In this document: positions 1 through 64,000 of the stretch, piece by piece
How positions within the stretch are numbered: the stretch's first letter is position 1
Layout of the letters: the number at the start of each line of letters is the position of its first letter
From: a virus
Direction: 5' to 3' (one strand)
IMG/VR virus record: IMGVR_UViG_3300031963_000094
Coordinates: 1-64,000 of that record
Length of the DNA: 64,000 nt
Translations under genes and position numbers: made by a program
Notes under the pieces: generated by a model
What the model was told of the DNA's origin: nothing
What the model saw: only the letters and a program-made list of their open reading frames with translations
Databases searched by the model: none

Positions 1-538
1 TTAGATTGTTTGAATGACATTTGAGATTTTTTTTATGTTCGTCTGTCATTGGTTTAGATATGCCTTTGGTTGATTGCGATATCTTTTTTTTATGATCTTC
101 GGATAAAGTTTTACCGTACATAGGATTTTTTTCACCAGTCAATTTTTTACCCTTTTCTACAAGTATTTTTATATGATTTTTGGAAAGTGTTTTGCCTTTA
201 TGTGTGTTACTAATTTTTTGTTTAGCATCCTCAGACAAGACTACACCGAATGTACCGTCACCACCTAAGGTTAAATTATATCCAATATTGAAAGAATCAT
301 ATTGCTCAATAAAATATGATTCCATAACATTTAGAGTGTGTTCTCGGTCTTTTGATTGATATATGACTTCCCAATCAAAAGATTCCCATCCATATTTACG
401 AATTGCATTGTAGAATTTAGAATTACCGTTTTTACTGGCAGATTTATGAACTTTTTGACGATTTGGCCATTTGGAATCAAATCCAATGTATACTTGATTC
501 GTTTTGCTGTTGACAGATTTATAAATTGTGTATATCAT
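1..538 (-). CDS. GIY-YIG homing endonuclease with NUMOD3 repeats (3' end outside window)
   Basis: The frame is open for 179 codons on the minus strand and leaves the window without a stop, so the C-terminus is missing. The N-terminus has the GIY-YIG signature as YTIY at residues 3-6 and VYIGF about ten residues later, followed by a conserved aromatic/basic stretch and a Glu in MESYFIEQY. The second half holds repeated NUMOD3-type DNA-binding motifs (LSEDAKQKIS, LSEDHKKKIS, MTDEHKKNL). Such enzymes are selfish free-standing nucleases that cut a related phage's DNA and spread by recombination. An in-frame ATG at 544 could add two residues. It is divergent from the small genes to its right. Family assignment is firm; the target site cannot be inferred. 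Confidence 0.88.
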   Translation of the reverse strand, partial: MIYTIYKSVNSKTNQVYIGFDSKWPNRQKVHKSASKNGNSKFYNAIRKYGWESFDWEVIYQSKDREHTLNVMESYFIEQYDSFNIGYNLTLGGDGTFGVVLSEDAKQKISNTHKGKTLSKNHIKILVEKGKKLTGEKNPMYGKTLSEDHKKKISQSTKGISKPMTDEHKKNLKCHSNNL

Positions 539-571
539 ATACATATATAGTATTTTTCACTCTTTGGGATA

Positions 572-814
572 ATGATGAACAACAAAATTAAAGAACTTGC
601 TGAACAATCTTTTGATATTATCAAGGACAATAGGGGTAGAGTGGAGTATTCTGCCGATAGTTATGGTATAGAAAAGTTCGCCGAGTTGATTGTTTGGGAG
701 TGTGCTGAACAATCTATGTCAATCGGTAGATACAATACGCCAAGTGGAGTAACTCCAGATTTGTCTATTGCTATTGCTGTAGGATTGAAAAAACATTTCG
801 GAGTAACAGAATGA
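572..814 (+). CDS. Small hypothetical protein, FAELIVxEC family, copy 1
   Basis: An 80-residue acidic soluble protein. It shares the core FAELIV-x-EC and an ending of the type HFGV-x-E with the gene at 909, so the two are paralogues. Two adjacent ATGs (572 and 575) are possible starts and no strong Shine-Dalgarno is visible. Its stop overlaps the next start as ATGA, which suggests translational coupling. Proteins of this type occur in several copies in aquatic T4-like phages as I recall, but I know of no function. No domain, signal peptide or membrane segment is seen. Confidence 0.75.
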   Translation: MMNNKIKELAEQSFDIIKDNRGRVEYSADSYGIEKFAELIVWECAEQSMSIGRYNTPSGVTPDLSIAIAVGLKKHFGVTE

Positions 815-912
815 AAGACAAATGGCTATTGTTTGCGACAGTTCTTTATTCAGCAAATATGTTTGGATGGCTTGTTTTCATTATTCTGAAAATAGCAAGA
901 GGTGAAGGATGA
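811..912 (+). CDS. Tiny single-pass membrane protein
   Basis: A 33-residue frame beginning MKDKWLLF. About 22 hydrophobic residues (roughly 5-27) make up a single predicted transmembrane helix, followed by a short basic tail (KIARGEG). It overlaps the upstream stop (811-814) and the downstream start (909-912) by ATGA junctions, so it sits in a tightly coupled three-gene unit. This coupling is the main reason to call it real. A small membrane modulator or lysis-related peptide is conceivable, but nothing in the sequence decides this. Confidence 0.6.
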   Translation: MKDKWLLFATVLYSANMFGWLVFIILKIARGEG

Positions 913-1127
913 ATGAACGAATTAGAGAACTATACTACGAGTGTCAGGATGAAAGTCAAAGCACCGAGCAATGCTATCAAAATTTTGCCGAGTTGATTGT
1001 TCGAGAATGTATGCGTATGTGTGAAGTTACGGAGATGAGTTTTGTAACTCATGATTGTGATGTTGAGGCATCGGGTGCAATTACTGTGAAACAATTTATT
1101 GCTGAACATTTCGGAGTTGAAGAATAA
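909..1127 (+). CDS. Small hypothetical protein, FAELIVxEC family, copy 2
   Basis: 72 residues, beginning MNERIRELYY. It is a paralogue of the gene at 572: both have an amphipathic N-terminal helix (NERIRELY / NKIKELAE), the core FAELIV-R/W-EC, and the C-terminal HFGV motif. It has four cysteines, including the pair in RECMRMC, but no recognisable zinc-finger spacing. Its start overlaps the stop of the tiny membrane gene before it. Function unknown. A tandem duplication that left the small membrane gene between the two copies is the simplest reading. Confidence 0.75.
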   Translation: MNERIRELYYECQDESQSTEQCYQNFAELIVRECMRMCEVTEMSFVTHDCDVEASGAITVKQFIAEHFGVEE

Positions 1128-1159
1128 CATATAAACCGTGGCCTCTGGGATTAAAAATA

Positions 1160-1167
1160 ACTAAATA
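1160..1167 (+). promoter_or_regulatory. Late-promoter-like element ACTAAATA
   Basis: ACTAAATA resembles the T4 late-promoter core TATAAATA and recurs as the same octamer at 40126, 46707 and 56988, each time shortly before a gene or gene group. Here it lies about 58 bases before the start at 1225, leaving room for a leader with a stem-loop. Activity is inferred from motif recurrence and position only. Confidence 0.5.
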
Positions 1168-1171
1168 AGTA

Positions 1172-1200
1172 TACTGGCACTACACACACAATCGCCAGTA
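1172..1200 (+). other. Stem-loop in the leader of the gene at 1225
   Basis: TACTGGC (1172-1178) pairs perfectly with GCCAGTA (1194-1200) across a 15-base loop rich in CA dinucleotides. It lies just downstream of the TAAATA element and so would be near the 5' end of that transcript. There is no following T run, so it is not an intrinsic terminator. A role in stabilising the 5' end is possible. Confidence 0.35.
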
Positions 1201-1224
1201 AACACACACAACACAGGAGTAACT

Positions 1225-1497
1225 ATGAGCAATCTAACACCGTTTGAGATTCGTCTTGAACTTCTTAAAATGGCGAAAGACCTTTTATTGGAAGATTATG
1301 TTTCCAGTAAAGAACGCCTAATCAATGAATGGCAAGTGAAGGTAGAGTCCGCTAAATTAAACGGACAAGCAATACCAGATCATCCCGCCTTTCCAACTTA
1401 TCCCTCAGAGACAGAAATCATCAACAAGGCACAAGCCTTGAATGGATTCGTTTCTAATATCACAGCAGAAAAAACACAAAGCAAAAAAACTGCCTGA
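1225..1497 (+). CDS. Conserved T4-like phage small protein, unknown function
   Basis: A 90-residue charged protein beginning MSNLTPFEIRLELLKMAK. The first 50 residues are predicted helical and amphipathic; the tail is Lys/Thr-rich (KTQSKKTA). A Shine-Dalgarno (AGGAG at 1216-1220) lies four bases before the ATG. Similar small proteins occur in T4-like phages of aquatic bacteria as I recall, but no role is established. It is preceded by a TAAATA element with its own leader and followed by a UUCG hairpin, so it may be expressed as a separate short late message. Confidence 0.8.
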   Translation: MSNLTPFEIRLELLKMAKDLLLEDYVSSKERLINEWQVKVESAKLNGQAIPDHPAFPTYPSETEIINKAQALNGFVSNITAEKTQSKKTA

Positions 1498-1505
1498 CGG
1501 GAACG

Positions 1506-1523
1506 GGTGTGCTTCGGCACACC
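1506..1523 (+). other. UUCG-capped hairpin between genes
   Basis: GGTGTGC and GCACACC form a 7-bp perfect stem around the extra-stable C(TTCG)G tetraloop. The sequence after it is TCTAACTAAC, not a T tract, so it is at best a weak intrinsic terminator. It could act as an mRNA processing or stability element between the genes at 1225 and 1544. Confidence 0.5.
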
Positions 1524-1543
1524 TCTAACTAACAAGGAGAAAT

Positions 1544-2095
1544 ATGCGTTACATCACACTATTACTTTGTAGCATCTTTGCGGCATTTGTTGTATATGTT
1601 GGTCATGCCGCAGCACAGATCAGTATACCAGTTCAACCGAAAGTTCAACTGGAAGATTTATCACCACAAGCAAGATCGGAAGTCGAATGTCTTGCTCAGA
1701 ACATGTATTTTGAAGCAGGACTAGAACCAAGACTTGGACAAATTGCCGTAGCATTTGTTACATACAATCGAATGCTGTCTGGTGTATTTCCAGATACTTA
1801 CTGCGGCGTAGTCAAACAAAAAGTTGGCACTGTTTGCCAATTCTCATGGGTATGTGAAAATCGTCCTAAGGATATGATGAGAAAAGGACTCTTGACAATA
1901 GAGAGTAATTCGTTGTATAATAGTGTAACTGAACTAGCATTGGCGTTCTATCTTTATACTGAAAAGTTCAAAGATCCAACCAGAGGTGCCTTGTTCTTTC
2001 ATGCGGACTATGTAAAACCTGGTTGGAATAATATGAGGTATACTGCTCAAATCGGCAGACATTTATTCTACAATAAGGCAAAGAAAAGTTCATGA
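1544..2095 (+). CDS. Secreted SleB-type cell-wall hydrolase
   Basis: 183 residues. Residues 1-25 form a clear Sec signal peptide (basic MR, hydrophobic ITLLLCSIFAAFVVYV, likely cleavage after HAAA). The mature part matches the SleB/Hydrolase_2 fold: CLAQNMYFEAGLEPRLGQ with the catalytic-type Glu in YFEA, then TYNRM, then YCGVVKQK, CQFSWVC and the C-terminal TRGALFFHADYVKPGW. Family members cleave peptidoglycan glycan strands as lytic transglycosylases or amidases. AAGGAG lies eight bases before the ATG. The signal peptide suggests it acts in the periplasm, either as endolysin or in wall remodelling. The small membrane protein at 2125 follows directly. Confidence 0.85.
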   Translation: MRYITLLLCSIFAAFVVYVGHAAAQISIPVQPKVQLEDLSPQARSEVECLAQNMYFEAGLEPRLGQIAVAFVTYNRMLSGVFPDTYCGVVKQKVGTVCQFSWVCENRPKDMMRKGLLTIESNSLYNSVTELALAFYLYTEKFKDPTRGALFFHADYVKPGWNNMRYTAQIGRHLFYNKAKKSS

Positions 2096-2124
2096 GTATT
2101 TTATCAAGCAAAAAGGAGAAGATA

Positions 2125-2343
2125 ATGGAGAAGGGATTGAGTAGTATAACCACAGTTTCAGCTACTTTGGTTTTACTTTCAGTCGTTGCTGCGGCATGTC
2201 TTTATGGTTTGAACGACCGTAAACTGATGGCAGCAAATATTGAAAACGCTATTGCTAAAGGTATTGATCCACTTGCTGTACGGTGTTCATATGCCAAGAG
2301 TGATGACATTGTTTGTATCGCACACGCTGCTAATCGTAAATAA
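2125..2343 (+). CDS. Small single-pass membrane protein downstream of SleB hydrolase
   Basis: 72 residues with one hydrophobic helix (about residues 8-29, TVSATLVLLSVVAAACLYGL), then a charged C-terminal domain with two cysteines (VRCSYAKSDDIVCIAHAA). I chose the ATG at 2125 because AAGGAG stands seven bases upstream; an in-frame ATG at 2092 overlapping the hydrolase stop lacks a site. The pattern AIxKGxDPxAxRCxY resembles small membrane proteins of other aquatic phages. Its adjacency to a secreted wall hydrolase makes a holin-like or spanin-like lysis role possible, but this is inference only. Confidence 0.7.
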   Translation: MEKGLSSITTVSATLVLLSVVAAACLYGLNDRKLMAANIENAIAKGIDPLAVRCSYAKSDDIVCIAHAANRK

Positions 2344-2357
2344 ACGGAGACTATATT

Positions 2358-2774
2358 ATGGATTTTGAAAATGACAATCATTCATTCACATTTCGCTTTC
2401 ACTCTGCTGAAGGTGAAAGAGATTTAGAAATGAATTGTAATGCCTTATATCTTGGTGACATTCTTGACAGATTCCGTGATTTTCTACAAGGCTGTGGTTA
2501 TCAGATTGATGGTATGATCGATGTTGTGTCATTTGAAAAAGAAGAGAGTCCAGTTACTCTTGGTGAACAATCTAAATTTGATTTCAGTAATATACCAAAT
2601 AACAACTGGATGTTCAGTGGCACAATGAATGATACAATACCACCGTTAACGACTAATGATATCTCGTCATTGACTACTCAAATGCCTTTATCAGCATCAC
2701 CGTCAGGTATGGCATCATCGTGGTCGGCAGAACTACCAAGCAGCACTGGTAGTAAAATCAAAGTTAATTTCTGA
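2358..2774 (+). CDS. Conserved hypothetical protein, T4-like
   Basis: 138 residues. The first 70 are acidic and structured (FTFRFHSAEGERDLEMN, then LGDILDRFRDFLQGCGY). The last 60 are Ser/Thr/Pro-rich and probably disordered. It sits just upstream of gp33, with its stop overlapping the gp33 start (ATG at 2774), suggesting co-translation. Proteins with this N-terminal pattern are found beside gp33 in cyanophage-type genomes as I recall. No enzyme motif is visible and the function is unknown. Confidence 0.75.
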   Translation: MDFENDNHSFTFRFHSAEGERDLEMNCNALYLGDILDRFRDFLQGCGYQIDGMIDVVSFEKEESPVTLGEQSKFDFSNIPNNNWMFSGTMNDTIPPLTTNDISSLTTQMPLSASPSGMASSWSAELPSSTGSKIKVNF

Positions 2775-2998
2775 TGCCAACCAAAGATGAAATGCTCAAG
2801 TTCTCTTTACAGATAGAGAATTTGGTAGCCAACACAGATTACACATATCTTGAGGCTATTACTGAACACTGTAAAGAGACAGGATTAGAATTGGAAGTTG
2901 CTGCTTCACTTATTACACCGAATCTGAAGTCAAAGATTCATGAGCAAGCAGAACGTTTGAATATGTTAAAAGTGAAAGGCAATCGTTTACCGATATGA
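2774..2998 (+). CDS. 33: Late-transcription coactivator gp33
   Basis: 74 residues. The pattern IENLVANTDYTYLEAI..HCKETGLELEVAASLI..LKSKIHEQAERLN matches the short gp33 family of cyanophage-like T4 viruses. gp33 bridges the host RNA polymerase beta flap and the sliding clamp, so that polymerase with late sigma factor gp55 fires at TATAAATA promoters. It is shorter than T4 gp33 (112 residues). Its position two genes before gp32, next to gp59, repeats the T4 order 33-59-32 and supports the call. gp55 is not in the window. It overlaps the next gene by four bases (ATGA). Confidence 0.78.
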   Translation: MPTKDEMLKFSLQIENLVANTDYTYLEAITEHCKETGLELEVAASLITPNLKSKIHEQAERLNMLKVKGNRLPI

Positions 2999-3606
2999 CA
3001 GGTTATGAAGCATTCTGTTTATACACTTCTCTCAAACTTCACTTTAATTCAGATTCTTACGATTACTTTAAGTACAATGGTAAAGTAAGCACAAGCATTG
3101 GTGCATTTGAGAATCGAAAAGACAAATGGCACTTTTATAAACTCAGTCGGAGATTCACAAATGTTGACATATGCCGTGATTATATTGTTGCTAATTTGGT
3201 GTATAACCATGATGTTTGGGTAGGTCATCTTCTGACGAATGATGCTGATATTGAGTATCGTAAACGTCAGAAGATCATTCAATCATTGACTTACACTTTT
3301 ACCAATGAGATTGAGTCATTAATGAATCATGGTAAACCAAATGACTTGTTTATATCTCAAGAGGGTGAGTATCCAGAATTATTGATCAAGTTGCTACATG
3401 AAGAAATCTCACTTGAGACTGTGTGTATTCTGAATAAAGTGCTTGAGTTTATACCTTCATGGGATCGTAAGATTGGTGATACGATTCACTATCCAAACAT
3501 CAGTAAAAAAATAAAGAAGTATACACCGTTCATACCATTCGAACCAACAAAATACAAACTTATACTCAAAAAGGAATACGATGCGAATACAAAAAATTTA
3601 TCTTGA
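2995..3606 (+). CDS. 59: DNA helicase loader gp59
   Basis: 203 residues, against 217 in T4. Conserved stretches follow T4 gp59 along its length: SLKLHFNSDSYDYFKYNGKV, FENRKDKWHFYKLSRRF, and IVANLVYNHDVWVGHL, which parallels ISNLVANQDAWIGD in T4. The family loads the gp41 replicative helicase onto gp32-coated forked DNA and couples recombination to replication. The start overlaps gp33 by ATGA and the 3' end overlaps the HAD gene by 26 bases. Its partner gp32 lies one gene downstream. The C-terminal helical half is more divergent. Confidence 0.85.
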   Translation: MTGYEAFCLYTSLKLHFNSDSYDYFKYNGKVSTSIGAFENRKDKWHFYKLSRRFTNVDICRDYIVANLVYNHDVWVGHLLTNDADIEYRKRQKIIQSLTYTFTNEIESLMNHGKPNDLFISQEGEYPELLIKLLHEEISLETVCILNKVLEFIPSWDRKIGDTIHYPNISKKIKKYTPFIPFEPTKYKLILKKEYDANTKNLS

Positions 3607-4123
3607 TATGGACGGGGTTCTATCGGATTTCAATCAAAGGTATAAAGAACTCTTTAATCAAAGAGCGTCGAGCAGTCGTGAGCGTGGTGAAAAACATGAT
3701 GATAATTGGAATCATTTTGTAGACGGTAAGAACTTTGAAACACTTGATTGGTATCCTGGTGGTAAAGAATTATTGAAGTACATTATCTCACTGGATGTAC
3801 CTGTAGAGATACTTTCTTCTTCTGGCGGTCGTATGCACCATGAAGAGGTGAAGCGGCAGAAAAAGGTTTGGTTGAAAAGTCACGGCATTGACTTTAAGGC
3901 CAATATCGTACCTGGTCGTCATTTGAAAGCAGACTATGCTAAATCGGATATTATTCTCATTGATGATACAACAGATGTAATCGATGATTTTAACACAGCA
4001 GGCGGCATTGGCATACTTCACAAAGACACGGCTAAAACGATAAAAACAGTACAATCAGTTCTTGACGAAACATATATACAAGTATATAATGAATCAAGTG
4101 GACAAGATGTACATACTTTTTAA
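3581..4123 (+). CDS. HAD-superfamily 5'-nucleotidase-like phosphatase
   Basis: 180 residues. HAD motif I is YLDMDGVLSDF (nucleophile Asp9, general acid Asp11). WYPGGKELLKYI and VEILSSSGG supply the cap-side and motif II region, and IILIDDTTD near residue 127 is the acidic motif IV. The overall shape resembles deoxyribonucleotidases of the NT5C type, so dephosphorylation of (deoxy)nucleotides is the likely reaction. An AAGGAA site precedes the ATG inside the end of gp59, with a 26-base overlap. Placement between gp59 and gp32 suggests a role in nucleotide balance during DNA replication; the substrate is not determined by sequence. Confidence 0.8.
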   Translation: MRIQKIYLDMDGVLSDFNQRYKELFNQRASSSRERGEKHDDNWNHFVDGKNFETLDWYPGGKELLKYIISLDVPVEILSSSGGRMHHEEVKRQKKVWLKSHGIDFKANIVPGRHLKADYAKSDIILIDDTTDVIDDFNTAGGIGILHKDTAKTIKTVQSVLDETYIQVYNESSGQDVHTF

Positions 4124-4146
4124 CAACTAACTATACGAGGTAAACT

Positions 4147-5004
4147 ATGTCAGACTTTTCTAGTCTCAAACGCAATCGCAATTCGTTCGACAAACTCACC
4201 AAAGCGATTGAATCAATCAATACACCAGCAGAAGGTTCTAAAGACGATGACCGTTTTTGGCAACCAGAAGTGGACAAAGCCGGTAATGGTATGGCAATTA
4301 TTCGTTTCTTGCCAGCACCAGCAGCAGATGGTGATGATGCTCTTCCTTGGGTTCGTGTTTTCAATCACGGTTTTCAAGGTCCAGGTGGCTGGTACATTGA
4401 AAACTCTTTGACTACTTTGAATCAGAAAGATCCTGTATCAGAATATAACTCTGTTCTGTGGAATTCTGGTATTGAAGCAAACAAAGAAATCGCACGTAAG
4501 CAGAAACGCCGTCTTACATACATTTCAAATGTGCTTATCGTTTCTGATCCTAAAAATCCAGAAAATGAAGGTAAAATCAAACTGTATAAGTTTGGTAAGA
4601 AAATCTTCGACAAACTGACTGAAGCAATGAATCCTCAGTTTGAAGATGAGAAAGCAATCAATCCATTTGATTTCTGGGACGGTGCGAATTTCAAAATCAA
4701 GATTCGTCAAGTTGAAGGTTATCGCAACTATGATAAGTCTGAGTTTGATTCTCCTTCAGCATTGTTTGATGGTGATGATGCGAAACTTGAAGAACTATGG
4801 AAAAAAGAAAACTCACTCAAAGAGTTTCTTGATCCTAAACACTTTAAGTCATATGATGTGTTGAAGGCAAAACTTGATAAGGTTCTTGGTCTTGATGGTG
4901 CTGCTCCTGTGTCTAAGACAAAAGCAGAAGACTTCACACCACGTTCTTCACCAGATATTGAAGATGAAGAACTTGATTATTTCAAGTCTCTAGCAGAAGA
5001 TTAA
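4147..5004 (+). CDS. 32: Single-stranded DNA-binding protein gp32
   Basis: 285 residues, against 301 in T4. It has the T4 gp32 plan: a basic N-terminal cooperativity region (SLKRNRNSFDKLTKAI), an OB-fold core (MAIIRFLPAP, WYIENSLTTL, KQKRRLTYISNVLIVSDP), and an acidic C-terminal tail (DIEDEELDYFKSLAED) that recruits partner proteins. It binds ssDNA cooperatively in replication, recombination and repair. The protein contains no cysteine at all, so the Cys/His zinc site of T4 gp32 is absent, as I recall for cyanophage relatives too. GAGG precedes the ATG. A strong terminator follows immediately. Confidence 0.93.
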   Translation: MSDFSSLKRNRNSFDKLTKAIESINTPAEGSKDDDRFWQPEVDKAGNGMAIIRFLPAPAADGDDALPWVRVFNHGFQGPGGWYIENSLTTLNQKDPVSEYNSVLWNSGIEANKEIARKQKRRLTYISNVLIVSDPKNPENEGKIKLYKFGKKIFDKLTEAMNPQFEDEKAINPFDFWDGANFKIKIRQVEGYRNYDKSEFDSPSALFDGDDAKLEELWKKENSLKEFLDPKHFKSYDVLKAKLDKVLGLDGAAPVSKTKAEDFTPRSSPDIEDEELDYFKSLAED

Positions 5005-5012
5005 ATCATTTG

Positions 5013-5039
5013 ACGGCACCTTCGGGTGCCGTTTTTTTT
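5013..5039 (+). terminator. Rho-independent terminator after gp32
   Basis: An 8-bp stem, ACGGCACC (5013-5020) and GGTGCCGT (5025-5032), is capped by a TTCG tetraloop and runs into eight T residues. It ends plus-strand transcription of the gp33-gp32 unit just before the convergent minus-strand operon. On the minus strand the hairpin lacks a T tract, so it works mainly one way. Confidence 0.92.
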
Positions 5040-6756
5040 ATGCTGGATGAAGAATCTTTTCTTCAGAAATAATTGTGGTGTTGTTTGTTATACCAGCGTT
5101 TATAACTTTTGGATTTTGTGGCTTTGATTGTTGACGCTGTTCCATCGCAATTTCATTTGACGATTTTCCTATGTTAGCACCCTCAACGACTTTGCCTGTC
5201 GAAACATCAACCGCATTGCCTAGTTTATCAGGAACTTCCGCATCATCTGGTGTTGCTGGCGCACCAGCAATAGTAACGTGCCAATCTTCACCTTTGACAT
5301 TGCGAATCAAACCAAACTTCTCTAACCAACCTTTTGACTTGTCTCTTGGTCCGGCAAGTTCGTTCAGACCAGCTGACCCTATACTATTAATATCAATACC
5401 CAAGCCTTTCATGTGAACACTACCAGCACCTTGTCCTAGAGGAGCCATTGGTTGTGCCACTTTACCGCTAGGCTTACCATTGTTCTTTGCTAAGTCGGCA
5501 TCATACAGTTGTTTTTGTTTTTCATTTGAACGATAGCCAGAAGTAATCGTCAGCATTTTGCCAGTTTCTTGTTTGAATGCTGATGCCATTAATTCAATAC
5601 GGCGTTGAAACTCAGAATTGAATTTTGAGGTATCTACACCAGGATCTGCTTTCTTTGTAATGCTGTCTAAGCTACCAGTTGGTTTAGTTAATGGTTGTCC
5701 TGAAGGCACTTCACTAGGACTACCTTTAATTGGTGTTGCTAGTGGTCCGCCAGAAGGTGCTGCTTCTTTTGGCGCAAATACTGATTTATCAGATACTCGT
5801 TTTGTTGGTGTTATTGCTGGAGGTGGAGTAGGTGCTTCTCTTGCCGCACGACCTTCTGCTTTTTCTTGTTCATATTGTTTTTTATTTTCAAGATATTCTT
5901 TGAGTGAAATAATTCTACTCTTGAGTAAAGAAATATCTTCATCAAGTGCTTTGATCGTTTCTACAGCATTGGCATACGGGTCTTCTTCAAGTGCTTTTCT
6001 TCTTTCTTCTTTAACACCCTGTGTTTCTACACCAAGTCCTTTGTCAAGTGAACGACCAAAAGACATGAGTTTTTCTTTTACCCAATCTGCGATGCCACCA
6101 ATAAAATAGCCTACACGATCTGTTACTGGCTTTATAAAACTACCAATACTTTCTAAGACTTTAGTGGCATCATCTTTCGTAATGAGTCCAAAAGAAATAA
6201 ACTCAATGAATGTAGACATCTCATCTGTTATGATTTCACCAAAATTAAATGATGTAAAAAATCCGGTAATAGAAGAATAGAGAGATTCTAATGCTGAACC
6301 GATAATACCTTCAACGCCACCATACATTTCTAAAACATCAAGTACCAAATCTTTATTGAAGATAAAAACGGTAAATAAAAGAGTTGCCGCAGTGATTAGT
6401 GGCTTGAAGATTATTTCAAGTAACGATCTTCGTTTCTTTTCTTTCTTTTCTCTTTTTTCTTTTGGTTCTTTTAATTTTACCTGTGTGAAACGATCTTTTA
6501 ATGGCGCAAGTCTACTCAACAAACTTTCTTTTGCCGGTTTTTCACCAGTCTCATTTACAAGAAACTTACTAAAGCCTTTTGTTACTAACTTAAAGTCTCT
6601 TCCTATTCTAGGAAGAAGCAACATATTTTTGGCAATAATTTTGAGTGAAGCAACACCAAGCAAAGTATTTTTTCTTTGCTCTTCCTTTTCTTTATCTTGT
6701 TTTGATAAACCAAACAGTTTATTTGAAATAGATTTACCTAGTATTTCTCTTATCAT
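5038..6756 (-). CDS. Hub-region structural paralogue with C-terminal M15 (VanY-like) peptidase
   Basis: 572 residues. An N-terminal part shared with the next two genes (RIGRDFKLVTKGFSKFLV near residue 50; hydrophobic helix near 115-135; ISFGLITKDDATKVLE near 195) is followed by a Glu/Lys coiled-coil, a Pro-rich linker, and an M15 peptidase domain at about residues 395-495. Peptidase marks are SGYRSNEKQ, GSVHMKGLGID (the HxxGxxxD zinc motif) and DWHVT. Such enzymes cut D-Ala-containing peptidoglycan cross-links. The C-terminus (VINAGITNNTT) matches its paralogues. I infer a tail-associated protein that opens the wall during entry. It is the last gene of the minus operon and overlaps the upstream gene by four bases. 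Confidence 0.78.
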   Translation of the reverse strand: MIREILGKSISNKLFGLSKQDKEKEEQRKNTLLGVASLKIIAKNMLLLPRIGRDFKLVTKGFSKFLVNETGEKPAKESLLSRLAPLKDRFTQVKLKEPKEKREKKEKKRRSLLEIIFKPLITAATLLFTVFIFNKDLVLDVLEMYGGVEGIIGSALESLYSSITGFFTSFNFGEIITDEMSTFIEFISFGLITKDDATKVLESIGSFIKPVTDRVGYFIGGIADWVKEKLMSFGRSLDKGLGVETQGVKEERRKALEEDPYANAVETIKALDEDISLLKSRIISLKEYLENKKQYEQEKAEGRAAREAPTPPPAITPTKRVSDKSVFAPKEAAPSGGPLATPIKGSPSEVPSGQPLTKPTGSLDSITKKADPGVDTSKFNSEFQRRIELMASAFKQETGKMLTITSGYRSNEKQKQLYDADLAKNNGKPSGKVAQPMAPLGQGAGSVHMKGLGIDINSIGSAGLNELAGPRDKSKGWLEKFGLIRNVKGEDWHVTIAGAPATPDDAEVPDKLGNAVDVSTGKVVEGANIGKSSNEIAMEQRQQSKPQNPKVINAGITNNTTIISEEKILHPA

Positions 6757-8822
6757 GTCACTCTTGCTGTTGCTATTTCGTTAGAGTCGCTTTTTCTTGG
6801 TGCTATCGTGCGTGTATCATGACCTTTTGTATTGTTTGTTTGCGGAACATTGATTACATCAACATCTTTTGGTTTGAGTTGTTCTCTTTGACCTTGCGAC
6901 ACTTCTTTGCTTGTTGATGACAATTCAACACCACCAAAACTTGCTGATGCTTTTTCAACTTTTGCTAAAAGTTCAGCACCTTTACCAACATCTAAGTTTA
7001 ATTTTTTTCCACCAATTGCTTGTGTGACAGCACGATTAGCTTCAGATTGTGATTTGAAAGAATTTAATTTGTCTTTACCTAAAGATTTCATTATGAAGGC
7101 TGCTGTGACTTTTGTTGCTACCGTAGGGTCAAGCAGTCTTGTTGGATTATTAACTAAATCTTCACCAATCAGTTTACCATAATAAGTATAGTTATTTTTA
7201 CCGGTTAGTTGAATGAAACCACGACCAATATATTTGAACCCATCACCCTCAGCGGTGTTTCCCATACCTTTACCAATGACGGTGTTTTTACCATAAACTA
7301 CTTCGGCAAATTTGTACGGATCTTTTTTAATTACATGTAACTCAGCATCGGAAAAGTTTTGAACACGTGTGGTAAAAGTTGCTCTAATTTTTTCATTTGG
7401 TGTGTTGCTGTAATTTAAATTTTCCTCAAATCTTTTGAAGCCAGTTTCCTTTTCTACGTTCGCAAGCGTAGCAATAATAGCAAACTTGTTTGTGATACCG
7501 ATGTTTTGTAACTCTTTAACAATGACTCTTACAAGTTCGTCACGACCTGAGACCTTCGTTGGTGCCGCTGATGGTACTTTACCTGGCGCAGAGGGCTTTG
7601 GAGCATGTGCTTCTTTTTTGGCTTGTTGCTCACGTTGAATCGCATCAGCCAATCCTTTTTCTGATGTACGCAGTTCTTCTCTTTTTTCTTGGAGTTTTTT
7701 AGTTGTCTCTGATGGTTTACCCATCGATTGTTCTTCTAAAACGGCAACCTCATCAATTAATCGGTCACGTTCTTCCGTTTTCATTAGAATGATTTCACGG
7801 GCTTTAGCTAGATTCTCTGCTACTTGTTTTTGTCTTTCTGCTTCTACTCTTGCTGCTTCTTCTGCTGCTTTTTGTTGATCTATAATTGCACCAAGTTCTT
7901 TTTCACTCAGAGGCTTTTCTTTGAGTGGATTCATCTCCATCATTTTGTCAACGGCATTATTTACAAACGTGAAGATGTAATCCGAAGTATCATTGATAAA
8001 GTTCGATAATTTTTCAGGGAAGTTTTTTACAAAGTCTACAGTACCATCGATTACTTTTTTGGCTGTGTCTTTGTCAAACAAACCAAATGTAAGTGAGTCA
8101 ACAACTCCAGCGATACCTGCTTTGATTGTTTCATACAGACTGCCAGTAGACTGCCACGTATCCCATGCGTCAGTCAAACCATCCCATAAAGTCAAAATGA
8201 TTAATGCGATCCAACCTATTGGTCCTGCTGCTGCCGCAATGCCTCTAAATGCTACTTTGACAGCCGACTTCTCAGCCATCTTAGCCATTTTCTTTTCGAG
8301 TTTACCTTTGAGTTTGTCTACCATTGGTCGTAGATACTTCTCAAAGGCTTCTTCGAAATACTTCAAAGTGTTCTTAGCAAAGTCTTTAACTTTACCTACA
8401 AGCTGCTTGGCAAGTTTCTTTATTTTCTCAAATAATTTTAAAAGTTTTTCTTTTAGTTTTTTTACTTGGTCTTTGGCAAACTTTTTAAATTTCTTGAATA
8501 ACTTACCTTTTGATGAATCCTCATCATCTTCTGACGGTGTGTTCTTTTTTACAAATTCGTCTTGAAGGACTTTGAATTTTCTTTCACGTTCATCATCTTT
8601 CAGAAAGTGCATGTCTGGATTTTCTGATGCTTTACCACCATAAATCTCTACAAGTTTAATAATGTTTTGACGAATGATGTTCAAGTCTCTGGCAATTCGT
8701 GAAACTGCCATAAAATTCAAAGATGCTTTTGAAAGTTTTTTGACTGTGGGTGAAGTTCTTTTGGTAGAAGTTTTATTTAAAACTTTCTTGCTTATTGCTA
8801 ACCCAAGTTTTTCGGATAACAT
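6753..8822 (-). CDS. Hub-region structural paralogue with GH19 (chitinase/endolysin-like) domain
   Basis: 689 residues. The N-terminus shares SRIARDLNIIRQNIIKLVEI (residues 42-61) with its neighbours. A long Lys-rich coiled-coil follows (about 90-180), then an Ala/Gly hydrophobic segment (about 205-225), the second shared motif LTFGLFDKDTAKKVID, another coiled-coil, and a GH19 domain at roughly 430-600. The GH19 marks are VEKETGFKRFEENLNYS, DGFKYIGRGFIQLTG and NNPTRLLDP; the Glu in KETGF is the probable acid catalyst. GH19 phage domains hydrolyse peptidoglycan glycan strands. The tail VINVPQTNNTK is shared with the paralogues. Probable virion-associated lysin rather than free endolysin, because of the long structural N-terminus. 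Confidence 0.78.
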   Translation of the reverse strand: MLSEKLGLAISKKVLNKTSTKRTSPTVKKLSKASLNFMAVSRIARDLNIIRQNIIKLVEIYGGKASENPDMHFLKDDERERKFKVLQDEFVKKNTPSEDDEDSSKGKLFKKFKKFAKDQVKKLKEKLLKLFEKIKKLAKQLVGKVKDFAKNTLKYFEEAFEKYLRPMVDKLKGKLEKKMAKMAEKSAVKVAFRGIAAAAGPIGWIALIILTLWDGLTDAWDTWQSTGSLYETIKAGIAGVVDSLTFGLFDKDTAKKVIDGTVDFVKNFPEKLSNFINDTSDYIFTFVNNAVDKMMEMNPLKEKPLSEKELGAIIDQQKAAEEAARVEAERQKQVAENLAKAREIILMKTEERDRLIDEVAVLEEQSMGKPSETTKKLQEKREELRTSEKGLADAIQREQQAKKEAHAPKPSAPGKVPSAAPTKVSGRDELVRVIVKELQNIGITNKFAIIATLANVEKETGFKRFEENLNYSNTPNEKIRATFTTRVQNFSDAELHVIKKDPYKFAEVVYGKNTVIGKGMGNTAEGDGFKYIGRGFIQLTGKNNYTYYGKLIGEDLVNNPTRLLDPTVATKVTAAFIMKSLGKDKLNSFKSQSEANRAVTQAIGGKKLNLDVGKGAELLAKVEKASASFGGVELSSTSKEVSQGQREQLKPKDVDVINVPQTNNTKGHDTRTIAPRKSDSNEIATARVT

Positions 8823-8823
8823 A

Positions 8824-10512
8824 TTATGTTGTTAAATAGTTTTTCATAAAACTTGAATTATATGGATCAGCAACACTTTCTGAAGATGGTGCTTGTTTGC
8901 CAGAAGTATTGTTTGTCATTGGCGCATTGACTACTGTTCCGGCATCAGCCGCAGCATCCATTCTTTGACCTTCTGCAACCATTGATGAATTAGTTGATAA
9001 CGCTGAACCAGAGGGTGCTGACATTGCTGGTGTAGGTATAGGGGGTGAAGGTGCGGCACCATCTGCGCCTGCTGCTCCAATTGAACCTGTTGCGCCTGTG
9101 GCACCAGCTACACCAGCAGCACCAGCTACACCAGCAGCACCAGCTACACCAGCAGCACCATCGGCTCCGGCAGGCACAGGTGATGTGCTTGCGCCTTTTG
9201 CCATTTGTAAAATCTTGGTTGGCTCACCACCAACAGCAATAACTTTACGACGAACTTCTTCTTCTGTTACTGATTTACCTGATGCTTGATCTGTGTAGCC
9301 AGTTGATGAAGATGGGTCAACATTGATACCAACTTTAGAACTTAGAAAACCCTTTGCGGCATCTTGACTCTTTTCAGCATTGAGTGGACTGTATGGATCA
9401 GGTGTAGGTGATTTGCCTACTGTTTCAGCAAGTGCTTGTTGTGACGCTTTTTGCTTTTCTTGTTTTTCTTTTTCTTTTGGCTTGTCTTCTAATCTATCTT
9501 TTGCTGCTTTGTCATAGAATACACCTTCACCAGAATCAAGTTTACCACTCATTTCTTTCAGTGATGTTGTAGCAGATGATGTGTATGTTTCGGGTGCAGC
9601 ACTACTCGTATCTTTTTTGAATGGATAATAGGGTTTAGTGTCTTGTAATACACTACCCTTGAATGAGCCAACACCGAGAATGGAAAAATCATATGCTGTC
9701 AATTTGCTAAACGGTATTGCTGGTATCCCAACATTATTTTTAATGAATGTGACAACTTTATCAAAAAGTTCGGTGACACCAAGCAACAGCGGCATCATCA
9801 TTTTCAATGCTGAGTCCATACCTTGACGAAGTTCTTTTTCACCGAACAATCCAAATGTAATAAACTTCAGGAATCCACCAAGCGCAGCAACAAGTGTATC
9901 TACAATGCTGCCACTTTCTTTCCAAACTTTGATGCCATCAAGAATACCGTTAATTAGACCACCAATCAACATCGCAGGTATGAATATCTTGCTTAGTATC
10001 GCAAGTATTGAACCGCCACTAAACAATGAAGCAAATCCACCAACAATGCCAGTAATCAATCCACCAATTAACTTTACTGGATTGAGCATACTCAACAAAC
10101 TACCAATACCACCTTCTTCTTTTGGTGCTGCTTCTCTACCACCTCTTTCCGCTGCTGGTGTTGCTGCTTTGCTTTTTGCTCTGGTTGCTTCTAGTTCTGC
10201 TTCACGTTGATCTTCAGTTTTAAAAAACTTATCTGCTTTAGTCGCAGCAGTTTCACCTTTGATCTTTACAAGTTTGGCCATATTCTGGCGAAGCACATTG
10301 ACATCTCTTGCTATGCCAGGAAAAGCAAGAGATTGTTTAGCAATTAAATCAAGAAAAGGAAGCACATTGGAACCAACTGTTGGCTCTTCTGCTTTTTGTT
10401 CAACACCTTCTTTGGTAGGTGATGTTTCTTTTTTCTTTTCTTTCTTCTTTTCTTTTTTACCAAAAATAGAAGATAAAAGACCTTTTTTTGTTTCTTCTTT
10501 CTTTTTTGCCAT
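8824..10512 (-). CDS. Hub-region structural paralogue with collagen-like segment
   Basis: 562 residues. It has a very basic N-terminus (KKEKKKEKKKE), the shared motif PGIARDVNVLRQNMAKLVKI (65-84), a Gly/Ile/Leu-rich hydrophobic region (about 140-190), the second shared motif FITFGLFGEKELRQGMD, then low-complexity sequence and a collagen-like Gly-x-y stretch with repeated GVAGAA near residues 450-485. It ends like the others (VVNAPMTNNTS). No catalytic domain is visible. Its length is close to T4 tape-measure gp29 (590 residues) and it directly follows gp51 and gp26, so it is a tape-measure or hub candidate, by position only. Alternative: an accessory injected protein. Confidence 0.7.
   Translation of the reverse strand: MAKKKEETKKGLLSSIFGKKEKKKEKKKETSPTKEGVEQKAEEPTVGSNVLPFLDLIAKQSLAFPGIARDVNVLRQNMAKLVKIKGETAATKADKFFKTEDQREAELEATRAKSKAATPAAERGGREAAPKEEGGIGSLLSMLNPVKLIGGLITGIVGGFASLFSGGSILAILSKIFIPAMLIGGLINGILDGIKVWKESGSIVDTLVAALGGFLKFITFGLFGEKELRQGMDSALKMMMPLLLGVTELFDKVVTFIKNNVGIPAIPFSKLTAYDFSILGVGSFKGSVLQDTKPYYPFKKDTSSAAPETYTSSATTSLKEMSGKLDSGEGVFYDKAAKDRLEDKPKEKEKQEKQKASQQALAETVGKSPTPDPYSPLNAEKSQDAAKGFLSSKVGINVDPSSSTGYTDQASGKSVTEEEVRRKVIAVGGEPTKILQMAKGASTSPVPAGADGAAGVAGAAGVAGAAGVAGATGATGSIGAAGADGAAPSPPIPTPAMSAPSGSALSTNSSMVAEGQRMDAAADAGTVVNAPMTNNTSGKQAPSSESVADPYNSSFMKNYLTT
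9101..9154 (-). repeat. Three perfect 18-bp repeats encoding collagen-like GVAGAA units
   Basis: The 18-base unit gcaccagctacaccagca occurs three times head to tail (9101-9118, 9119-9136, 9137-9154). Read on the minus strand it encodes the Gly-x-y hexapeptide of the collagen-like segment in the gene at 8824-10512. Exact identity points to recent slippage or recombination. Confidence 0.95.
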
Positions 10513-10683
10513 TTATCGTCTTGCCTGTTTTTGTGCGTTAATACGTTCTTTTTCTTCTTCCAAATACTGCATCAAAAGACCCAAATAAATGGTTCTTTCC
10601 CAAGGTAACATTTCTTCAAGTTCAGTCAAACTATACTTGTGATGCTGGATCAATGCAAAGTTTGTCTGATAATAATTACTCAG
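10513..10683 (-). CDS. 51: Baseplate hub assembly chaperone gp51 (start codon uncertain)
   Basis: A short conserved frame reading SNYYQTNFALIQHHKY, ELEEMLPWERTIYLGLL and QYLEEEKERI matches the short gp51-type protein of cyanophage-like genomes. It lies immediately between gp26 and the three paralogues. The frame is open from 10725, but no ATG precedes the conserved region; CTG at 10683 is the nominal start used here, and ATC/TTG alternatives are possible. It abuts the next start at 10512 with no gap. In T4 gp51 catalyses hub assembly without staying in the virion. Identity is likely; the exact start is not. Confidence 0.68.
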   Translation of the reverse strand: MSNYYQTNFALIQHHKYSLTELEEMLPWERTIYLGLLMQYLEEEKERINAQKQARR

Positions 10684-10700
10684 TGTGTCATAACGAAAGA

Positions 10701-11432
10701 TTAGGCGAAAAAATTTTGAAGCCCTTTAATCTCAATGTCTTCTTCGTATCCACATTTACCACATTTGAAGTGGACATCTTTCTTCAGTTCTGGCATCGTG
10801 TCAAAAAACAATTTAATCTTTTCTAAATCTTTTTGTGACATTGAGTCAACAAATTCAACCAACTCTTCGTGTGAAGAATCTTTGGCATAATACACTTGTT
10901 CTTTATCATACAGATATTCAATACAATCAATTAACACATTTACCAAAATATCGTTTTCATTCATGCTTTCATATTTCTGGATCATCTCAAAAGTAGGATA
11001 CTTCAGACAAATTCCAATTTGGTCATTCAACATAAATTTGTTGTTGTGATTCGCATGAACTGTTGGCTCAACTTCTAATAGATTCAGTTTAAAATCTACT
11101 GAGCCACTACATGTAGCATCTTCACCTTTATCGTTTTTAATAACGTTATTACACTTATACTTTAAGTCAACAACTTCTTCTACCGATCTAGCACGGAGGT
11201 GCATGAACAAATATTCAAGATCAAACGTTGGTAAAGAATCAATATCAATGTCATCTAGCACACAATTCTTTAGAACTCTACGAATCGTTCCAATCACATC
11301 TTTGGAATCTTCTGATTCTGCTGCCATCAAAAACAATTTTTGTTCTTTGACAAGAAATGGTCTAATTCGAACACTCTGTCCATTTGAAATCAATTTAATG
11401 GTATAAATTGGTACGTCAAGTTTTGGTAACAT
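10701..11432 (-). CDS. 26: Baseplate hub subunit gp26
   Basis: 243 residues, against 208 in T4. The N-terminus (IYTIKLISNGQSVRIRPFLVKEQKLFLMAAES) is typical of the T4 baseplate hub gp26 family, as are LKNCVLDDIDIDSLPTFDLEYLFMHLRARS and VDLKYKCNN. It has internal cysteines and a C-terminal CGKCGYEED knuckle, so the two cysteine pairs could bind zinc. gp26 is part of the hub that forms the start point for wedges and tube. It lies in the minus operon between gp54 and gp51. Confidence 0.85.
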   Translation of the reverse strand: MLPKLDVPIYTIKLISNGQSVRIRPFLVKEQKLFLMAAESEDSKDVIGTIRRVLKNCVLDDIDIDSLPTFDLEYLFMHLRARSVEEVVDLKYKCNNVIKNDKGEDATCSGSVDFKLNLLEVEPTVHANHNNKFMLNDQIGICLKYPTFEMIQKYESMNENDILVNVLIDCIEYLYDKEQVYYAKDSSHEELVEFVDSMSQKDLEKIKLFFDTMPELKKDVHFKCGKCGYEEDIEIKGLQNFFA

Positions 11433-11445
11433 AATTTCCTCTCAA

Positions 11446-12174
11446 TTAGAATGAAAAAATTCTGGACGCCGCTGTTCCTCCAAGTGTGCTGAGTGTTTGA
11501 CCGATATCATATTGACCTTCAAATATCGTGCGATATTTTTGATAAGAAAACGAAACTGATAAACGATGAAAACCTTCTTCAGCCCAACTCAAAGGTTGCG
11601 GTGCTATTCCAATTGGAAAAGCATCCATTAATTCTACGGCATAAATTTGACGAACAAAATCGTCATATTGAATAATACGAATATTTGTCAAGTATCTTGT
11701 GGCATTACTTTTTGGAAATCTTGGATTGTTTGTATCTGGTGGTATAATTGAATCCATCCAACGTTCAAACAATTTTCTTTCATAGAATTCGTTTGTACAC
11801 AGAAAAGTTAAGTTCGTATCTGTGTACTGCATACGATATGGAACCTTGAATGATGGTCCATAGATTCGAGCATCGGCTGTTTCGAGTGTTCTTCCTGGCA
11901 GTTCTGCTGATTCACATTGTAGTGCCAGATATCTTGACACAGAGGGATTAGATGAACGGGTACCTTCATTCTGAAATCCTAAAGCAGAATTGATAGCGTC
12001 GGATACATCAGTGAAAATTGAGTTTGGAAAGTTTAATACTTTTTCCAAAAATGAATTGCCAATTGACTGCCCAATATATGCGGGTATTGGTATGATAACT
12101 TCATATCGACAAGGACGAGCAAGTCCGTCTTTGCCTTTAATATTTGATAAAAACAGATTAGGTGAAAAAGCCAT
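11446..12174 (-). CDS. 54: Baseplate tail-tube initiator gp54 / tube-like protein
   Basis: 242 residues, against 320 in T4. The central pattern LALQCESAELPGRTLETADARIYGPSFKVPY and LTFLCTNEFYERKLFERWMD resembles the tail-tube fold of gp19 (compare MCKTAQLPGATL and AFERWMNG in the gene at 58754). In T4, gp54 sits on gp48 at the hub and nucleates gp19 polymerisation. The tube-like fold and location in the hub cluster support gp54. It overlaps the upstream stop by one base (TAATG). gp48 is nearby but on the opposite strand. Confidence 0.75.
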   Translation of the reverse strand: MAFSPNLFLSNIKGKDGLARPCRYEVIIPIPAYIGQSIGNSFLEKVLNFPNSIFTDVSDAINSALGFQNEGTRSSNPSVSRYLALQCESAELPGRTLETADARIYGPSFKVPYRMQYTDTNLTFLCTNEFYERKLFERWMDSIIPPDTNNPRFPKSNATRYLTNIRIIQYDDFVRQIYAVELMDAFPIGIAPQPLSWAEEGFHRLSVSFSYQKYRTIFEGQYDIGQTLSTLGGTAASRIFSF

Positions 12175-12755
12175 TAAAATTTGTCCTCTGAATCTGACCA
12201 GACTTTGCTAGCCGTTGCTTTTGCAAAAGATTCCACAGGCAATAGAGCAGCGATGTCCCATTCATCGGCAGTTATTTCCAAAAATCTAGATTGAACATGT
12301 CCAGACAAGTATCGTTTGATACACGGTGATGCTTCATAGATTTTTGATGCTCTTTTCAAAAAGTCGTAACTAATTCTAAATCTTGTGGTTTCATCATAAT
12401 CACGATTATTCAAAATTGTACTTAATTTGTCGAGAAGAATGATTCGTCGCTTTGGGTGAATGTAATGTAGATTCAACCCTAGAAAGCCGTCTGGATATCG
12501 TTCTATTGGAATAACCAATGGGAACCTGTCGTAATATGGCAACGAATCTTTCGTCTTTGGATCATAATAATAAAAGTACATACGACCGATAATAGACTGG
12601 TTTTTTAATCGTTCACGATCACGCATCAACTCACCTTTGGTGGGTCTGAGTGAAGGAACTTTGGACCTTAGCCACGAACGAGCCTCACGGGATCGTGGTG
12701 CGTATCCTGACTTAGCAAGGGATTCCTTAATTCTATCAATGAGTCGTTTCGCCAT
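12174..12755 (-). CDS. Conserved T4-like virion-operon protein, unknown function
   Basis: 193 residues, very basic at the N-terminus (MAKRLIDRIKESLAKSGYAPRSREARSWLRSKV is the type of start seen; residues 1-33). It continues with IIGRMYFYYYDPKTKD, LPYYDRFPLVIPIERYPDGF, LGLNLHYIHPKRRI and IKRYLSGHVQSRFLEI. I recognise this as a protein conserved in cyanophage-type T4-like genomes next to gp4 and gp54, but I know no assigned role. There is no enzyme motif or membrane helix. Its place between head-completion gp4 and tube initiator gp54 suggests a structural or DNA-end function in virion completion; this is inference. Confidence 0.75.
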   Translation of the reverse strand: MAKRLIDRIKESLAKSGYAPRSREARSWLRSKVPSLRPTKGELMRDRERLKNQSIIGRMYFYYYDPKTKDSLPYYDRFPLVIPIERYPDGFLGLNLHYIHPKRRIILLDKLSTILNNRDYDETTRFRISYDFLKRASKIYEASPCIKRYLSGHVQSRFLEITADEWDIAALLPVESFAKATASKVWSDSEDKF

Positions 12756-12762
12756 GTTGTAT

Positions 12763-13197
12763 TTATCTGATACCCAAGTGCTTTTCAGTCAAAATTTGAA
12801 ACTGCCAGCCGTGATCTTTACAGAACTCTTCGGCAGCATACCACTTGGCTTTGTTGATTTCGTAAGTGATTGCTTCTTGTAGATATGTTCGTGTCTTGCG
12901 TTTTTGTGTTGGTGGTTGAGTCTGTTTCTCTGGCTTGACTTCTATAACGTAAGTCATTACTGTGCCGTCTGCTTTACGCATCTTGGCAATGAAGTCTGGA
13001 AAGTACCGATGCTTCTTTTTGTCAACTGGGCTGTAATAAGGTATAGGAAGTTCTTCCGAACCCCACCAAATGACGTTCGGATTTTCATCTAAATAATTCA
13101 TTACCTTTATTTCCCACGTGGACCTGTAGATGATATTGTTCGCATCACCTTTGTATTTCTGTGGGTTTTTCGGTTTAAATCTTCCTTTATTTGACAT
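12763..13197 (-). CDS. 4: Head completion protein gp4
   Basis: 144 residues, against 150 in T4. Strong similarity of pattern to T4 gp4: GRFKPKNPQKYKGDANNIIY, STWEIKVMNYLDENPNV, WGSEELPIPYYSPVD, HRYFPDFIAKM, VIEVKPEKQTQPP and FCKDHGWQFQILTEKHLGI. The E...PDF...EVKP set resembles the active site of TnsA/restriction-type nucleases. gp4 (also called 50 or 65) completes filled heads before tail joining. It is the first gene of the minus operon. Only 34 bases separate it from divergent gp48, and no good minus promoter is visible there. Confidence 0.9.
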   Translation of the reverse strand: MSNKGRFKPKNPQKYKGDANNIIYRSTWEIKVMNYLDENPNVIWWGSEELPIPYYSPVDKKKHRYFPDFIAKMRKADGTVMTYVIEVKPEKQTQPPTQKRKTRTYLQEAITYEINKAKWYAAEEFCKDHGWQFQILTEKHLGIR

Positions 13198-13202
13198 AAA
13201 TA
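13195..13202 (+). promoter_or_regulatory. Late-promoter-like element CATAAATA before gp48
   Basis: CATAAATA differs from the T4 late core TATAAATA only at the first base. It lies 29 bases before the gp48 start on the plus strand, a normal spacing for a short late leader. It overlaps the start codon of divergent gp4 (13195-13197). Confidence 0.5.
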
Positions 13203-13231
13203 CTATCTAGTCAATCAAAACAGGAACCCTC

Positions 13232-14461
13232 ATGGCATTTTTCGGTCTGTCAGATATCACCATAGCAAAAGAAGATAATAGAAGAGGACCGCTGGCACCT
13301 CTTTTTCAGGGCACCACATCAAATACATTCAGATATCCTTTAGACATTGGTAATTATGACAAAGCGCATTACATGGTTGTCAATGTGTTTAAACAAAACA
13401 ACTCACAATATCAAGGTGTCCAGCAAAGTGGTGTCAATAGAATTGGTTCAATAAAACAAGAAGTATCCGGAACACAAAGCCCATCTTTCGCATCAAAAAT
13501 TAATAGTGCCATCGATAATGCTGTAAATAATTTTACAAGCGGTAAAAGTTTGTTTGGTAAAAACATCGCAACTAATTTTGGCGGACCGATCAAGCAAAGT
13601 GCTGCTGTAGATATTGATCAGAACTCATACATCAGCAACGTACAGAGTATTGAAAATGATTCTCTGATAAAAACAACTACAAAGACTGACGAGACAATTG
13701 TTCTCTACATGCCCGATACACTTCAATATACTTTCGGACAATCATATGCTGAAGCGGCTTTAGGTGAAGAGTTGGGTGGTAAAATAGCAGTAGCAGGTAA
13801 GTCTGTATTAGAAGACTTAAAGAATGGTTTAGATCCTAAAGCGGCTGCTGAAAAGGGTCTAAAGGGACCAGCGGCAACTGCTGCTATTCAAAAGGGAATT
13901 GAAGCTAGTGGAGCAGTTATTGGACAAGGCTCGGCTAGGGCTGCCGCATTTTTGGCTCTGGGTGGTGTGAATAATCCAATGCTTGAACTGCTTTATTCAT
14001 CACCGTCTTTTAGACAATTTACCTTCGAATTCATGTTTTATCCCCGTGATGAAAAAGAAGCACTAGAAGTTCAAAACATTTTAGAGCGTTTAAGATTTCA
14101 TCAAGCACCAGAGATAGATGGTGGTTCGGGTGGCCTTCTTTTGATACCACCTTCAGAGTTTGAACTTTCTTTTTACTACGGCGGTCGTCCGAATCCAAAC
14201 TTACCTGGCATAGGTCGATGTGTTCTTACAAACATGTCAGTAAATTATGCGCCAAATGGTTGGACAGCATATGAAATGTTTGGCGAAAATGATCCACGTT
14301 TGGGTCGTACTGGTATGCCTACAGCTATTCAATTAACACTTGATTTTAAAGAAACCGTTATTCTTACAAAGAAAAGCATGGTTCGTGGTGATGGAGGATA
14401 TAAATCAACACAGTCTGTTGGCACCAAAGTACAAGACATTTATAATACTCTCAAAAGATAA
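13232..14461 (+). CDS. 48: Baseplate tail tube cap gp48
   Basis: 409 residues, against 364 in T4. The conserved C-terminal half carries NPMLELLYSSPSFRQFTFEF, FYPRDEKEALEVQNILERLR, HQAPEIDGG, LLLIPPSEFELSFYYGG and YAPNGWTAYE, the gp48 signature. gp48 caps the hub and, with gp54, forms the platform for tail-tube growth. The Ala/Gly-rich middle (residues about 195-250) is a family-typical helix region. It opens the plus-strand baseplate operon, behind a TAAATA element. Its partner gp54 is on the opposite strand. Confidence 0.88.
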   Translation: MAFFGLSDITIAKEDNRRGPLAPLFQGTTSNTFRYPLDIGNYDKAHYMVVNVFKQNNSQYQGVQQSGVNRIGSIKQEVSGTQSPSFASKINSAIDNAVNNFTSGKSLFGKNIATNFGGPIKQSAAVDIDQNSYISNVQSIENDSLIKTTTKTDETIVLYMPDTLQYTFGQSYAEAALGEELGGKIAVAGKSVLEDLKNGLDPKAAAEKGLKGPAATAAIQKGIEASGAVIGQGSARAAAFLALGGVNNPMLELLYSSPSFRQFTFEFMFYPRDEKEALEVQNILERLRFHQAPEIDGGSGGLLLIPPSEFELSFYYGGRPNPNLPGIGRCVLTNMSVNYAPNGWTAYEMFGENDPRLGRTGMPTAIQLTLDFKETVILTKKSMVRGDGGYKSTQSVGTKVQDIYNTLKR

Positions 14462-14464
14462 TTT

Positions 14465-15127
14465 ATGGCCAAGTATTTTAATTTTTTTCCAAAAACGCTT
14501 TATTCTTTATCCGATAAGTCAACGGCTGCTGATTTTGTAACAAACATTATTGCTCGTTTTGGATTTGAACAAAGTCTAAAAGAAAACTCTAGTATTTTTT
14601 ATCCATATGACATTCAAGATGGCGATACGCCAGAAACAATTGCTAACAAGTATTATGGTTCACCCGAAAGACATTGGGTAGTTTTACTATTCAATGATAT
14701 CATCGATCCTCAATACGATTGGCCTCTTGATCAAAGAACAATTATAAAATATGTTAATGTCAAATACACAGCCAATGGTGCGGCAAATACAACACCACAA
14801 ACCGGATTAGCTTGGTCACAATCAAACACAAAATCTTATTATAAAGTTATTACAAGAGTTACAAATAATTCTTTAAAAGATACAATCAAAGAAAAGTTAG
14901 AAGTAGATGCCAATACGTATGCGAATGTTGCTATTGTAACTTCCACATATACATTACAAAATAATACAACCGTAACACAAACAGTGACGAAAGAAACGGA
15001 AACATATTATGATTATGAAGTAAATTTAAATGAATCAAAAAGAAAAATTAAGTTGCTCAGAGCAGATATTGTGTCGCAGTCCGGTTTGCTTGATGAATTC
15101 AAACGAGTGGTGAATTCTAAAGATTAA
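14465..15127 (+). CDS. 53: Baseplate wedge subunit gp53
   Basis: 220 residues, against 196 in T4. The N-terminus KYFNFFPKTLYSL and the LysM-like segment YDIQDGDTPETIANKYYGS with HWVVLLFNDIIDPQYDWPLD are diagnostic of gp53. The C-terminus (YYDYEVNLNESKRKIKLL) is also typical. gp53 clamps neighbouring wedges around the hub in the final ring step of baseplate assembly. A Thr/Asn-rich stretch (about 105-185) is less conserved. It starts three bases after gp48 and is followed three bases later by gp27. Confidence 0.9.
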   Translation: MAKYFNFFPKTLYSLSDKSTAADFVTNIIARFGFEQSLKENSSIFYPYDIQDGDTPETIANKYYGSPERHWVVLLFNDIIDPQYDWPLDQRTIIKYVNVKYTANGAANTTPQTGLAWSQSNTKSYYKVITRVTNNSLKDTIKEKLEVDANTYANVAIVTSTYTLQNNTTVTQTVTKETETYYDYEVNLNESKRKIKLLRADIVSQSGLLDEFKRVVNSKD

Positions 15128-15130
15128 AAA

Positions 15131-16480
15131 ATGGAAACAGTTAATTTACCGGAAACGCCATCAAAATTTAGTATCAACGAACTTGCTATTGTAACTAAAG
15201 CAGGTAAGTTGGACATATCTAAACTGTTTCAGGAAATAAACATATTTGACTCTCTTTTATCTCCGGTCATGTCGGGTGCTGTAGTCATTATTGATTCTAT
15301 TGGATTATCGTCTAAACTTTTGTTTGATGGGTCGGAAGTTCTTCTTGTAAACATTGGTAAGGATACAGACTCATCGTCTTTTCGTTTAAAAAAAGCATTT
15401 AGAATATATCGTCAAAGTAACAGAGCCACACTACAACAAAATGCCGAAACATACACTTTAGAATTTGTTTCTGATGAGTTTATTTTTTCTGAACAACAAA
15501 AAATAAATCAATCATACAAAACAACTTACAGTGATGTGGTCAATAAAATACTGGTCAATTATTTAAAAGTACCAGAACAAAAATTAAGAGGCGTGTTCCA
15601 AGACACGACTGGTATTCGTGATTTAGTTATACCTAATTTGAAACCTCTTGATGCTTTAGAATGGTGTGCTAAACGTGCTGTTGATCAAAGAAGATCACCC
15701 AACTATGTTTTCTTTGAAAACAATTTGGGGTTTAACTTTGCTTCACTGTCTTATCTTCTTTCGTCTGATTATCTGTTCAAGATTAAATTTCCAGCAAAAA
15801 ATTTAGAAGAAACAAAACCAAATCAAGATTTGTTAAGCCCACGACATTTTGAAGTTGTTAATCAGTCTGATAAAATAAAAACCACTAGAGAGGGTGTGGC
15901 TGCTGGAACATTTATTGGATTTGATCCTATTACAAGAACAGTACAAAATAAACGTATTGGGTTTGAAGATCATTACAACGCTATGGATCACGGCAACGAT
16001 ACTGCCAACTTTTCTCAATCAAAGAATCGAGGTGGTGAAACAGCAACTCAAGCGTTCGACTCAAAAAAGGTAGTGAATATTTTTGGCGCTAACATAAAAA
16101 ATAGTGAGTACATTAAAAAGTATGATCCCACATCAATCTCAAAAGTTGAAAACCCAGAAGATTTTATATTTGCTCGAAAAGCCATTTTTAGCAATCTAAT
16201 GAACAAAAGAATTAAACTTGTGATGCCTGGTAATTTTCAATTGACTTCGGGCTTCAATTTGAATGTTCGTGTACCAGATTTTTCAAAAAAAGAAAGTGGC
16301 TCCGAAAACGAAGATCGTTCGTTAAGTGGGAAATATTTGATTATTGCTACAAGACATATTATTAAGTATGATATGCATGAAACAGTTTTAGAACTTGCAA
16401 CAACATCGAATGAAACTGACTTTATACCACAAAGTGTGCCAGAACAAAATCAAGCGATAGAGACTTATGGAAGCTACTGA
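15131..16480 (+). CDS. 27: Baseplate hub protein gp27-like
   Basis: 449 residues, against 391 in T4. The N-terminus FQEINIFDSLLSPVMSGAVV, with IIDSIGLSSKLLFDGSEVLL, matches the first tube-like domain of gp27. The middle YSDVVNKILVNYL, NLKPLDALEWCAKRAVD and SPNYVFFENNLGFNF, and the C-terminal LSGKYLIIATRHII with VLELATTSNE, match the gp27/hub fold. It would form the trimeric torus on which the gp5 spike sits. gp5 follows with a 14-base overlap, consistent with the gp27-gp5 complex. Confidence 0.85.
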   Translation: METVNLPETPSKFSINELAIVTKAGKLDISKLFQEINIFDSLLSPVMSGAVVIIDSIGLSSKLLFDGSEVLLVNIGKDTDSSSFRLKKAFRIYRQSNRATLQQNAETYTLEFVSDEFIFSEQQKINQSYKTTYSDVVNKILVNYLKVPEQKLRGVFQDTTGIRDLVIPNLKPLDALEWCAKRAVDQRRSPNYVFFENNLGFNFASLSYLLSSDYLFKIKFPAKNLEETKPNQDLLSPRHFEVVNQSDKIKTTREGVAAGTFIGFDPITRTVQNKRIGFEDHYNAMDHGNDTANFSQSKNRGGETATQAFDSKKVVNIFGANIKNSEYIKKYDPTSISKVENPEDFIFARKAIFSNLMNKRIKLVMPGNFQLTSGFNLNVRVPDFSKKESGSENEDRSLSGKYLIIATRHIIKYDMHETVLELATTSNETDFIPQSVPEQNQAIETYGSY

Positions 16481-17330
16481 TAATAAAGATTTTGCTGGTA
16501 AATATGGCTTTACCTGGTGGATGGGGATTGTTGAAAAAATCAACGATCCTTTAAAACTTGGTCGCTGTAGGGTTCGTTGTGTTGGTTGGCACACCGACAA
16601 TAAGTCTTTATTGCCAACAGATGACTTGCCTTGGGCGATGTCTTCAATTCCAGTAAATACCAATAATGTTTACCCGCCACGTGAGGGTGATATGGTATTT
16701 GGTTTTTTCGTTGATGGTGAAAATGCTCAAGTGCCTGTAATTCTTGGCGTACTTCCGGGTATACCACTCAATGCTGCCAACTATCAACAAGGCTTCAATG
16801 ATGCTAGAACACCAGAAGAAGTTTCTGCTGCGCCAGTCAAGCCATATGAGTCATCAACAAACTATCCACGTAAGTTAGATGAACCAACAACATCAAGACT
16901 TGCTCGAAATGATTCTGATTATCCATCTGAAATACTGACTGCAAAAAAAGAAAAAAAAGCAAGTAAAGTAGAACCAGATTCATATTACAATGCAAAGTAT
17001 CCCTACAACAATGTATATGAGTCTGAGTCAGGACATGCCCTAGAATTTGATGATACTAAAGGCGCCGAACGTGTTCATGTTTATCATCGCTCAGGCTCAT
17101 ACACTGAGTGGGGACCAGAAGGTGATAGAGTAGAAAGAATACAAAGAAATAAATTTGAAGTTGTTATTGGTGACGAAAAAGTTTATATAAAAGGTAATGT
17201 AGAATTATACGTAGATGGTAATGTAAACATGGAAGTTGGAGGTAATTTTCAAGCTGAAATAGGTGGAACCTGTGAGATAAACTCAAGTGGAAATATGTCA
17301 TTCAATGCTCCACAAATAGATTTCAACTAA
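16467..17330 (+). CDS. 5: Baseplate central spike gp5, lysozyme-less
   Basis: 287 residues, half the length of T4 gp5 (575). Residues about 10-100 form the OB-fold (WWMGIVEKINDPLKLGRCRV, VYPPREGDMVFGFFVDGE, VPVILGVLPGIP). Residues about 175-287 form the triple beta-helix needle with short repeats (VYIKGNVELYVDGNVNMEV, GGNFQAEIGGTCEINSSG). The middle lysozyme domain of T4 is replaced by a short Lys/Pro-rich linker. The protein pierces the outer membrane and carries the PAAR tip. Wall digestion must come from elsewhere, plausibly the GH19 and M15 proteins of the minus operon. Confidence 0.88.
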   Translation: MEATDNKDFAGKYGFTWWMGIVEKINDPLKLGRCRVRCVGWHTDNKSLLPTDDLPWAMSSIPVNTNNVYPPREGDMVFGFFVDGENAQVPVILGVLPGIPLNAANYQQGFNDARTPEEVSAAPVKPYESSTNYPRKLDEPTTSRLARNDSDYPSEILTAKKEKKASKVEPDSYYNAKYPYNNVYESESGHALEFDDTKGAERVHVYHRSGSYTEWGPEGDRVERIQRNKFEVVIGDEKVYIKGNVELYVDGNVNMEVGGNFQAEIGGTCEINSSGNMSFNAPQIDFN

Positions 17331-17331
17331 T

Positions 17332-17925
17332 ATGTCTGTTTTTATTGAAACTTCACAATCAAACCTTTCTGGCTTCGTTACAATACCTGACGATGACAGG
17401 GATGATATTCTTGATGCTGAAGAAAAACGTAGAACTTTACCATCAGCTTATGAAAAAACTACGTTTTCTGTCGATATGAATTTTACCGCATATTATTTGC
17501 AGATTCCGGACCTTGAAAAGGTATACGTCGATGTTTTGGCTGTAACACCTTTATATGATTTTAATAGTATAGGATTAACTGCAAATCCTATTGATACTAA
17601 TACTTTAAGAGTTATTGGTACAACTTCAAATGTTTTTCCTGGCACATATTTTCAATTTACAATGCCAACTCTTGATGCATCTGGAACAAAATATGAACAA
17701 GAAATATTAGATGCAAACACGACTAAAGATTTTTATGCTTTAAATTATTACGAAATGCCTCAACCAACAGAATTGGAATTAACTTATCCAATAAAATTAA
17801 GAGTTCAATCTACGCCACTGACTCCAGAACAAGACATTGAAATTGACTTATTTCAGTGGCATTATTGGGAATACGAGCCAGCTAGAAGAACAATTATAGA
17901 TTTAGTAGCAAGGGGGAAAAACTAA
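17332..17925 (+). CDS. Conserved baseplate-operon protein, unknown function
   Basis: 197 residues, beta-rich and acidic, beginning MSVFIETSQSNLSGFVTIP and containing FTAYYLQIPDLEKVYVDVL and IEIDLFQWHYWEYEPARRTI. It lies one base after gp5 and shares its last base with the PAAR gene start, so all three are co-translated. A homologous small protein sits here in related T4-like phages as I recall. A role at the spike or its tip is suggested by position only. Confidence 0.72.
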   Translation: MSVFIETSQSNLSGFVTIPDDDRDDILDAEEKRRTLPSAYEKTTFSVDMNFTAYYLQIPDLEKVYVDVLAVTPLYDFNSIGLTANPIDTNTLRVIGTTSNVFPGTYFQFTMPTLDASGTKYEQEILDANTTKDFYALNYYEMPQPTELELTYPIKLRVQSTPLTPEQDIEIDLFQWHYWEYEPARRTIIDLVARGKN

Positions 17926-18236
17926 TGCCGGCAGTTGCAAGACAAAGCGACAGAGTTATGTCGAAAGACGGATCAGGCAAAAAATGTAAGTCTCCATTGA
18001 GAACATCGGTCGGTCAAGTCAACAGTAAAAACGTTAGGGCTAACGGTAAATTAATTGTTGTTGCGGGCAATACTATATCGCCTCATCCTAAAAGAGGATG
18101 CACCTTAGACACATCAACATTATCATCATATTCTAGTTCGGTTAAAATAGGCGGTTTGGGAATAGGTAGAATTGGTGACGAATATGGGCCCAACATAATC
18201 ACACAAGGCTCGCAAGATGTTTTTGCTGGAGGTTGA
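17925..18236 (+). CDS. PAAR-like spike tip protein (gp5.4 type)
   Basis: 103 residues. It starts MPAVARQSDRV, the classic PAAR opening, with Gly-rich turns (KIGGLGIGRIGDEYGPNI) and conserved Cys/His (KKCKSP, HPKRGC) that can bind the metal holding the cone together. PAAR proteins sharpen the gp5 needle of phage tails and type VI systems. Position right behind gp5 and before gp25 fits. It lies in the same operon with a one-base overlap upstream. Confidence 0.83.
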   Translation: MPAVARQSDRVMSKDGSGKKCKSPLRTSVGQVNSKNVRANGKLIVVAGNTISPHPKRGCTLDTSTLSSYSSSVKIGGLGIGRIGDEYGPNIITQGSQDVFAGG

Positions 18237-18247
18237 ATAAATAAAAC

Positions 18248-18670
18248 ATGACTACTACAATAACATCAATTAATCCTAAGATTGAAACCGAAAGGTCTTA
18301 TAGAGACTTAGATTTAAATTTTACGGCACATCCTGTTAAGAAAGATGTTAGTGTTCATCTTAATGAAAAAGCTGTAATTAACTCTGTAAAAAATCTAGTA
18401 TCTACTAACTTTTATGAAAGACCTTTTCAACCAGAATTAGGATCTTCAATTCGTGCTTTACTTTTTGAACCAGTTGACTCAGTTTTTGGTGCATCAATTG
18501 AAAGACGATTGCTTGATGTAATTAACAATTATGAACCTAGAGTTTCTGTTGAATCAATTGTTGCCATACCTGCACCAGACGAAAATGGATACAAAGTGAC
18601 AATGACTTTTTACATAATTAATTTAGCTAATCCAATTACAATTAATTTCTTTTTAGAACGTATAAGATAA
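18248..18670 (+). CDS. 25: Baseplate wedge subunit gp25
   Basis: 140 residues, against 132 in T4. YERPFQPELGSSIRALLFEP and the essential EPR motif in NNYEPRVSVESI define the gp25/TssE family; the C-terminus YIINLANPITINFFLERIR is typical. gp25 joins gp6 and gp53 in the wedge core and contacts the first sheath ring. It lies immediately before gp6, the universal order. Confidence 0.93.
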   Translation: MTTTITSINPKIETERSYRDLDLNFTAHPVKKDVSVHLNEKAVINSVKNLVSTNFYERPFQPELGSSIRALLFEPVDSVFGASIERRLLDVINNYEPRVSVESIVAIPAPDENGYKVTMTFYIINLANPITINFFLERIR

Positions 18671-18671
18671 A

Positions 18672-20735
18672 ATGGCTGAACCACTACAAGTTACAGAACT
18701 TGATTTTGATCAAATCAAGCAAAATTTAAAAACTTATCTAAAGAGTCAATCTGAGTTTACAGATTATGATTTTGACGGTTCTGGATTAAGTATATTGTTG
18801 GATATTTTGGCTTACAACACTCACTATCAAGCATATTACTTGAACATGGTTGCCAATGAATCATTTATGGACACGGCACTATTGAGAGATTCTGTAATTT
18901 CTCATGCCAAAGTTTTAGGATATGTACCTTACTCAAGAAAAGCCCCACGTGCTGTTCTTAACTTCACGGTAAATACTGATGTTGATGATGGTTTAACTTT
19001 AACTATACCAAAAGGTTTTGCTTTTTTATCAAATGAAATTGATGGGGTAAGTTATAATTTTGTAACATTAGAAGAAAAGACCGTAACTAAGGCGAATACA
19101 GATTTTTTATTTTTAAATCTGCCAATATATGAGGGTCAACTAGTAACTTATAATTTTACTTACGACCAAACAACAAATCCAAAACAAATTTTTGTTCTTC
19201 CAGATGTGAACATTGACACAACAACTTTAACTGTGTCTGTTCGTTCTTCTGCTTCAAATACAGATCAAGAGATTTATACTCTTGCTTCAGACGCTTCCGA
19301 AAACACGACAACTTCTACTGTATTTTATTTGCAAGAAAATAGAGGTCAAAAATATGCGATTTATTTTGGTAACGACGTAACAGGTAAAAGTTTAACAAAC
19401 GGTTCAGTAGTAGGTGTGACTTATTTGGTCACAAATGGAACTGCCGCAAACAAAGCAAATAATTTCGTAGCTACCGGTTCTTTGATTGACTCCGATAATG
19501 AAAATCAAACAAATTTTACTATTAATCCTGTAAGTGCTGCTTCGGGTGGTGCTGAACGTGAAAGTGTAGATGAGATAAAATTTTCGGCACCTCTTCAGTA
19601 TACAACGCAAAATCGTTTAGTCACAACCAAAGATTATGAATCTTATATTAAAAAAAGTTACCCCTCAGTTGAATCTTTATCTGTTTGGGGTGGAGAAGAT
19701 GAAATACCGGCAGTTTATGGTAAAGTTTTTGTGGCACTAAAACCAAAGGATAACTATTTTATAAGCGAAGCTGAAAAGCAAAGAATAATTGACGAAATTA
19801 TTAATCCAAGAGCAATTATTTCCGTTAGTGCTGAAATTAGAGATCCCGATTATCTTTATATTTTGTTGAATAATCAAGTGAAGTATGATTCTAAAAAAAC
19901 TATACTTACGGAATCACAACTTTCTACGCAAATTAGAAATGCAATTATTAGTTACAAACAAACATTTTTAAATAAATTTAATGCTATTTTTGCTCTTTCA
20001 AAAGTACAAGATCAAATTGATGGTGTAGAAAATAACGCTATTATTGGTTCAGAAACTCTTGTCAAACTTCAGAAAAGAATCACACCAAAACTGAATATAA
20101 GTTCAAATTATACGATAAATTTTGGTGTTCCTATTAAAAGGGGAACATTAGCTGATCGGCTGACAACAACAGAGTTTTCTGTTTATGATGCTACAGGTGT
20201 GAGTAGAACTGCAATCATTGAAGAAATTCCTCAATCATTTACAGGTGTTTCATCTATAGAAATTATAAATGCTGGATATGGATATACTTCAACACCAACA
20301 GTTACAATTTCCGGTGACGGTACAGGTGCTACAGCAGAAGCAGTCATCGAAGGTGGAAGAATTACACAAATTAATATGACAAATCGTGGCACTGATTATA
20401 CACGTGCTACCGTGACTATTACGGGTGGTGGGGGCTATAGTGGTTCCGCAACGGCGATAATTGATTCGAAAGTTGGAACACTCAGAGTTATCTACTATGA
20501 TGAAAACGCCAATAGACAAATTATTGATGCTAATGTTGGTGAAATTTATTATGATACTGGAATTATTATACTGAATGATTTAAAAATACTTTCTGTTTCG
20601 TCAAACGATGGTTTATTACGCTTGACCGTAGTTTCTGAGGAAGGTGTAATTGAGTCAACAAGAAATGTGATTATAACGATTGACGAAAATGATGCAACAT
20701 CAATTGTAACAACACTTGAAAAAATGACATCATAA
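18672..20735 (+). CDS. 6: Baseplate wedge subunit gp6
   Basis: 687 residues, against 660 in T4. The N-terminus FDQIKQNLKTYLKSQSEF, GLSILLDILAYNTHYQAYYL and LLRDSVISHAKVLGYVPYS is diagnostic for gp6. The central DEIKFSAPLQYTTQNRLVTT and the YPSVESLSVWGGED region follow the family. An added beta-rich block near residues 520-600 (INAGYGYTSTPTVTISGDGT, then TDYTRATVTITGGGG) resembles repeats in the next two proteins. gp6 forms the iris-like ring that triggers sheath contraction. Its stop overlaps the next start by one base. Confidence 0.93.
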   Translation: MAEPLQVTELDFDQIKQNLKTYLKSQSEFTDYDFDGSGLSILLDILAYNTHYQAYYLNMVANESFMDTALLRDSVISHAKVLGYVPYSRKAPRAVLNFTVNTDVDDGLTLTIPKGFAFLSNEIDGVSYNFVTLEEKTVTKANTDFLFLNLPIYEGQLVTYNFTYDQTTNPKQIFVLPDVNIDTTTLTVSVRSSASNTDQEIYTLASDASENTTTSTVFYLQENRGQKYAIYFGNDVTGKSLTNGSVVGVTYLVTNGTAANKANNFVATGSLIDSDNENQTNFTINPVSAASGGAERESVDEIKFSAPLQYTTQNRLVTTKDYESYIKKSYPSVESLSVWGGEDEIPAVYGKVFVALKPKDNYFISEAEKQRIIDEIINPRAIISVSAEIRDPDYLYILLNNQVKYDSKKTILTESQLSTQIRNAIISYKQTFLNKFNAIFALSKVQDQIDGVENNAIIGSETLVKLQKRITPKLNISSNYTINFGVPIKRGTLADRLTTTEFSVYDATGVSRTAIIEEIPQSFTGVSSIEIINAGYGYTSTPTVTISGDGTGATAEAVIEGGRITQINMTNRGTDYTRATVTITGGGGYSGSATAIIDSKVGTLRVIYYDENANRQIIDANVGEIYYDTGIIILNDLKILSVSSNDGLLRLTVVSEEGVIESTRNVIITIDENDATSIVTTLEKMTS

Positions 20736-23230
20736 TGGCTACAGATTTAAAAACATCGTTACTTGTTAATCGTCAAGTTCCCGAATTTATTCAGGATGAA
20801 TATCCTACGTTCATTGCTTTTCTTGAAGCATACTATGAATTTCTTGAACAAAAACAGGGATCAGAAACAAATGATTTGATCACACAAGCAAAGTCTCTTC
20901 GTTATGCTACCGATGTTGATGAGTCAATTGCTCAATTTCAAACAAACTTTATTAACAATTATGCCCCTTTAGTTCCACAAAACGCAACTGTTGATAAAGC
21001 ATTTTTAATAAAAAATATATTACCTTTTTATTTGACTAAAGGTAATATTAAATCTTTTGAATTATTTTTCAGACTTCTTTATGGTACAGATGTTACTATA
21101 ACTTTCCCAAAAGATAATATTCTTCGTGCCTCTGACGGTAAATGGACTGTAGAGAATGTTGTTCGTATTGATAATGAAGTTTATTCTTATTACATCGGAA
21201 ACGGTACAAAAAAAGAATTCCTTCTTGCTCAACAAGTTGGCAAATCTGATGTTACTGTTTATGTAAACAATGTAGAAACAACAAGTGGCTTTTACATACT
21301 TAAAGAGAGCAAGAAAATCATTTTTGATTCTGCTCCAGCAAACAATGTGGAAATAAAAGTTTTTTATGATGATTTTAATGAAACACTTTTTACGAACAGA
21401 AAAATTACAGGATTGACTTCTGGTGCTACGGCAATTGTTGAACGTGCCGCACCAAGACTAATTACACAACAAACTTCAATTGAATTGTATGTTGATGATG
21501 CCACATTACTTGGTTCATTTTTAAATGCTGAAGTAATTACAGCAGATATTTTTGCTGACGATGGTGAAACATTAATTACAATTAGATCAGACACAGTAGC
21601 AACACTCAGTTCAATTACTGTAACAAATGCTGGAGCCAGTTATAATGTTGGTGATCCGGTAACAATTATTGGTGGCGCTCCACAAACTCCAGCTGAAGCA
21701 GTTGTGAGTGAGATTTCAATTGGATTTGCTGATGGCGCAAACGTTGGTTATGGAGGTGCTGGTTTTGCTCTAGGTGGTATCATAACTGCTTTTAATGATG
21801 ATGGCACAATTACTCTTGCTACAGGTGCTATCGATACTTCGGGCGCAAACTCAGCAAATTCATACACACTCTTTACTGATACCATCAACACATATGCCAA
21901 CATAGTTCTTTCAAACTCCAACTATGGTTTTCCATCAACTGTAATTCCCACTGGTGAAAACATTGCAACACGATTGGTGGATGCATTTTCAAAAGCTACA
22001 ATTACTGATATTGGTCCGATGACCAATGTTGCTATAATTTACTCAGGAACAGATACATCAAACTTGACAATCGATGCTGACGGAGCAAAATACGCTAACA
22101 CTTTTGACATAAAAACTTTTGGTTCAATAGGTAGAATTGACATAGTTTCTGGTGGTAGCAATTATCTAATTGGCGATGAACTTACTCTTGGTCCAAATCC
22201 AGCTGGAACATATGGTAGAGGTTTTGCGGCGGCAGTTACAAATACAAACGCTTCAGGTGCAATTACAAGAATTGAAATTCAACCATCAAGACTTACTGGC
22301 AGTGCTAACACAACGTCTGGCAATGTTGTTGTCGTTGGAAATGGCACAAATTTTATAAATGAATTGGCCGTTGGTGATCAAATCATGATTAACTCCGAAT
22401 CACGATATGTCAATTCGATTTTGTCAGCAACTTCTCTTAATGTAAACGTATCCTTCACAAGAACTTCAACTGAAAGAAAAATTGGCGTATATGACCGATA
22501 TCTTGTTGGTGGTCAGGGTTATATTCAAAACAATTTCCCAACAATCACAGTATCATCGACAACTGGCGCAAATGCTAATTTACAAATTACTTCTTTGATG
22601 GGTAATGGTGAAAGACTTGGAATTACGGGTTCGGGAGTTGCCGGTTCTATTACAAAGATTCGCATAACAAACCCTGGTGCTGGCTATCAATTTATTCCAA
22701 CAATCGATTTGTCGAACCGTGGTGATGGCACAGCAACAGCAGAAGCGCAAATTGAGAGGTCATATGTTTCTTTTCCCGGAAAATGGATTGGCTCGGATGG
22801 AATCATTTCATCATTAGATAGAAAGATAGAAGGTCTAGATTATTATATCGATTTCACTTATATTACTTCTGTGGCTACAGAATTTGCAAAGTATGCCAGC
22901 ATTTTAAAAGATTTGTTACATCCTGCGGGCTTCAAGAATTACGCCGAGTATCCAATTTCACGACCTGTAGATTTAGATTTGACAGTTGATTCTTCAGTCA
23001 CCGAAACAATTTCTGGATTAGTTTCTACAAGTGCCAACTCGATTATAGTAACAGGAACTTCGACCAAATTCAATGTTGCAAATAGTCTAGGTATCATTTC
23101 AATAGGTACACAAATCGCTATAAATAATGAAATACGCACAATCAATGCGATTGTCAGTAACACTTCATTGACAGTCTCAAGCGCATTTACGACAAACACC
23201 TCTGCTCAGACATTGATTATTATCACATAA
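20735..23230 (+). CDS. Baseplate wedge protein, probable gp7 counterpart
   Basis: 831 residues, against 1,032 in T4 gp7. It begins QVPEFIQDEYPTFIAFLEAY and continues with FLIKNILPFYLTKGNIKSFE, a pattern I associate with wedge proteins of cyanophage-like T4 viruses. After residue 150 it is a chain of beta modules: a fibre-like unit (VTVYVNNVETTSGFYIL, IIFDSAPANNVEIKVF), GxxY repeat units, and two barrel units (VVVGNGTNFINELAVGDQI near 525 and a copy near 760). It lies between gp6 and gp8, as gp7 does in T4. The C-terminal HPAGFKNYAEYPI is a recurring phage motif. Homology to gp7 is positional, not proven. Confidence 0.68.
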   Translation: MATDLKTSLLVNRQVPEFIQDEYPTFIAFLEAYYEFLEQKQGSETNDLITQAKSLRYATDVDESIAQFQTNFINNYAPLVPQNATVDKAFLIKNILPFYLTKGNIKSFELFFRLLYGTDVTITFPKDNILRASDGKWTVENVVRIDNEVYSYYIGNGTKKEFLLAQQVGKSDVTVYVNNVETTSGFYILKESKKIIFDSAPANNVEIKVFYDDFNETLFTNRKITGLTSGATAIVERAAPRLITQQTSIELYVDDATLLGSFLNAEVITADIFADDGETLITIRSDTVATLSSITVTNAGASYNVGDPVTIIGGAPQTPAEAVVSEISIGFADGANVGYGGAGFALGGIITAFNDDGTITLATGAIDTSGANSANSYTLFTDTINTYANIVLSNSNYGFPSTVIPTGENIATRLVDAFSKATITDIGPMTNVAIIYSGTDTSNLTIDADGAKYANTFDIKTFGSIGRIDIVSGGSNYLIGDELTLGPNPAGTYGRGFAAAVTNTNASGAITRIEIQPSRLTGSANTTSGNVVVVGNGTNFINELAVGDQIMINSESRYVNSILSATSLNVNVSFTRTSTERKIGVYDRYLVGGQGYIQNNFPTITVSSTTGANANLQITSLMGNGERLGITGSGVAGSITKIRITNPGAGYQFIPTIDLSNRGDGTATAEAQIERSYVSFPGKWIGSDGIISSLDRKIEGLDYYIDFTYITSVATEFAKYASILKDLLHPAGFKNYAEYPISRPVDLDLTVDSSVTETISGLVSTSANSIIVTGTSTKFNVANSLGIISIGTQIAINNEIRTINAIVSNTSLTVSSAFTTNTSAQTLIIIT

Positions 23231-23239
23231 ATATAGCTT

Positions 23240-24796
23240 ATGGCTCTAAACTATACATCAGAAAAACTTCCATTAGACAACGCTGAGAGATTTAAAGACT
23301 CTTTTAGCGATTCGGATCCGTCTATACAGTATATTTTTATTGGAAATCATACTCCATATTCTAATGAATCTTCGCCACCAAATATTGCTGAAACTATTTC
23401 CAGTGAAAAATTGGTCTGGGACAATATGTTTGCGGCAAAAAAAGTTACCGCAAATGATGTTGAACTTGTTATTCCAAGAGTAAATTGGACAGCAAACACA
23501 AAGTATCGTCAATATGATGATACGATTGCTTTGTCAGATTTAATTACTGGGAATACAACACAAAATTTGAAGCCATTTTATATTATTACGTCTGCTAAAA
23601 ATGTTTATAAATGCCTTTCAAATAACTTCTCATCAAATTCTACAGTAGAACCTACAGGAGATTATTCAACTTCTAATGGTGCTATTTCAACTGCTGATGG
23701 TTACATTTGGAAGTACATGTTCAATGTCAAATCATCAAATAAGTTTTTGAATACGGAGTGGATTCCCACTCCAACAAGAAATACACAGACGAGTGGTTTG
23801 TCTGATTACAGTCTTGATGACACAGGTGTTGTAGATGGAGAATTGACAACGGTTGTGATCACTAGCGGTGGTTCTGGTTATTATGACACTAGTGTCGGTG
23901 TAACTCCTTTCATCACAGGATGTTCAATACTCACCGTGGCAAATACCTCAAATATTGCTGCAAACATGACTGTTTCTGGCACAGGTATTTCAACGGGAAC
24001 AATAATTTCTGTTCTCGACACACCCAACAATAAGATCACATTATCGTCACCTTCGACATCAAATGGTGGTGGTAATGGATCTAATATATCTGTGGCCACA
24101 CGAATTTATTTTGATGGTGATGGTGTAAACGCTGCCGGTTCAGCGACACTAGCAAACGGTCAGATTTCCAAGATTACAATCACAACAATTGGAACCGGTT
24201 ATTCACGTGCGAATGTTTTAATATTCGGTTCAGGCACAGGAGCTAGTGCTAGAACAATTATAGCACCAAAATATGGACATGCTAAAAATCCAGCAAAAGA
24301 TTTATTGGCTAAAAATGTAATATTAACAAGTGTAATTGGTCAAGTTGATTCAACTGAGAATGGTCTGATTTCTGTTGACACTTCATTTAGACAATTTGGA
24401 CTGCTCAGAAACCCGCATAAATATGGTCAAGCTGCAAAAGCAAATAATACAACAGCAAATGCAGTTATAACTCAGGCAAGAACTTTGACGCTAACACCAG
24501 GACCTTCTTATACATTGAATGAGTATGTGTCACAAGTAACTGCTAATAATACTGTAGCATATGGCTTTGTTTATTCGCAAACGGCCACATCAGTAAAAGT
24601 TACTCAAGTAAAAGGTAGCTTTGTAGTTGGTCTTTCTTTGATTGGTTCATCATCGGGAACATCACGAACTCTAGTGGCAACAACCAATCCAGAGTTTGAG
24701 CCATATTCTGGTGATATTTTGTATGTTGAAAACATAGAAAAAATAGAAAGAGAAGATGGTCAAGCTGAAAACATCAGATTTATTATACAATTCTAA
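23240..24796 (+). CDS. 8: Baseplate wedge subunit gp8
   Basis: 518 residues, against 334 in T4. Segments line up with T4 gp8 end to end: IQYIFIGNHTPYSNE, LVWDNMFAAKKVTANDVELV, IPRVNWTANTKYRQYDD, YKCLSNN, ADGYIWKYMFNV, LLRNPHKYGQ and, last, GDILYVENIEKIERE. The extra length comes from inserted beta modules at about residues 205-340: a barrel unit (NIAANMTVSGTGISTGTIIS) and GxGY units (IGTGYSRANVLIFGSGTGA). gp8 is a dimeric wedge component binding gp7 and gp10. Position after the gp7-like gene supports the call. Confidence 0.85.
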   Translation: MALNYTSEKLPLDNAERFKDSFSDSDPSIQYIFIGNHTPYSNESSPPNIAETISSEKLVWDNMFAAKKVTANDVELVIPRVNWTANTKYRQYDDTIALSDLITGNTTQNLKPFYIITSAKNVYKCLSNNFSSNSTVEPTGDYSTSNGAISTADGYIWKYMFNVKSSNKFLNTEWIPTPTRNTQTSGLSDYSLDDTGVVDGELTTVVITSGGSGYYDTSVGVTPFITGCSILTVANTSNIAANMTVSGTGISTGTIISVLDTPNNKITLSSPSTSNGGGNGSNISVATRIYFDGDGVNAAGSATLANGQISKITITTIGTGYSRANVLIFGSGTGASARTIIAPKYGHAKNPAKDLLAKNVILTSVIGQVDSTENGLISVDTSFRQFGLLRNPHKYGQAAKANNTTANAVITQARTLTLTPGPSYTLNEYVSQVTANNTVAYGFVYSQTATSVKVTQVKGSFVVGLSLIGSSSGTSRTLVATTNPEFEPYSGDILYVENIEKIEREDGQAENIRFIIQF

Positions 24797-24805
24797 AGGT
24801 TAGAC

Positions 24806-27800
24806 ATGGCATTAAACTTTAACACAAATCCGTATTACGATGATTTTGATGAAGATAAAAACTTTCACAGAATCTTGTTTAGACCTGGCCGTGCTGTACA
24901 AGCACGTGAATTGACACAATCACAAACTATTCTTCAGAATCAAATTGACCGTTTTGGTAAACATGTATTTCAAGAAGGTTCAAAAGTTACTGGTGGTGAA
25001 ACATTTGATGAAACTGTACTTTCTGTAAAACTTCAACCAACTTATAGTGGCAATACAATTAATATTTCTGGTTATAATGATTACTTTGCGTTTTCAACAA
25101 CCAGCAATGCAGTTTATAAAATTAAAAAAGCTGAAGCTGCTACTTCTACTGATCCAAACACTTTATTCTTAGCGTTTATTAAAGGTTCTACCGTAATTAA
25201 CGGAAACGCAAATGTGACGATTGCAAATTCAGAAACTTTGAGAATATATTCAACTGGGGATTTATCGTCTTCAAATATTGTAGGCAACGTCATTTCTTCA
25301 AGCACAGAATCTTCAAATACTGGAAGACTTTTTTCAGTAAATGAAGGCATATTTTTTACTAATGGATGTTTTGTAAAAACACCAAAACAAACAACCGTTG
25401 TATCGAAATACACAAATAATGCAAATGTGACTGTTGGATTCGACGTTACCGAATCTATAGTTGCTTCAACATCAGATACTTCTTTGTTAGATCCGGCTAT
25501 TGGAGCTTCAAACTATATTGCTCCAGGTGCTGACAGATATAAGATTGAACTTACATTAACTACAAAAGAAATCACTGCTGATGAATCAATTTCCGATCTT
25601 ACGACATCAAAATACATTGAGTTATCAAGATATAGAAATGGTGAATTAGTAAAACAAACTCAAACTTCTGTTTATTCTGTTCTTGGAGACACACTTGCAA
25701 GAAGAACTTATGATGAATCTGGTAATTATAGAGTAGAGGGACTTAATCCCAAAATTCCTTCAGAAAAATTCACTCCAAATAGCATTTTTACATTCGCAAT
25801 TAGCCCAGGCAAAGCGTATGTTAAGGGCTATGAAATAGAAACTGTAGGTACAACTGAACTGTTATTAACAAAATCACGTGCCACCGAATCTGTTTCTGGT
25901 TATGATGTACCTGCTTACTACGGCAATTATTTTTACATAACAACAGCAAATGGCGCAGTTATAAACTTTTCAACTGCGGAGAAATTAGAACTACACAGAA
26001 ATGTTGGCGCATTTAGCGCATCAACTAAAATTGCTGAAGCATATCCAAAGAATTTAGAATATGTGAGTGGCAATGGATCTACTTCAACCTATAAACTACA
26101 TCTATTCAATATTGTAAAAACAAGTAACACACCAATTGACTTGACACGTGCCATTATAGCGGGCAACTCAACATCAGTCAATGCTACCTGTAACATTTCA
26201 AACAGTTCAGTTATTACAAGAACAATTGCTGGTACAAATTATTCATATTCGAATGTAATTAACTTGGCTAGTTCAACAGGTGTTACTGTTGGTATGGAAG
26301 TTTCGGGTACAAATATTTCATTTCCAACTTATGTAACTGCTATAAATGGTAACGATATTACTGTAAGTGGAAATCCTGTTGGTAACAATACGCTACAGTC
26401 TCTTACCTTCAGATCAGCGTATTTGACGGATACTAACTATGACTCGTCTGTTTTTGAGGCTTCGTATGATGTAATCAAGCAATTCTCTCAAGTTAATTAT
26501 TATACCAAACGAGTTTTCAAATCGGTTTCATTTGTTGCTGGAGTGGCTTCAGTTCAGACAAATGATGGAACAGAAAGATTTGCTAATGTAAGTGGTGCAA
26601 ATTTACAAAGACACTATGCTATTTGTATTCGCACTGGTGGTACAGGATCTTTTCCGAATTTTACATGGGTCAACTTGAGTGCTGGTTCTTATATTAGTGT
26701 GCCTTCACCATCAGTCGGTTCTCCAGCAACACTGAATATCAATTTGGGAGATGCCACTTTCAATGGCACGGCAGATATTCTGACCACACTTGATATTACA
26801 GCAGCAACGAGAAGAACAAAAACGCTGTCTCAAAATGACATCAAATACTTTACTGTATTGGATTCGGCAAACACATTCTCTTTAGGCTATGCGGATGTAA
26901 TCAACGTTTCGGCAATTTATATTGCGACTGGTTCAAATACAGCATCAAACGCTAATGTAAACGTTGTTGGAAGTTTTGATATTGATCTTGGTCAAAGAGA
27001 TAGCTTCTATGATCATTCTACGATCAAATTAAAGAACGGAGCAACTGTAAATACTGGCAACACGTTGGTGATCTTTAATCGTTTTACACATTCGGGGACA
27101 GGGTATTTCGATACTTTATCTTACCCAACATACGATGAAATTCCAGCTTATACAAAAACTGATGGTACAGTAATAGATTTAAGAGATTCAATAGACTTTA
27201 GACCAATCAGAACGGCAAATGCGTCTTCTAATGTTTATTCAAATCTCTCAATGTCGTTTGCCTCACAACAAATTGTTGATTCATTAATTGGTTCCGTTGA
27301 TACTGATGTTGAATATTATCTCAGAAGAAATGATAAAATTGTATTGACAAAAAATGGTACGTTCAAAACTCTGACTGGTGTTAGCGCATTGACGAACCCA
27401 CCAATTCCAAATAATGAAGAAGATTCAATGACACTTTATACTTTGTCAATTGATCCATACACTTATACAGCAAGTAATGTAAAAATTCAAGTTGAAAATA
27501 ATAAACGTTATACGATGAAAGATATTGGTTCAATTGATAATCGTTTAACTAGAGTTGAATATTATACCGCACTTAATCTGTTAGAAAAAGATATAGCGTC
27601 AACGGTATATTATGATGACCAAGATAATCAGTTATTTAACAACGGTTTTGTTGTAGATTCTTTCAAAGGTCATAGCATAGGTGATGTGTTTAATCCTGAC
27701 TACAGTTGTTCAATTGATTACGATAATGAAATACTCAGACCGAAGTTTGAAAGTAATGGCACATCTTTAGCTATTTCAAGTAACACACTATCGACAACTG

Positions 27801-30280
27801 GTAATCTTATAACATTAACTTACACTTCTGTACCATATATTACACAAAATATAGCGTCAGAAACAGTAAACGTTAACCCATTTAATGTGATTGGTTTTAT
27901 TGGTTATGTGAAACTCGAAAAATCTTCTGCAAGTTGGGCAGACTTTTCAACGAGACCGGATGTTGTTATCAATAGAGATAATGGTTTAGATAATTTTGTT
28001 TACTCAAATAATTTTCCCGGATCAAAATGGAATGATTGGTCATTGTTTGGCTATGATGATGAAACAAATATTGTTTACACATATTATTCTTCATCCGGTC
28101 AACAACTTCAAACCACAACGGATTCTAGAGTAAAATCATCCGACAGTGGCATTATTGAAAATAAACTTTTGATTTATACCGCAAACACTGCGTTAGATTT
28201 TGAACTTTTTGGCATGAGACCTAATGTTAGAGTAATAGCATATTTGGATAACATTAATGTTACTGGTTACATGAGAAAATATGATTCCGCAAACTCGGTT
28301 TACACAACTGCGGAATTGACTACAGATAGTAATGGATACGCAAAGGGTAAAATATATATTCCTAACGACGAATATTTTAAATTCACTGTCGGAGCAAATC
28401 ATTTATTTTTCTGTGATAATCTTTTTAGTCCCCAAAATTCTTCAACATTTGCTGAAACCTTTTTTTACTCTGCCAATCCTAAAAAGAAAAAGAAGAAGAA
28501 AAAAAGACGCACTCCTAAAACTCCTGTTATAACGGTTATTTTTGATCCAAATGATGATGTAACTGTTGAACTTCCGACTGATACTGATAACACTAAAATA
28601 AATACACAAACACAAAGTGTTTATGTTGATTCAGAATCACCAACATTTACTACTATGAATGCTATTGCCATAGGAGCCGCACAAGCAGGAGGAACAAGAT
28701 ATAATGGTTCAACTGATTTTCATAGTGCCGTAAAAGATGCGACCGGTCAAGCAACGTATACACCTGTAACATTAAATCAAGCAACAACCAATCTTACAAG
28801 TGTACGTACACTTCCAGCAGCTACATCTACTAGTCTTGGTGCAAGTGCTAGAGCAGATGATTATATCGGCGCTTTGTACAGAGAAGTTTTAGGTCGTCCA
28901 CCCGATACAGATGGTTACAACTATTGGGCTTCTGTTGTTGCTGGTGGAGCGTCATTAGATTTTGTGGGCAAAGCCTTTGCGAATGCAGCGAATCAAAACT
29001 TAAATCAAGGTAAAGAAACACAAGTAAAGTGTGAAGTAAGTGATCCGATTGCTCAAACTTTTTTTGTAAATCGTTTAACAAATCCAGAAGGCATCTTTGT
29101 GTCTAGCATTGACATTTATTTTGCCACTAAAGACAGTTCTGGTATACCGGTTACTTTAGAGTTGCGTCCTACGGTAAATGGGTTTCCACATTCCGATGAA
29201 ATAATCGCTGAATCAGAGGTAACACTTAATCCTTCAAGTGTGAATTTGCCTACTAATCCAAACGTTCCTGTTGCAACAACATTTACATTTAGAACTCCAA
29301 TATATTTGGAACCAGGCGAATATTCATTTGTAGTAAAAGCGAACTCTGACGAGTACACTGTTTATATTGGTACAATCGGACAACAAAGACTTGATGGAGT
29401 TGGGCCAATCGTTTCGCAACCATATATCGGATCTTTCTTCAAGTCACAAAATGCTTCAACTTGGACACCAGATCAAAATAGTGATATTTGTTTCGTTATG
29501 AGGCACTGTAAATTTGCCGCAAATACAGTTCAATCGGCAGTTTTAACTCCAGTTTCATTTGGATATGATCAAACTTATGATCTTGCAAGACTTAATGTTC
29601 CATTTGAAACTTTAGGTGTTTCTGCGAATGTTACTTTTGAGCTGGCAACAAAAGCAAATTCTACAGGTGCAATGGGTAATTATCTTAATGTAATACCCAA
29701 CTCGAATATCATTTTCAATGAAAGAAAGATTATTAATACTTCTTCTGATGCGAATGTCAGAATTAGAATGATCACTTTGAACGAAGATATTTCACCTTAT
29801 GTTGATGTTTCTGGTTCGAATTATACTGTTGTGAAAAACTTAGTAGATAGTCCAGCAGCAGCAAATGTGACTTCGTACCCAGAAACTTTAGCATCTGGTG
29901 GTGGTGCTTTGTCTAAGTATATTGTAAGAAAAGTTACTTTGAGTGATGGCTTCGATGGATCAGCACTCAGAGTTTATCTACAACAAAACTTGCCACAGGG
30001 ATCTTCAATTCAAGTTTATTATCGTGTGTTGTCGGCAACTGATTCCGACAAGATTGAGAATAAGTCTTGGACTTTAATGACACAGACTGGTGTTTCTTCA
30101 ACCAATCAAAATGCCACCGAGTATTATGATTATGAATATAAGGCTGATGCAATTAGTTATACGTCTGGTGGAGTAACATACACAAACTTTAAAACATTTG
30201 CGATTAAAGTTGTGCTTTATTCAACCAATCCCGCTAACGCTCCTTCGGCTAAAAACTTTAGGGCGATTGCACTGTCATGA
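24806..30280 (+). CDS. Giant baseplate/fibre-network protein with DUF4815 and DUF4214
   Basis: 1,824 residues. The N-terminus FNTNPYYDDFDEDKNFHRIL with FRPGRAVQARELTQSQTILQ is the DUF4815 signature of large baseplate proteins in cyanophage-like T4 viruses. It has a barrel unit near residue 490 (VTVGMEVSGTNISF), a Lys tract (eight Lys, then Arg-Arg) near 1226, and a DUF4214 segment near 1349-1395 (YIGALYREVLGRPPDTDGYN). The C-terminal 400 residues are beta-rich (PIAQTFFVNRLTNPEGIFVS). It likely fills the gp10/gp9 role, connecting the wedge to fibres, since no other candidate exists here. An AAAGG site precedes the ATG. Confidence 0.75.
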   Translation: MALNFNTNPYYDDFDEDKNFHRILFRPGRAVQARELTQSQTILQNQIDRFGKHVFQEGSKVTGGETFDETVLSVKLQPTYSGNTINISGYNDYFAFSTTSNAVYKIKKAEAATSTDPNTLFLAFIKGSTVINGNANVTIANSETLRIYSTGDLSSSNIVGNVISSSTESSNTGRLFSVNEGIFFTNGCFVKTPKQTTVVSKYTNNANVTVGFDVTESIVASTSDTSLLDPAIGASNYIAPGADRYKIELTLTTKEITADESISDLTTSKYIELSRYRNGELVKQTQTSVYSVLGDTLARRTYDESGNYRVEGLNPKIPSEKFTPNSIFTFAISPGKAYVKGYEIETVGTTELLLTKSRATESVSGYDVPAYYGNYFYITTANGAVINFSTAEKLELHRNVGAFSASTKIAEAYPKNLEYVSGNGSTSTYKLHLFNIVKTSNTPIDLTRAIIAGNSTSVNATCNISNSSVITRTIAGTNYSYSNVINLASSTGVTVGMEVSGTNISFPTYVTAINGNDITVSGNPVGNNTLQSLTFRSAYLTDTNYDSSVFEASYDVIKQFSQVNYYTKRVFKSVSFVAGVASVQTNDGTERFANVSGANLQRHYAICIRTGGTGSFPNFTWVNLSAGSYISVPSPSVGSPATLNINLGDATFNGTADILTTLDITAATRRTKTLSQNDIKYFTVLDSANTFSLGYADVINVSAIYIATGSNTASNANVNVVGSFDIDLGQRDSFYDHSTIKLKNGATVNTGNTLVIFNRFTHSGTGYFDTLSYPTYDEIPAYTKTDGTVIDLRDSIDFRPIRTANASSNVYSNLSMSFASQQIVDSLIGSVDTDVEYYLRRNDKIVLTKNGTFKTLTGVSALTNPPIPNNEEDSMTLYTLSIDPYTYTASNVKIQVENNKRYTMKDIGSIDNRLTRVEYYTALNLLEKDIASTVYYDDQDNQLFNNGFVVDSFKGHSIGDVFNPDYSCSIDYDNEILRPKFESNGTSLAISSNTLSTTGNLITLTYTSVPYITQNIASETVNVNPFNVIGFIGYVKLEKSSASWADFSTRPDVVINRDNGLDNFVYSNNFPGSKWNDWSLFGYDDETNIVYTYYSSSGQQLQTTTDSRVKSSDSGIIENKLLIYTANTALDFELFGMRPNVRVIAYLDNINVTGYMRKYDSANSVYTTAELTTDSNGYAKGKIYIPNDEYFKFTVGANHLFFCDNLFSPQNSSTFAETFFYSANPKKKKKKKKRRTPKTPVITVIFDPNDDVTVELPTDTDNTKINTQTQSVYVDSESPTFTTMNAIAIGAAQAGGTRYNGSTDFHSAVKDATGQATYTPVTLNQATTNLTSVRTLPAATSTSLGASARADDYIGALYREVLGRPPDTDGYNYWASVVAGGASLDFVGKAFANAANQNLNQGKETQVKCEVSDPIAQTFFVNRLTNPEGIFVSSIDIYFATKDSSGIPVTLELRPTVNGFPHSDEIIAESEVTLNPSSVNLPTNPNVPVATTFTFRTPIYLEPGEYSFVVKANSDEYTVYIGTIGQQRLDGVGPIVSQPYIGSFFKSQNASTWTPDQNSDICFVMRHCKFAANTVQSAVLTPVSFGYDQTYDLARLNVPFETLGVSANVTFELATKANSTGAMGNYLNVIPNSNIIFNERKIINTSSDANVRIRMITLNEDISPYVDVSGSNYTVVKNLVDSPAAANVTSYPETLASGGGALSKYIVRKVTLSDGFDGSALRVYLQQNLPQGSSIQVYYRVLSATDSDKIENKSWTLMTQTGVSSTNQNATEYYDYEYKADAISYTSGGVTYTNFKTFAIKVVLYSTNPANAPSAKNFRAIALS

Positions 30281-30486
30281 TGTATAAAGTAAAAGATCAT
30301 AATAATCTGAGAAGAGATCCCAAAAATCAAGCGATAATAAATGTCGATAGGGAAAAGTTGTCTGAACACAGAAACAAGACAAAAATAAAAGAAAATATCG
30401 AACATATAAATGAAGAAATCGCTTCTTTGAAAAGTGATTTTCAAGAGATCAAATTTTTGTTGCAACAAATTGCAAATAGAGGATAG
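30277..30486 (+). CDS. Small coiled-coil protein between baseplate and fibre genes
   Basis: 69 residues, highly charged. Residues about 35-66 form a heptad-like helix (IEHINEEIASLKSDFQEIKF) suited to a coiled coil; the N-terminal half is Lys/Asp/Asn-rich. The start overlaps the stop of the giant protein (ATGATG). Similar small proteins sit at this junction in cyanophage-like genomes as I recall. It may be an adaptor or assembly factor for the fibre that follows; no direct evidence. Confidence 0.68.
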   Translation: MMYKVKDHNNLRRDPKNQAIINVDREKLSEHRNKTKIKENIEHINEEIASLKSDFQEIKFLLQQIANRG

Positions 30487-30488
30487 AA

Positions 30489-30752
30489 ATGCCAGCAAAT
30501 ATTAATCAGGTAACAACTGCGAATACCTTTCAGCAATGGCTTATAGCAACTGAAGATTTAATTGCCGTTGCGAACAATCTAACGAACGGCGTTGGTGGCA
30601 CATTCTACGCAAACACCGATTTCACTGTCGGTGGTGATCTAGCCGTTACTGGTAACGTTGTTGGTAATGTAAGTTTTACTGGAACAATTTCTGGTTCAGG
30701 TATAAGTGATATTGAAGGAAGAGCATTAGCGTTTGCGATTGCCTTAGGATAA
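30489..30752 (+). CDS. Short fibre-attachment-type protein
   Basis: 87 residues, beginning PANINQVTTANTFQQWLIAT, then a Gly/Val/Thr beta repeat (FTVGGDLAVTGNVVGNVSFT) and the ending GRALAFAIALG. The N-terminus resembles the baseplate-binding heads of fibres in related phages, and the ending is like the C-terminal tags of other fibre genes here (GKAIAMALVFGG at 46217). It looks like a fibre reduced to head and tip. A role in anchoring the fibres encoded downstream is inferred. Confidence 0.65.
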   Translation: MPANINQVTTANTFQQWLIATEDLIAVANNLTNGVGGTFYANTDFTVGGDLAVTGNVVGNVSFTGTISGSGISDIEGRALAFAIALG

Positions 30753-30760
30753 GATAAATA
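30753..30760 (+). promoter_or_regulatory. Late-promoter-like element GATAAATA
   Basis: GATAAATA, followed by AGAGG and the ATG at 30790, gives a leader of about 25 bases. It stands in the only real gap between the short fibre gene and receptor-binding cassette 1. Confidence 0.5.
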
Positions 30761-30789
30761 GATTCAAACTGTAAAATTAGAGGATTTTG

Positions 30790-31122
30790 ATGGCCAATAC
30801 TTTTAAAAATCAAACACTCAAAGCTGCTGGAACTACGGCACAAAATGTCTATTCGGCTGGTGCTGGAGTACAAGCAACTGTGATTGGCATGACAATTGCT
30901 AACATCACGAACTCACCAATCTCAGCAAATGTCATTCTGAGTGGCGGCAACATTACCAATAATGTTTATCTTGTCAAAGATGCGACAATTGCTCCTGGTG
31001 GTGCTTTAGTTCCTATTGGTGGTGATCAAAAAATGGTGCTTGAAGCGGGTGATTATTTACAAGTCAACACATCAATTGCTTCATCTGGCGATGTTATCGT
31101 TTCAGTTCTGGAGATTACGTAA
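30790..31122 (+). CDS. Small beta-sandwich fibre adaptor, copy 1
   Basis: 110 residues from the ATG at 30790; an in-frame TTG directly before it is not needed, as GAGG lies six bases upstream of the ATG. The pattern VIGMTIANITNSPISANVIL, APGGALVPIGG, KMVLEAGDYLQV is a beta-sandwich type common in small proteins of phage fibre regions. Relatives with the same IAN and PxxS/TLVxL layout are at 31653 and 37033. The stop overlaps the next start by one base (TAATG). Structural adaptor or fibre collar are reasonable guesses. Confidence 0.68.
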   Translation: MANTFKNQTLKAAGTTAQNVYSAGAGVQATVIGMTIANITNSPISANVILSGGNITNNVYLVKDATIAPGGALVPIGGDQKMVLEAGDYLQVNTSIASSGDVIVSVLEIT

Positions 31123-31640
31123 TGTCATATATTGGCAATAGCCCTGAAGTAAATTTCTTTACGGCTAAAGTAGATAAGTTTAGTGGTACCGGTGCTTGTA
31201 CTCAATTTACTTTGTCAAGAACTCTTGATGATGCCAATGCTATTATCGTTGTTGTCAATAGTGTGTTACAAACACCAATTGCTTCGTATAATGTTTCATC
31301 GGGTGTTGTAACATTCACTGAAGCGCCATCATTAGGCACCGAAAATATTTTGGTGAATTATACGTCACCAATTACATTGACATTTAATCAAGTTACTCAA
31401 AGTCAAATTCAAGCGGGCGCTGTCGGTGTAACACAACTTGCAGCAAATTCTGTCACTAGTGATAAGATTGCACCAGGCACTATTGTAGCAACAGATGTCG
31501 CTGATGGCAGCATCACAACGCTCAAAATAGCGACTGGCGCAATTACAGGCAATTTAGTCGCAAACAACGCAATCTCAGGCAACAATATCGTATCACCTCC
31601 AGACATTTTCGATGATGCATTTTTGTTTGGTGGAATGTAA
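31122..31640 (+). CDS. Fibre stalk protein with GNNI/GNL repeats (cassette 1)
   Basis: 172 residues. It begins MSYIGN, as does the gene at 36457. Residues about 18-88 are the recurring fibre beta module (TQFTLSRTLDDANAIIVVVN, VVTFTEAPSLGTENILVNY). The rest is pentapeptide-like repeats with Asn/Gly/Ile steps (ATGAITGNLVANNAISGNNI), likely a trimeric beta-helical stalk. The C-terminus PPDIFDDAFLFGGM is almost identical to that of the gene at 50501. Virion fibre component. Followed by an adaptor and a large adhesin. Confidence 0.7.
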   Translation: MSYIGNSPEVNFFTAKVDKFSGTGACTQFTLSRTLDDANAIIVVVNSVLQTPIASYNVSSGVVTFTEAPSLGTENILVNYTSPITLTFNQVTQSQIQAGAVGVTQLAANSVTSDKIAPGTIVATDVADGSITTLKIATGAITGNLVANNAISGNNIVSPPDIFDDAFLFGGM

Positions 31641-31652
31641 AAGGAAAAATAA

Positions 31653-31991
31653 ATGGCAAGAGCATACAAAATATTAGGACAAAGAAATCCTTCAGCTAAT
31701 GTGTTGACTACACTGTACACGGTTCCTTCTGGAAATTCTGCGATTATTTCGTCTATCACTATCGCAAATCTTGATGAAGCAGCAGGTGTTGGTGCGGCAT
31801 TTAGGGTGGCAGTGAATACTTCAAGTGCTGCTGTATCGAACGTTAGCTATTTGGCATATGGCGTCAATGTTCCTGGTAGAGATACGATAACACTCTCACT
31901 AGGCGTAACACTCAATGCTGGTTCAATTGTATCAGTCAATGCGAATAGTTCTTTGTTGGCGTTTTCTGCATTTGGTACTGAAGTCTACTGA
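31653..31991 (+). CDS. Small beta-sandwich fibre adaptor, copy 2
   Basis: 112 residues: TTLYTVPSGNSAIISSITIA, then NLDEAAGVGAAFRVAV and LSLGVTLNAGSIVSVNA. This layout is common for small tail-fibre-associated phage proteins. It sits between the stalk at 31122 and the 1,171-residue adhesin at 31994, exactly as the protein at 37033 sits between the stalk at 36457 and the adhesin at 37444. AAAGGA precedes the ATG. It probably joins stalk and adhesin. Confidence 0.68.
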   Translation: MARAYKILGQRNPSANVLTTLYTVPSGNSAIISSITIANLDEAAGVGAAFRVAVNTSSAAVSNVSYLAYGVNVPGRDTITLSLGVTLNAGSIVSVNANSSLLAFSAFGTEVY

Positions 31992-31993
31992 GA

Positions 31994-34900
31994 ATGAGTC
32001 TAAAAAGATTTGGCCTGACTGGCAGTCTAAACAATCAGCCAAGAGTTGCGGCAAGAAAGTTTAGTTCAAATAGAATAAGCCTCAGACGGTTTCCTTTTGC
32101 AACGACACCAGGTGTCGTAACCACGGCTGTTTATGTTGAAGATGTATTTTCGACGTATCTGTATACAGGCAATGGTACCACGCAGACGATCTCAAATGGA
32201 ATCGACATGTCTGGCAGTATATATGGTGGATATGTTGAGTTTGACGGTGTAGATGATGCTTTAATAACAACAATGCCTGCTCTCAGCGGAGATTTTACCG
32301 TTGAATTTTTCTTTTTTCCCACAGATTTCAACCGTGCGTATATAATCTTAGACAAGTCTTTTAGAGATACCAATTTTTCTATAGTTACAGATTATCTAAA
32401 CACGGGAGCATTTTATGTTCAAGTTGGGGGATATGGGCAAATCAACTTTTCATTTAATCCCCCAATAGTTAATCAATGGAGCCATGTTGCGCTTTGTAGA
32501 AGCGGTTCCACTGTTCGCATGTTTCTTAATGGCACACTACTTAGTGGCACAACAGCTGGTGTAACTGGAGCAATCACAACAGGCACTCTTTATATTGGTG
32601 CTGGTAGCAGTGCCGGTTCTGGCTACGAATTTACACAAGGGTATATTTCAAATCTTAGAATCACAAACACTGCATTATATACATCGAACTTTACTAGGCC
32701 GTCTAGCCCACTAGAGGCAGTTTCGGGCACACAATTACTCACTTGTAAAGCTCCAAGTCTTACAACGGACCTATCGCCAAACGCATACTCTATTACAATT
32801 TCTGGTGCGCCAATTTCTCGAACAGAGGGTGGTGTATTTAATGATACCTCCAAAGGAGGTCTAGTTTGGATCAAAGGTCGTTCTCAAGTAGTAGGCCATC
32901 GTCTTGTAGATACGGCAAGAGGTGTAACCAAATCTTTAGATTCTAGCACCGGTGCTTTTGAGGCGTCTGAATTGTCAGGAGTTACCGCTTTTAGCAATAC
33001 AGGATTTTCTTTAAGTGATGATGTAGATTATAACAATAACGCAAGTCTCTATGCCTCATGGACATTCCGTAGACAAGCCAAGTTCTTTGATGTGGTGACT
33101 TATACGGGTAATGGTGTTGCTAGTCGTCAGATTTCTCACAATCTTGGTTCAGTGCCAGGATGTATTTTCATCAAATGCACTAGTGTGGGATACAACTGGT
33201 ATGTGTATCATCGATCAACGGGCAGTAATCAGGTATTAATTCTTAACTCAACTCTTGCGGCAGCAAGTAGCAGTGCTTGGAATAACACAACGCCTACAGA
33301 TACGGTGTTTACCGTAGATGGACTTACTCCTGAAGTTAATGAAAACGGTGCAACCTATGTTGCATATCTATTCGCTCACGACGCTGGTGGCTTTGGTCTA
33401 AGTGGTTCGGACAATATAATTAGTTGTGGAAGTTATATTGGAAATGGTAGCACAACGGGTCCGACTATAAATCTTGGGTATGAACCTGCATTTTTGTTAA
33501 TAAAAGATTCTACCGCATCCAATGATTGGTGCTTACATGACGGTGTAAGGGGTATCACAAATACTCCTGGTTCTAATCAAACACCTCAAATTTATCCTAA
33601 TTTGAATGTTGTAGAAAATTTAAATACAAGAATAGCTTTACTTGCAAATGGATTTCAAATAATTGATGATGGTGGAAAAATAAACACGCTTAACTCCACG
33701 TTCATCTACATCGCCATCCGTCGTGGTCCAATGGAAACACCAACAAGTGGTACTGAGGTGTTTCAACCAATCGTTTATACAGGCACTAACGTTGATAATC
33801 GTAAAGTGACAACTAATATTCTAACTGACATGATCATGGCTCGTCAGCGAAATTCAACTTCATTTGGTGGAATGCTTGTTGGTGATAGATTGAGAGGTAA
33901 TCAATACTTAGCTACTGGTACTACCGCAGCAGGAGTTACTGACGCAGATTCTTTGATGACACCTACATCTGGATATGGTACTTCTTTCTCTGCAATGGAT
34001 GGATTTGGTGTGGGAAATGATGCGACTTCTCAGTTAAATTTGAGTGTTGTTTCGAACAATCAAATAGTTGAAGCGTTCAGACGGGCTCCTGGATTTCTTG
34101 ATATTGTTACATACACAGGTACCGGTACCGCTAGAACAGTCAGTCATAATTTGGGTGTAGTGCCAAAAATGATTTGGGTCAAAAAAACTGCTGGAGGCAC
34201 CGATGCTTGGGCTGTATATACATCAGCTTTAGGACCAAATTTATCTTTACAATTAGATGATGGGGGAGCTTATTCTACTCTTGCTACCTTTTGGAATGAT
34301 ACGGCACCAACTTCTTCTTCGTTTACGGTAGGCACAAATGGTAGTGTTAATGCTTCCGGTCATTCATTTGTTGCATATCTTTTTGGTGATGTTCCGAGTG
34401 TTTCAAAATGTTCATATTATGTTGGTAAAGGAGTAGGAACTTCACAACAAATAGATTGTGGATTTACTGCTGGAGCAAGATTAGTTCTAATAAAATCTAC
34501 TGAAAGTGCCGGTGACTGGTACTTATATGATTCGTCTAGAGGTATATTGTCGGGCAATGATCCCTATTTTTCAATAGAGACCACTAACACAGAAAATACA
34601 TCAACAGATTACATTGATCCTTATTCAGCAGGCTTTGAAATATCATCAACAGCACCAGCAGATATGAACAGCGGTTATGGAGAATTTTACGCCAGCTACC
34701 CTGTTGGTGGCACTGCTGTCGAAGGAGCCATTTTTCACAATAATCAATTTGTGGTTGTGGATAGCAGTGGGCAAGTTAATTTTTCACCAGACGGTATAAG
34801 GTGGACAACATATTCTACTACTTCTGGCACTCTTCGTGGCATTACTTTTGGAAATGAACTATATGTTGCGTGTGGTACCAATGGTGACATAACTACTTCA

Positions 34901-35509
34901 TCGAATGGTACTTCTTGGTCATCAAGAACCAGCGGTACAGCAAGTAATTTGCTTTCTTGTGAGTTTGCTTTTGGAAAATATTGGGCATGTGGAGCCTCTG
35001 GTACACTTTTGAGTTCTTCAGATGGTATAAATTGGTCTTCTGTATCGACAGGTACAACAGTCAGTCTTAACAGAATTAAATATTTGAATGGTGTACTTTT
35101 TATTGTGGGTTCCAGTTCTAGACTACTTCAATCATCTGATGGAATCAATTTTACACTAACAGATTTGGGACTAGGAAATATTGCTCTTAGAGATATAGTT
35201 TATGGTAAAAATTTGTATGTTATCGGCGGTGACAGTCAAACATTGCTTACATCTCCAGACGGCACCACATGGACCTCAAGAACAATAGGTCGTAGTCCAC
35301 AAGCATTAGTTTTTACTGGGAATAGATTTTTGGCTGGAGGTGGTTCCGGAAACACTGCTTATTCAGATGATGGTATCACTTGGACAAATGGTCCAACAAT
35401 TACTGCCGTTACATTTAACACAGCGGCATTTGGTAATGACATCGCCATATTATTTAACTCACAGTCTTGTATTTCTTCTCCCAGATACATATATTGGGCT
35501 ATAGCATAA
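31994..35509 (+). CDS. Large adhesin: LamG-like domain, repeated phage domains, BNR/YCF48-like propeller
   Basis: 1,171 residues. After a basic N-terminus, a concanavalin/LamG-like domain covers about 70-250 (GGYVEFDGVDDALITTMPAL, FTVEFFFFP, WSHVALCRSGSTVRMFLNGT). Then come repeated units of the type GLVWIKGRS and FDVVTYTGNG..ISHNLG..P (near 290-420, 660-760). The last 260 residues hold about six propeller repeats (SPDGIRWTTY, SSNGTSWSSRTSGT, SSDGINWSSV, SPDGTTWTSRT). LamG and propeller folds commonly bind sugars, so this is a strong candidate receptor-binding tip. A chaperone-like gene follows. Confidence 0.75.
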   Translation: MSLKRFGLTGSLNNQPRVAARKFSSNRISLRRFPFATTPGVVTTAVYVEDVFSTYLYTGNGTTQTISNGIDMSGSIYGGYVEFDGVDDALITTMPALSGDFTVEFFFFPTDFNRAYIILDKSFRDTNFSIVTDYLNTGAFYVQVGGYGQINFSFNPPIVNQWSHVALCRSGSTVRMFLNGTLLSGTTAGVTGAITTGTLYIGAGSSAGSGYEFTQGYISNLRITNTALYTSNFTRPSSPLEAVSGTQLLTCKAPSLTTDLSPNAYSITISGAPISRTEGGVFNDTSKGGLVWIKGRSQVVGHRLVDTARGVTKSLDSSTGAFEASELSGVTAFSNTGFSLSDDVDYNNNASLYASWTFRRQAKFFDVVTYTGNGVASRQISHNLGSVPGCIFIKCTSVGYNWYVYHRSTGSNQVLILNSTLAAASSSAWNNTTPTDTVFTVDGLTPEVNENGATYVAYLFAHDAGGFGLSGSDNIISCGSYIGNGSTTGPTINLGYEPAFLLIKDSTASNDWCLHDGVRGITNTPGSNQTPQIYPNLNVVENLNTRIALLANGFQIIDDGGKINTLNSTFIYIAIRRGPMETPTSGTEVFQPIVYTGTNVDNRKVTTNILTDMIMARQRNSTSFGGMLVGDRLRGNQYLATGTTAAGVTDADSLMTPTSGYGTSFSAMDGFGVGNDATSQLNLSVVSNNQIVEAFRRAPGFLDIVTYTGTGTARTVSHNLGVVPKMIWVKKTAGGTDAWAVYTSALGPNLSLQLDDGGAYSTLATFWNDTAPTSSSFTVGTNGSVNASGHSFVAYLFGDVPSVSKCSYYVGKGVGTSQQIDCGFTAGARLVLIKSTESAGDWYLYDSSRGILSGNDPYFSIETTNTENTSTDYIDPYSAGFEISSTAPADMNSGYGEFYASYPVGGTAVEGAIFHNNQFVVVDSSGQVNFSPDGIRWTTYSTTSGTLRGITFGNELYVACGTNGDITTSSNGTSWSSRTSGTASNLLSCEFAFGKYWACGASGTLLSSSDGINWSSVSTGTTVSLNRIKYLNGVLFIVGSSSRLLQSSDGINFTLTDLGLGNIALRDIVYGKNLYVIGGDSQTLLTSPDGTTWTSRTIGRSPQALVFTGNRFLAGGGSGNTAYSDDGITWTNGPTITAVTFNTAAFGNDIAILFNSQSCISSPRYIYWAIA

Positions 35510-35528
35510 AAATAAAAAAAGGAAAAAA

Positions 35529-35987
35529 ATGGGTTACAGATTACAATCAACCGGTGAATATTTTCCAACAGACAATGCTCTGCGTAATATGATACCGTCA
35601 ACTCCAGCACCAGTAACAACTGAGTGGATGGAAGCAAACGGTGTTGACCCCGTATTTGAGGGTCCACAAGCAACTGGTGGCACGATGTATCAATACAGTC
35701 AGTTTGGTGGTATTGAACAAATTGACGGAAAATGGTATACTAAGTATGTGTTAGGACCAATTTTTAGTGACAGTCAACAAGAAGATGCATATAAATTAAT
35801 AAGAGATGCTGAACAGAGTGAAGCCGTTCGCCGCACACGCAATCAAAGATTGACAGAATCCGATTGGACACAACTGGAAGATTCACCGGCGGATAAAGCA
35901 GCATGGGCAACGTATCGTCAAGCACTTCGTGATATGTCGTCACAAGAGGGTTTTCCTTGGAATATACAGTGGCCTGAAAAACCATAA
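35529..35987 (+). CDS. Tail-fibre assembly chaperone-like protein
   Basis: 152 residues. The C-terminal 50 residues have the widespread phage pattern RNQRLTESDWTQLEDSPADK, AAWATYRQALRDMSSQEGFP and WPEKP, typical of small tail-fibre assembly or XkdW/DUF4376-like proteins encoded right after fibre adhesins. The N-terminal 90 residues are less conserved. A GGAAAAAA purine run precedes the ATG. It likely helps fold or attach the adhesin upstream; not necessarily part of the virion. Confidence 0.72.
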   Translation: MGYRLQSTGEYFPTDNALRNMIPSTPAPVTTEWMEANGVDPVFEGPQATGGTMYQYSQFGGIEQIDGKWYTKYVLGPIFSDSQQEDAYKLIRDAEQSEAVRRTRNQRLTESDWTQLEDSPADKAAWATYRQALRDMSSQEGFPWNIQWPEKP

Positions 35988-36017
35988 TATATAAAATTAT
36001 AAATGAAGGGTGATTGA

Positions 36018-36437
36018 ATGAATAACGAAGAGATTTATTATTCGCAGTTTTTAATTAATCACGGTCAAGGTAAACTTGATTGTAATTATAAAACAGCCGC
36101 ACGTGCGCTTAGACCAACAGCGCAGTACGGTTTATCCGAACAAGATGGTGAGTTCGTTTTTGGTGAGTATCAGGATGAAAGTGGTTTACCACCACCAACA
36201 AAAGAAGAAATACTGAATGAACTAGAGTTTCAAGAAAGATTTTGTGCGTATTGGCAACACTTTTATGATCGATATCAGGCATATCCTGACATTACTGTGC
36301 TGTTCAATTTGTTATATGAGGCAATAGACAAAAATCAGATTCCAGGAAAAGAATCAGATTTTTATAAAACAATTAAAATAGTAAACGAACAATATCCTTG
36401 TCCTGATGATGAGCCGCCTTCAAGAACGAATAAATAG
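36018..36437 (+). CDS. Hypothetical acidic protein of the fibre region
   Basis: 139 residues, acidic, helical in the second half (FQERFCAYWQHFYDRYQAYP). AAGGGTG stands about six bases before the ATG at 36018. No family is recognised. It closes receptor-binding cassette 1, after the chaperone-like gene, so an assembly role is possible. The TAAATA element of the next unit overlaps its last codons. Confidence 0.62.
   Translation: MNNEEIYYSQFLINHGQGKLDCNYKTAARALRPTAQYGLSEQDGEFVFGEYQDESGLPPPTKEEILNELEFQERFCAYWQHFYDRYQAYPDITVLFNLLYEAIDKNQIPGKESDFYKTIKIVNEQYPCPDDEPPSRTNK
36429..36436 (+). promoter_or_regulatory. Late-promoter-like element AATAAATA
   Basis: AATAAATA overlaps the last codons of the gene at 36018 and stands 28 bases before the ATG at 36457, with TAAGG in the leader. 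It would start receptor-binding cassette 2 as a separate late unit. Confidence 0.45.
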
Positions 36438-36456
36438 AGTAAAATTAAGGATTTAA

Positions 36457-37029
36457 ATGTCTTATATTGGCAATCAAGTTACGTCAGTACCGCATATAGT
36501 TGATTTATTCAACGGCGATGGTAGCAGCACTATTTTTGGTGTTCTTACCAGGGCACCTGCTGGGACAGCAGCCGTTGTTGTTTTTGTTAACGGTTCTTAC
36601 AAAATTCCAGGTATTGATTATACTCTAAGTGGTGATATCATTACGTTTACTACTGCTCCTTCAGTAGGCACAAACAATATTGCTGTTCATCATATTGGTA
36701 ATGGCACAACAACACAAGTACCATCAGACGGTTCTGTAACTGGTAATAAACTTGCAGCTACATCAGTTTCAGGTAATAATCTTACTCAAAACTCTATTCG
36801 TGGCAATAACATTGTTGCTGGTACAATTACTGGTAATCTGATTGCCGCAGAAACCATTACTGGTGATGATTTAGCACCAAATAGTGTTCGTGGAAACAAC
36901 ATTGTTGCCGGTACAATTACTGGTAATCTAATCGCAGACGGCACTATATCAGATAGCAACTTTTCAGCATCAGCAAATACAAAAATCCTAAGTTCAGGAT
37001 TTGTAGGATCAATTATTTTTGGAGCATAA
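36457..37029 (+). CDS. Fibre stalk protein with GNNI/GNL repeats (cassette 2)
   Basis: 190 residues, a paralogue of the gene at 31122 (both start MSYIGN). It has a fibre beta module at about 15-90 (VVVFVNGSYKIPGIDYTLSG, IITFTTAPSVGTNNIAVHH). It continues with repeats such as RGNNIVAGTITGNLIA (two near-copies) and ends in GSIIFGA. The repeats are the same as those in the genes at 50501 and 50822. Likely a trimeric stalk bearing the adaptor and glycine-rich adhesin encoded next. Confidence 0.7.
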   Translation: MSYIGNQVTSVPHIVDLFNGDGSSTIFGVLTRAPAGTAAVVVFVNGSYKIPGIDYTLSGDIITFTTAPSVGTNNIAVHHIGNGTTTQVPSDGSVTGNKLAATSVSGNNLTQNSIRGNNIVAGTITGNLIAAETITGDDLAPNSVRGNNIVAGTITGNLIADGTISDSNFSASANTKILSSGFVGSIIFGA

Positions 37030-37032
37030 TAA

Positions 37033-37416
37033 ATGGCCGCACCTAATATTGTAAACGTAACTTCTATTATACCGCATACGGTGACACTCACGCCTGCGAA
37101 TACAGCACGACAGGGATTGGTTGCTGCGCCGGCGACTAATGCTACTCATAAAGTAAACACGGTCATGATAGCAAATTTGGATCCAGCCACTTCATATGCT
37201 GCTACCATAGAACTACGCCTTGCTGATGGAACTACGTTTCGTTCGATTGGTAACACGGTTTCTGTTCCACCGAACTCAACGTTGGTTTTGTTAGACAAAT
37301 CAACATCATTTTATTTGTTGGATACCACTGTTACGGGCGAAGCAAGCATGTTGTGGGTTCAGAGTAACTCAGCAAGTAATTTGACATTCACTTGTTCATA
37401 CGAAACAATCAGCTAA
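37033..37416 (+). CDS. Small beta-sandwich fibre adaptor, copy 3
   Basis: 127 residues. The layout MIANLDPATSYAATIELRLA, then VSVPPNSTLVLLDKSTSFYL parallels the adaptors at 30790 and 31653. It starts four bases after the stalk stop and precedes the glycine-rich adhesin. Likely connects stalk and tip. No enzymatic motif. Confidence 0.66.
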   Translation: MAAPNIVNVTSIIPHTVTLTPANTARQGLVAAPATNATHKVNTVMIANLDPATSYAATIELRLADGTTFRSIGNTVSVPPNSTLVLLDKSTSFYLLDTTVTGEASMLWVQSNSASNLTFTCSYETIS

Positions 37417-37443
37417 TTCAGAGCATCAAGAGAGGAATTTTTA

Positions 37444-39393
37444 ATGACTAGACGTTATTCAGGTGGTTTGGTAAGAGCCCTACCTATTTCAGTTGCGACT
37501 TCTGGTACAAGCGGCGTCTTTACTGTATCAGAAGCAATGAACTATATTGCTGCTGGTAAATGGCCACAAAATCTTCTCACTACTGTTTTGACATTTACTG
37601 GTTCTGGTGTTTGGACAGCACCGCCTGGCGTTACTTCTGTTGATTATCTTGTTGTTGGCGGTGGCGGTGGTGGTGGTGCTGCTTGTAGTGGCACTAACTT
37701 TATTGCTGGTGGTGGGGGTGGGGCCGGTGGTTTTCGCTTAGGCACTAACATGAGTGTTACTCCAGGTGTTGATTATACTATAACTGTTGGTGGTGGGGGC
37801 ACTGCTGATTCCGTTAGAGCAACTCCTGCTGCAAATGGTAGTAATAGTTCTTTTGGTAATTCTCCAAACAGTGTTGATGCGACAGGTGGTGGGATGGGGG
37901 GTAGGACACACGGACCAGCTGCCCCCACTTTGGGTTATGCCGGAATAGGTGGATCAGGGGGGGGAGGAACAGCGTCAACAAGTCCACTTGGTGTTACTCC
38001 TGGTGGTCAAGGTAATCTTCCTAATGTAACTCCTGCTCAGGGGTTTGGTGGTGGTGCTGGTTTTACCCCAGGAGTAAATGGTCGAGCCGGTGGTGGTGGT
38101 GGTGCTGGTGCAAATGGCAGCACTGGGAACACAAGTTCAGCAGGTATGGGTGGCGTAGGCATAGCAAGTTCAATATCTGGAATATCTACTACTTATGCTG
38201 GTGGTGGTGGTGGGGCTACTTACTCATGTACGGGGGGTACTCCACAAGTTTTGGGTACTGCTGGAGCAGGAGGCGCTGGTGGTGGGGGTAGAGGTGGAAA
38301 TCCACACCCTAATGCCCCTGGCTGGTGTGCAGCATTACGAGCAAATGGGCAAAATGGCACAGCAAACACTGGTGGCGGCGGTGGTGGCGGCGCAAATCTT
38401 GTATCCCCTTTGAGTGGCGCCACATTCGGAGGTGCTGGTGGTTCAGGTATCGTCATCATTCGTTATGTACAACCTGCAAGTGAAACTACTTACACTTTCA
38501 AAACATCGACTAATTGGACAGCACCAACTGGCGCCACATTGATTGATTATCTTGTCGTTGCTGGTGGTGGAGGTGGCGGAGCAGGAGCATCTACAGGAAA
38601 CCCAGGTGGTGGTGTCAATTATCTAATTGGTGGCGGTGGTGGCGCTGGTGGAGTACGCATTGGTACAAACTATCCAGTCACTCCTGGGCAAGTATATCCT
38701 ATTATTGTTGGTGGTGGTGGTAATCGCAATTCGGGGACCAGTCCAACCGCAATAACACAAGGGTCTAATGGCACAAATTCCAGTTTTGGAACCACACCAA
38801 ATCAAATTTCTGCTGCTGGTGGTGGAAGAGGGTCGGGAGCTATTTGTTTCAGTCACCCAGGCAGTGCTTACGCAGCAGCAAATGGTGGATCGGGTGGTGG
38901 TGGAGCCGGCACATATGGCGTTGGATTTGCTAATAACACATTAGCGATTGGACAGGGTAATATACCAAACGTGACGCCAGCGCAAGGATTTGGCGGTGGT
39001 GCTGGTATAACGACACCAAACGCAAACTCCGGCGCAGGTGGTGGAGGCGCAAGTGCTAACGGGGCAGCAGGAACTTCGGCTGTACCACGTGCTGGTGGCA
39101 ATGGTGGTGAGGGTGTTGCTTCTTCAATTACTGGAGTTTCGACGAGTTATGCTGGCGGTGGTGGTGGTGGCGGATTTGGTCCCGGTGGGTCATCTGGTGG
39201 GGCTGGTGGCGGTGGTGCTGGTGGCGGACCACCTCCTGCTGCCGGCACAGCACCCGCAGGAAAAATTGGTGCTGCTGGCACAGTGAATACCGGTGGCGGT
39301 GGTGGTGGCGGTGGACATTGCAACAACCCCGCAACCTTTTTCAATTCTGGGGCCGGTGGATCAGGAATCGTTATTATTAAAGTTGTTGGCTAA
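37444..39393 (+). CDS. Glycine-rich tail-fibre adhesin with two homologous halves
   Basis: 649 residues. A short N-terminal region (FTVSEAMNYIAAGKWPQ, the type of start that follows fibre tips) leads into two homologous halves, beginning TFTGSGVWTAPPGVTSVDYL near 55 and TFKTSTNWTAPTGATLIDYL near 345. Each half is full of GGGGG-type runs and ends in GGAGGSGIVIIR or GSGIVIIK. Glycine-rich runs of this kind form polyglycine II helix sandwiches in gp38-type adhesins such as that of phage S16. Receptor binding is the probable role, by analogy. The DNA is a dense GGT repeat, prone to recombination. Confidence 0.75.
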   Translation: MTRRYSGGLVRALPISVATSGTSGVFTVSEAMNYIAAGKWPQNLLTTVLTFTGSGVWTAPPGVTSVDYLVVGGGGGGGAACSGTNFIAGGGGGAGGFRLGTNMSVTPGVDYTITVGGGGTADSVRATPAANGSNSSFGNSPNSVDATGGGMGGRTHGPAAPTLGYAGIGGSGGGGTASTSPLGVTPGGQGNLPNVTPAQGFGGGAGFTPGVNGRAGGGGGAGANGSTGNTSSAGMGGVGIASSISGISTTYAGGGGGATYSCTGGTPQVLGTAGAGGAGGGGRGGNPHPNAPGWCAALRANGQNGTANTGGGGGGGANLVSPLSGATFGGAGGSGIVIIRYVQPASETTYTFKTSTNWTAPTGATLIDYLVVAGGGGGGAGASTGNPGGGVNYLIGGGGGAGGVRIGTNYPVTPGQVYPIIVGGGGNRNSGTSPTAITQGSNGTNSSFGTTPNQISAAGGGRGSGAICFSHPGSAYAAANGGSGGGGAGTYGVGFANNTLAIGQGNIPNVTPAQGFGGGAGITTPNANSGAGGGGASANGAAGTSAVPRAGGNGGEGVASSITGVSTSYAGGGGGGGFGPGGSSGGAGGGGAGGGPPPAAGTAPAGKIGAAGTVNTGGGGGGGGHCNNPATFFNSGAGGSGIVIIKVVG

Positions 39394-39412
39394 TTAGTTA
39401 TTTGGAGTGATT

Positions 39413-39664
39413 ATGGAAAAAATATATCAATTATATGGAATAGATACAGCAGTTCATTTATTACGACCAGGCGCAACTTGGGAAATAAGTAATATGGGTT
39501 TTAGCAAATGGGATGATCCTAGACCATGCCCAACTATGGAAGAAGTAAAAGAGTGTATGGAAAAACTAAAGCAATTAGAAGATTCCATAGATACACAGTG
39601 GCGTGACGATCAACTTAAAGAATTTGGTATACAAGAAAAAGTATTGTCTGAACAATTAAAATGA
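39413..39664 (+). CDS. Small hypothetical protein after the glycine-rich adhesin
   Basis: 83 residues from the ATG at 39413, with GGAG five bases upstream; an in-frame GTG at 39407 overlaps that site and is unlikely. It has a Trp-containing N-terminal half (ATWEISNMGFSKWDDPRPCP) and a charged helical C-terminal half (ECMEKLKQLEDSIDTQWRDD). No family is recognised. By analogy with the gene after cassette 1 it may be a dedicated adhesin chaperone. Confidence 0.66.
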   Translation: MEKIYQLYGIDTAVHLLRPGATWEISNMGFSKWDDPRPCPTMEEVKECMEKLKQLEDSIDTQWRDDQLKEFGIQEKVLSEQLK

Positions 39665-39682
39665 AAGTTACAAGGAGATAAA

Positions 39683-40063
39683 ATGGCACACTTTGCCGAA
39701 TTAGATCATAATAATGTAGTTCTTCGTGTTATCGTTGTTGATAACAGAGATACATCTACACCAAACGGCACTGAAAAAGAATCTATTGGTGCCGCATTTT
39801 GTGAAAGACTTTTTGGTGGTCGTTGGGTACAAACAAGTTATAACGGCAATTTTCGTAAAAGATATGCTGGTCAAGGAATGATTTACCATGAAGGTGCTGA
39901 TGCTTTTATTCCCCCTTCACCATTTCCATCTTGGACACTTGATTTAGGAACAGCCGATTGGGTAGCGCCTGTGCCAAAACCCGATGGTAACTATGTTTGG
40001 AACGAAACTGATGGTGTTTGGGATCCTGCTCCCGATCCTGTTTCCCCACCTACAGAAGAATAG
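39683..40063 (+). CDS. Conserved cyanophage-type protein of the fibre region
   Basis: 126 residues. The sequence runs MAHFAELDHNNVVLRVIVVD, then GAAFCERLFGGRWVQTSYNG, NFRKRYAGQGMIYHEGADAF and PFPSWTLDLGTADWVAPVP, a pattern I recognise from many cyanophage and pelagiphage genomes beside fibre genes. The function is not established. A Shine-Dalgarno AAGGAG precedes the ATG. It ends receptor-binding cassette 2 and is followed by a strong terminator. Confidence 0.8.
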   Translation: MAHFAELDHNNVVLRVIVVDNRDTSTPNGTEKESIGAAFCERLFGGRWVQTSYNGNFRKRYAGQGMIYHEGADAFIPPSPFPSWTLDLGTADWVAPVPKPDGNYVWNETDGVWDPAPDPVSPPTEE

Positions 40064-40083
40064 ATTATATTTTTAAATAATAG

Positions 40084-40110
40084 AACCCCCACATATGTGG
40101 GGGTTTTTTT
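40084..40110 (+). terminator. Rho-independent terminator after the cassette 2 genes
   Basis: AACCCCCACAT and ATGTGGGGGTT form a perfect palindrome (40084-40105) with a G/C-rich stem, running into a seven-T tract (40104-40110). It separates the adhesin cassettes from the long-fibre unit. A fresh TAAATA element follows 16 bases later. Confidence 0.9.
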
Positions 40111-40125
40111 ACGCTTCCAAGATTG

Positions 40126-40133
40126 ACTAAATA
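40126..40133 (+). promoter_or_regulatory. Late-promoter-like element ACTAAATA
   Basis: The same octamer, followed by G, occurs at 46707 and 56988. It lies between a terminator and the AAGGAG/TTG start at 40155, the expected place for a new late transcript covering the long-fibre genes. Confidence 0.6.
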
Positions 40134-40154
40134 GACGATTAGAAGGAGACAATC

Positions 40155-40490
40155 TTGGCGGCATACGTAGAAATCACTATTGAGCAAGGTGCAAACCTCA
40201 CATCAACTGTCACTGTAAATGATGTACAAGGTGACTCCGTAAATCTCACAACTTATTCTGCTTCTGCTCAATTACGCAAATCTTATTATTCTTCATCAGC
40301 AAACACACTCACAGCGATCATTACTGGGAATGCTAACGGTCAAATCACACTTTCAATGACTGCTGCGAACACATCAAACTTAACTCCTGGTCGCTATGTT
40401 TATGATTTGATTATCAGAAACTCGACTGACAATTCTGTGACACGTGTAGTAGAAGGCACTGCTGTTGTTCTTCCATCAGTTACGAGGTAA
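40155..40490 (+). CDS. Fibre-region beta protein with TTG start
   Basis: 111 residues: YVEITIEQGANLTSTVTVND, YSASAQLRKSYYSS, GQITLSMTAANTSNLTPGRY and VYDLIIRN, ending in VVLPSVTR. This Ig-like layout is common in small phage tail/fibre proteins. The start is TTG at 40155, well supported by AAGGAG at 40143-40148 and by the conserved N-terminus (AAYVEI); no ATG is available. It heads the long-fibre transcription unit. Confidence 0.75.
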   Translation: MAAYVEITIEQGANLTSTVTVNDVQGDSVNLTTYSASAQLRKSYYSSSANTLTAIITGNANGQITLSMTAANTSNLTPGRYVYDLIIRNSTDNSVTRVVEGTAVVLPSVTR

Positions 40491-40493
40491 TTC

Positions 40494-40745
40494 ATGCCAG
40501 ATTTAGGTCCAGTTACGGTTGGTCAACCTAACTTAGGTTCTGTTACAGTTTTTCAACCGAATAGAGCAACACTTACATCACCGAACTTTAAACCAAAACC
40601 AAATGTAACATTGGCAGAAATAAATGATGTGTCCACAGAAGGCGTTCAAGATGGATATTCTTTAGTGTTTGACTCAGCAAACAATCGTTTTGAAATGAAA
40701 ATTGCTACTACCGTTTTAGGAAATCTTGACGGCGGATTATTCTAA
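40494..40745 (+). CDS. Short fibre-associated protein
   Basis: 83 residues: an N-terminal degenerate repeat (LGPVTVGQPNLGSVTVFQPN) and a C-terminal NDVSTEGVQDGYSLVFDSAN, NRFEMKI, a motif also used at the base of many phage fibres. It ends in LDGGLF. It begins three bases after the previous stop and directly precedes the giant fibre. Probably a fibre base or connector; function inferred from position. Confidence 0.65.
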   Translation: MPDLGPVTVGQPNLGSVTVFQPNRATLTSPNFKPKPNVTLAEINDVSTEGVQDGYSLVFDSANNRFEMKIATTVLGNLDGGLF

Positions 40746-40754
40746 GAATTATAA

Positions 40755-43700
40755 ATGTCAAATACATCAATTCAAATAAAGCGTTCGCTAACAACAAATA
40801 CACCTGTATCACTCAACATTGGTGAACCAGCGTATTCGTATAGTAGTAACACATTATTCATTGGTTCACCAGCGGAAACAGGTGCTATTCCTATTGGTGG
40901 ACATGATTCATATCTTCGTGGACTTACATCATATGAACAAGCTAATATAGCATTTCGTACAGCAAATGCTGCTTCAATTCGTGCTAACAATTCGCTAAAC
41001 GCCAACTCTGGTGGCACAATTACTGGTGATGTTCTGATTCAAGGTAATCTGAATATCGTTGGTGGTTCGATTGGTGCCAATGTACCTGTCGTATTGATCG
41101 GTGATAATATTATCACACTGAATACAGCGATTAGTCAGTCGGGTCAACCGACAATGAATGCTGGTATTGAAATTGATCGTGGCGCACAACCGAATGTTTA
41201 TTTGTTGTGGAATGAAACTGACAACAAATGGACATTTACGAATGATGGCGTAAACTATGATGATCTGGGTGGTTCAGCGACAGCATCGTATGCTAACTCA
41301 GCTTTCGTACAAGCAAACTCGGCATTCTTACATGCTAATTATTCTTTTGATCAAGCAAATTCTGGATTTACACAAGCTAATTCTTCGTTCTTTCATGCGA
41401 ATGCTGCGTATCTACATGCGAATGCCGCATATACAAGTCAAAACACAAGCGGTATTAGAGCAAACTCGGCATATGAACAAGCCAACGCAGCATACATTCA
41501 TGCTAACTCGGCATTTCAGTTTCAAAACGCATCTGGTAATTATGCGAACTCTGGATTCATTCAAGCCAACTCAGCATATCATCATGCGAATGCTGCTTTT
41601 GTAAATGCCAATAGTACATTTGCTACTACTAACTCCGCATTCATTCACGCAAATGCCGCATACGCAAGTCAAAACACAACTGGCATAAGAGCAAACTCTG
41701 GATTTGTACAAGCCAACTCTGCATTCTTTCATGCGAATGCTGCTTTCGCAAATGCCAACGGTGCTTTTGCTTCAGCCAATGCTGCTTTTGCAAATGCGAA
41801 TGGCGCTTTTGCTTCAGCGAATGCTGCATACATTCAAGCAAATTCTGGATTCATAAAAACTAATGCGGCGTTTGATCATGCTAATGCTGCTTTTGCTTCG
41901 GCAAATAATGTAGCACCACAGGTACAACCAGCATTCAACACCGCCAATGCGGCATTTATACAAGCGAATTCAAGTTTTATACATGTCAATTCTAGCTTTC
42001 ATCATGCGAATGCTGCTTTTGCAAATGCGAATGGTGCTTTTGCTAGAGCCAACGCTGCCTTTGCGAATGCCAACGGTGCTTTTGCTTCAGCGAATGCGGC
42101 ATTCAACACAGCCAACGCTGCATTTATTCGTGCCAATAATTCACTAAACGCAAACGTTGGTGGTCAAGTTACTGGTGATGTTACTATTGTTGGTAATGTT
42201 ACATCGAACACACTGACAACAACAGGTTCAAACGGTAGTATTACGGGTGCTAATGCTATCTTTTCAAATTATTTCTTTGGCGCAAACGGTACAGTAGACA
42301 TGTATGTCTACACATCATATGCTTTTGCAAATGCCAATGGTGCTTTTGCTTCAGCCAATGCTGCTTTCGCAAATGCTAATGGTGCTTTTGCTGCTGCTAA
42401 TGGTGCATATATTCAAGCCAATAGTGCATTTATAAAAACAAATGCTGCTTTTGACCATGCAAATGCAGCATATCTTTCACAGAATGCTACTGGTCAATAT
42501 GCGAATGCCGCATTCATTCATGCCAATTCGAGCTTCATAAAAACCAATGCTGCGTTTGATCATGCTAATGCTGCTTATATTTCACAGAATGCTACAGGTC
42601 AATATGCGAATGCGGCATTCATTCGTGCCAACAATTCGTTAAATGCAAATCTTGGTGGCACAGTTACCGCTAATGTTACAATTAATGCTAATCTAACAAC
42701 ACAAAATGTATTTGTTGGTTCGTATATTGATTTAAACACTTCATCTTCTATACCACCAAGAAACGAAGGTCGTATTTTTTACGAAAACGATCAGAAGACT
42801 TTAGCATATAACAACGAATCTGATAATACGATTCAACTTGGTCAAGAAACAGTAATTCGTGTATGGAATAATTCTGGTACTACAATTGCCAGAGGTAAAG
42901 TTGCTCGTATAGGTGGTGACGCATCGGCAAATGGTTTCCCCGCTGTTGCTCTTGCTTCGGCAACTCTTGCTGAGAATGCTGAAGTTGTTGGTGTTACTTC
43001 TACTACGATTGCAAATAATGATTATGGTTATGTAACGATACATGGTAAAATAAGAGGACTTAACACTTCGTTATTGACTGCTGGTCAAGAGTTGTTCTTG
43101 TCCGATACACCAGGTGAATATCAAACAACTCCACCAGCAACACCAAGTGTGCCAATGGCAATTGGTTATGTCACTCTGTCTGATGTAACAGACGGTTCGA
43201 TTCTTGTCTATTCTCATTTGATGGAAGGCAAGAATAAAACAAACGGTGCTATTCTGTTTGGTCGCAATGGTGCTATTGACCAAGATCCTACTAAACTGTA
43301 TTGGGATTATGTCAATGACCGTTTAGGTATTGATACAGACAGCCCACAAGCAAACCTACACGTTGCTGGTGATGGTTTGTTCACAGGTAATCTGACCATT
43401 ACAGGCAATCTGGTAGTTAGTAATGCTCAAACAATTACTACAGATCAATTGTTTATTGGTGGTAACAATGTAATTCTGAGTGCCAATGTTGTTGGTACAC
43501 CATCACTCAATGCTGCGATCATTGTCAATCGTGGCGACTCACCTAACGCATACATTCTTTGGGATGAAACTGTCAATGAATGGTTAGCATACGAAGGCAC
43601 TGGTGAACCTGGTCATATTCTTCTTGCGAATAAAACTGCGAACAGTTGGTTAGTATATAACACTTTTGAAGCATACGAAAAAGAATTTTATCCTATTGGT

Positions 43701-46217
43701 GCGAATCTTGCAAACAGCACTAATGAACTTGCTAAAGCAGGATTTGCGACTGCGAACATTGCAGAAAACTTAGCAATTGCAAGTTTCAAACATGCAAATT
43801 CTGGCTTCATTCAAGCGAACTCATCATATGCTCATGCCAATGCCGCTTATGTGTCTCAAAATGCTACTGGTCAATATGCGAATGCTTCGTTCATAATCGC
43901 AAATTCTGGATTTATACAAGCCAACGCATCTTTTAATCACGCCAATGCTGCGTTTGCTGCTGCGAACAATGTAGCACCACAAGTTCAACCGTCATACGAT
44001 ACTGCTAATGCTGCGTTTATTCATGCTAACGCATCATTTGTAAAAGCAAACACTGCCGATTCAAATGCTTTGTCTGCTGGCTCATATGCTAACTCTGCGT
44101 TTGATCATGCTAATGCTGCTTTTGCTTCAGCAAATAACGTAGCACCACAAGTACAACCAGCATTCAACACAGCAAATTCAGCATTCATTCAAGCCAACGC
44201 ATCATTCGACCATGCTAATGCTGCTTTTGCTTCGGCAAATAATGTAGCACCACAAGTACAGCCAGCATTCAACACTGCTAATGCGGCATTCATTCAAGCA
44301 AATGCGGCATTCATTCAAGCAAATGCGGCATTTATTCATGTCAATGCTTCGTTCGATAAAGCAAACACTGCCGATATAAATGCGCTGTCTGCCGGTTCAT
44401 ATGCTAACAGTGGATTCATTCATGCGAATGCTGCGTTTGGTAAAGCCAACAATGCTGATGCGAATGCTTTGTCAGCTGGATCTTATGCCAACTCTGCGTT
44501 TGCTGCTGCGAACAATGTAGCACCACAAATACAACCAGCATATGATACAGCTAATGCTGCTTTCATACAAGCAAATGCGGCATTTATACACGCCAACGCT
44601 TCGTTCGACAAAGCAAACAATGCTGATTCAAATGCTACATCGGCGGGAGTATATGCTAATGGTGCATATGTTCATGCGAACGCTGCTTTTGCTGCTGCTA
44701 ATAATGTGTTTCCGCAAGTTCAGCCGGCGTTTCATACCGCTAATGCGGCATTTATTCAAGCCAATGCTAGTATTCTTCACGCACAGTCTGCTTTCCATCA
44801 CGCAAATGCTGGATATGTGGCAGCAAACACCGCCGACGGTAAAGCAGTAACATCAGGTGACTATGCGAATGCGGCATTTATTGTTGCCAATGCTACGACA
44901 ATTCAAGCAAATGCTGGATTTAATCATGCGAACTCTGGCTTTACACAAGCAAACTCAGCATTTTTCCATGCGAATAGTGGCTTTATTCAGGCGAATGCTT
45001 CTTACAATCAGGCAAACGCATCATTTATCGTAGCTAACGCAACATCAACGCAGGCTAACGCAGCATTCGATCATGCTAATGCCGCTTTTGCTTCGGCAAA
45101 CAATGTAGCACCACAAGTACAACCAGCGTTTAATACTGCCAATGCGGCATTCTTGCAAGCCAATGCCGCTTTTGATAAAGCAAATACTGGTGCTAATGCT
45201 GAAGTTAGAAGTTTCTCTACAACATCAAATGGTGCTGTTTCTACATATGCTTTAGGGTTTACACCAACATCAAATACAGCAGTAATTGTTTCAATTGGTG
45301 GTATTGTACAAACTGAACTTGCTGATTATGAAGTAAATCGTTCGAACAGTTCGATCTCATTCAATGAGCCTCCACCTGCTGGAGAATCTGTTCGTGTAGC
45401 AGGATTCAATAATGTAAATCTTTATACTCTTGATGTTGCGAACTCTGCTGGTGCCATTGTTGTTTCGTATAATGGTATTGGTGATGGTGTAACGCAGGGC
45501 TTTAATTTAGGATTTAGACCGGAATCTGGCAACGCCATCTTTGTTTCAATTGGTGGTATTTTACAACCCGAAGACGCATATACTGTAAATCCATCAACAA
45601 ATAACATTACGTTTATTACCGCTCCTGGCAACGGAGAAAATATTCGTGTAGTTGGATATGACAAAGTTAATCCATACTTTGTTCAATATGTCAGTTCAAA
45701 TGTTTCAGTATCAACATTCGAAACAGTTGCGAATGGTAACTTCACGACATTTAACTTAGGATTTTTACCACAAGCACGTGAAGTGTTGATCGTTTCTGTT
45801 GATGGTGTTATTCAACCAATTACATCATACACAGTCAACAATATTCAACAAACAATTACTTTTGACGGTGCTCCTGCTAGTGGTGAATTAGTTCGTGTCA
45901 TTACAATGTACACGACAGCAAATGCTTTCATCACACCAGATGGTTCGATTAGTTTAGCCAAACTTGACACTCAGTTATACAATCTGATATACAATTCAAG
46001 TAATGTAGCGAATAACATTTCTAATACAGCAAATATTGCAATTGCAAATGTTCAGGCAAGTGCTAATGCTACATTGAATACAGTTTCAAATACAGTCAAC
46101 GCTTCGTTTATTACAGCTAATGCCGCTTTCATACAAGCAAACGCAGCATTTATTCAAGCAAATACTGCCGCATCTACTGGGAAGGCAATTGCTATGGCTC
46201 TTGTATTTGGAGGATAA
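40755..46217 (+). CDS. Giant long-tail-fibre protein with 7-residue repeats
   Basis: 1,820 residues. The N-terminal domain (1-175) begins TSIQIKRSLTTNTPVSLNIG, a fibre head type. Residues about 180-630 and 1005-1475 are nearly pure heptad repeats of the form A-x-F-x-x-A-N, broken by the insert VAPQVQPAFNTANAAF in seven variants. A globular centre lies between (about 640-1000). Three fibre beta modules follow (VIVSIGGIVQTELADYEVN and relatives, 1480-1700), and the end is GKAIAMALVFGG. Ala/Phe at heptad positions suits a trimeric coil. It is the best candidate for the main long fibre, equivalent in role to T4 gp34-37. Confidence 0.82.
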   Translation: MSNTSIQIKRSLTTNTPVSLNIGEPAYSYSSNTLFIGSPAETGAIPIGGHDSYLRGLTSYEQANIAFRTANAASIRANNSLNANSGGTITGDVLIQGNLNIVGGSIGANVPVVLIGDNIITLNTAISQSGQPTMNAGIEIDRGAQPNVYLLWNETDNKWTFTNDGVNYDDLGGSATASYANSAFVQANSAFLHANYSFDQANSGFTQANSSFFHANAAYLHANAAYTSQNTSGIRANSAYEQANAAYIHANSAFQFQNASGNYANSGFIQANSAYHHANAAFVNANSTFATTNSAFIHANAAYASQNTTGIRANSGFVQANSAFFHANAAFANANGAFASANAAFANANGAFASANAAYIQANSGFIKTNAAFDHANAAFASANNVAPQVQPAFNTANAAFIQANSSFIHVNSSFHHANAAFANANGAFARANAAFANANGAFASANAAFNTANAAFIRANNSLNANVGGQVTGDVTIVGNVTSNTLTTTGSNGSITGANAIFSNYFFGANGTVDMYVYTSYAFANANGAFASANAAFANANGAFAAANGAYIQANSAFIKTNAAFDHANAAYLSQNATGQYANAAFIHANSSFIKTNAAFDHANAAYISQNATGQYANAAFIRANNSLNANLGGTVTANVTINANLTTQNVFVGSYIDLNTSSSIPPRNEGRIFYENDQKTLAYNNESDNTIQLGQETVIRVWNNSGTTIARGKVARIGGDASANGFPAVALASATLAENAEVVGVTSTTIANNDYGYVTIHGKIRGLNTSLLTAGQELFLSDTPGEYQTTPPATPSVPMAIGYVTLSDVTDGSILVYSHLMEGKNKTNGAILFGRNGAIDQDPTKLYWDYVNDRLGIDTDSPQANLHVAGDGLFTGNLTITGNLVVSNAQTITTDQLFIGGNNVILSANVVGTPSLNAAIIVNRGDSPNAYILWDETVNEWLAYEGTGEPGHILLANKTANSWLVYNTFEAYEKEFYPIGANLANSTNELAKAGFATANIAENLAIASFKHANSGFIQANSSYAHANAAYVSQNATGQYANASFIIANSGFIQANASFNHANAAFAAANNVAPQVQPSYDTANAAFIHANASFVKANTADSNALSAGSYANSAFDHANAAFASANNVAPQVQPAFNTANSAFIQANASFDHANAAFASANNVAPQVQPAFNTANAAFIQANAAFIQANAAFIHVNASFDKANTADINALSAGSYANSGFIHANAAFGKANNADANALSAGSYANSAFAAANNVAPQIQPAYDTANAAFIQANAAFIHANASFDKANNADSNATSAGVYANGAYVHANAAFAAANNVFPQVQPAFHTANAAFIQANASILHAQSAFHHANAGYVAANTADGKAVTSGDYANAAFIVANATTIQANAGFNHANSGFTQANSAFFHANSGFIQANASYNQANASFIVANATSTQANAAFDHANAAFASANNVAPQVQPAFNTANAAFLQANAAFDKANTGANAEVRSFSTTSNGAVSTYALGFTPTSNTAVIVSIGGIVQTELADYEVNRSNSSISFNEPPPAGESVRVAGFNNVNLYTLDVANSAGAIVVSYNGIGDGVTQGFNLGFRPESGNAIFVSIGGILQPEDAYTVNPSTNNITFITAPGNGENIRVVGYDKVNPYFVQYVSSNVSVSTFETVANGNFTTFNLGFLPQAREVLIVSVDGVIQPITSYTVNNIQQTITFDGAPASGELVRVITMYTTANAFITPDGSISLAKLDTQLYNLIYNSSNVANNISNTANIAIANVQASANATLNTVSNTVNASFITANAAFIQANAAFIQANTAASTGKAIAMALVFGG
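41287..45190 (+). repeat. 21-bp repeat fields inside the giant fibre gene
   Basis: Two fields (about 41287-42640 and 43780-45190) consist of 21-base units encoding AxFxxAN. Longer near-identical blocks that encode NNVxPQxQPAF recur near 41905, 43965, 44135, 44245, 44515, 44700 and 45105. Codon differences between units show long-term divergence with local homogenisation. Confidence 0.9.
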
Positions 46218-46220
46218 CAA

Positions 46221-46703
46221 ATGTTACAAACAATAGGTTCCGCTAGAATAGCAAACAGTGCAGTAACAACTGTCAAGATAGCAGATTATGCCGTTACAAA
46301 CACCAAAATTGCCAATGCTGCCATCACTGTAGAAAATATCTCAGCGGATACTTTACCTAATTACGACTTAGATGATATATCATATCTGGCAGATGGAAAT
46401 ACATTAAATTTTCCATTAAGATATAACACAACAAATGTATCTGTCAGAGATCCGTCAAGTTTGATGATAATTGTAAATGGTACAATACAGAAACCTTATG
46501 CGAACACCTATGGTTCAAACACTTGGATAACTAACATATATGCCCCCGATGGTGGTTATATGTTAGACAGTGATGGTACAATTCGTTTCTCCGAACCCGT
46601 ACCGAACGGGTCAACAATTCAAATAAGAGTCGTTCCTGGCATCGCAAATACCGTTCAGAGAACTTATCCTTACCGACCAATCGATATTATGATTGGCGAA
46701 TAA
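46221..46703 (+). CDS. Fibre-tip-like protein with one beta module
   Basis: 160 residues. The N-terminal SARIANSAVTTVKIADYAVT, NTKIANAAIT repeat is a short stalk, and the rest resembles the fibre beta module (LNFPLRYNTTNVSVRDPSSL, MIIVNGTIQKPY, IQIRVVPG). It follows the giant fibre by three bases, so it probably forms its distal or accessory part. It ends RPIDIMIGE. No chaperone-like gene is seen directly after it. Confidence 0.68.
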   Translation: MLQTIGSARIANSAVTTVKIADYAVTNTKIANAAITVENISADTLPNYDLDDISYLADGNTLNFPLRYNTTNVSVRDPSSLMIIVNGTIQKPYANTYGSNTWITNIYAPDGGYMLDSDGTIRFSEPVPNGSTIQIRVVPGIANTVQRTYPYRPIDIMIGE

Positions 46704-46706
46704 AAG

Positions 46707-46714
46707 ACTAAATA
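46707..46714 (+). promoter_or_regulatory. Late-promoter-like element ACTAAATA
   Basis: The octamer stands 48 bases before the ATG at 46762, directly after the stop of the previous gene. The leader carries GGAG next to the start. It is one of four exact copies in the window. Confidence 0.55.
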
Positions 46715-46761
46715 GTAGAGATTTTAAAAAATAATCAATTACCCAATTATTTGGAGTCGAA

Positions 46762-49700
46762 ATGGCTAGAAAAGTATTATCTGATACATACTTCTCGTTC
46801 ACACCGTCAAGCAGAACGATTGTATTTAATCAAATCATTCAAAGAGAGAGATTCGTTCTCATTACGAATCTGAACACGAATCAGGTAATCTACAATTTTT
46901 CAGATCCAAATCTGAAAATTACCTCATATTCAACATCGACAAACAACACTACTGGAGCAGCAACGACAAGTATCGTTCTTCAGTACAATACAACTGCAAT
47001 GTCGGCGACCGACGATCTGCAAGTTGTCATTGATGAGTATGAAGAGAAGTTTACTCCGTCAGAACTGTATACTGACCCAGTAAATAAATTCAGAACAAGT
47101 CAACCACAAGCATTGATTGATACTGACTTTGAATATTCCACTCAATCAACGAAATGGGAATCTTTATCTCTTGTCAATAATCGACCATATGCATACCAAA
47201 ACACAAGTGCAAACACCATTTTTTCTACTGGTGGACCACTAACTGTAACAGCCATTGCAGTCAACTCCAATTCCAGCGTGGTTACAGTTTACACCGCAAA
47301 CACTGTTGCTGTAAACACTCCAGTTTTTGTAACAGATACGGCATGGGGACCTGCTGATGGAACATTCATGGTCGATTCAGTAACACCAGGCCATGCAATT
47401 CGTTACACAACAAAACAACGTTACATTAACACAGCAGCAGGCATAGCAAACGTTAATATTAACATTCCTGGTGTAAGTGCTGTTGCAAACGGTTCAGTGT
47501 ACTCACGTGCTAATATTGGTATTGCAAACATTAACTTCATCAGCACATTTGCAAACGGTCAAATTACAACAACTCAGCCACATGGTTTGTCATTAGGCAA
47601 TGAAGTTATTATTCAGGGTGCATTTGCTGCAACATCTGGTACACCAAACGGTACTTACACAATTACTGGCGTCTACTCTAATACTACTTTCCGTATTGAT
47701 GCTAACGTAGCACCAGTAAGTTCTGGTGGTATCACTTCTTCACTGGCAAACTTGTTCTCTGCCGGTCGTTCAACAATCGTACATCGTGCATATGATGGTG
47801 GTGTTGAATTTGGTACAGCAGCAGAAGGTCATAATAATCAATTGATTCGTCAGACACGCCGTTATTTCCGTTACCAGTCTGGTAAAGGTATTCAGATGTC
47901 AACTGGTACGTTGATGAAGCCGGCGATGCGTGTTGATAGTATTATCAGTTCAGGTGTGGTTGTAACAGTCAAAACAAAAGAGCCTCACTTCTTAGATGCA
48001 AACGTATCAATTAATGTCACCAATTGTAATGAGGTGGCATACAACGGAACATTTAATGTTTTTGAAACACTGGATCCGTATACATTCCGTTATGTTGCAA
48101 ATAGCACACCATCATCTTCTACAGCGACAGGCTTATATCGTATAACCGTCAATAGTTGGTTTGGTGCTATTAACCGTGTTGGTATGTTTGATGATCAAAA
48201 CGGATTGTTTTTTGAATATGACGGTACAACATTATCGGCTGTTAGACGTTCATCAACTCGTCAAATTTCTGGTTACATCAGTGCAAACACTTCAAATACA
48301 CAGATTGATGGTGTGAATGTCAACGGTGTAACAACCAAGTTCTCTTCTGAACTTGAAGTTGGTGACTATATCGTTATCAAAGGTATGTCATATCGTGTCA
48401 TTGAAATTCAATCTGACACAAGATTACATGTTTCTCCTGCGTATCGTGGTGAAACTCCACTTTTCCAAGCAGTTGCAAACAAAACTATTGATTTTAAATA
48501 TACGCAATCAGAGTGGAATATAGATCGCTGTAATGGAACAGGACCATCAGGATATAATATTGATTTAAGCAGAATGCAAATGTTGTATCTAGATTATTCA
48601 TGGTATGGTGCTGGTTTTGTTCGTTGGGGATTCCGTGCTACAGATGGTAACATTATCTACTGCCATAAAGTAGTTAATAATAACGTCAACTATGAAGCAT
48701 ATATGCGTTCAGGTAACTTGCCCGCACGTTATGAAACAAATACGTTCTCACGTAGAACCAGACTTCAAGCAACGATGAACTCCGGTGACAATACAATGAA
48801 CGTAGCAAATGCTTCAGTTTTCCCAACAGCAGGTACATTGTGGGTATACGGTGGACCTGGTGGTCTGAGCGAATTCATTAACTATAATGGCATTTCAAAT
48901 AATTCACCATCGGGTTGGACATTTAATAATCTTACACGTGGCCAAACTGGTGCCACCATCAACTGTGTGATGTCTACGACAAGCACAGTATTGAATTTGG
49001 TAGCAGGTCAAGCAACGACTGGCATTCAACCTGGCATGTATGTAAGTAATGCTAACATTCCTGGTACAGCAATTATTACTTCAGTTACTCCTGGTGTATC
49101 GATTCAACTTTCACAAGCACCACAAATTGGTGGCACAGGTCTTGTGACATTTATTCCAATGGGTAATACAGCACAAACGTTTACGTTCTCATCAACTTCG
49201 CCAACTTCTGTTGAACTTCATGCGCCAGGTTATTCACCTAGATTGAGTCATTGGGGTACTTCTGTAATTATGGATGGTCGTTACGATGATGATAAGTCTT
49301 TCGTGTTTACTCAAGGTATGCCAGTTGCAAGAAGCATACCTCCTGGTCAGCGTATGGCAATACAAAGTTTCCGTATTTCACCATCGGTTAGTAATGGTGT
49401 TCCTGGTTCAAGACTTGGTGATCGTGAAGTAGTTAATCGTATGCAAATGATTCTACGTCAATTAGACCTCCTCTCTGGTGGTCAGTTCTTGATGGAAATT
49501 CTTTTGAATGCATCAACTGCAAATGCTACACCACAGTGGGCTTCAGTCGGTGGTTCAAGTTTGGTTCAATATATTAATCATAGCGCAGACACAAGAATTG
49601 ATGGTGGTGAAGTTATCTACGGCTTCTTCACTAACTCATCTGGTGGTACAACGAACTTGACAACAACTTCAGTCGAACTTAACTTAGTTCGTGACTTGGG

Positions 49701-49848
49701 TAATAGTATTTTGGGTGGAGGAACACTTGATCCAAATCGTGGTTTCTTTCCCGATGGACCTGATATCATTACAATTTGTGCCCGAAACGTTGGTACGGGG
49801 GCAGCATCTATCTTCTCTAGATTGTCGTGGACAGAAGCACAGGCATAA
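46762..49848 (+). CDS. Large conserved virion structural protein
   Basis: 1,028 residues, beginning ARKVLSDTYFSFTPSSRTIV, with the motif KFRTSQPQALIDTDFEYSTQ and TKWESLSLVNNRPYAYQNTS, which I recognise from large virion proteins of cyanophage-like T4 viruses. Inside are a barrel module near residue 515 (VTTKFSSELEVGDYIVIKG) and another near 750 (IQPGMYVSNANIPGTAIIT). WGFRATDGNIIYCHKV and the C-terminal GFFPDGPDIITICARN are further conserved blocks. No enzyme motif. It probably belongs to the tail fibre or baseplate periphery; exact place unknown. Confidence 0.72.
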   Translation: MARKVLSDTYFSFTPSSRTIVFNQIIQRERFVLITNLNTNQVIYNFSDPNLKITSYSTSTNNTTGAATTSIVLQYNTTAMSATDDLQVVIDEYEEKFTPSELYTDPVNKFRTSQPQALIDTDFEYSTQSTKWESLSLVNNRPYAYQNTSANTIFSTGGPLTVTAIAVNSNSSVVTVYTANTVAVNTPVFVTDTAWGPADGTFMVDSVTPGHAIRYTTKQRYINTAAGIANVNINIPGVSAVANGSVYSRANIGIANINFISTFANGQITTTQPHGLSLGNEVIIQGAFAATSGTPNGTYTITGVYSNTTFRIDANVAPVSSGGITSSLANLFSAGRSTIVHRAYDGGVEFGTAAEGHNNQLIRQTRRYFRYQSGKGIQMSTGTLMKPAMRVDSIISSGVVVTVKTKEPHFLDANVSINVTNCNEVAYNGTFNVFETLDPYTFRYVANSTPSSSTATGLYRITVNSWFGAINRVGMFDDQNGLFFEYDGTTLSAVRRSSTRQISGYISANTSNTQIDGVNVNGVTTKFSSELEVGDYIVIKGMSYRVIEIQSDTRLHVSPAYRGETPLFQAVANKTIDFKYTQSEWNIDRCNGTGPSGYNIDLSRMQMLYLDYSWYGAGFVRWGFRATDGNIIYCHKVVNNNVNYEAYMRSGNLPARYETNTFSRRTRLQATMNSGDNTMNVANASVFPTAGTLWVYGGPGGLSEFINYNGISNNSPSGWTFNNLTRGQTGATINCVMSTTSTVLNLVAGQATTGIQPGMYVSNANIPGTAIITSVTPGVSIQLSQAPQIGGTGLVTFIPMGNTAQTFTFSSTSPTSVELHAPGYSPRLSHWGTSVIMDGRYDDDKSFVFTQGMPVARSIPPGQRMAIQSFRISPSVSNGVPGSRLGDREVVNRMQMILRQLDLLSGGQFLMEILLNASTANATPQWASVGGSSLVQYINHSADTRIDGGEVIYGFFTNSSGGTTNLTTTSVELNLVRDLGNSILGGGTLDPNRGFFPDGPDIITICARNVGTGAASIFSRLSWTEAQA

Positions 49849-50496
49849 ATGTTATCAGTAACTACATTACCAATACTGCAAGCCGTAAATGAAAACAAAG
49901 AATTTTATTTCGGCTTGCAGCCAGGTCTGTCTGGAAGAGCGGATGTTGAATACGTAAATCGTAGCATATCATTTAATCCTGCTTCCAACACCATTACTAT
50001 TGGTGTTAATTTAAATCTTGGAAGAAATACGGTCAATGGTGTGGCAATTGCTGAGTCTTCGTTGCCTTCTACAAAACTTTTACCAATTAATCGTCTACTG
50101 GAAAACACATATCTAATACCAGGTTCAGCGAATGGTAACGTAAGTATTTTTGTTGGTGATAGTTCAGTGTATTATTTGACTGGCAATACAGCTGGAAATG
50201 TTACATTTGATTTGCGAGTAAGTCCTCAAGTTCCTCTTGATAGTTTGATGGGGAATGGACAGTCACTTACGACAGCTTTTATAATGACGCAGGGTGGTGG
50301 CATACAGTATTTGGCTAATCTTTCTATTGATGGTGTGTATCAAGCAAATAGTACCAGATGGAGTGGCAATAGTAGGCCTACTTACTCTACATCACTTACA
50401 AGTCAACAGTTGGATGTGTACACTTTTACGACAATAAAAACAGGAGCCAACACATATTCAATTTTGGGCTCAAGAACATCATACGGTTTTGGTTAA
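49849..50496 (+). CDS. Fibre-like protein with C-terminal domain shared with the gene at 50822
   Basis: 215 residues. Its second half (NVTFDLRVSPQ, SLMGNGQSLTTAFIMTQGGG, YLANLSIDGVYQ, LDVYTFTTIKTGANTYSILG) matches the C-terminus of the gene at 50822 (NVTFNLRANTQ, GIGQSVTTAILLKQG, DIYSFNVIKTAANTYTILA). The start follows the previous stop with no gap. It probably forms a receptor-proximal domain. Ends in SYGFG. Confidence 0.68.
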   Translation: MLSVTTLPILQAVNENKEFYFGLQPGLSGRADVEYVNRSISFNPASNTITIGVNLNLGRNTVNGVAIAESSLPSTKLLPINRLLENTYLIPGSANGNVSIFVGDSSVYYLTGNTAGNVTFDLRVSPQVPLDSLMGNGQSLTTAFIMTQGGGIQYLANLSIDGVYQANSTRWSGNSRPTYSTSLTSQQLDVYTFTTIKTGANTYSILGSRTSYGFG

Positions 50497-50500
50497 ATAA

Positions 50501-50821
50501 ATGATTCAAAAAGTTCGCACACCTCTTATTAGTACAACAAGTATTACTGGTAATTTGGTTGCCTCTGGCGCCATTGCTGGTAATAATATTGTAGAGGGTC
50601 AGATTACTGGCAACTTGATTGCTGTTGGGGCTATTGCTGGTAACAATATTGTTGCTGGCACAATTACGGGAAATTTGATTGCTGTTGAGGCTATTGCTGG
50701 TAACAATATTGTTGCTGGCACAATTACGGGAAATTTGATTGCGAATAATGCTGTATCTGGAAATAACATAGTATCACCTCCAGACATTTTTGATGATGTC
50801 TTTTTGTTTGGGGGTATGTAA
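50501..50821 (+). CDS. Short fibre stalk protein made of GNNI/GNL repeats
   Basis: 106 residues, almost entirely repeats of the type IAGNNIVAGTITGNLIA, with the C-terminus PPDIFDDVFLFGGM nearly identical to the gene at 31122. Two 60-base copies in the DNA differ by one base. It lacks the fibre beta module of the longer stalks and looks like a shortened duplicate. Its stop directly touches the next ATG. Confidence 0.66.
   Translation: MIQKVRTPLISTTSITGNLVASGAIAGNNIVEGQITGNLIAVGAIAGNNIVAGTITGNLIAVEAIAGNNIVAGTITGNLIANNAVSGNNIVSPPDIFDDVFLFGGM
50621..50742 (+). repeat. Tandem 60-bp repeat in the fibre stalk gene
   Basis: Bases 50621-50682 and 50681-50742 are the same 62-base stretch at a 60-base period with one mismatch. 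A third, more divergent copy precedes them (50561-50620). They encode one stalk repeat of 20 residues each. Confidence 0.95.
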
Positions 50822-51649
50822 ATGTCTGAACAAAAAGTAGAGTCGGGTCGTATAGCAGATGGTGCAATTCTTGGAAACAAGATTGCATCAAACGCCGTTC
50901 GTGGAAATAATATTGTTGCAAGTGCCATTACGGGAAACCTTATTGCTGATGGTTCTGTTTCTGGTAATAATATTGTTGATAATGCCATTCGTGGTAATAA
51001 CATTGTTGCTGGCACAATCACAGGCAATTTAATCGCAGACGGCTCAATTTCTGGTAATAATATTGTTGATAATGCCATTCGTGGTAATAACATTGTTGCT
51101 GGCACAATCACAGGCAATCTTCTTGCCGCACAAACAATTACTGGTGATGACTTAGCACCAAACAGTATTCGTGCTAACAACATCGTAGCAGGTCAAATTG
51201 CAAGTAACACACTTACTTCAAATTTACAAATATCACTTACGCAAGTATTTGAGACTGCCAATGTTTTTACAACAGCAGTAGGTGGTAATGTAAACATTGA
51301 TTTGCAGAATAATACAGTATATTTCTTTTCATCAAATACCACTGCAAATGTAACTTTTAATCTGAGAGCAAATACACAGAACACCCTTGATTCACAACTA
51401 GGAATAGGTCAATCAGTTACTACAGCAATTTTGTTGAAACAAGGTGCAACAAGATTTCGTGCTAATGTTTACGTCGATGGTGTATTACAGGCACCGTTTT
51501 ACTTGGGTAATTCTGCACCTTCTTTTGCGGCAACACAACAAGAATCTATTGACATATATTCGTTCAATGTTATAAAAACAGCAGCGAATACATATACAAT
51601 ATTGGCAGCAAACTCTAATTTCCAAAGAGCAACAAATCAGAATCCATAA
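50822..51649 (+). CDS. Fibre protein with stalk repeats and C-terminal beta domain
   Basis: 275 residues. Residues 10-130 are stalk repeats (SGNNIVDNAIRGNNIVAGTI, TGNLIADGS). Residues 135-275 form a domain shared with the gene at 49849 (NNTVYFFSSNTTANVTFNL, ANVYVDGVLQAPFYLG, DIYSFNVIKTAANTYTILA). It ends the adhesion region and lies three bases before gp13. A fibre or accessory whisker role is likely. Confidence 0.68.
   Translation: MSEQKVESGRIADGAILGNKIASNAVRGNNIVASAITGNLIADGSVSGNNIVDNAIRGNNIVAGTITGNLIADGSISGNNIVDNAIRGNNIVAGTITGNLLAAQTITGDDLAPNSIRANNIVAGQIASNTLTSNLQISLTQVFETANVFTTAVGGNVNIDLQNNTVYFFSSNTTANVTFNLRANTQNTLDSQLGIGQSVTTAILLKQGATRFRANVYVDGVLQAPFYLGNSAPSFAATQQESIDIYSFNVIKTAANTYTILAANSNFQRATNQNP
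50958..51118 (+). repeat. Perfect 71-bp direct repeat, period 90
   Basis: Bases 50958-51028 are repeated exactly at 51048-51118. The unit encodes the stalk segment SGNNIVDNAIRGNNIVAG and onwards. Absence of any mismatch, even at third codon positions, indicates recent duplication. Confidence 0.95.
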
Positions 51650-51652
51650 CTT

Positions 51653-52606
51653 ATGGCAACTATAAACACAAGACAACAATTCAAAGATTACTGCCTGCGT
51701 AGACTAGGATTTCCGGTTATTGAAATCAACGTTGACGATGATCAGGTAGATGATCGAATTGATGATGCGCTTAATTTTTGGCGTGATTATCATTATGACG
51801 GTACAGAAAAACTGTACATGAAACATCAGATCACACAAGCGGATATTGATCGTCAATGGATTTATTGTCCTGATGCCGTACAATTTGTTACGGGTATTTT
51901 TCCATTTGATCAGTCTAACGCATCGATCAATATGTTTGATTTGCGTTATCAGTTGCGTCTACATGATCTTTATGACTTTACGTCGGTATCGTATGTGTCA
52001 TACGAAATTACCATGCAGCACCTTCGTACATTGAATCTATTGTTCTCTGGTACACCACAATTCCGTTTTAATCGTCATCAGAACAAAGTGTTTCTTGACA
52101 TTGATTGGTCAAGAGATGTTCAACCAGGTGAATGGGTTGTCGTTGAGTGCTATCGCACAATTCGACCAGAAACAATTGTGTTGACGGGTACAGTAACGGG
52201 TGATCCATCATCAAATACAATCGTGGGTTACGGTACAAAATTTGACCAAGAAATTGTACCATTTGATTTCATTACTATTGGCACAGAATCAAAACAAGTT
52301 GGTAACATTGAGTCGCCCACAAGTTTGACATTAGTTGGACCACCAACATTAACGCATAGTAATTCAGCCATTCAAATTGAAGGCACGACTGATGTGTGGA
52401 ATGATCGTTTTCTGAAACAATTGGCTACAGCAAAAATCAAACAGCAGTGGGGTAACAACCTTAAAAAGTTTGAAGGTATTCAAATGCCGGGTGGTGTTAC
52501 GCTGAATGGTCAGAAAATTTATGATGAAGCATCAGAAGAAATCAAAGAGATGGAAGAACAGATTTATCAAATGGGTTCACTACCTTCGGAAATCTTTACT
52601 GGCTAA
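51653..52606 (+). CDS. 13: Neck protein gp13
   Basis: 317 residues, against 309 in T4. The N-terminus FKDYCLRRLGFPVIEINVDD, DRIDDALNFWRDYHYDGTEK, then RFNRHQNKVFLDIDWSRDV and WVVVECYRTI are gp13 hallmarks. The C-terminus LATAKIKQQWGNNLKKFEGI and MPGGVTLNGQKIYDEASEEI is also typical. An inserted barrel module at about 175-235 (VGYGTKFDQEIVPFDFITIG) resembles modules in two other virion proteins. gp13 and gp14 seal the head-tail connector. It overlaps gp14 by one base. Confidence 0.92.
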   Translation: MATINTRQQFKDYCLRRLGFPVIEINVDDDQVDDRIDDALNFWRDYHYDGTEKLYMKHQITQADIDRQWIYCPDAVQFVTGIFPFDQSNASINMFDLRYQLRLHDLYDFTSVSYVSYEITMQHLRTLNLLFSGTPQFRFNRHQNKVFLDIDWSRDVQPGEWVVVECYRTIRPETIVLTGTVTGDPSSNTIVGYGTKFDQEIVPFDFITIGTESKQVGNIESPTSLTLVGPPTLTHSNSAIQIEGTTDVWNDRFLKQLATAKIKQQWGNNLKKFEGIQMPGGVTLNGQKIYDEASEEIKEMEEQIYQMGSLPSEIFTG

Positions 52607-53511
52607 TGTCAACTAACTTTTATTTTAATAATTTTCCGTCAAAGCTGGGTGGTGGCAATGTCATCACTCCAGAACAGTTATTGGTCGAAAATCTTGTCAT
52701 TGAAGCACTCAAGATTTATGGCTTGGATGTTTATTATTTACCACGCACAACACGTGATCAAGTAGACTATCTGTTTGGTGAAGATGTTTTGAAAGAATAT
52801 CGCACTGCACATCCAATTGAAATGTATCTAGAAAATGTAAACGGCTTTGATGGTGAACAAGATTTCATATCTAAGTTTGGTTTAGAGATTCGTGATGAAG
52901 CAACATTGCTTGTCTCACGACTGAGATTTAGGTATGCGGTTAATGGTTTAACAAGACCTCTTGAAGGTGACTTGATTTACATACCAATGACTACAAGTTT
53001 CTTTGAGATTACCAGTGTAGAATCAGAAAACGATCAAGCCATGTTTTATACATTAGGTCGTGGTCGAGGTGGTAATGTGTATGTGTATGCTTTGAAAATG
53101 AAACAGTTTTACTTTTCAAATGAAGTTATTGAAACAGGCATTTCAGAAATCGATGGCAATATTCGTAATTACTATCCAAAACTTCGTATTTCATTAGGCT
53201 CTGGTTCAGGTAAATTTCTTAACGATGAAATTGTATATCAAGGTTCAAATCTCTCTTCTGCTACAGCACAAGCACTAGTTTACGATTTTCAACCAAATTC
53301 ATACATTGATGTGTATAGAATGCAGGGTGATTTTGTCGCATCGGCTAATGTGAAAGGTAATACAAGTTCTTCACAATGGACAGTCACACTTGCTTCTGAT
53401 GCTCCAGTTCAAAACACAGCATTTGAAGACATCATTGACAATGCTCGTATTGAAGCAGCGGGTGATGGTATCATTGACTTTACGGAAGTGAATCCGTTTG
53501 GAGAACCTTGA
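52606..53511 (+). CDS. 14: Neck protein gp14
   Basis: 301 residues, against 256 in T4. ENLVIEALKIYGLDVYYLPR, DYLFGEDVLKEY, AHPIEMYLENVNGFDGEQDF and ISKFGLEIRDEATLLVSRLR are conserved gp14 blocks. gp14 forms a ring at the bottom of the head connector onto which the tail docks. The extra length lies in the C-terminal half. The stop overlaps the gp15 ATG (TGATG). Confidence 0.92.
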   Translation: MSTNFYFNNFPSKLGGGNVITPEQLLVENLVIEALKIYGLDVYYLPRTTRDQVDYLFGEDVLKEYRTAHPIEMYLENVNGFDGEQDFISKFGLEIRDEATLLVSRLRFRYAVNGLTRPLEGDLIYIPMTTSFFEITSVESENDQAMFYTLGRGRGGNVYVYALKMKQFYFSNEVIETGISEIDGNIRNYYPKLRISLGSGSGKFLNDEIVYQGSNLSSATAQALVYDFQPNSYIDVYRMQGDFVASANVKGNTSSSQWTVTLASDAPVQNTAFEDIIDNARIEAAGDGIIDFTEVNPFGEP

Positions 53512-54512
53512 TGTTAGGTAATTCTCAATTTTATCATCGCACCATTCGTAAAATGGTGGTTGTGTTTGGTACAATGTTCAATGATCTTGAAATTGTTCGT
53601 TATACACAATCTGGTAGCCCAAAAGAAAAACTTAAAGTACCATTGTCATATGGTCCTAAAGAAAGATATCTGACACAGATTACTTCTGATCCAAATTTGA
53701 TCAAATCGATAAACTCTGTAATACCAAGAATGTCATTTAATCTTGACAACCTTGAGTATGATTCAAGTCGTAAACAGATTTCCACACTACAGAATTTTGC
53801 TGCTGCTACAAACACCGGAGTTGCTACACAATATTTACCTGTGCCATATAACTTTGAATTTAGTTTATCAATTTATGTTCGCAACACAGAAGATGGCACA
53901 CAAATACTGGAACAAATACTACCATTCTTCACACCAGATTTTAGTGTTGTAGTAGATTTTATTCCTCAAATGAATCAGAAGTACACAGTGCCTATCATAC
54001 TTAATTCAGTAGCATCGACAGTTGATTATGAAGGTGGCATGGGTGATGGTACAACACGAATTATTGTTTGGGATTTAACGTTTACAGCCAAGAGTTTCAT
54101 CTGGCCACCAGTCAAAACAGGTAAAATTATTAATGCTGCTAATACCAATATCAACATTGATCTTACCTCAAAAGAAATTCAAAAAGTCTATGTTGACTAT
54201 GCGAATGGTAACAATGTGTTTACAACTGGAGAAACACTCCGTGATAGTGCCAATGGATTCTTTGGTACTGTAGAATACTTCAGCAACACTTCACTTGGCA
54301 CATTAGTCATTACTGGTGGTAATAAGTATATACAAACTGGCTATACACTTACAGGTGATTATTCTGGAGCAAGATATAATGTGTCTACGCTAGATACAAC
54401 TTCAATCAATGCTGCTGCGGTAATTGTTGAGCCTAATCCAACAACAGCCGCACCGCCAGCAGACTTTGGATTTATTGAAACGATTAAAGAATGGCCTGAT
54501 ACATTATCATGA
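53511..54512 (+). CDS. 15: Tail sheath stabiliser/terminator gp15
   Basis: 333 residues from the ATG at 53511; an in-frame TTG at 53508 is not needed. T4 gp15 has 272. NSQFYHRTIRKMVVVFGTMF, FNDLEIVRY, VPLSYGPKERYL, IPRMSFNLDNLEYDSSRKQI, and PVPYNFEFSLSIYVRNTEDG with QILEQILPFFTPDF are gp15 signature blocks. A C-terminal extension (about 215-320) contains a beta unit (VFTTGETLRDSANGFFGTV). gp15 caps the finished tail and binds the head. It overlaps gp16 by four bases. Confidence 0.92.
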   Translation: MLGNSQFYHRTIRKMVVVFGTMFNDLEIVRYTQSGSPKEKLKVPLSYGPKERYLTQITSDPNLIKSINSVIPRMSFNLDNLEYDSSRKQISTLQNFAAATNTGVATQYLPVPYNFEFSLSIYVRNTEDGTQILEQILPFFTPDFSVVVDFIPQMNQKYTVPIILNSVASTVDYEGGMGDGTTRIIVWDLTFTAKSFIWPPVKTGKIINAANTNINIDLTSKEIQKVYVDYANGNNVFTTGETLRDSANGFFGTVEYFSNTSLGTLVITGGNKYIQTGYTLTGDYSGARYNVSTLDTTSINAAAVIVEPNPTTAAPPADFGFIETIKEWPDTLS

Positions 54513-54910
54513 AAAAACTGAATAAAAATTTATCTGAAATCTTTGATGTTGAGCCTATTGAAGAAGGCCGAATCGAAACAATGCCTGTTGTAATAGATGA
54601 TAGTGCTAATCAAATTGATGCCGATGCTGAATTTGCTCGTACAAATATGCGTTCATTGATTGATAATGGTAACCGAGCATTGACTGAATTAGCTTCAGTT
54701 GCGAATCAATCAGAGTCACCAAGAGCATATGAAGTCTTAGCCACAATGATGAAAAATCTGGCTGAGATGAATAAAGATTTACTAGAGTTACAAAAAAGAA
54801 AAAAAGAGCTTGCACCTCAGTCGGAGTCTAGTAAAGGAGTCAACGTCGATAAAGCAATCTTCGTTGGCTCCACTACCGAATTACTTAAAATGATCAAAGG
54901 AAATAAATAA
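54509..54910 (+). CDS. 16: Terminase small subunit gp16
   Basis: 133 residues, against 164 in T4. The N-terminus KKLNKNLSEIFDVEP and the helix pair NMRSLIDNGNRALTELASVA and YEVLATMMKNLAEMNKDLLE are typical, ending GSTTELLKMI. gp16 recognises viral DNA and stimulates gp17 ATPase for packaging. The start overlaps gp15 (ATGA). The Dps-like gene follows after four bases, instead of the direct gp16-gp17 contact of T4. Confidence 0.88.
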   Translation: MKKLNKNLSEIFDVEPIEEGRIETMPVVIDDSANQIDADAEFARTNMRSLIDNGNRALTELASVANQSESPRAYEVLATMMKNLAEMNKDLLELQKRKKELAPQSESSKGVNVDKAIFVGSTTELLKMIKGNK

Positions 54911-54914
54911 AATT

Positions 54915-55349
54915 ATGGAACAACTAATCGAACAAATGAAGGTTATTCTTGGTACGAACTTTGCTTTGTACTTTAAAGCACATACCTATCATTGGAATGT
55001 AGAAGGTCCAAACTTTGCTGAGTATCATGGTTTTCTTGGTACATTCTATGAGGCAGTGTTTGATCAAACTGATCTAATCGCAGAACACATTCGTGCGTTA
55101 AATTCTTATGCTCCAACAACTCTTGGAAGAATGAGTGAATTGTCCAAGATTACTTTTAACGTAGCGATACCTGCACCAGTCGTAATGATGTCTGAACTTG
55201 CCGCTGACAATGATAAATTTATCATGGAACTTCGTACAGGTATTGCTGTTGCTGACGCTGCTGACGAACCTGCTGTAGGTAACTTCTTACAAGATATTCT
55301 AGACGCTCATCAAAAACATGGTTGGATGCTGAAGAGTTTTACACGATAA
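54915..55349 (+). CDS. dps: Dps/ferritin-like protein between terminase subunits
   Basis: 144 residues. FALYFKAHTYHWNVEGPNF, EYHGFLGTFYEAVFDQTDLI and AEHIRALNSYAPTTLG are a clear Dps signature. His26, His38, Asp53 and Glu57 match four of five E. coli Dps ferroxidase ligands (His51, His63, Asp78, Glu82); the Asp67 position is Gly42. Dps dodecamers store iron, detoxify peroxide and often coat DNA; the short N-terminus here lacks the Lys-rich DNA-binding tail. Four bases after gp16 and three before gp17, so co-expressed with packaging. Function in the phage unknown: DNA or particle protection, iron uptake or redox defence are options. Confidence 0.85.
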   Translation: MEQLIEQMKVILGTNFALYFKAHTYHWNVEGPNFAEYHGFLGTFYEAVFDQTDLIAEHIRALNSYAPTTLGRMSELSKITFNVAIPAPVVMMSELAADNDKFIMELRTGIAVADAADEPAVGNFLQDILDAHQKHGWMLKSFTR

Positions 55350-55352
55350 ATT

Positions 55353-56984
55353 ATGGATGACGGGTACCTTGGTAATGCACGGCTCAAACGAGTCGGTGTT
55401 GAAATATCCTACACTGAAGAGCAATTAAAAGAGATTGTAAAATGCACCGAAGATCCGGTGTACTTTATTCGTAACTATGTCAAAATTGTCAACGTAGATA
55501 AAGGTCTTGTGCCTTTTGAGATGTGGCCATTTCAAGAAGACATGGTTCGTACATTTCATGACAATCGTTTTTGTATCGCAAAGATGCCACGACAGGTTGG
55601 TAAGACAACTACAACTGTCGGGTATATGCTTTGGTCAGCATTGTTCAACGAAGAATTCGTAATTGGTATTCTTGCCAACAAACTCCAACTTGCTCAAGAC
55701 ATTCTTGCTAAGATACAAAAAGCCTATGAGTATTTACCTTCATGGCTTCAACAAGGTATTATCAACTGGAACAAACGTTCGATTGAATTAGAAAATGGTT
55801 CAAAGATTTATGCTTACGCTACATCAGCAGCGGGTGTTCGTGGTGGTTCATATAATCTAATCTTTCTTGACGAATTTGCTTTTGTGCCACACAACATGGC
55901 AGTAGACTTTTTTACTTCTACTTATCCTGTTATCTCATCTGGTAAAAGTTCAAAAGTAATTATTGTTTCTACTCCGAACGGTCTGAATCTGTTTTATAAG
56001 ATGTGGACAGATGCGATTGAAAATCGTTCAACATACAAAACACTTGAGATTCACTGGTCAATGGTGCCAGGTCGTGATGAGAAGTGGAAAGAAGAAACGA
56101 TACGAAACACTTCTGAAGAACAATTCCGACAAGAATTTGAGACAGAGTTTATTGGTTCTTCAGCGACACTGATTTCTGGTTCCAAACTCCGTTCATTGGC
56201 GTTCTATGACCCAACCCGTATTGAAGATGACGGCAATCTATTTGTATATGAAGATCCACGCCCAGGACGCATTTACATTGCCACAGTAGACTGTGCTGAG
56301 GGCGTAGGTCTAGATTATCATACGATCAATGTTTTGGATGCTACAGAAGCTCCTTATAAACAAGTCGCACGATATCGGAATAATAAGCTGCCGCTATTGT
56401 TCTTTCCAACAGTGGTGTATGCTTTAGCCAATCGTTACAACCAGGCTTATGTACTGATTGAAACCAACAATGTTGGTCAGCAAGTCGTAGATATTCTACA
56501 TTATGATCTGGAATATGAAAACATCTATAAGCTAGAGCATCATCATATCAAAGGTCAGAGCATTTCTGCTGGCTTTAAACGCTCAGTGGCTTTTGGTGTA
56601 AAGACAACCAAATCAGTCAAGAAAATTGGCTGTGCTAACTTGAAAACGCTGATTGAGAACGACAAACTCATTATCAACGACTTCGATACCATCGCAGAAC
56701 TGAACACCTTTGTTCGGACAAGAGACACGTATGCTGCCGAAGAAGGCAATAACGACGATATTGTAATGGGGCTAGTGCTTTATGCCTGGCTGACGGCACA
56801 GACATTCTTCAAAGATGAGACAAGAATCGACATCCGCAAGATCATGCTAGAAGAGCAGAACATGTTAGGAGAAGAAAGTATGCTGCCTTTTGGCTTTATT
56901 GAAGACGGACTTCGTAGAGAAATGGAAGTGGAAGATGGGGACATGTGGGAGCCACCAGCTGGCTATTTATCATCAAGTTTGTAA
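55353..56984 (+). CDS. 17: Terminase large subunit gp17
   Basis: 543 residues, against 610 in T4. Walker A is PRQVGKTTTT (residues 79-88) and Walker B is LIFLDEFAF with Asp173-Glu174; the coupling motif VSTPNG is near 206. The nuclease domain has TVDCAEGVGLDYH (Asp313, Asp321) and a late acidic NNDDIVMGLVLYAWL. It drives headful DNA packaging through the portal and cuts concatemers. It follows the Dps-like gene by three bases. A TAAATA element for the tail genes begins four bases after its stop. Confidence 0.95.
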   Translation: MDDGYLGNARLKRVGVEISYTEEQLKEIVKCTEDPVYFIRNYVKIVNVDKGLVPFEMWPFQEDMVRTFHDNRFCIAKMPRQVGKTTTTVGYMLWSALFNEEFVIGILANKLQLAQDILAKIQKAYEYLPSWLQQGIINWNKRSIELENGSKIYAYATSAAGVRGGSYNLIFLDEFAFVPHNMAVDFFTSTYPVISSGKSSKVIIVSTPNGLNLFYKMWTDAIENRSTYKTLEIHWSMVPGRDEKWKEETIRNTSEEQFRQEFETEFIGSSATLISGSKLRSLAFYDPTRIEDDGNLFVYEDPRPGRIYIATVDCAEGVGLDYHTINVLDATEAPYKQVARYRNNKLPLLFFPTVVYALANRYNQAYVLIETNNVGQQVVDILHYDLEYENIYKLEHHHIKGQSISAGFKRSVAFGVKTTKSVKKIGCANLKTLIENDKLIINDFDTIAELNTFVRTRDTYAAEEGNNDDIVMGLVLYAWLTAQTFFKDETRIDIRKIMLEEQNMLGEESMLPFGFIEDGLRREMEVEDGDMWEPPAGYLSSSL

Positions 56985-56987
56985 AAA

Positions 56988-56995
56988 ACTAAATA
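56988..56995 (+). promoter_or_regulatory. Late-promoter-like element ACTAAATA before gp18
   Basis: The octamer follows the gp17 stop and lies 43 bases before the gp18 ATG, which has AAAGGAGA upstream. Tail sheath is among the most abundant virion proteins, so a separate strong late promoter is expected here. Confidence 0.6.
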
Positions 56996-57038
56996 GACAA
57001 TAAAAAGAATATTGACCCAACAATAAAGGAGAAATCCA

Positions 57039-58727
57039 ATGGCATTACAACTATCACCTGGAGTAAATGTATCAGAGATCGATCTGACTACAGTTATTCC
57101 TTCGGTTGCCACTTCTACTGGCGCATTTGTAGGACCTTTTAATTGGGGACCATGTAGTGTAGTAACATCTATTTCCGATGAGGTTCGTTTGGTGAACACC
57201 TTCGGTAAGCCAGACGGCAATAATTATGAATATTGGTTCTCCGCAGCAAACTTTTTGGCATACGGCAACAATTTAAAAGTTGTTCGTGCCCTGCCAAGTG
57301 GTGCTAATAATGCCACCGCAAATGGTGGTGCTTTGGTTATTAAAAACGAAGAAGATTGGGATGACAATCATAACGGTTATGCTGATGGTGCATATGGTGG
57401 TTGGGCAGCAAAATTTCCTGGAGCATTAGGCAACTCACTAAAAGTTTCAATAGCTGATTTAGGAACATTTGCAACATGGCCATACCGTTCACAATTTAAT
57501 GCAAACACTGGAACATCATCATACGTTGCAAGTCGTGGTGGTGCAAATGACGAAGTTCATATCGTTGTTGTTGACGAAGATGGTTTGTGGTCAGGCACAG
57601 CAGGTACAGTTCTAGAAAAATATGCATTCGTTTCAAAAGCATCTGATGCTAAAGACGATTCGGGTAATAGCAACTATTATAAAAATGTAGTTTCAAATAA
57701 ATCACAATATGTTTGGTGGGTTGCTCATCCAGCAACAGCAAATCTAAGTTCTGGTACTGCGTGGGGTTCTACTGCTAATGCTTCATCATTTAAAACAACA
57801 ACAGCAAATGTAGAATATTCACTGTCAAACGGTGCAGATGGCACAGTGGGTTCTTCACAAATTACTACTGGATGGGATTTGTTTAAAAATCCAGAATCAA
57901 TTGACATTTCGTTGTGTGTTACTGGTTCAGGTAATAGCACAATTGCTACATACGTTATTAGTAACATTGCTGAATCTCGTAAAGATTGTATGGCATTTAT
58001 TTCGCCAACCAAAGCAAGTTGTGTAGACAATGCTGGTAGTGAAGCAAGTGCTATCGCAACATACCGTGATTCATTGACTTCATCTTCGTATGCTGTAATT
58101 GATTCCGGTTACAAGTATCAGTATGACAAATATAGTGATGTTTATCGTTGGGTTCCACTAAATGGTGACATTGCTGGAACATGTGTTCGTACAGATACCG
58201 AACGTGATCCTTGGTTCTCACCTGGTGGTATGAATCGTGGTGTGATCAAAAATGTCATTAAACTTGCATGGAATCCAACAAAATCAGAACGTGATTCTTT
58301 GTATCTAAAAGGAATTAATCCTGTTGTTTCGTTCCCAGGTGAAGGCACAGTTTTGTTTGGCGATAAAACGATGTTAGCAAAGCCAAGCGCCTTTGATCGC
58401 ATCAATGTTCGTCGTTTGTTTATTACACTTGAGAAAGCGATTTCACGTGCGGCTCGTTTCTCTCTGTTCGAATTTAATGATCAGTTTACACGTGCCCAGT
58501 TTGTTGCTTTAGTTGAACCATTCTTGCGTGATGTACAAGGCCGTCGTGGTATTGTTGATTTCCGTGTAGTCTGTGATGACACAAACAACACCGCAGAGAT
58601 TATTGATCGCAATGAATTTGTTGGTGACATTTACATTAAACCTGCTCGTTCTATCAACTTTATTCAACTTAACTTTGTTGCCGTACGCACAGGTGTAAGT
58701 TTCAATGAAGTTGTGGGTGCAGCCTAA
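57039..58727 (+). CDS. 18: Tail sheath protein gp18
   Basis: 562 residues, against 659 in T4. LQLSPGVNVSEIDLTTVIPS, TGAFVGPFNWGP, RLVNTFGKPDGNNYEYWFSA and the C-terminal RRLFITLEKAISRAARFSLF, EFNDQFTRAQFVALVEPFLR, VVCDDTNNTAEIIDRNEFVG are hallmarks of contractile sheath proteins. The C-terminal domain interlocks the sheath mesh. It is shorter than T4, mainly through missing surface domains. A gp19 promoter element overlaps its last codons. Confidence 0.95.
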   Translation: MALQLSPGVNVSEIDLTTVIPSVATSTGAFVGPFNWGPCSVVTSISDEVRLVNTFGKPDGNNYEYWFSAANFLAYGNNLKVVRALPSGANNATANGGALVIKNEEDWDDNHNGYADGAYGGWAAKFPGALGNSLKVSIADLGTFATWPYRSQFNANTGTSSYVASRGGANDEVHIVVVDEDGLWSGTAGTVLEKYAFVSKASDAKDDSGNSNYYKNVVSNKSQYVWWVAHPATANLSSGTAWGSTANASSFKTTTANVEYSLSNGADGTVGSSQITTGWDLFKNPESIDISLCVTGSGNSTIATYVISNIAESRKDCMAFISPTKASCVDNAGSEASAIATYRDSLTSSSYAVIDSGYKYQYDKYSDVYRWVPLNGDIAGTCVRTDTERDPWFSPGGMNRGVIKNVIKLAWNPTKSERDSLYLKGINPVVSFPGEGTVLFGDKTMLAKPSAFDRINVRRLFITLEKAISRAARFSLFEFNDQFTRAQFVALVEPFLRDVQGRRGIVDFRVVCDDTNNTAEIIDRNEFVGDIYIKPARSINFIQLNFVAVRTGVSFNEVVGAA

Positions 58728-58730
58728 ATA
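58723..58730 (+). promoter_or_regulatory. Late-promoter-like element CCTAAATA before gp19
   Basis: CCTAAATA overlaps the gp18 stop and stands 24 bases before the gp19 ATG, with AGGAG in the leader. It would allow extra tube synthesis from a short transcript that ends at the hairpin at 59301. Confidence 0.5.
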
Positions 58731-58753
58731 AAAGAGAAACAGGAGAATAATAA

Positions 58754-59299
58754 ATGGCATTTAACGTAAATCAGTTCCGTTCACAACTAACAGGTGACGG
58801 TGCCCGCCCAAATCTATTTGAGGTAAGTATGCCGTTTCCTGCGTTCTCAGCACCAGGAAACGCACAAACAAAAATGACGTTCATGTGTAAAACAGCACAA
58901 CTTCCAGGAGCAACTCTGGGTGTTGTGCCTGTTCAATACTTTGGTCGTGAATTAAAGTTTGTGGGTAATCGCACATTTGCTGATTGGACAGTAACAATTA
59001 TCAACGACGAAGATTTTATTGTACGCAATGCATTCGAACGTTGGATGAATGGCATCAACAGCCACAATCTAAACGTTCGTAATCCAGTCGCTGGTACACC
59101 ACTAGGTTATACAACTGATGGTGAAGTTACTCAGTTTGGAAAAGCAGGTAACTCAATTAAGAAATACAAATTTGTTGGAATGTTCCCATCAGACATCACA
59201 CCAATTGATGTTGATTGGGGATCAAATGATACGATTGAAGAGTTTTCTGTAACACTTACCTACCAGTGGTGGGAAGCAGTTGCAGATGGTGTGGTCTAA
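58754..59299 (+). CDS. 19: Tail tube protein gp19
   Basis: 181 residues, against 163 in T4. GARPNLFEVSMPFP, FMCKTAQLPGATLGVVPVQY, FGRELKFVGNRTFADWTVTI and FIVRNAFERWMNGINSHNLN, then DWGSNDTIEEFSVTLTYQWW define gp19. It stacks as hexamers inside the sheath. It is flanked by a TAAATA element and a terminator, so it can form a separate abundant message. Confidence 0.95.
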   Translation: MAFNVNQFRSQLTGDGARPNLFEVSMPFPAFSAPGNAQTKMTFMCKTAQLPGATLGVVPVQYFGRELKFVGNRTFADWTVTIINDEDFIVRNAFERWMNGINSHNLNVRNPVAGTPLGYTTDGEVTQFGKAGNSIKKYKFVGMFPSDITPIDVDWGSNDTIEEFSVTLTYQWWEAVADGVV

Positions 59300-59300
59300 G

Positions 59301-59326
59301 AGTAGGGCTTTTGCCCTACTTTTATT
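59301..59326 (+). terminator. Intrinsic terminator between gp19 and gp20
   Basis: AGTAGGGC and GCCCTACT form an 8-bp perfect stem around a TTTT loop, followed by TTTATT. The T tract is short, so partial termination is likely. It starts one base after the gp19 stop, and would lower portal expression compared with tube. Confidence 0.8.
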
Positions 59327-59341
59327 ACAGGATGATATTTA

Positions 59342-61009
59342 ATGGCAATTAAACTTTTTGGCTTTACAATAGGCTCAAAGGATGTCGTCAAGGCTGAAAA
59401 GCCCGAACAGGCATCCTTTGCTTTGCCTTCCGCAACCATAGATGATGGTGCTGTTACCGTTACGCAAAATGCGTATTACGGTACATACGTTGATCTTGAA
59501 GGTTCTGTTCGCAACGAAATAGAACTTATTACACGTTATCGTGAGATGTCAAATCACCCAGAGTGTCAAATGGCAATTGATGAAATCGTCAATGAAGCCA
59601 TCACACATGATGATCAAGGTAAGGTTGTTGACATCGTTCTTGACAATCTGAAGCAGCCTGAAACAATCAAGAAGAAAATTATCGAAGAGTTCAACAATGT
59701 ATTAAAGATGTTGAACTTTAGTAATTTGGCTGATGATGTTTTCAAACGTTGGTATATTGATGGTCGTGTTTTTTATCATATCGTAGTTAACGATAAAAAT
59801 CCTAAAGAAGGTATTCAAGAACTTAGATACATTGATCCACGCAAGATTCGTAAAGTGCGTGAGATTAAAAAAGATCGTGATCCAAAAACTGGAGCAATGA
59901 TCGTCGTATCGGTTGCTGAATACTATGTCTATAATGATCGTGGTACCACGACACAGACATTTACATCAAACGTAGGTCAAGGCATTCGTATTGCACCAGA
60001 CGCTATCATTAATGTGAACTCTGGTTTGATGGATGCTAAGAATACATTTGTTATTTCGTATCTACACAAAGCAATCAAGCCACTCAATCAGTTACGTATG
60101 ATTGAAGATGCGATTGTTATTTACCGTATTTCAAGAGCGCCAGAACGCCGTATTTTCTACATCGACGTTGGTAACTTGCCACGTGGTAAAGCAGAGCAAT
60201 ATCTGCGTGACATCATGATCAAGTACCGTAACAAATTAGTTTACGATGCCAACACAGGTGAGATCCGTGATGAACGTAAGCATATGTCAATGCTTGAAGA
60301 CTTCTGGCTACCACGCCGTGAAGGTGGTAAAGGTACAGAAATTACCACACTGCCTGCTGGTCAAAACTTGGGCGAACTAGAAGATGTAAAATATTTCCAA
60401 AAGAAACTTTTACAATCTTTAAACGTACCATATTCAAGACTTGAATCACAAGAAGGTGGTTTAGCAGGTCTTGGTCGTTCACAAGAAGTTACACGTGATG
60501 AACTGAAGTTTGCCAAGTTTGTTGTTCGTCTGCGTAATAAGTTCTCACAAGTGTTTGATGAAGCACTCAAAGTACAATTGGTACTGAAGGGCATTTGTAC
60601 ACGTGAAGAATGGGATAAGTTCAAAGAAGATGTTTACTACGACTTCCGTAAAGACAATAACTTTACCGAACTGCGTGAAGCAGAATTGCTACAGAATAGA
60701 TTACAAATGGTAAGCCTAGTTGATCCATTTGTTGGTCGTTACTTCTCCAATAATTATGTGATGAATAAGATTCTCATGATGACGGATGAAGAGATTGAAG
60801 CAATGCAAGCAGCAATACAAAAAGAAAAAGACACATTGCCCGATGACATGCAAGGTCCCGCATTAGGTGGACCACCACAGGGTGCTGAACCTCAAGCAGA
60901 ACCAGAAGACAATACGGTAGAAAATACCGAAGAAGAAGAGTCATTAACACCTGGTTTAGATGACGAAGTAAGTAAATCGGTTGTCAGTATAAATAATAGA
61001 CGCAGATAA
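59342..61009 (+). CDS. 20: Portal protein gp20
   Basis: 555 residues, against 524 in T4. Blocks such as NEIELITRYREMSNHPECQM, AIDEIVNEAI, VFKRWYIDGRVFYHIV, HKAIKPLNQLRMIEDAIVIY, RISRAPERRIFYIDVGNLPR and the crown-side KMRKQ-like basic runs are gp20 features; GGLAGLGRSQEVTRDELKFA is typical of the stem and wing. The C-terminus is acidic and disordered. It forms the dodecameric head vertex for DNA passage and head-tail joining, and starts prohead assembly. Confidence 0.95.
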   Translation: MAIKLFGFTIGSKDVVKAEKPEQASFALPSATIDDGAVTVTQNAYYGTYVDLEGSVRNEIELITRYREMSNHPECQMAIDEIVNEAITHDDQGKVVDIVLDNLKQPETIKKKIIEEFNNVLKMLNFSNLADDVFKRWYIDGRVFYHIVVNDKNPKEGIQELRYIDPRKIRKVREIKKDRDPKTGAMIVVSVAEYYVYNDRGTTTQTFTSNVGQGIRIAPDAIINVNSGLMDAKNTFVISYLHKAIKPLNQLRMIEDAIVIYRISRAPERRIFYIDVGNLPRGKAEQYLRDIMIKYRNKLVYDANTGEIRDERKHMSMLEDFWLPRREGGKGTEITTLPAGQNLGELEDVKYFQKKLLQSLNVPYSRLESQEGGLAGLGRSQEVTRDELKFAKFVVRLRNKFSQVFDEALKVQLVLKGICTREEWDKFKEDVYYDFRKDNNFTELREAELLQNRLQMVSLVDPFVGRYFSNNYVMNKILMMTDEEIEAMQAAIQKEKDTLPDDMQGPALGGPPQGAEPQAEPEDNTVENTEEEESLTPGLDDEVSKSVVSINNRRR

Positions 61010-61020
61010 GGAAAATTATT

Positions 61021-61221
61021 ATGGAACTAAAAGATATTATCAATAACATTGCCGCTGGTGATAGCGCAGCAGCAAAAGAAGGTATAGAAAATGTTTTATC
61101 CGCAAAAGCGTTCGATGCGCTCCAAGGCCGTAAGCAAGAAATGGCTACAACTTTATTTGGCGGGAAAGAGCAAGGTGACGAAGAAGTTACCGACAGTGAA
61201 GAAGCCGTAGAGCAAGAATGA
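61021..61221 (+). CDS. 67: Prohead core protein gp67
   Basis: 66 residues, near T4 gp67 size (80). LKDIINNIAAGDSAAAKEGI and AKAFDALQGRKQEMATTLFG, then an acidic tail (DEEVTDSEEAVEQE), fit the family. It is an internal scaffold component, removed by gp21 during maturation. It lies eleven bases after gp20, the T4 order, and overlaps the next gene by four bases (ATGA). Confidence 0.85.
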   Translation: MELKDIINNIAAGDSAAAKEGIENVLSAKAFDALQGRKQEMATTLFGGKEQGDEEVTDSEEAVEQE

Positions 61222-61877
61222 AATCACTACTCGAATTCAAATCTATCGTAGAAGAAGAGAAACAGGACTACTCTAAGTTCGATGCGCTTGTTCGTGCAGG
61301 GTTAGCAAACAAAGCACAGTTGGCCCGCATCCACAAAATCTTAGACAAGATGGGTGAAGAACGCCCACAGTTCAACAATGCTGATCGTGAGATCATGCGT
61401 AATCTTTTTAATCGCATGGTAGATTTAGTTTCAAGTAAACAGATTTATGGTAAAGCAAGACAAGCAGTCCGTGAAGAAGTAGAACTTAATGAAGCACGTA
61501 TGGATACACCATTGGTGCCAGATCCACCTGTTATATTAGTAATCAAACGTAAAGCGGTAAGATTGTATCCAGACGGCACACGTATTGCTCTGTATTGGAG
61601 TGACAAAATAAAACGAGCATTTAGCATTCCTTATGGTCCAATGGTTGATGCTCCAGTTCAAGCGGAAGAATACATTAAAGAACTTGCTGAAGCAGAAGAA
61701 ATAACGCTCAACGATGGCATTACTATTTCTTTAGACGAAGAAACAAAACAACAAATTATAAACACATACGGTCAGTTAGAAGAAGACAGCAAAGAAATCT
61801 TTTGGCAACAACTAACTGAGTCTGTAACAACATTCGGAAAACTATATGAATTTTGTAGAACTAATTCTACAGAATAG
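61218..61877 (+). CDS. Conserved prohead-operon protein, unknown
   Basis: 219 residues. The N-terminal half (SKFDALVRAGLANKAQLARI, HKILDKMGEERPQFNNADRE, IMRNLFNRMVDLVSS) resembles a protein seen between gp67 and gp21 in cyanophage-like T4 genomes as I recall. The C-terminal half (PVILVIKRKAVRLYPDGTRI, ALYWSDKIKRAFSIPYGP) looks like a separate beta domain. It overlaps gp67 by ATGA and gp68 by 32 bases. A scaffold or core role is inferred from position. Confidence 0.7.
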   Translation: MKSLLEFKSIVEEEKQDYSKFDALVRAGLANKAQLARIHKILDKMGEERPQFNNADREIMRNLFNRMVDLVSSKQIYGKARQAVREEVELNEARMDTPLVPDPPVILVIKRKAVRLYPDGTRIALYWSDKIKRAFSIPYGPMVDAPVQAEEYIKELAEAEEITLNDGITISLDEETKQQIINTYGQLEEDSKEIFWQQLTESVTTFGKLYEFCRTNSTE

Positions 61878-62307
61878 ATTAGACGAAGCCAAAGAATTAA
61901 TCTTTGAGCGTCTGAACGACATTGCTTCTATCCGTATGGAAGAAGCAAAGCCATATGTCGTTGATGCGATGTTTGAAGAGATTGAAGTTGACGAACAAGT
62001 GTTAGAGGAAGCGGCTAAGAAACGCAATCCAAACATTCAAAAGATGGGTCGTATTACAAAAGTACGCCGCCGTATTCGTCGCAACAAAAAAGGTAGAATT
62101 ATCGTACAAAGAAATGTACGCAAATCAGGCATCAAAGGTTATAGAATTTCTGGTAGCACGGTTAAACGTATACCTGCAACAGTAAGATTACGTAAAGCAC
62201 GTTTATTGAAACGTTCTTGGAAGACAACAAGAAAAAGTAAACTAAGACGTACATTGATGAAAAGAAAAATGTCAATGCGCCGTCGTCAAGCAATGGGACT
62301 AAAATAA
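61846..62307 (+). CDS. 68: Prohead core protein gp68-like
   Basis: 153 residues, against 141 in T4. The N-terminal 50 residues are acidic and helical (ILQNRLDEAKELIFERLNDI); the C-terminal half is extremely basic (ITKVRRRIRRNKKGRI, RKARLLKRSWKTTRKSKLRR, MKRKMSMRRRQAM), as in gp68. Such core proteins shape the prohead and are cleaved by gp21. Position between gp67 and gp21 supports the call, though sequence identity cannot be judged. Confidence 0.7.
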   Translation: MNFVELILQNRLDEAKELIFERLNDIASIRMEEAKPYVVDAMFEEIEVDEQVLEEAAKKRNPNIQKMGRITKVRRRIRRNKKGRIIVQRNVRKSGIKGYRISGSTVKRIPATVRLRKARLLKRSWKTTRKSKLRRTLMKRKMSMRRRQAMGLK

Positions 62308-62308
62308 A

Positions 62309-62671
62309 ATGCCATTTGAAATTACCAATACACTTAGAGGATCGTCAATCGTTCGAGCAGTTGATCCTGGAACATATACTGTCACTCTCAATGATTTAAG
62401 AGCAAACGCAACCATCGAGACTGTTACTGCGGCAGACATTCGTCATGTTAAATGGTCAACAAACGGCAACATTCGTATTGTCCGTAATAGCATTCCATTA
62501 CTGGCACTGCATAGTGGTGGCAGCATGGACTTTGATGAGTACGGACATTCAATTGCAAATAATAACACTCAAAGCATCGTAATTGAAATTGTTACTGGCG
62601 GTACGGTTGTTCTAGAACTGGCCAAGTATGCAACTTACAATGTTGATCCATACACAGGAGTATCAATCTAA
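62309..62671 (+). CDS. Conserved small protein of the prohead operon
   Basis: 120 residues, beta-rich: FEITNTLRGSSIVRAVDPGT, YTVTLNDLRANATIETVT, HVKWSTNGNIRIVRNSIPLL and ALHSGGSMDFDEYGHSIANN. A protein of this pattern occurs in aquatic T4-like phages near gp21 as I recall, with no assigned role. A minor capsid or decoration function would fit its compact beta fold and neighbours. It starts one base after gp68, and its stop overlaps the gp21 start. Confidence 0.7.
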   Translation: MPFEITNTLRGSSIVRAVDPGTYTVTLNDLRANATIETVTAADIRHVKWSTNGNIRIVRNSIPLLALHSGGSMDFDEYGHSIANNNTQSIVIEIVTGGTVVLELAKYATYNVDPYTGVSI

Positions 62672-63321
62672 TGAAACTTATTAAAGAACACATTGAAAAT
62701 GTAAGATATCTTACCGAAAAAACAGAAGACGGTAAAAAGAATCTGTACATTGAAGGCATATTTCTAGTTGGCGATGCAGTCAACCGTAACAATCGTATGT
62801 ACAAAATGGATACACTTCGTAATGAAGTTGAACGATATACCGAAGAGTACATCAACACAAATCGTGCGCTTGGTGAACTGGGACATCCAGACACACCATC
62901 ACTGAATCTAGAACGTGTGTCGCATAAGATTACAAGTTTGGTAGAGAACGGTAATACATTTGTCGGTAAAGCACTCATCATGGAAACACCATATGGTTTG
63001 ATTGCTAAGAATCTTATTGAGTCTGGTGTCGGTCTTGGTGTTTCATCACGTGCTTTGGGTTCTGTCGTAATGACAAAAGAAGGTTATAATCTAGTACAAG
63101 ATGACCTGCGTCTTGCAACTGCTGCTGATATTGTTGCTGACCCTTCTGCTCCAGGTGCTTTTGTTCAAGGTATTATGGAGAACAAAGAATGGATGTTCGT
63201 AGAAGGTAAGTTTGTCGAGTCTCATATCGACTATGCTAAACAGCAAATTCGCAAAGCATCACGCAGAGACATTGAATCTGTTGGGTTACAGCTTTTCGAA
63301 AACTTTCTACGAAAACTTTAA
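62671..63321 (+). CDS. 21: Prohead maturation protease gp21
   Basis: 216 residues, against 212 in T4. FLVGDAVNRNNRMYKMDTLR, then GELGHPDTPSLNLERVSHKI with the catalytic His72, and GVGLGVSSRALGSV with the catalytic Ser125 or Ser126. DIVADPSAPGAFVQGIMENK closes the conserved core. It cleaves scaffold and capsid precursors at acidic motifs inside the prohead, then itself. gp22 follows after a perfect late promoter. Confidence 0.93.
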   Translation: MKLIKEHIENVRYLTEKTEDGKKNLYIEGIFLVGDAVNRNNRMYKMDTLRNEVERYTEEYINTNRALGELGHPDTPSLNLERVSHKITSLVENGNTFVGKALIMETPYGLIAKNLIESGVGLGVSSRALGSVVMTKEGYNLVQDDLRLATAADIVADPSAPGAFVQGIMENKEWMFVEGKFVESHIDYAKQQIRKASRRDIESVGLQLFENFLRKL

Positions 63322-63325
63322 AATT

Positions 63326-63333
63326 TATAAATA
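63326..63333 (+). promoter_or_regulatory. Late promoter TATAAATA before gp22
   Basis: An exact match to the T4 late consensus TATAAATA, five bases after the gp21 stop and 23 bases before the gp22 ATG, with AAGGAG in the leader. It would drive the scaffold and probably the major capsid gene beyond the window. Confidence 0.75.
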
Positions 63334-63355
63334 AGAAATCATAAGGAGATATTCA

Positions 63356-64000
63356 ATGGCAACAAACAAACTCATGGAAGCAGCGGCAGAAATTCTTGCA
63401 GGAAGCAAGTCATCTGCTCCTGGTATGCCAATGCCTAAACTGCCTTCTGTTACTCCAGGTAACTCTGGAACACCTGAAGACTTGGGCGGTCCTACATATC
63501 AAAATAACAAGCCTACTGATGATTCTAACAAATTGTCAAACAAAGCTAGTGCTAAGAGTGCTTCAGCACCTACAACTAAGCCATCAGCGGCATCATCCGA
63601 TGTTCAGCTTGGCGACAAGAATATGAAAGCTGGTACAGGCGCAGCAATGATGCCTGAACAAGCCGACGAAGAAGAAGAACTGATTGATGACGAAACAGCA
63701 ATCGAAGAAATGAAAGCACAAATGAAAGAAGATGTTGCTTCATTGTTTGCTGATGACAAAAACATTTCTGAAGACTTCAAAGCAAAAGCCGCTACAATCT
63801 TTGAAGCACGTGTATTCGACCGTGTTGCTCAGATTCAAGAGCAAATGGAAGCAGAATATGCCGGCATGTTGGCTGAAGCCCTTGAAGAAATCAAGTCTGA
63901 ACTTACAGAAAAAGTAGATGACTACCTGAACTACGTAGTAGAGCAGTGGATGGACGAAAACGAAATCGCTATCGAAAGCGGTCTGCGTTCGGAAATCACA
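63356..64000 (+). CDS. 22: Prohead core scaffold gp22 (5' part; continues past window)
   Basis: The frame is open for 215 codons to the right edge. It begins MATNKLMEAAAEILAG after AAGGAG. A Pro/Ser/Lys-rich region (about 20-100) is followed by acidic helical sequence (EEEELIDDETAIEEMKAQM, EDVASLFADDKNISEDF) and AKAATIFEARVFDRVAQIQE, DYLNYVVEQWMDENEIAIES, both typical of gp22. gp22 forms the internal core around which capsid protein gp23 assembles and is cut out by gp21. The C-terminus and gp23 are not in the window. Confidence 0.92.
   Translation, partial: MATNKLMEAAAEILAGSKSSAPGMPMPKLPSVTPGNSGTPEDLGGPTYQNNKPTDDSNKLSNKASAKSASAPTTKPSAASSDVQLGDKNMKAGTGAAMMPEQADEEEELIDDETAIEEMKAQMKEDVASLFADDKNISEDFKAKAATIFEARVFDRVAQIQEQMEAEYAGMLAEALEEIKSELTEKVDDYLNYVVEQWMDENEIAIESGLRSEIT

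Follow-up and report, generated by a model that had tools for sequence, protein, structure and literature searches.

The tape measure of mycobacteriophage TM4 is reported to be a long tail protein with a peptidoglycan hydrolase motif that is used at infection (PMC1796659). Gp29 of T4 is listed at 3 copies (PMC3004832). In the Anabaena myophage A-1(L), the tape-measure ends (C-termini) form a tripod, and hub protein gp15 carries lysozyme, endoglucanase and peptidase domains (PMC10966104). We find that gp5 of Synechococcus phage BUCT-ZZ01 carries a GH19 domain together with a weak M15 match. To our knowledge, tape-measure proteins are held to be one gene product per tail, and our search, limited to open-licence literature, returned no paper that describes paralogous tape measures in tandem.

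Here we describe a tail locus in a window of 64,000 nucleotides (positions 1 to 64,000 of the IMG/VR virus record IMGVR_UViG_3300031963_000094, a 72-kb genome fragment) from a T4-like phage. Three tandem open reading frames on the minus strand, at 5038-10512, are all paralogous, and their products are probably tape-measure/hub proteins that deliver complementary wall hydrolases from a contractile tail of T4-like, Kyanoviridae-related type. Compared with TM4, the locus has three tandem paralogues, one enzyme-free, one with glycan cutters only and one with peptide cutters only. T4 gp29 resembles the three proteins in the type of its neighbourhood (gp26, gp51, hub), in its similar length (590 aa), in its hydrophobic segment and in its N-rich C-terminus, yet it is the product of a single gene without significant sequence similarity to them. 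T4 also has its lysozyme on gp5, whereas gp5 of the window phage has none. A-1(L) gp15 and BUCT-ZZ01 gp5 likewise combine glycan and peptide cutting at the tail tip, but their domains sit on one hub or spike protein and not on separate paralogues.

Three paralogous genes, two with enzyme domains

The three genes are co-directional, with start and stop codons that touch or overlap:

8824..10512, minus strand: slot 1 paralogue (CO), 562 aa, scaffold without enzyme
6753..8822, minus strand: slot 2 paralogue (GH), 689 aa, scaffold and endolysin-type GH19
5038..6756, minus strand: slot 3 paralogue (M15), 572 aa, scaffold and VanY-type M15 peptidase

A preliminary description had taken the three proteins for paralogues with a shared N-terminal motif. 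Their N-terminal halves match one another in profile-profile comparison (CO-GH 98.8%, P 7e-17; CO-M15 99.1%, P 1e-18; GH-M15 98.7%, P 4e-16), whereas reversed alignments, used as control, give a best P of 2.5e-3. The C-terminal segments compared alone also match (P 7e-6, 9e-8 and 3e-12), and the homology of all three proteins extends far past low complexity. The FGL and TNNT motifs named in that description are present in all three; the RQN of the proposed N-terminal motif occurs in CO and GH, but the M15 protein has RIGRDFKLVTKGFSKFLV instead.

Along each chain the following parts are distinguished:

9730..10353, minus strand: N-terminal scaffold, slot 1, residues about 54-261; hydrophobic segments 139-157, 160-178 and 202-221
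9055..9177, minus strand: collagen-like low-complexity linker, slot 1, residues about 446-486; not kept in orthologues
8893..9012, minus strand: C-terminal motif, slot 1, VAEGQRMDAAADAGTVVNAPMTNNTS
7950..8735, minus strand: N-terminal scaffold, slot 2, residues about 30-291; hydrophobic segment 190-210
6948..7532, minus strand: GH19 cargo, slot 2, residues about 431-625; candidate acid residues E459 and E467 in NVEKETGFKRFEENLNYS
6816..6935, minus strand: C-terminal motif, slot 2, VSQGQREQLKPKDVDVINVPQTNNTK
6067..6669, minus strand: N-terminal scaffold, slot 3, residues about 30-230; hydrophobic segment 112-134
5227..5631, minus strand: M15/VanY cargo, slot 3, residues about 376-510
5077..5181, minus strand: C-terminal motif, slot 3, IAMEQRQQSKPQNPKVINAGITNNTT

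The cargo had been placed at the C-terminus; it sits instead between the scaffold and a C-terminal motif common to all three chains, with the consensus SxxVAxxQRxQxKP..VVNAPxTNN. Three cargos had been proposed, two of which are recovered by Pfam. In the middle protein, GH19 (PF00182) matches residues 527-579 (E 7e-7, 29.6 bits against a cut-off of 25.5), both glutamates expected of an endolysin-type glycosidase are present, and the closest solved structure is the endolysin 4ok7, which we take to be that of Salmonella phage SPN1S. In the slot 3 protein, VanY/M15 (PF02557) matches residues 378-479 (E 3e-7, 30.7 bits against a cut-off of 25), and the metal and catalytic motifs of such peptidases, SxHxxGxxxD and ExxH, are found as SxHxxGxGxD at 446-455 (H448, D455) and EDWH at 490-493 (E490, H493). 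The catalytic motifs are intact, and slots 2 and 3 are predicted to cut glycan and peptide, respectively. The collagen-like repeat of slot 1, by contrast, is a linker and not an effector: it scores 24.5 bits and does not reach its Pfam cut-off of 27.2, and slot 1 orthologues have at its position a non-collagen filler rich in G, A, S and P and of variable length. We therefore rejected collagen as a third cargo or conserved structural domain. Because the repeat is absent from orthologues and slot 1 is free of any recognised enzyme in all 34 representatives, the array should read as two cargos (GH19 and M15/VanY) plus one cargo-free paralogue.

A hydrophobic segment is present in 65 of the 66 family members, as it is in T4 gp29 and in most other slot proteins tested; among the other open reading frames of at least 200 aa in the window it is found in 2 of 27, both weak. 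The chains combine this segment with the long helical build of tape measures, the helix being predicted at low confidence. With the slot 1 scaffold (the window and L028 versions), tblastn against cultured phages (50,697 phage records) returned no relatives, and neither did GTDB genomes when scanned by alignment for slot 1. No significant similarity of the scaffold was found to T4 gp29 or any cultured tape-measure protein (hhalign at most 22%), nor, by HMM and hhalign, to the slot proteins of HTVC008M, Melnitz, Mosig, the Rhizobium phage or cyanophages. An HMM of the C-terminal motif had no significant match among 1756 open reading frames of cultured phage loci, and an NNT-rich C-terminus in common with T4 gp29 is apparent by eye only, with statistics that fail. 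Searches of the PDB with the whole family gave meaningful matches for the cargo domains only. AlphaFold models, made from 22 sequences for slot 2 and from 39 for slot 1, were of low confidence (pLDDT 50 and 55), and Foldseek found no useful matches for them.

Enzymes are exchanged within slots

The same trio is found in related genomes, where the slot 2 enzyme is in every case a glycan cutter (GH19, GH24, GH73 or SLT) and that of slot 3 a peptide cutter (M15 or M23). The idea of a duplicated scaffold with exchangeable effectors is borne out by three pairs of relatives in which similar scaffolds bear unrelated enzymes: L028 (GH19) and L030 (GH73), with scaffolds 75% and C-termini 66% identical; L026 (GH24) and L060 (SLT), 58% and 49%; and L025 (M15) and L026 (M23), 57% and 51%. 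The C-terminal motif is retained where the enzyme is exchanged. Swaps are confined to their own slot, so that the rule is stricter than the mixture of glycan- and peptide-cutting activities first proposed: the enzyme class is fixed by slot. In the scaffold tree each slot forms a single clade (SH-aLRT 98-100), the slot clades remain separate at divergence down to 20-30% identity, and all five labels are explained by a minimum of 4 changes. A sister clade has two genes instead of three (the duo clade). That each copy keeps its enzyme class suggests a tape measure of non-identical chains.

The array lies at the tape-measure position of relatives

The array lies in the tail/baseplate block, among these genes:

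16467..17330, plus strand: gp5-like spike, OB and trimerisation domains, no lysozyme domain
10701..11432, minus strand: gp26-like baseplate hub protein, phrog_150, E 3e-67
10513..10653, minus strand: gp51-like baseplate hub assembly catalyst, 46 aa, listed with a TTG start
4147..5004, plus strand: gp32-like ssDNA-binding protein, phrog_224, convergent

The stop codon of the gp51-like gene, whose product reads LIQHHKYSLTELEEMLPWERTIY against LMQHHKYSLTEIEGMMPWERTVY in S-RIM44, touches the start of slot 1 (TAAATG). In related loci, which overlap, gp26 precedes the array by 185-206 nt in 102 of 102, leaving room for gp51, and convergent gp32 forms a fixed downstream border in 99 of 99. The array occupies the place of the single tape-measure gene of close T4-like relatives, gp26-gp51-X-gp32. 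In Pelagibacter phage HTVC008M this slot holds a single tape-measure gene (687 aa, PHROG tape measure E 8e-12); in methylophage Melnitz and in Rhizobium phage RHph_I46 (order gp2-tube-gp26-gp51-X-gp32) it holds one large gene without a named function.

Profiles of tape measures (phrog_58, 4200 and 1535) were searched in eight records with the trio. Their weak matches fall in trio genes, apart from one that, in two records, runs across a stop codon; they hit slots 1 and 3 in the window phage and slot 2 in G006 (E 3.5e-10). These profiles are unspecific, as they also match in 6-10 out of 14 unrelated genomes used as controls. The tape-measure proteins of HTVC008M and the Rhizobium phage had no match in the eight records, which is an uninformative negative. 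PHROG gave no other tape-measure candidate within the window; given that the record is a 72-kb genome fragment, a separate tape measure could lie elsewhere.

The gp5 of the window lacks the tail-lysozyme domain of T4 gp5, having OB and trimerisation domains only, and none of 46 gp5 homologues in related loci carries any of the six cargo types. Apart from the array, the window encodes, at 1544-2095, a small hydrolase that seems to have a signal sequence (phrog_938) and that we read as SleB-like.

Mechanism and alternatives

The trio phages are known here from their genes, and presence in the virion has been seen only for the analogues in S-CREM2. That the trio proteins are virion components with a tape-measure role is inferred, as are their docking, stoichiometry and enzymatic activity. 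At its N-terminus each chain would have a helical scaffold that includes a hydrophobic segment of membrane type, followed by a linker, in some slots an enzyme module, and lastly the short common C-terminal motif, which may dock every chain in the three-fold baseplate hub, much as in the A-1(L) tripod. The scaffolds would run along the inside of the tail tube and determine how long it is, and upon tail contraction they would be expelled before the DNA. The slot 2 enzyme would then cut glycan strands and the slot 3 enzyme peptide cross-links, jointly opening the wall and replacing the lysozyme domain absent from gp5, while slot 1 would have a structural role only. The mixed internal tail complex considered in the preliminary description would fit the gene position, the co-conserved three-gene array and the common C-terminal motif.

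That the three are instead accessory proteins of hub or spike, paralogues in the baseplate lumen that carry wall hydrolases while the true tape measure is encoded elsewhere, seems unlikely to us. A-1(L) gp15 and BUCT-ZZ01 gp5 bear such enzymes too, and with their long linkers and folded cargo the chains retain a shorter helical part than a classical tape measure has. Against this, the slot holds a single tape-measure gene in one sequenced relative and single large genes in others, the window offers no further candidate, and slot-gene length increases with tail length in cluster C cyanophages. Very improbable is that the trio serve in lysis, as endolysins anchored by an unusual N-terminus, and are not part of the virion: PHROG and GenBank do name such domains 'endolysin', and the cargo families are endolysin families, but the array lies within the baseplate block directly after gp26 and gp51, slot 1 is always retained although it has no enzyme, the phage has its separate SleB-like hydrolase, and the 'endolysin'-labelled counterparts in S-CREM2 are abundant in the virion (PMC10665884).

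Within the preferred reading as tape-measure/hub proteins, a hetero-oligomer with one chain per paralogue in each three-fold hub is a plausible but tentative refinement, rather less likely than not. Three complete paralogues stay together with touching or overlapping codons, their slot clades stay separate despite deep divergence, the C-terminal motif is common to all slots and survives enzyme swaps, and the 3 copies of T4 gp29 agree with such a hub; but separate homo-oligomers or an arrangement in series are equally possible, and the duo clade has two paralogues only, so that a three-fold arrangement there must be uneven. It is equally tentative that dedicated chains (structural, glycan-cutting and peptide-cutting) load the hub asymmetrically, and that duplication with slot-restricted exchange adapts the tail to host walls. 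If so, a single contraction would deliver a complementary pair of wall hydrolases. A slot with two or three paralogues, in which the class is fixed and the family exchangeable, would be a natural test of hetero-oligomeric tape measures; the lineage also bears on how the hub recognises tape-measure ends and on how phages tune wall penetration, and it may be a source of glycan and peptide hydrolase pairs already matched by selection.

Tandem slot genes in cultured cyanophages

Like the trio, the marine cyanophages S-RIM44, S-N03, S-H34 and S-CREM2 have large tandem genes with wall hydrolases, two of them, between gp51 and a hub protein; unlike the trio, their scaffold sequences are unrelated to those described here, and both genes bear enzymes where examined. 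In S-RIM44 the two are paralogous (blastp E 4e-18; both PHROG 5453), with PHROG tape-measure matches of 3e-12 and 1e-5 and with Phage_lysozyme2 and M23 as cargo. S-N03 and S-CREM2 have a pair with GH19 and GH24, the pair of S-H34 is annotated chitinase/endolysin, and in P-SSM4 Pfam recognises no enzyme domain in either of the two large slot genes. Such pairs are annotated as hypothetical, chitinase or endolysin and not as tape measure; an array of paralogous tape measures is a possible explanation for these unannotated or 'endolysin'-labelled genes.

Both slot proteins of S-CREM2 were detected in the virion, with 73 and 71 peptides (PMC10665884). In three cluster C cyanophages, whose scaffolds are unrelated, the length of the slot pair rises with that of the tail: 936+735 aa and 129 nm in S-H34, 933+722 aa and 138 nm in S-N03, and 1565+1456 aa and 418 nm in S-CREM2, whose two proteins have about double the length of those in its kin with tails near 130 nm. 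It counts against the tape-measure reading that neither S-CREM2 chain alone reaches 418 nm at helical rise. A tape measure built from more than one paralogue could possibly explain this tail.

Arrangement of the array

The window, part of an IMG/VR virus record of 71,932 bases, contains a block of tail and neck genes of T4 type: gp32, gp26, a tube-type protein, gp2, gp4, gp48, gp53, a phrog_350 tail (hub-like) protein, gp5, gp25, gp6, gp8, sheath, tube, portal and terminase. For gp6, the nearest relatives all belong to the Kyanoviridae (methylophage Melnitz, pelagiphages and marine cyanophages). The gene order on the minus strand is gp26, a 46-aa gp51-like gene, then the three paralogues, each in its slot:

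Slot 1 (CO), minus strand, 562 aa
Slot 2 (GH), minus strand, 689 aa
Slot 3 (M15), minus strand, 572 aa
gp32, after slot 3, opposite strand, facing the array

The junctions read TAAATG (gp51/CO), TAATATG (CO/GH) and an ATGA overlap (GH/M15).

One scaffold, exchangeable cargo

Direct blastp links CO to GH (E 6e-10) and GH to M15 (5e-4). With 21-23 orthologues per paralogue as hhalign input, the N-terminal halves match at 98.7-99.1% (P 4e-16 to 1e-18), reversed alignments reaching at best P 2.5e-3. The C-terminal 60 residues match independently (P 7e-6 to 3e-12), and the pattern SxxVAxxQRxQxKPxxxxVVNAPxTNN recurs across 60 representatives. On a tree of 86 scaffolds and 256 columns, whose root is not fixed, every slot forms a clade of its own (SH-aLRT 98-100), and therefore the duplications predate the divergence of these phages. 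In a sister type that has two genes, the first clusters with slot 1 (SH-aLRT 99), and this type may represent the older state.

Within the window, slot 1 has no enzyme domain, slot 2 an endolysin-type GH19 domain (closest PDB entry, the endolysin 4ok7) and slot 3 a VanY-type M15 domain in which both motifs, histidine/aspartate and glutamate/histidine, are present. Where slot 1 has a collagen-like stretch, relatives have ordinary low-complexity sequence. The related loci, many of them overlapping, yielded 125 distinct complete proteins from metagenomic fragments, with domains assigned by profile; GH19 in loci L134, L138 and L147 was called with our own HMM, not Pfam. We find that the layout is identical in every trio with readable cargo: none in slot 1, GH19, GH24, GH73 or SLT in slot 2, and M15 or M23 in slot 3. 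On a quick tree at least three enzyme changes are needed in slot 2 and at least two in slot 3, and no class exchange between these slots is required. Unrelated cargo lies between similar ends in L028 and L030 (scaffold 75%, C-terminal motif 66% alike), in L026 and L060 (58% and 49%) and in slot 3 of L025 and L026 (57% and 51%). The cargo of the second gene in two-gene loci is GH19, GH73, M15 alone, or GH24 and M15 together.

Three slot-3 proteins (L017:5785-7890, L019:6473-8578, L048:10061-12172) have an extra N-terminal stretch of ~130 aa that fills the space directly after the slot-2 stop; that of L017 contains the 11-residue repeat DAIAKLSKAQT. The slot-2 gene at L005:9691-10983 equals that of the window through residue 412 and is out of frame beyond, probably an assembly frameshift.

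The array in the position of a tape measure

The order gp26-gp51-[array]-gp32 is constant (102/102 and 99/99 loci). At the array's position HTVC008M has one gene called tape measure, RHph_I46 one 605-aa gene, following a 141-aa gene and preceding gp32, and Melnitz and Mosig one large gene each. PHROG yields no other tape-measure candidate in the window. Three tape-measure profiles match eight trio records weakly and within trio genes, the one exception, present in two records, running over a stop codon; these profiles are unspecific, matching control genomes too, and serve as supporting evidence only. Of 66 members, 65 have a membrane-type hydrophobic segment, as does T4 gp29, but among 27 other long ORFs of the window only 2 do, both weakly.

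T4 gp5 carries the tail lysozyme. The gp5 of the window has OB and trimer domains only, and none of the six cargo enzymes is carried by 46 gp5 homologues from related loci. In contrast, the spike protein gp5 of BUCT-ZZ01 (L094:14482-17301) combines an OB domain with GH19 and, weakly matched at its C-terminus, M15; the slot and the spike are thus alternative sites for the same enzyme classes.

T4 gp29 is listed at three copies (PMC3004832), and in A-1(L) three distal tape-measure ends make a tripod (PMC10966104). A common C-terminal motif is expected if all three paralogues bind a three-fold hub at equivalent positions. We therefore favour the trio as internal tail (tape-measure/hub) proteins, and consider it likely that contraction drives them out and that their complementary activities breach the wall. 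A 1:1:1 hetero-oligomer is an attractive but tentative possibility. The trio type is known from metagenomic fragments alone, and the structure models are of low confidence.

Parallels in cultured cyanophages

In marine cyanophages the array's slot is occupied by one or two large genes. In S-RIM44 (L105:6175-10993) two hypothetical slot proteins are mutual paralogues (E 4e-18, shared PHROG); they carry Phage_lysozyme2 and M23 domains, match tape-measure profiles and look like an independent case of the trio design. Slot content was set beside tail length, a comparison of three phages with tails measured by others: S-N03 (138 nm) has a pair of 933 and 722 aa with GH19 and GH24, S-H34 (129 nm) a pair of 936 and 735 aa, and their kin S-CREM2 (418 nm) a tandem pair of 1565 and 1456 aa, again with GH19 and GH24, whose extra length is largely added repetitive sequence. 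S-CRM01 (140-170 nm) has a single gaps-free gene of 865 aa.

L163:5484-14555 (OR473000 154483-163554): slot pair of Synechococcus phage S-CREM2

The S-CREM2 virion yielded 73 and 71 unique peptides of the two proteins, which are labelled endolysin in a paper that makes no mention of a tape measure (PMC10665884). They are probably unrecognised tape measures, though neither chain alone reaches 418 nm at helical rise. The trio scaffolds have no detectable relationship to those of S-RIM44 and P-SSM4 or, by blastp only, to those of S-N03 and S-CREM2; the cyanophage pairs therefore parallel the trio in position and design but do not prove homology.

Other genes of the window

Near the array, at 1544-2095 on the plus strand, lies a small phrog_938 hydrolase with an apparent signal sequence, SleB-like in our own reading and the likely lysis enzyme. 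Small genes at 31122-31640, 36457-37029, 46221-46703 and 50822-51649 have pieces of the fibre families phrog_892, phrog_13518 and phrog_5906 in common, which gives the impression of repeated fibre modules surrounding the 1820-aa ORF at 40755-46217.
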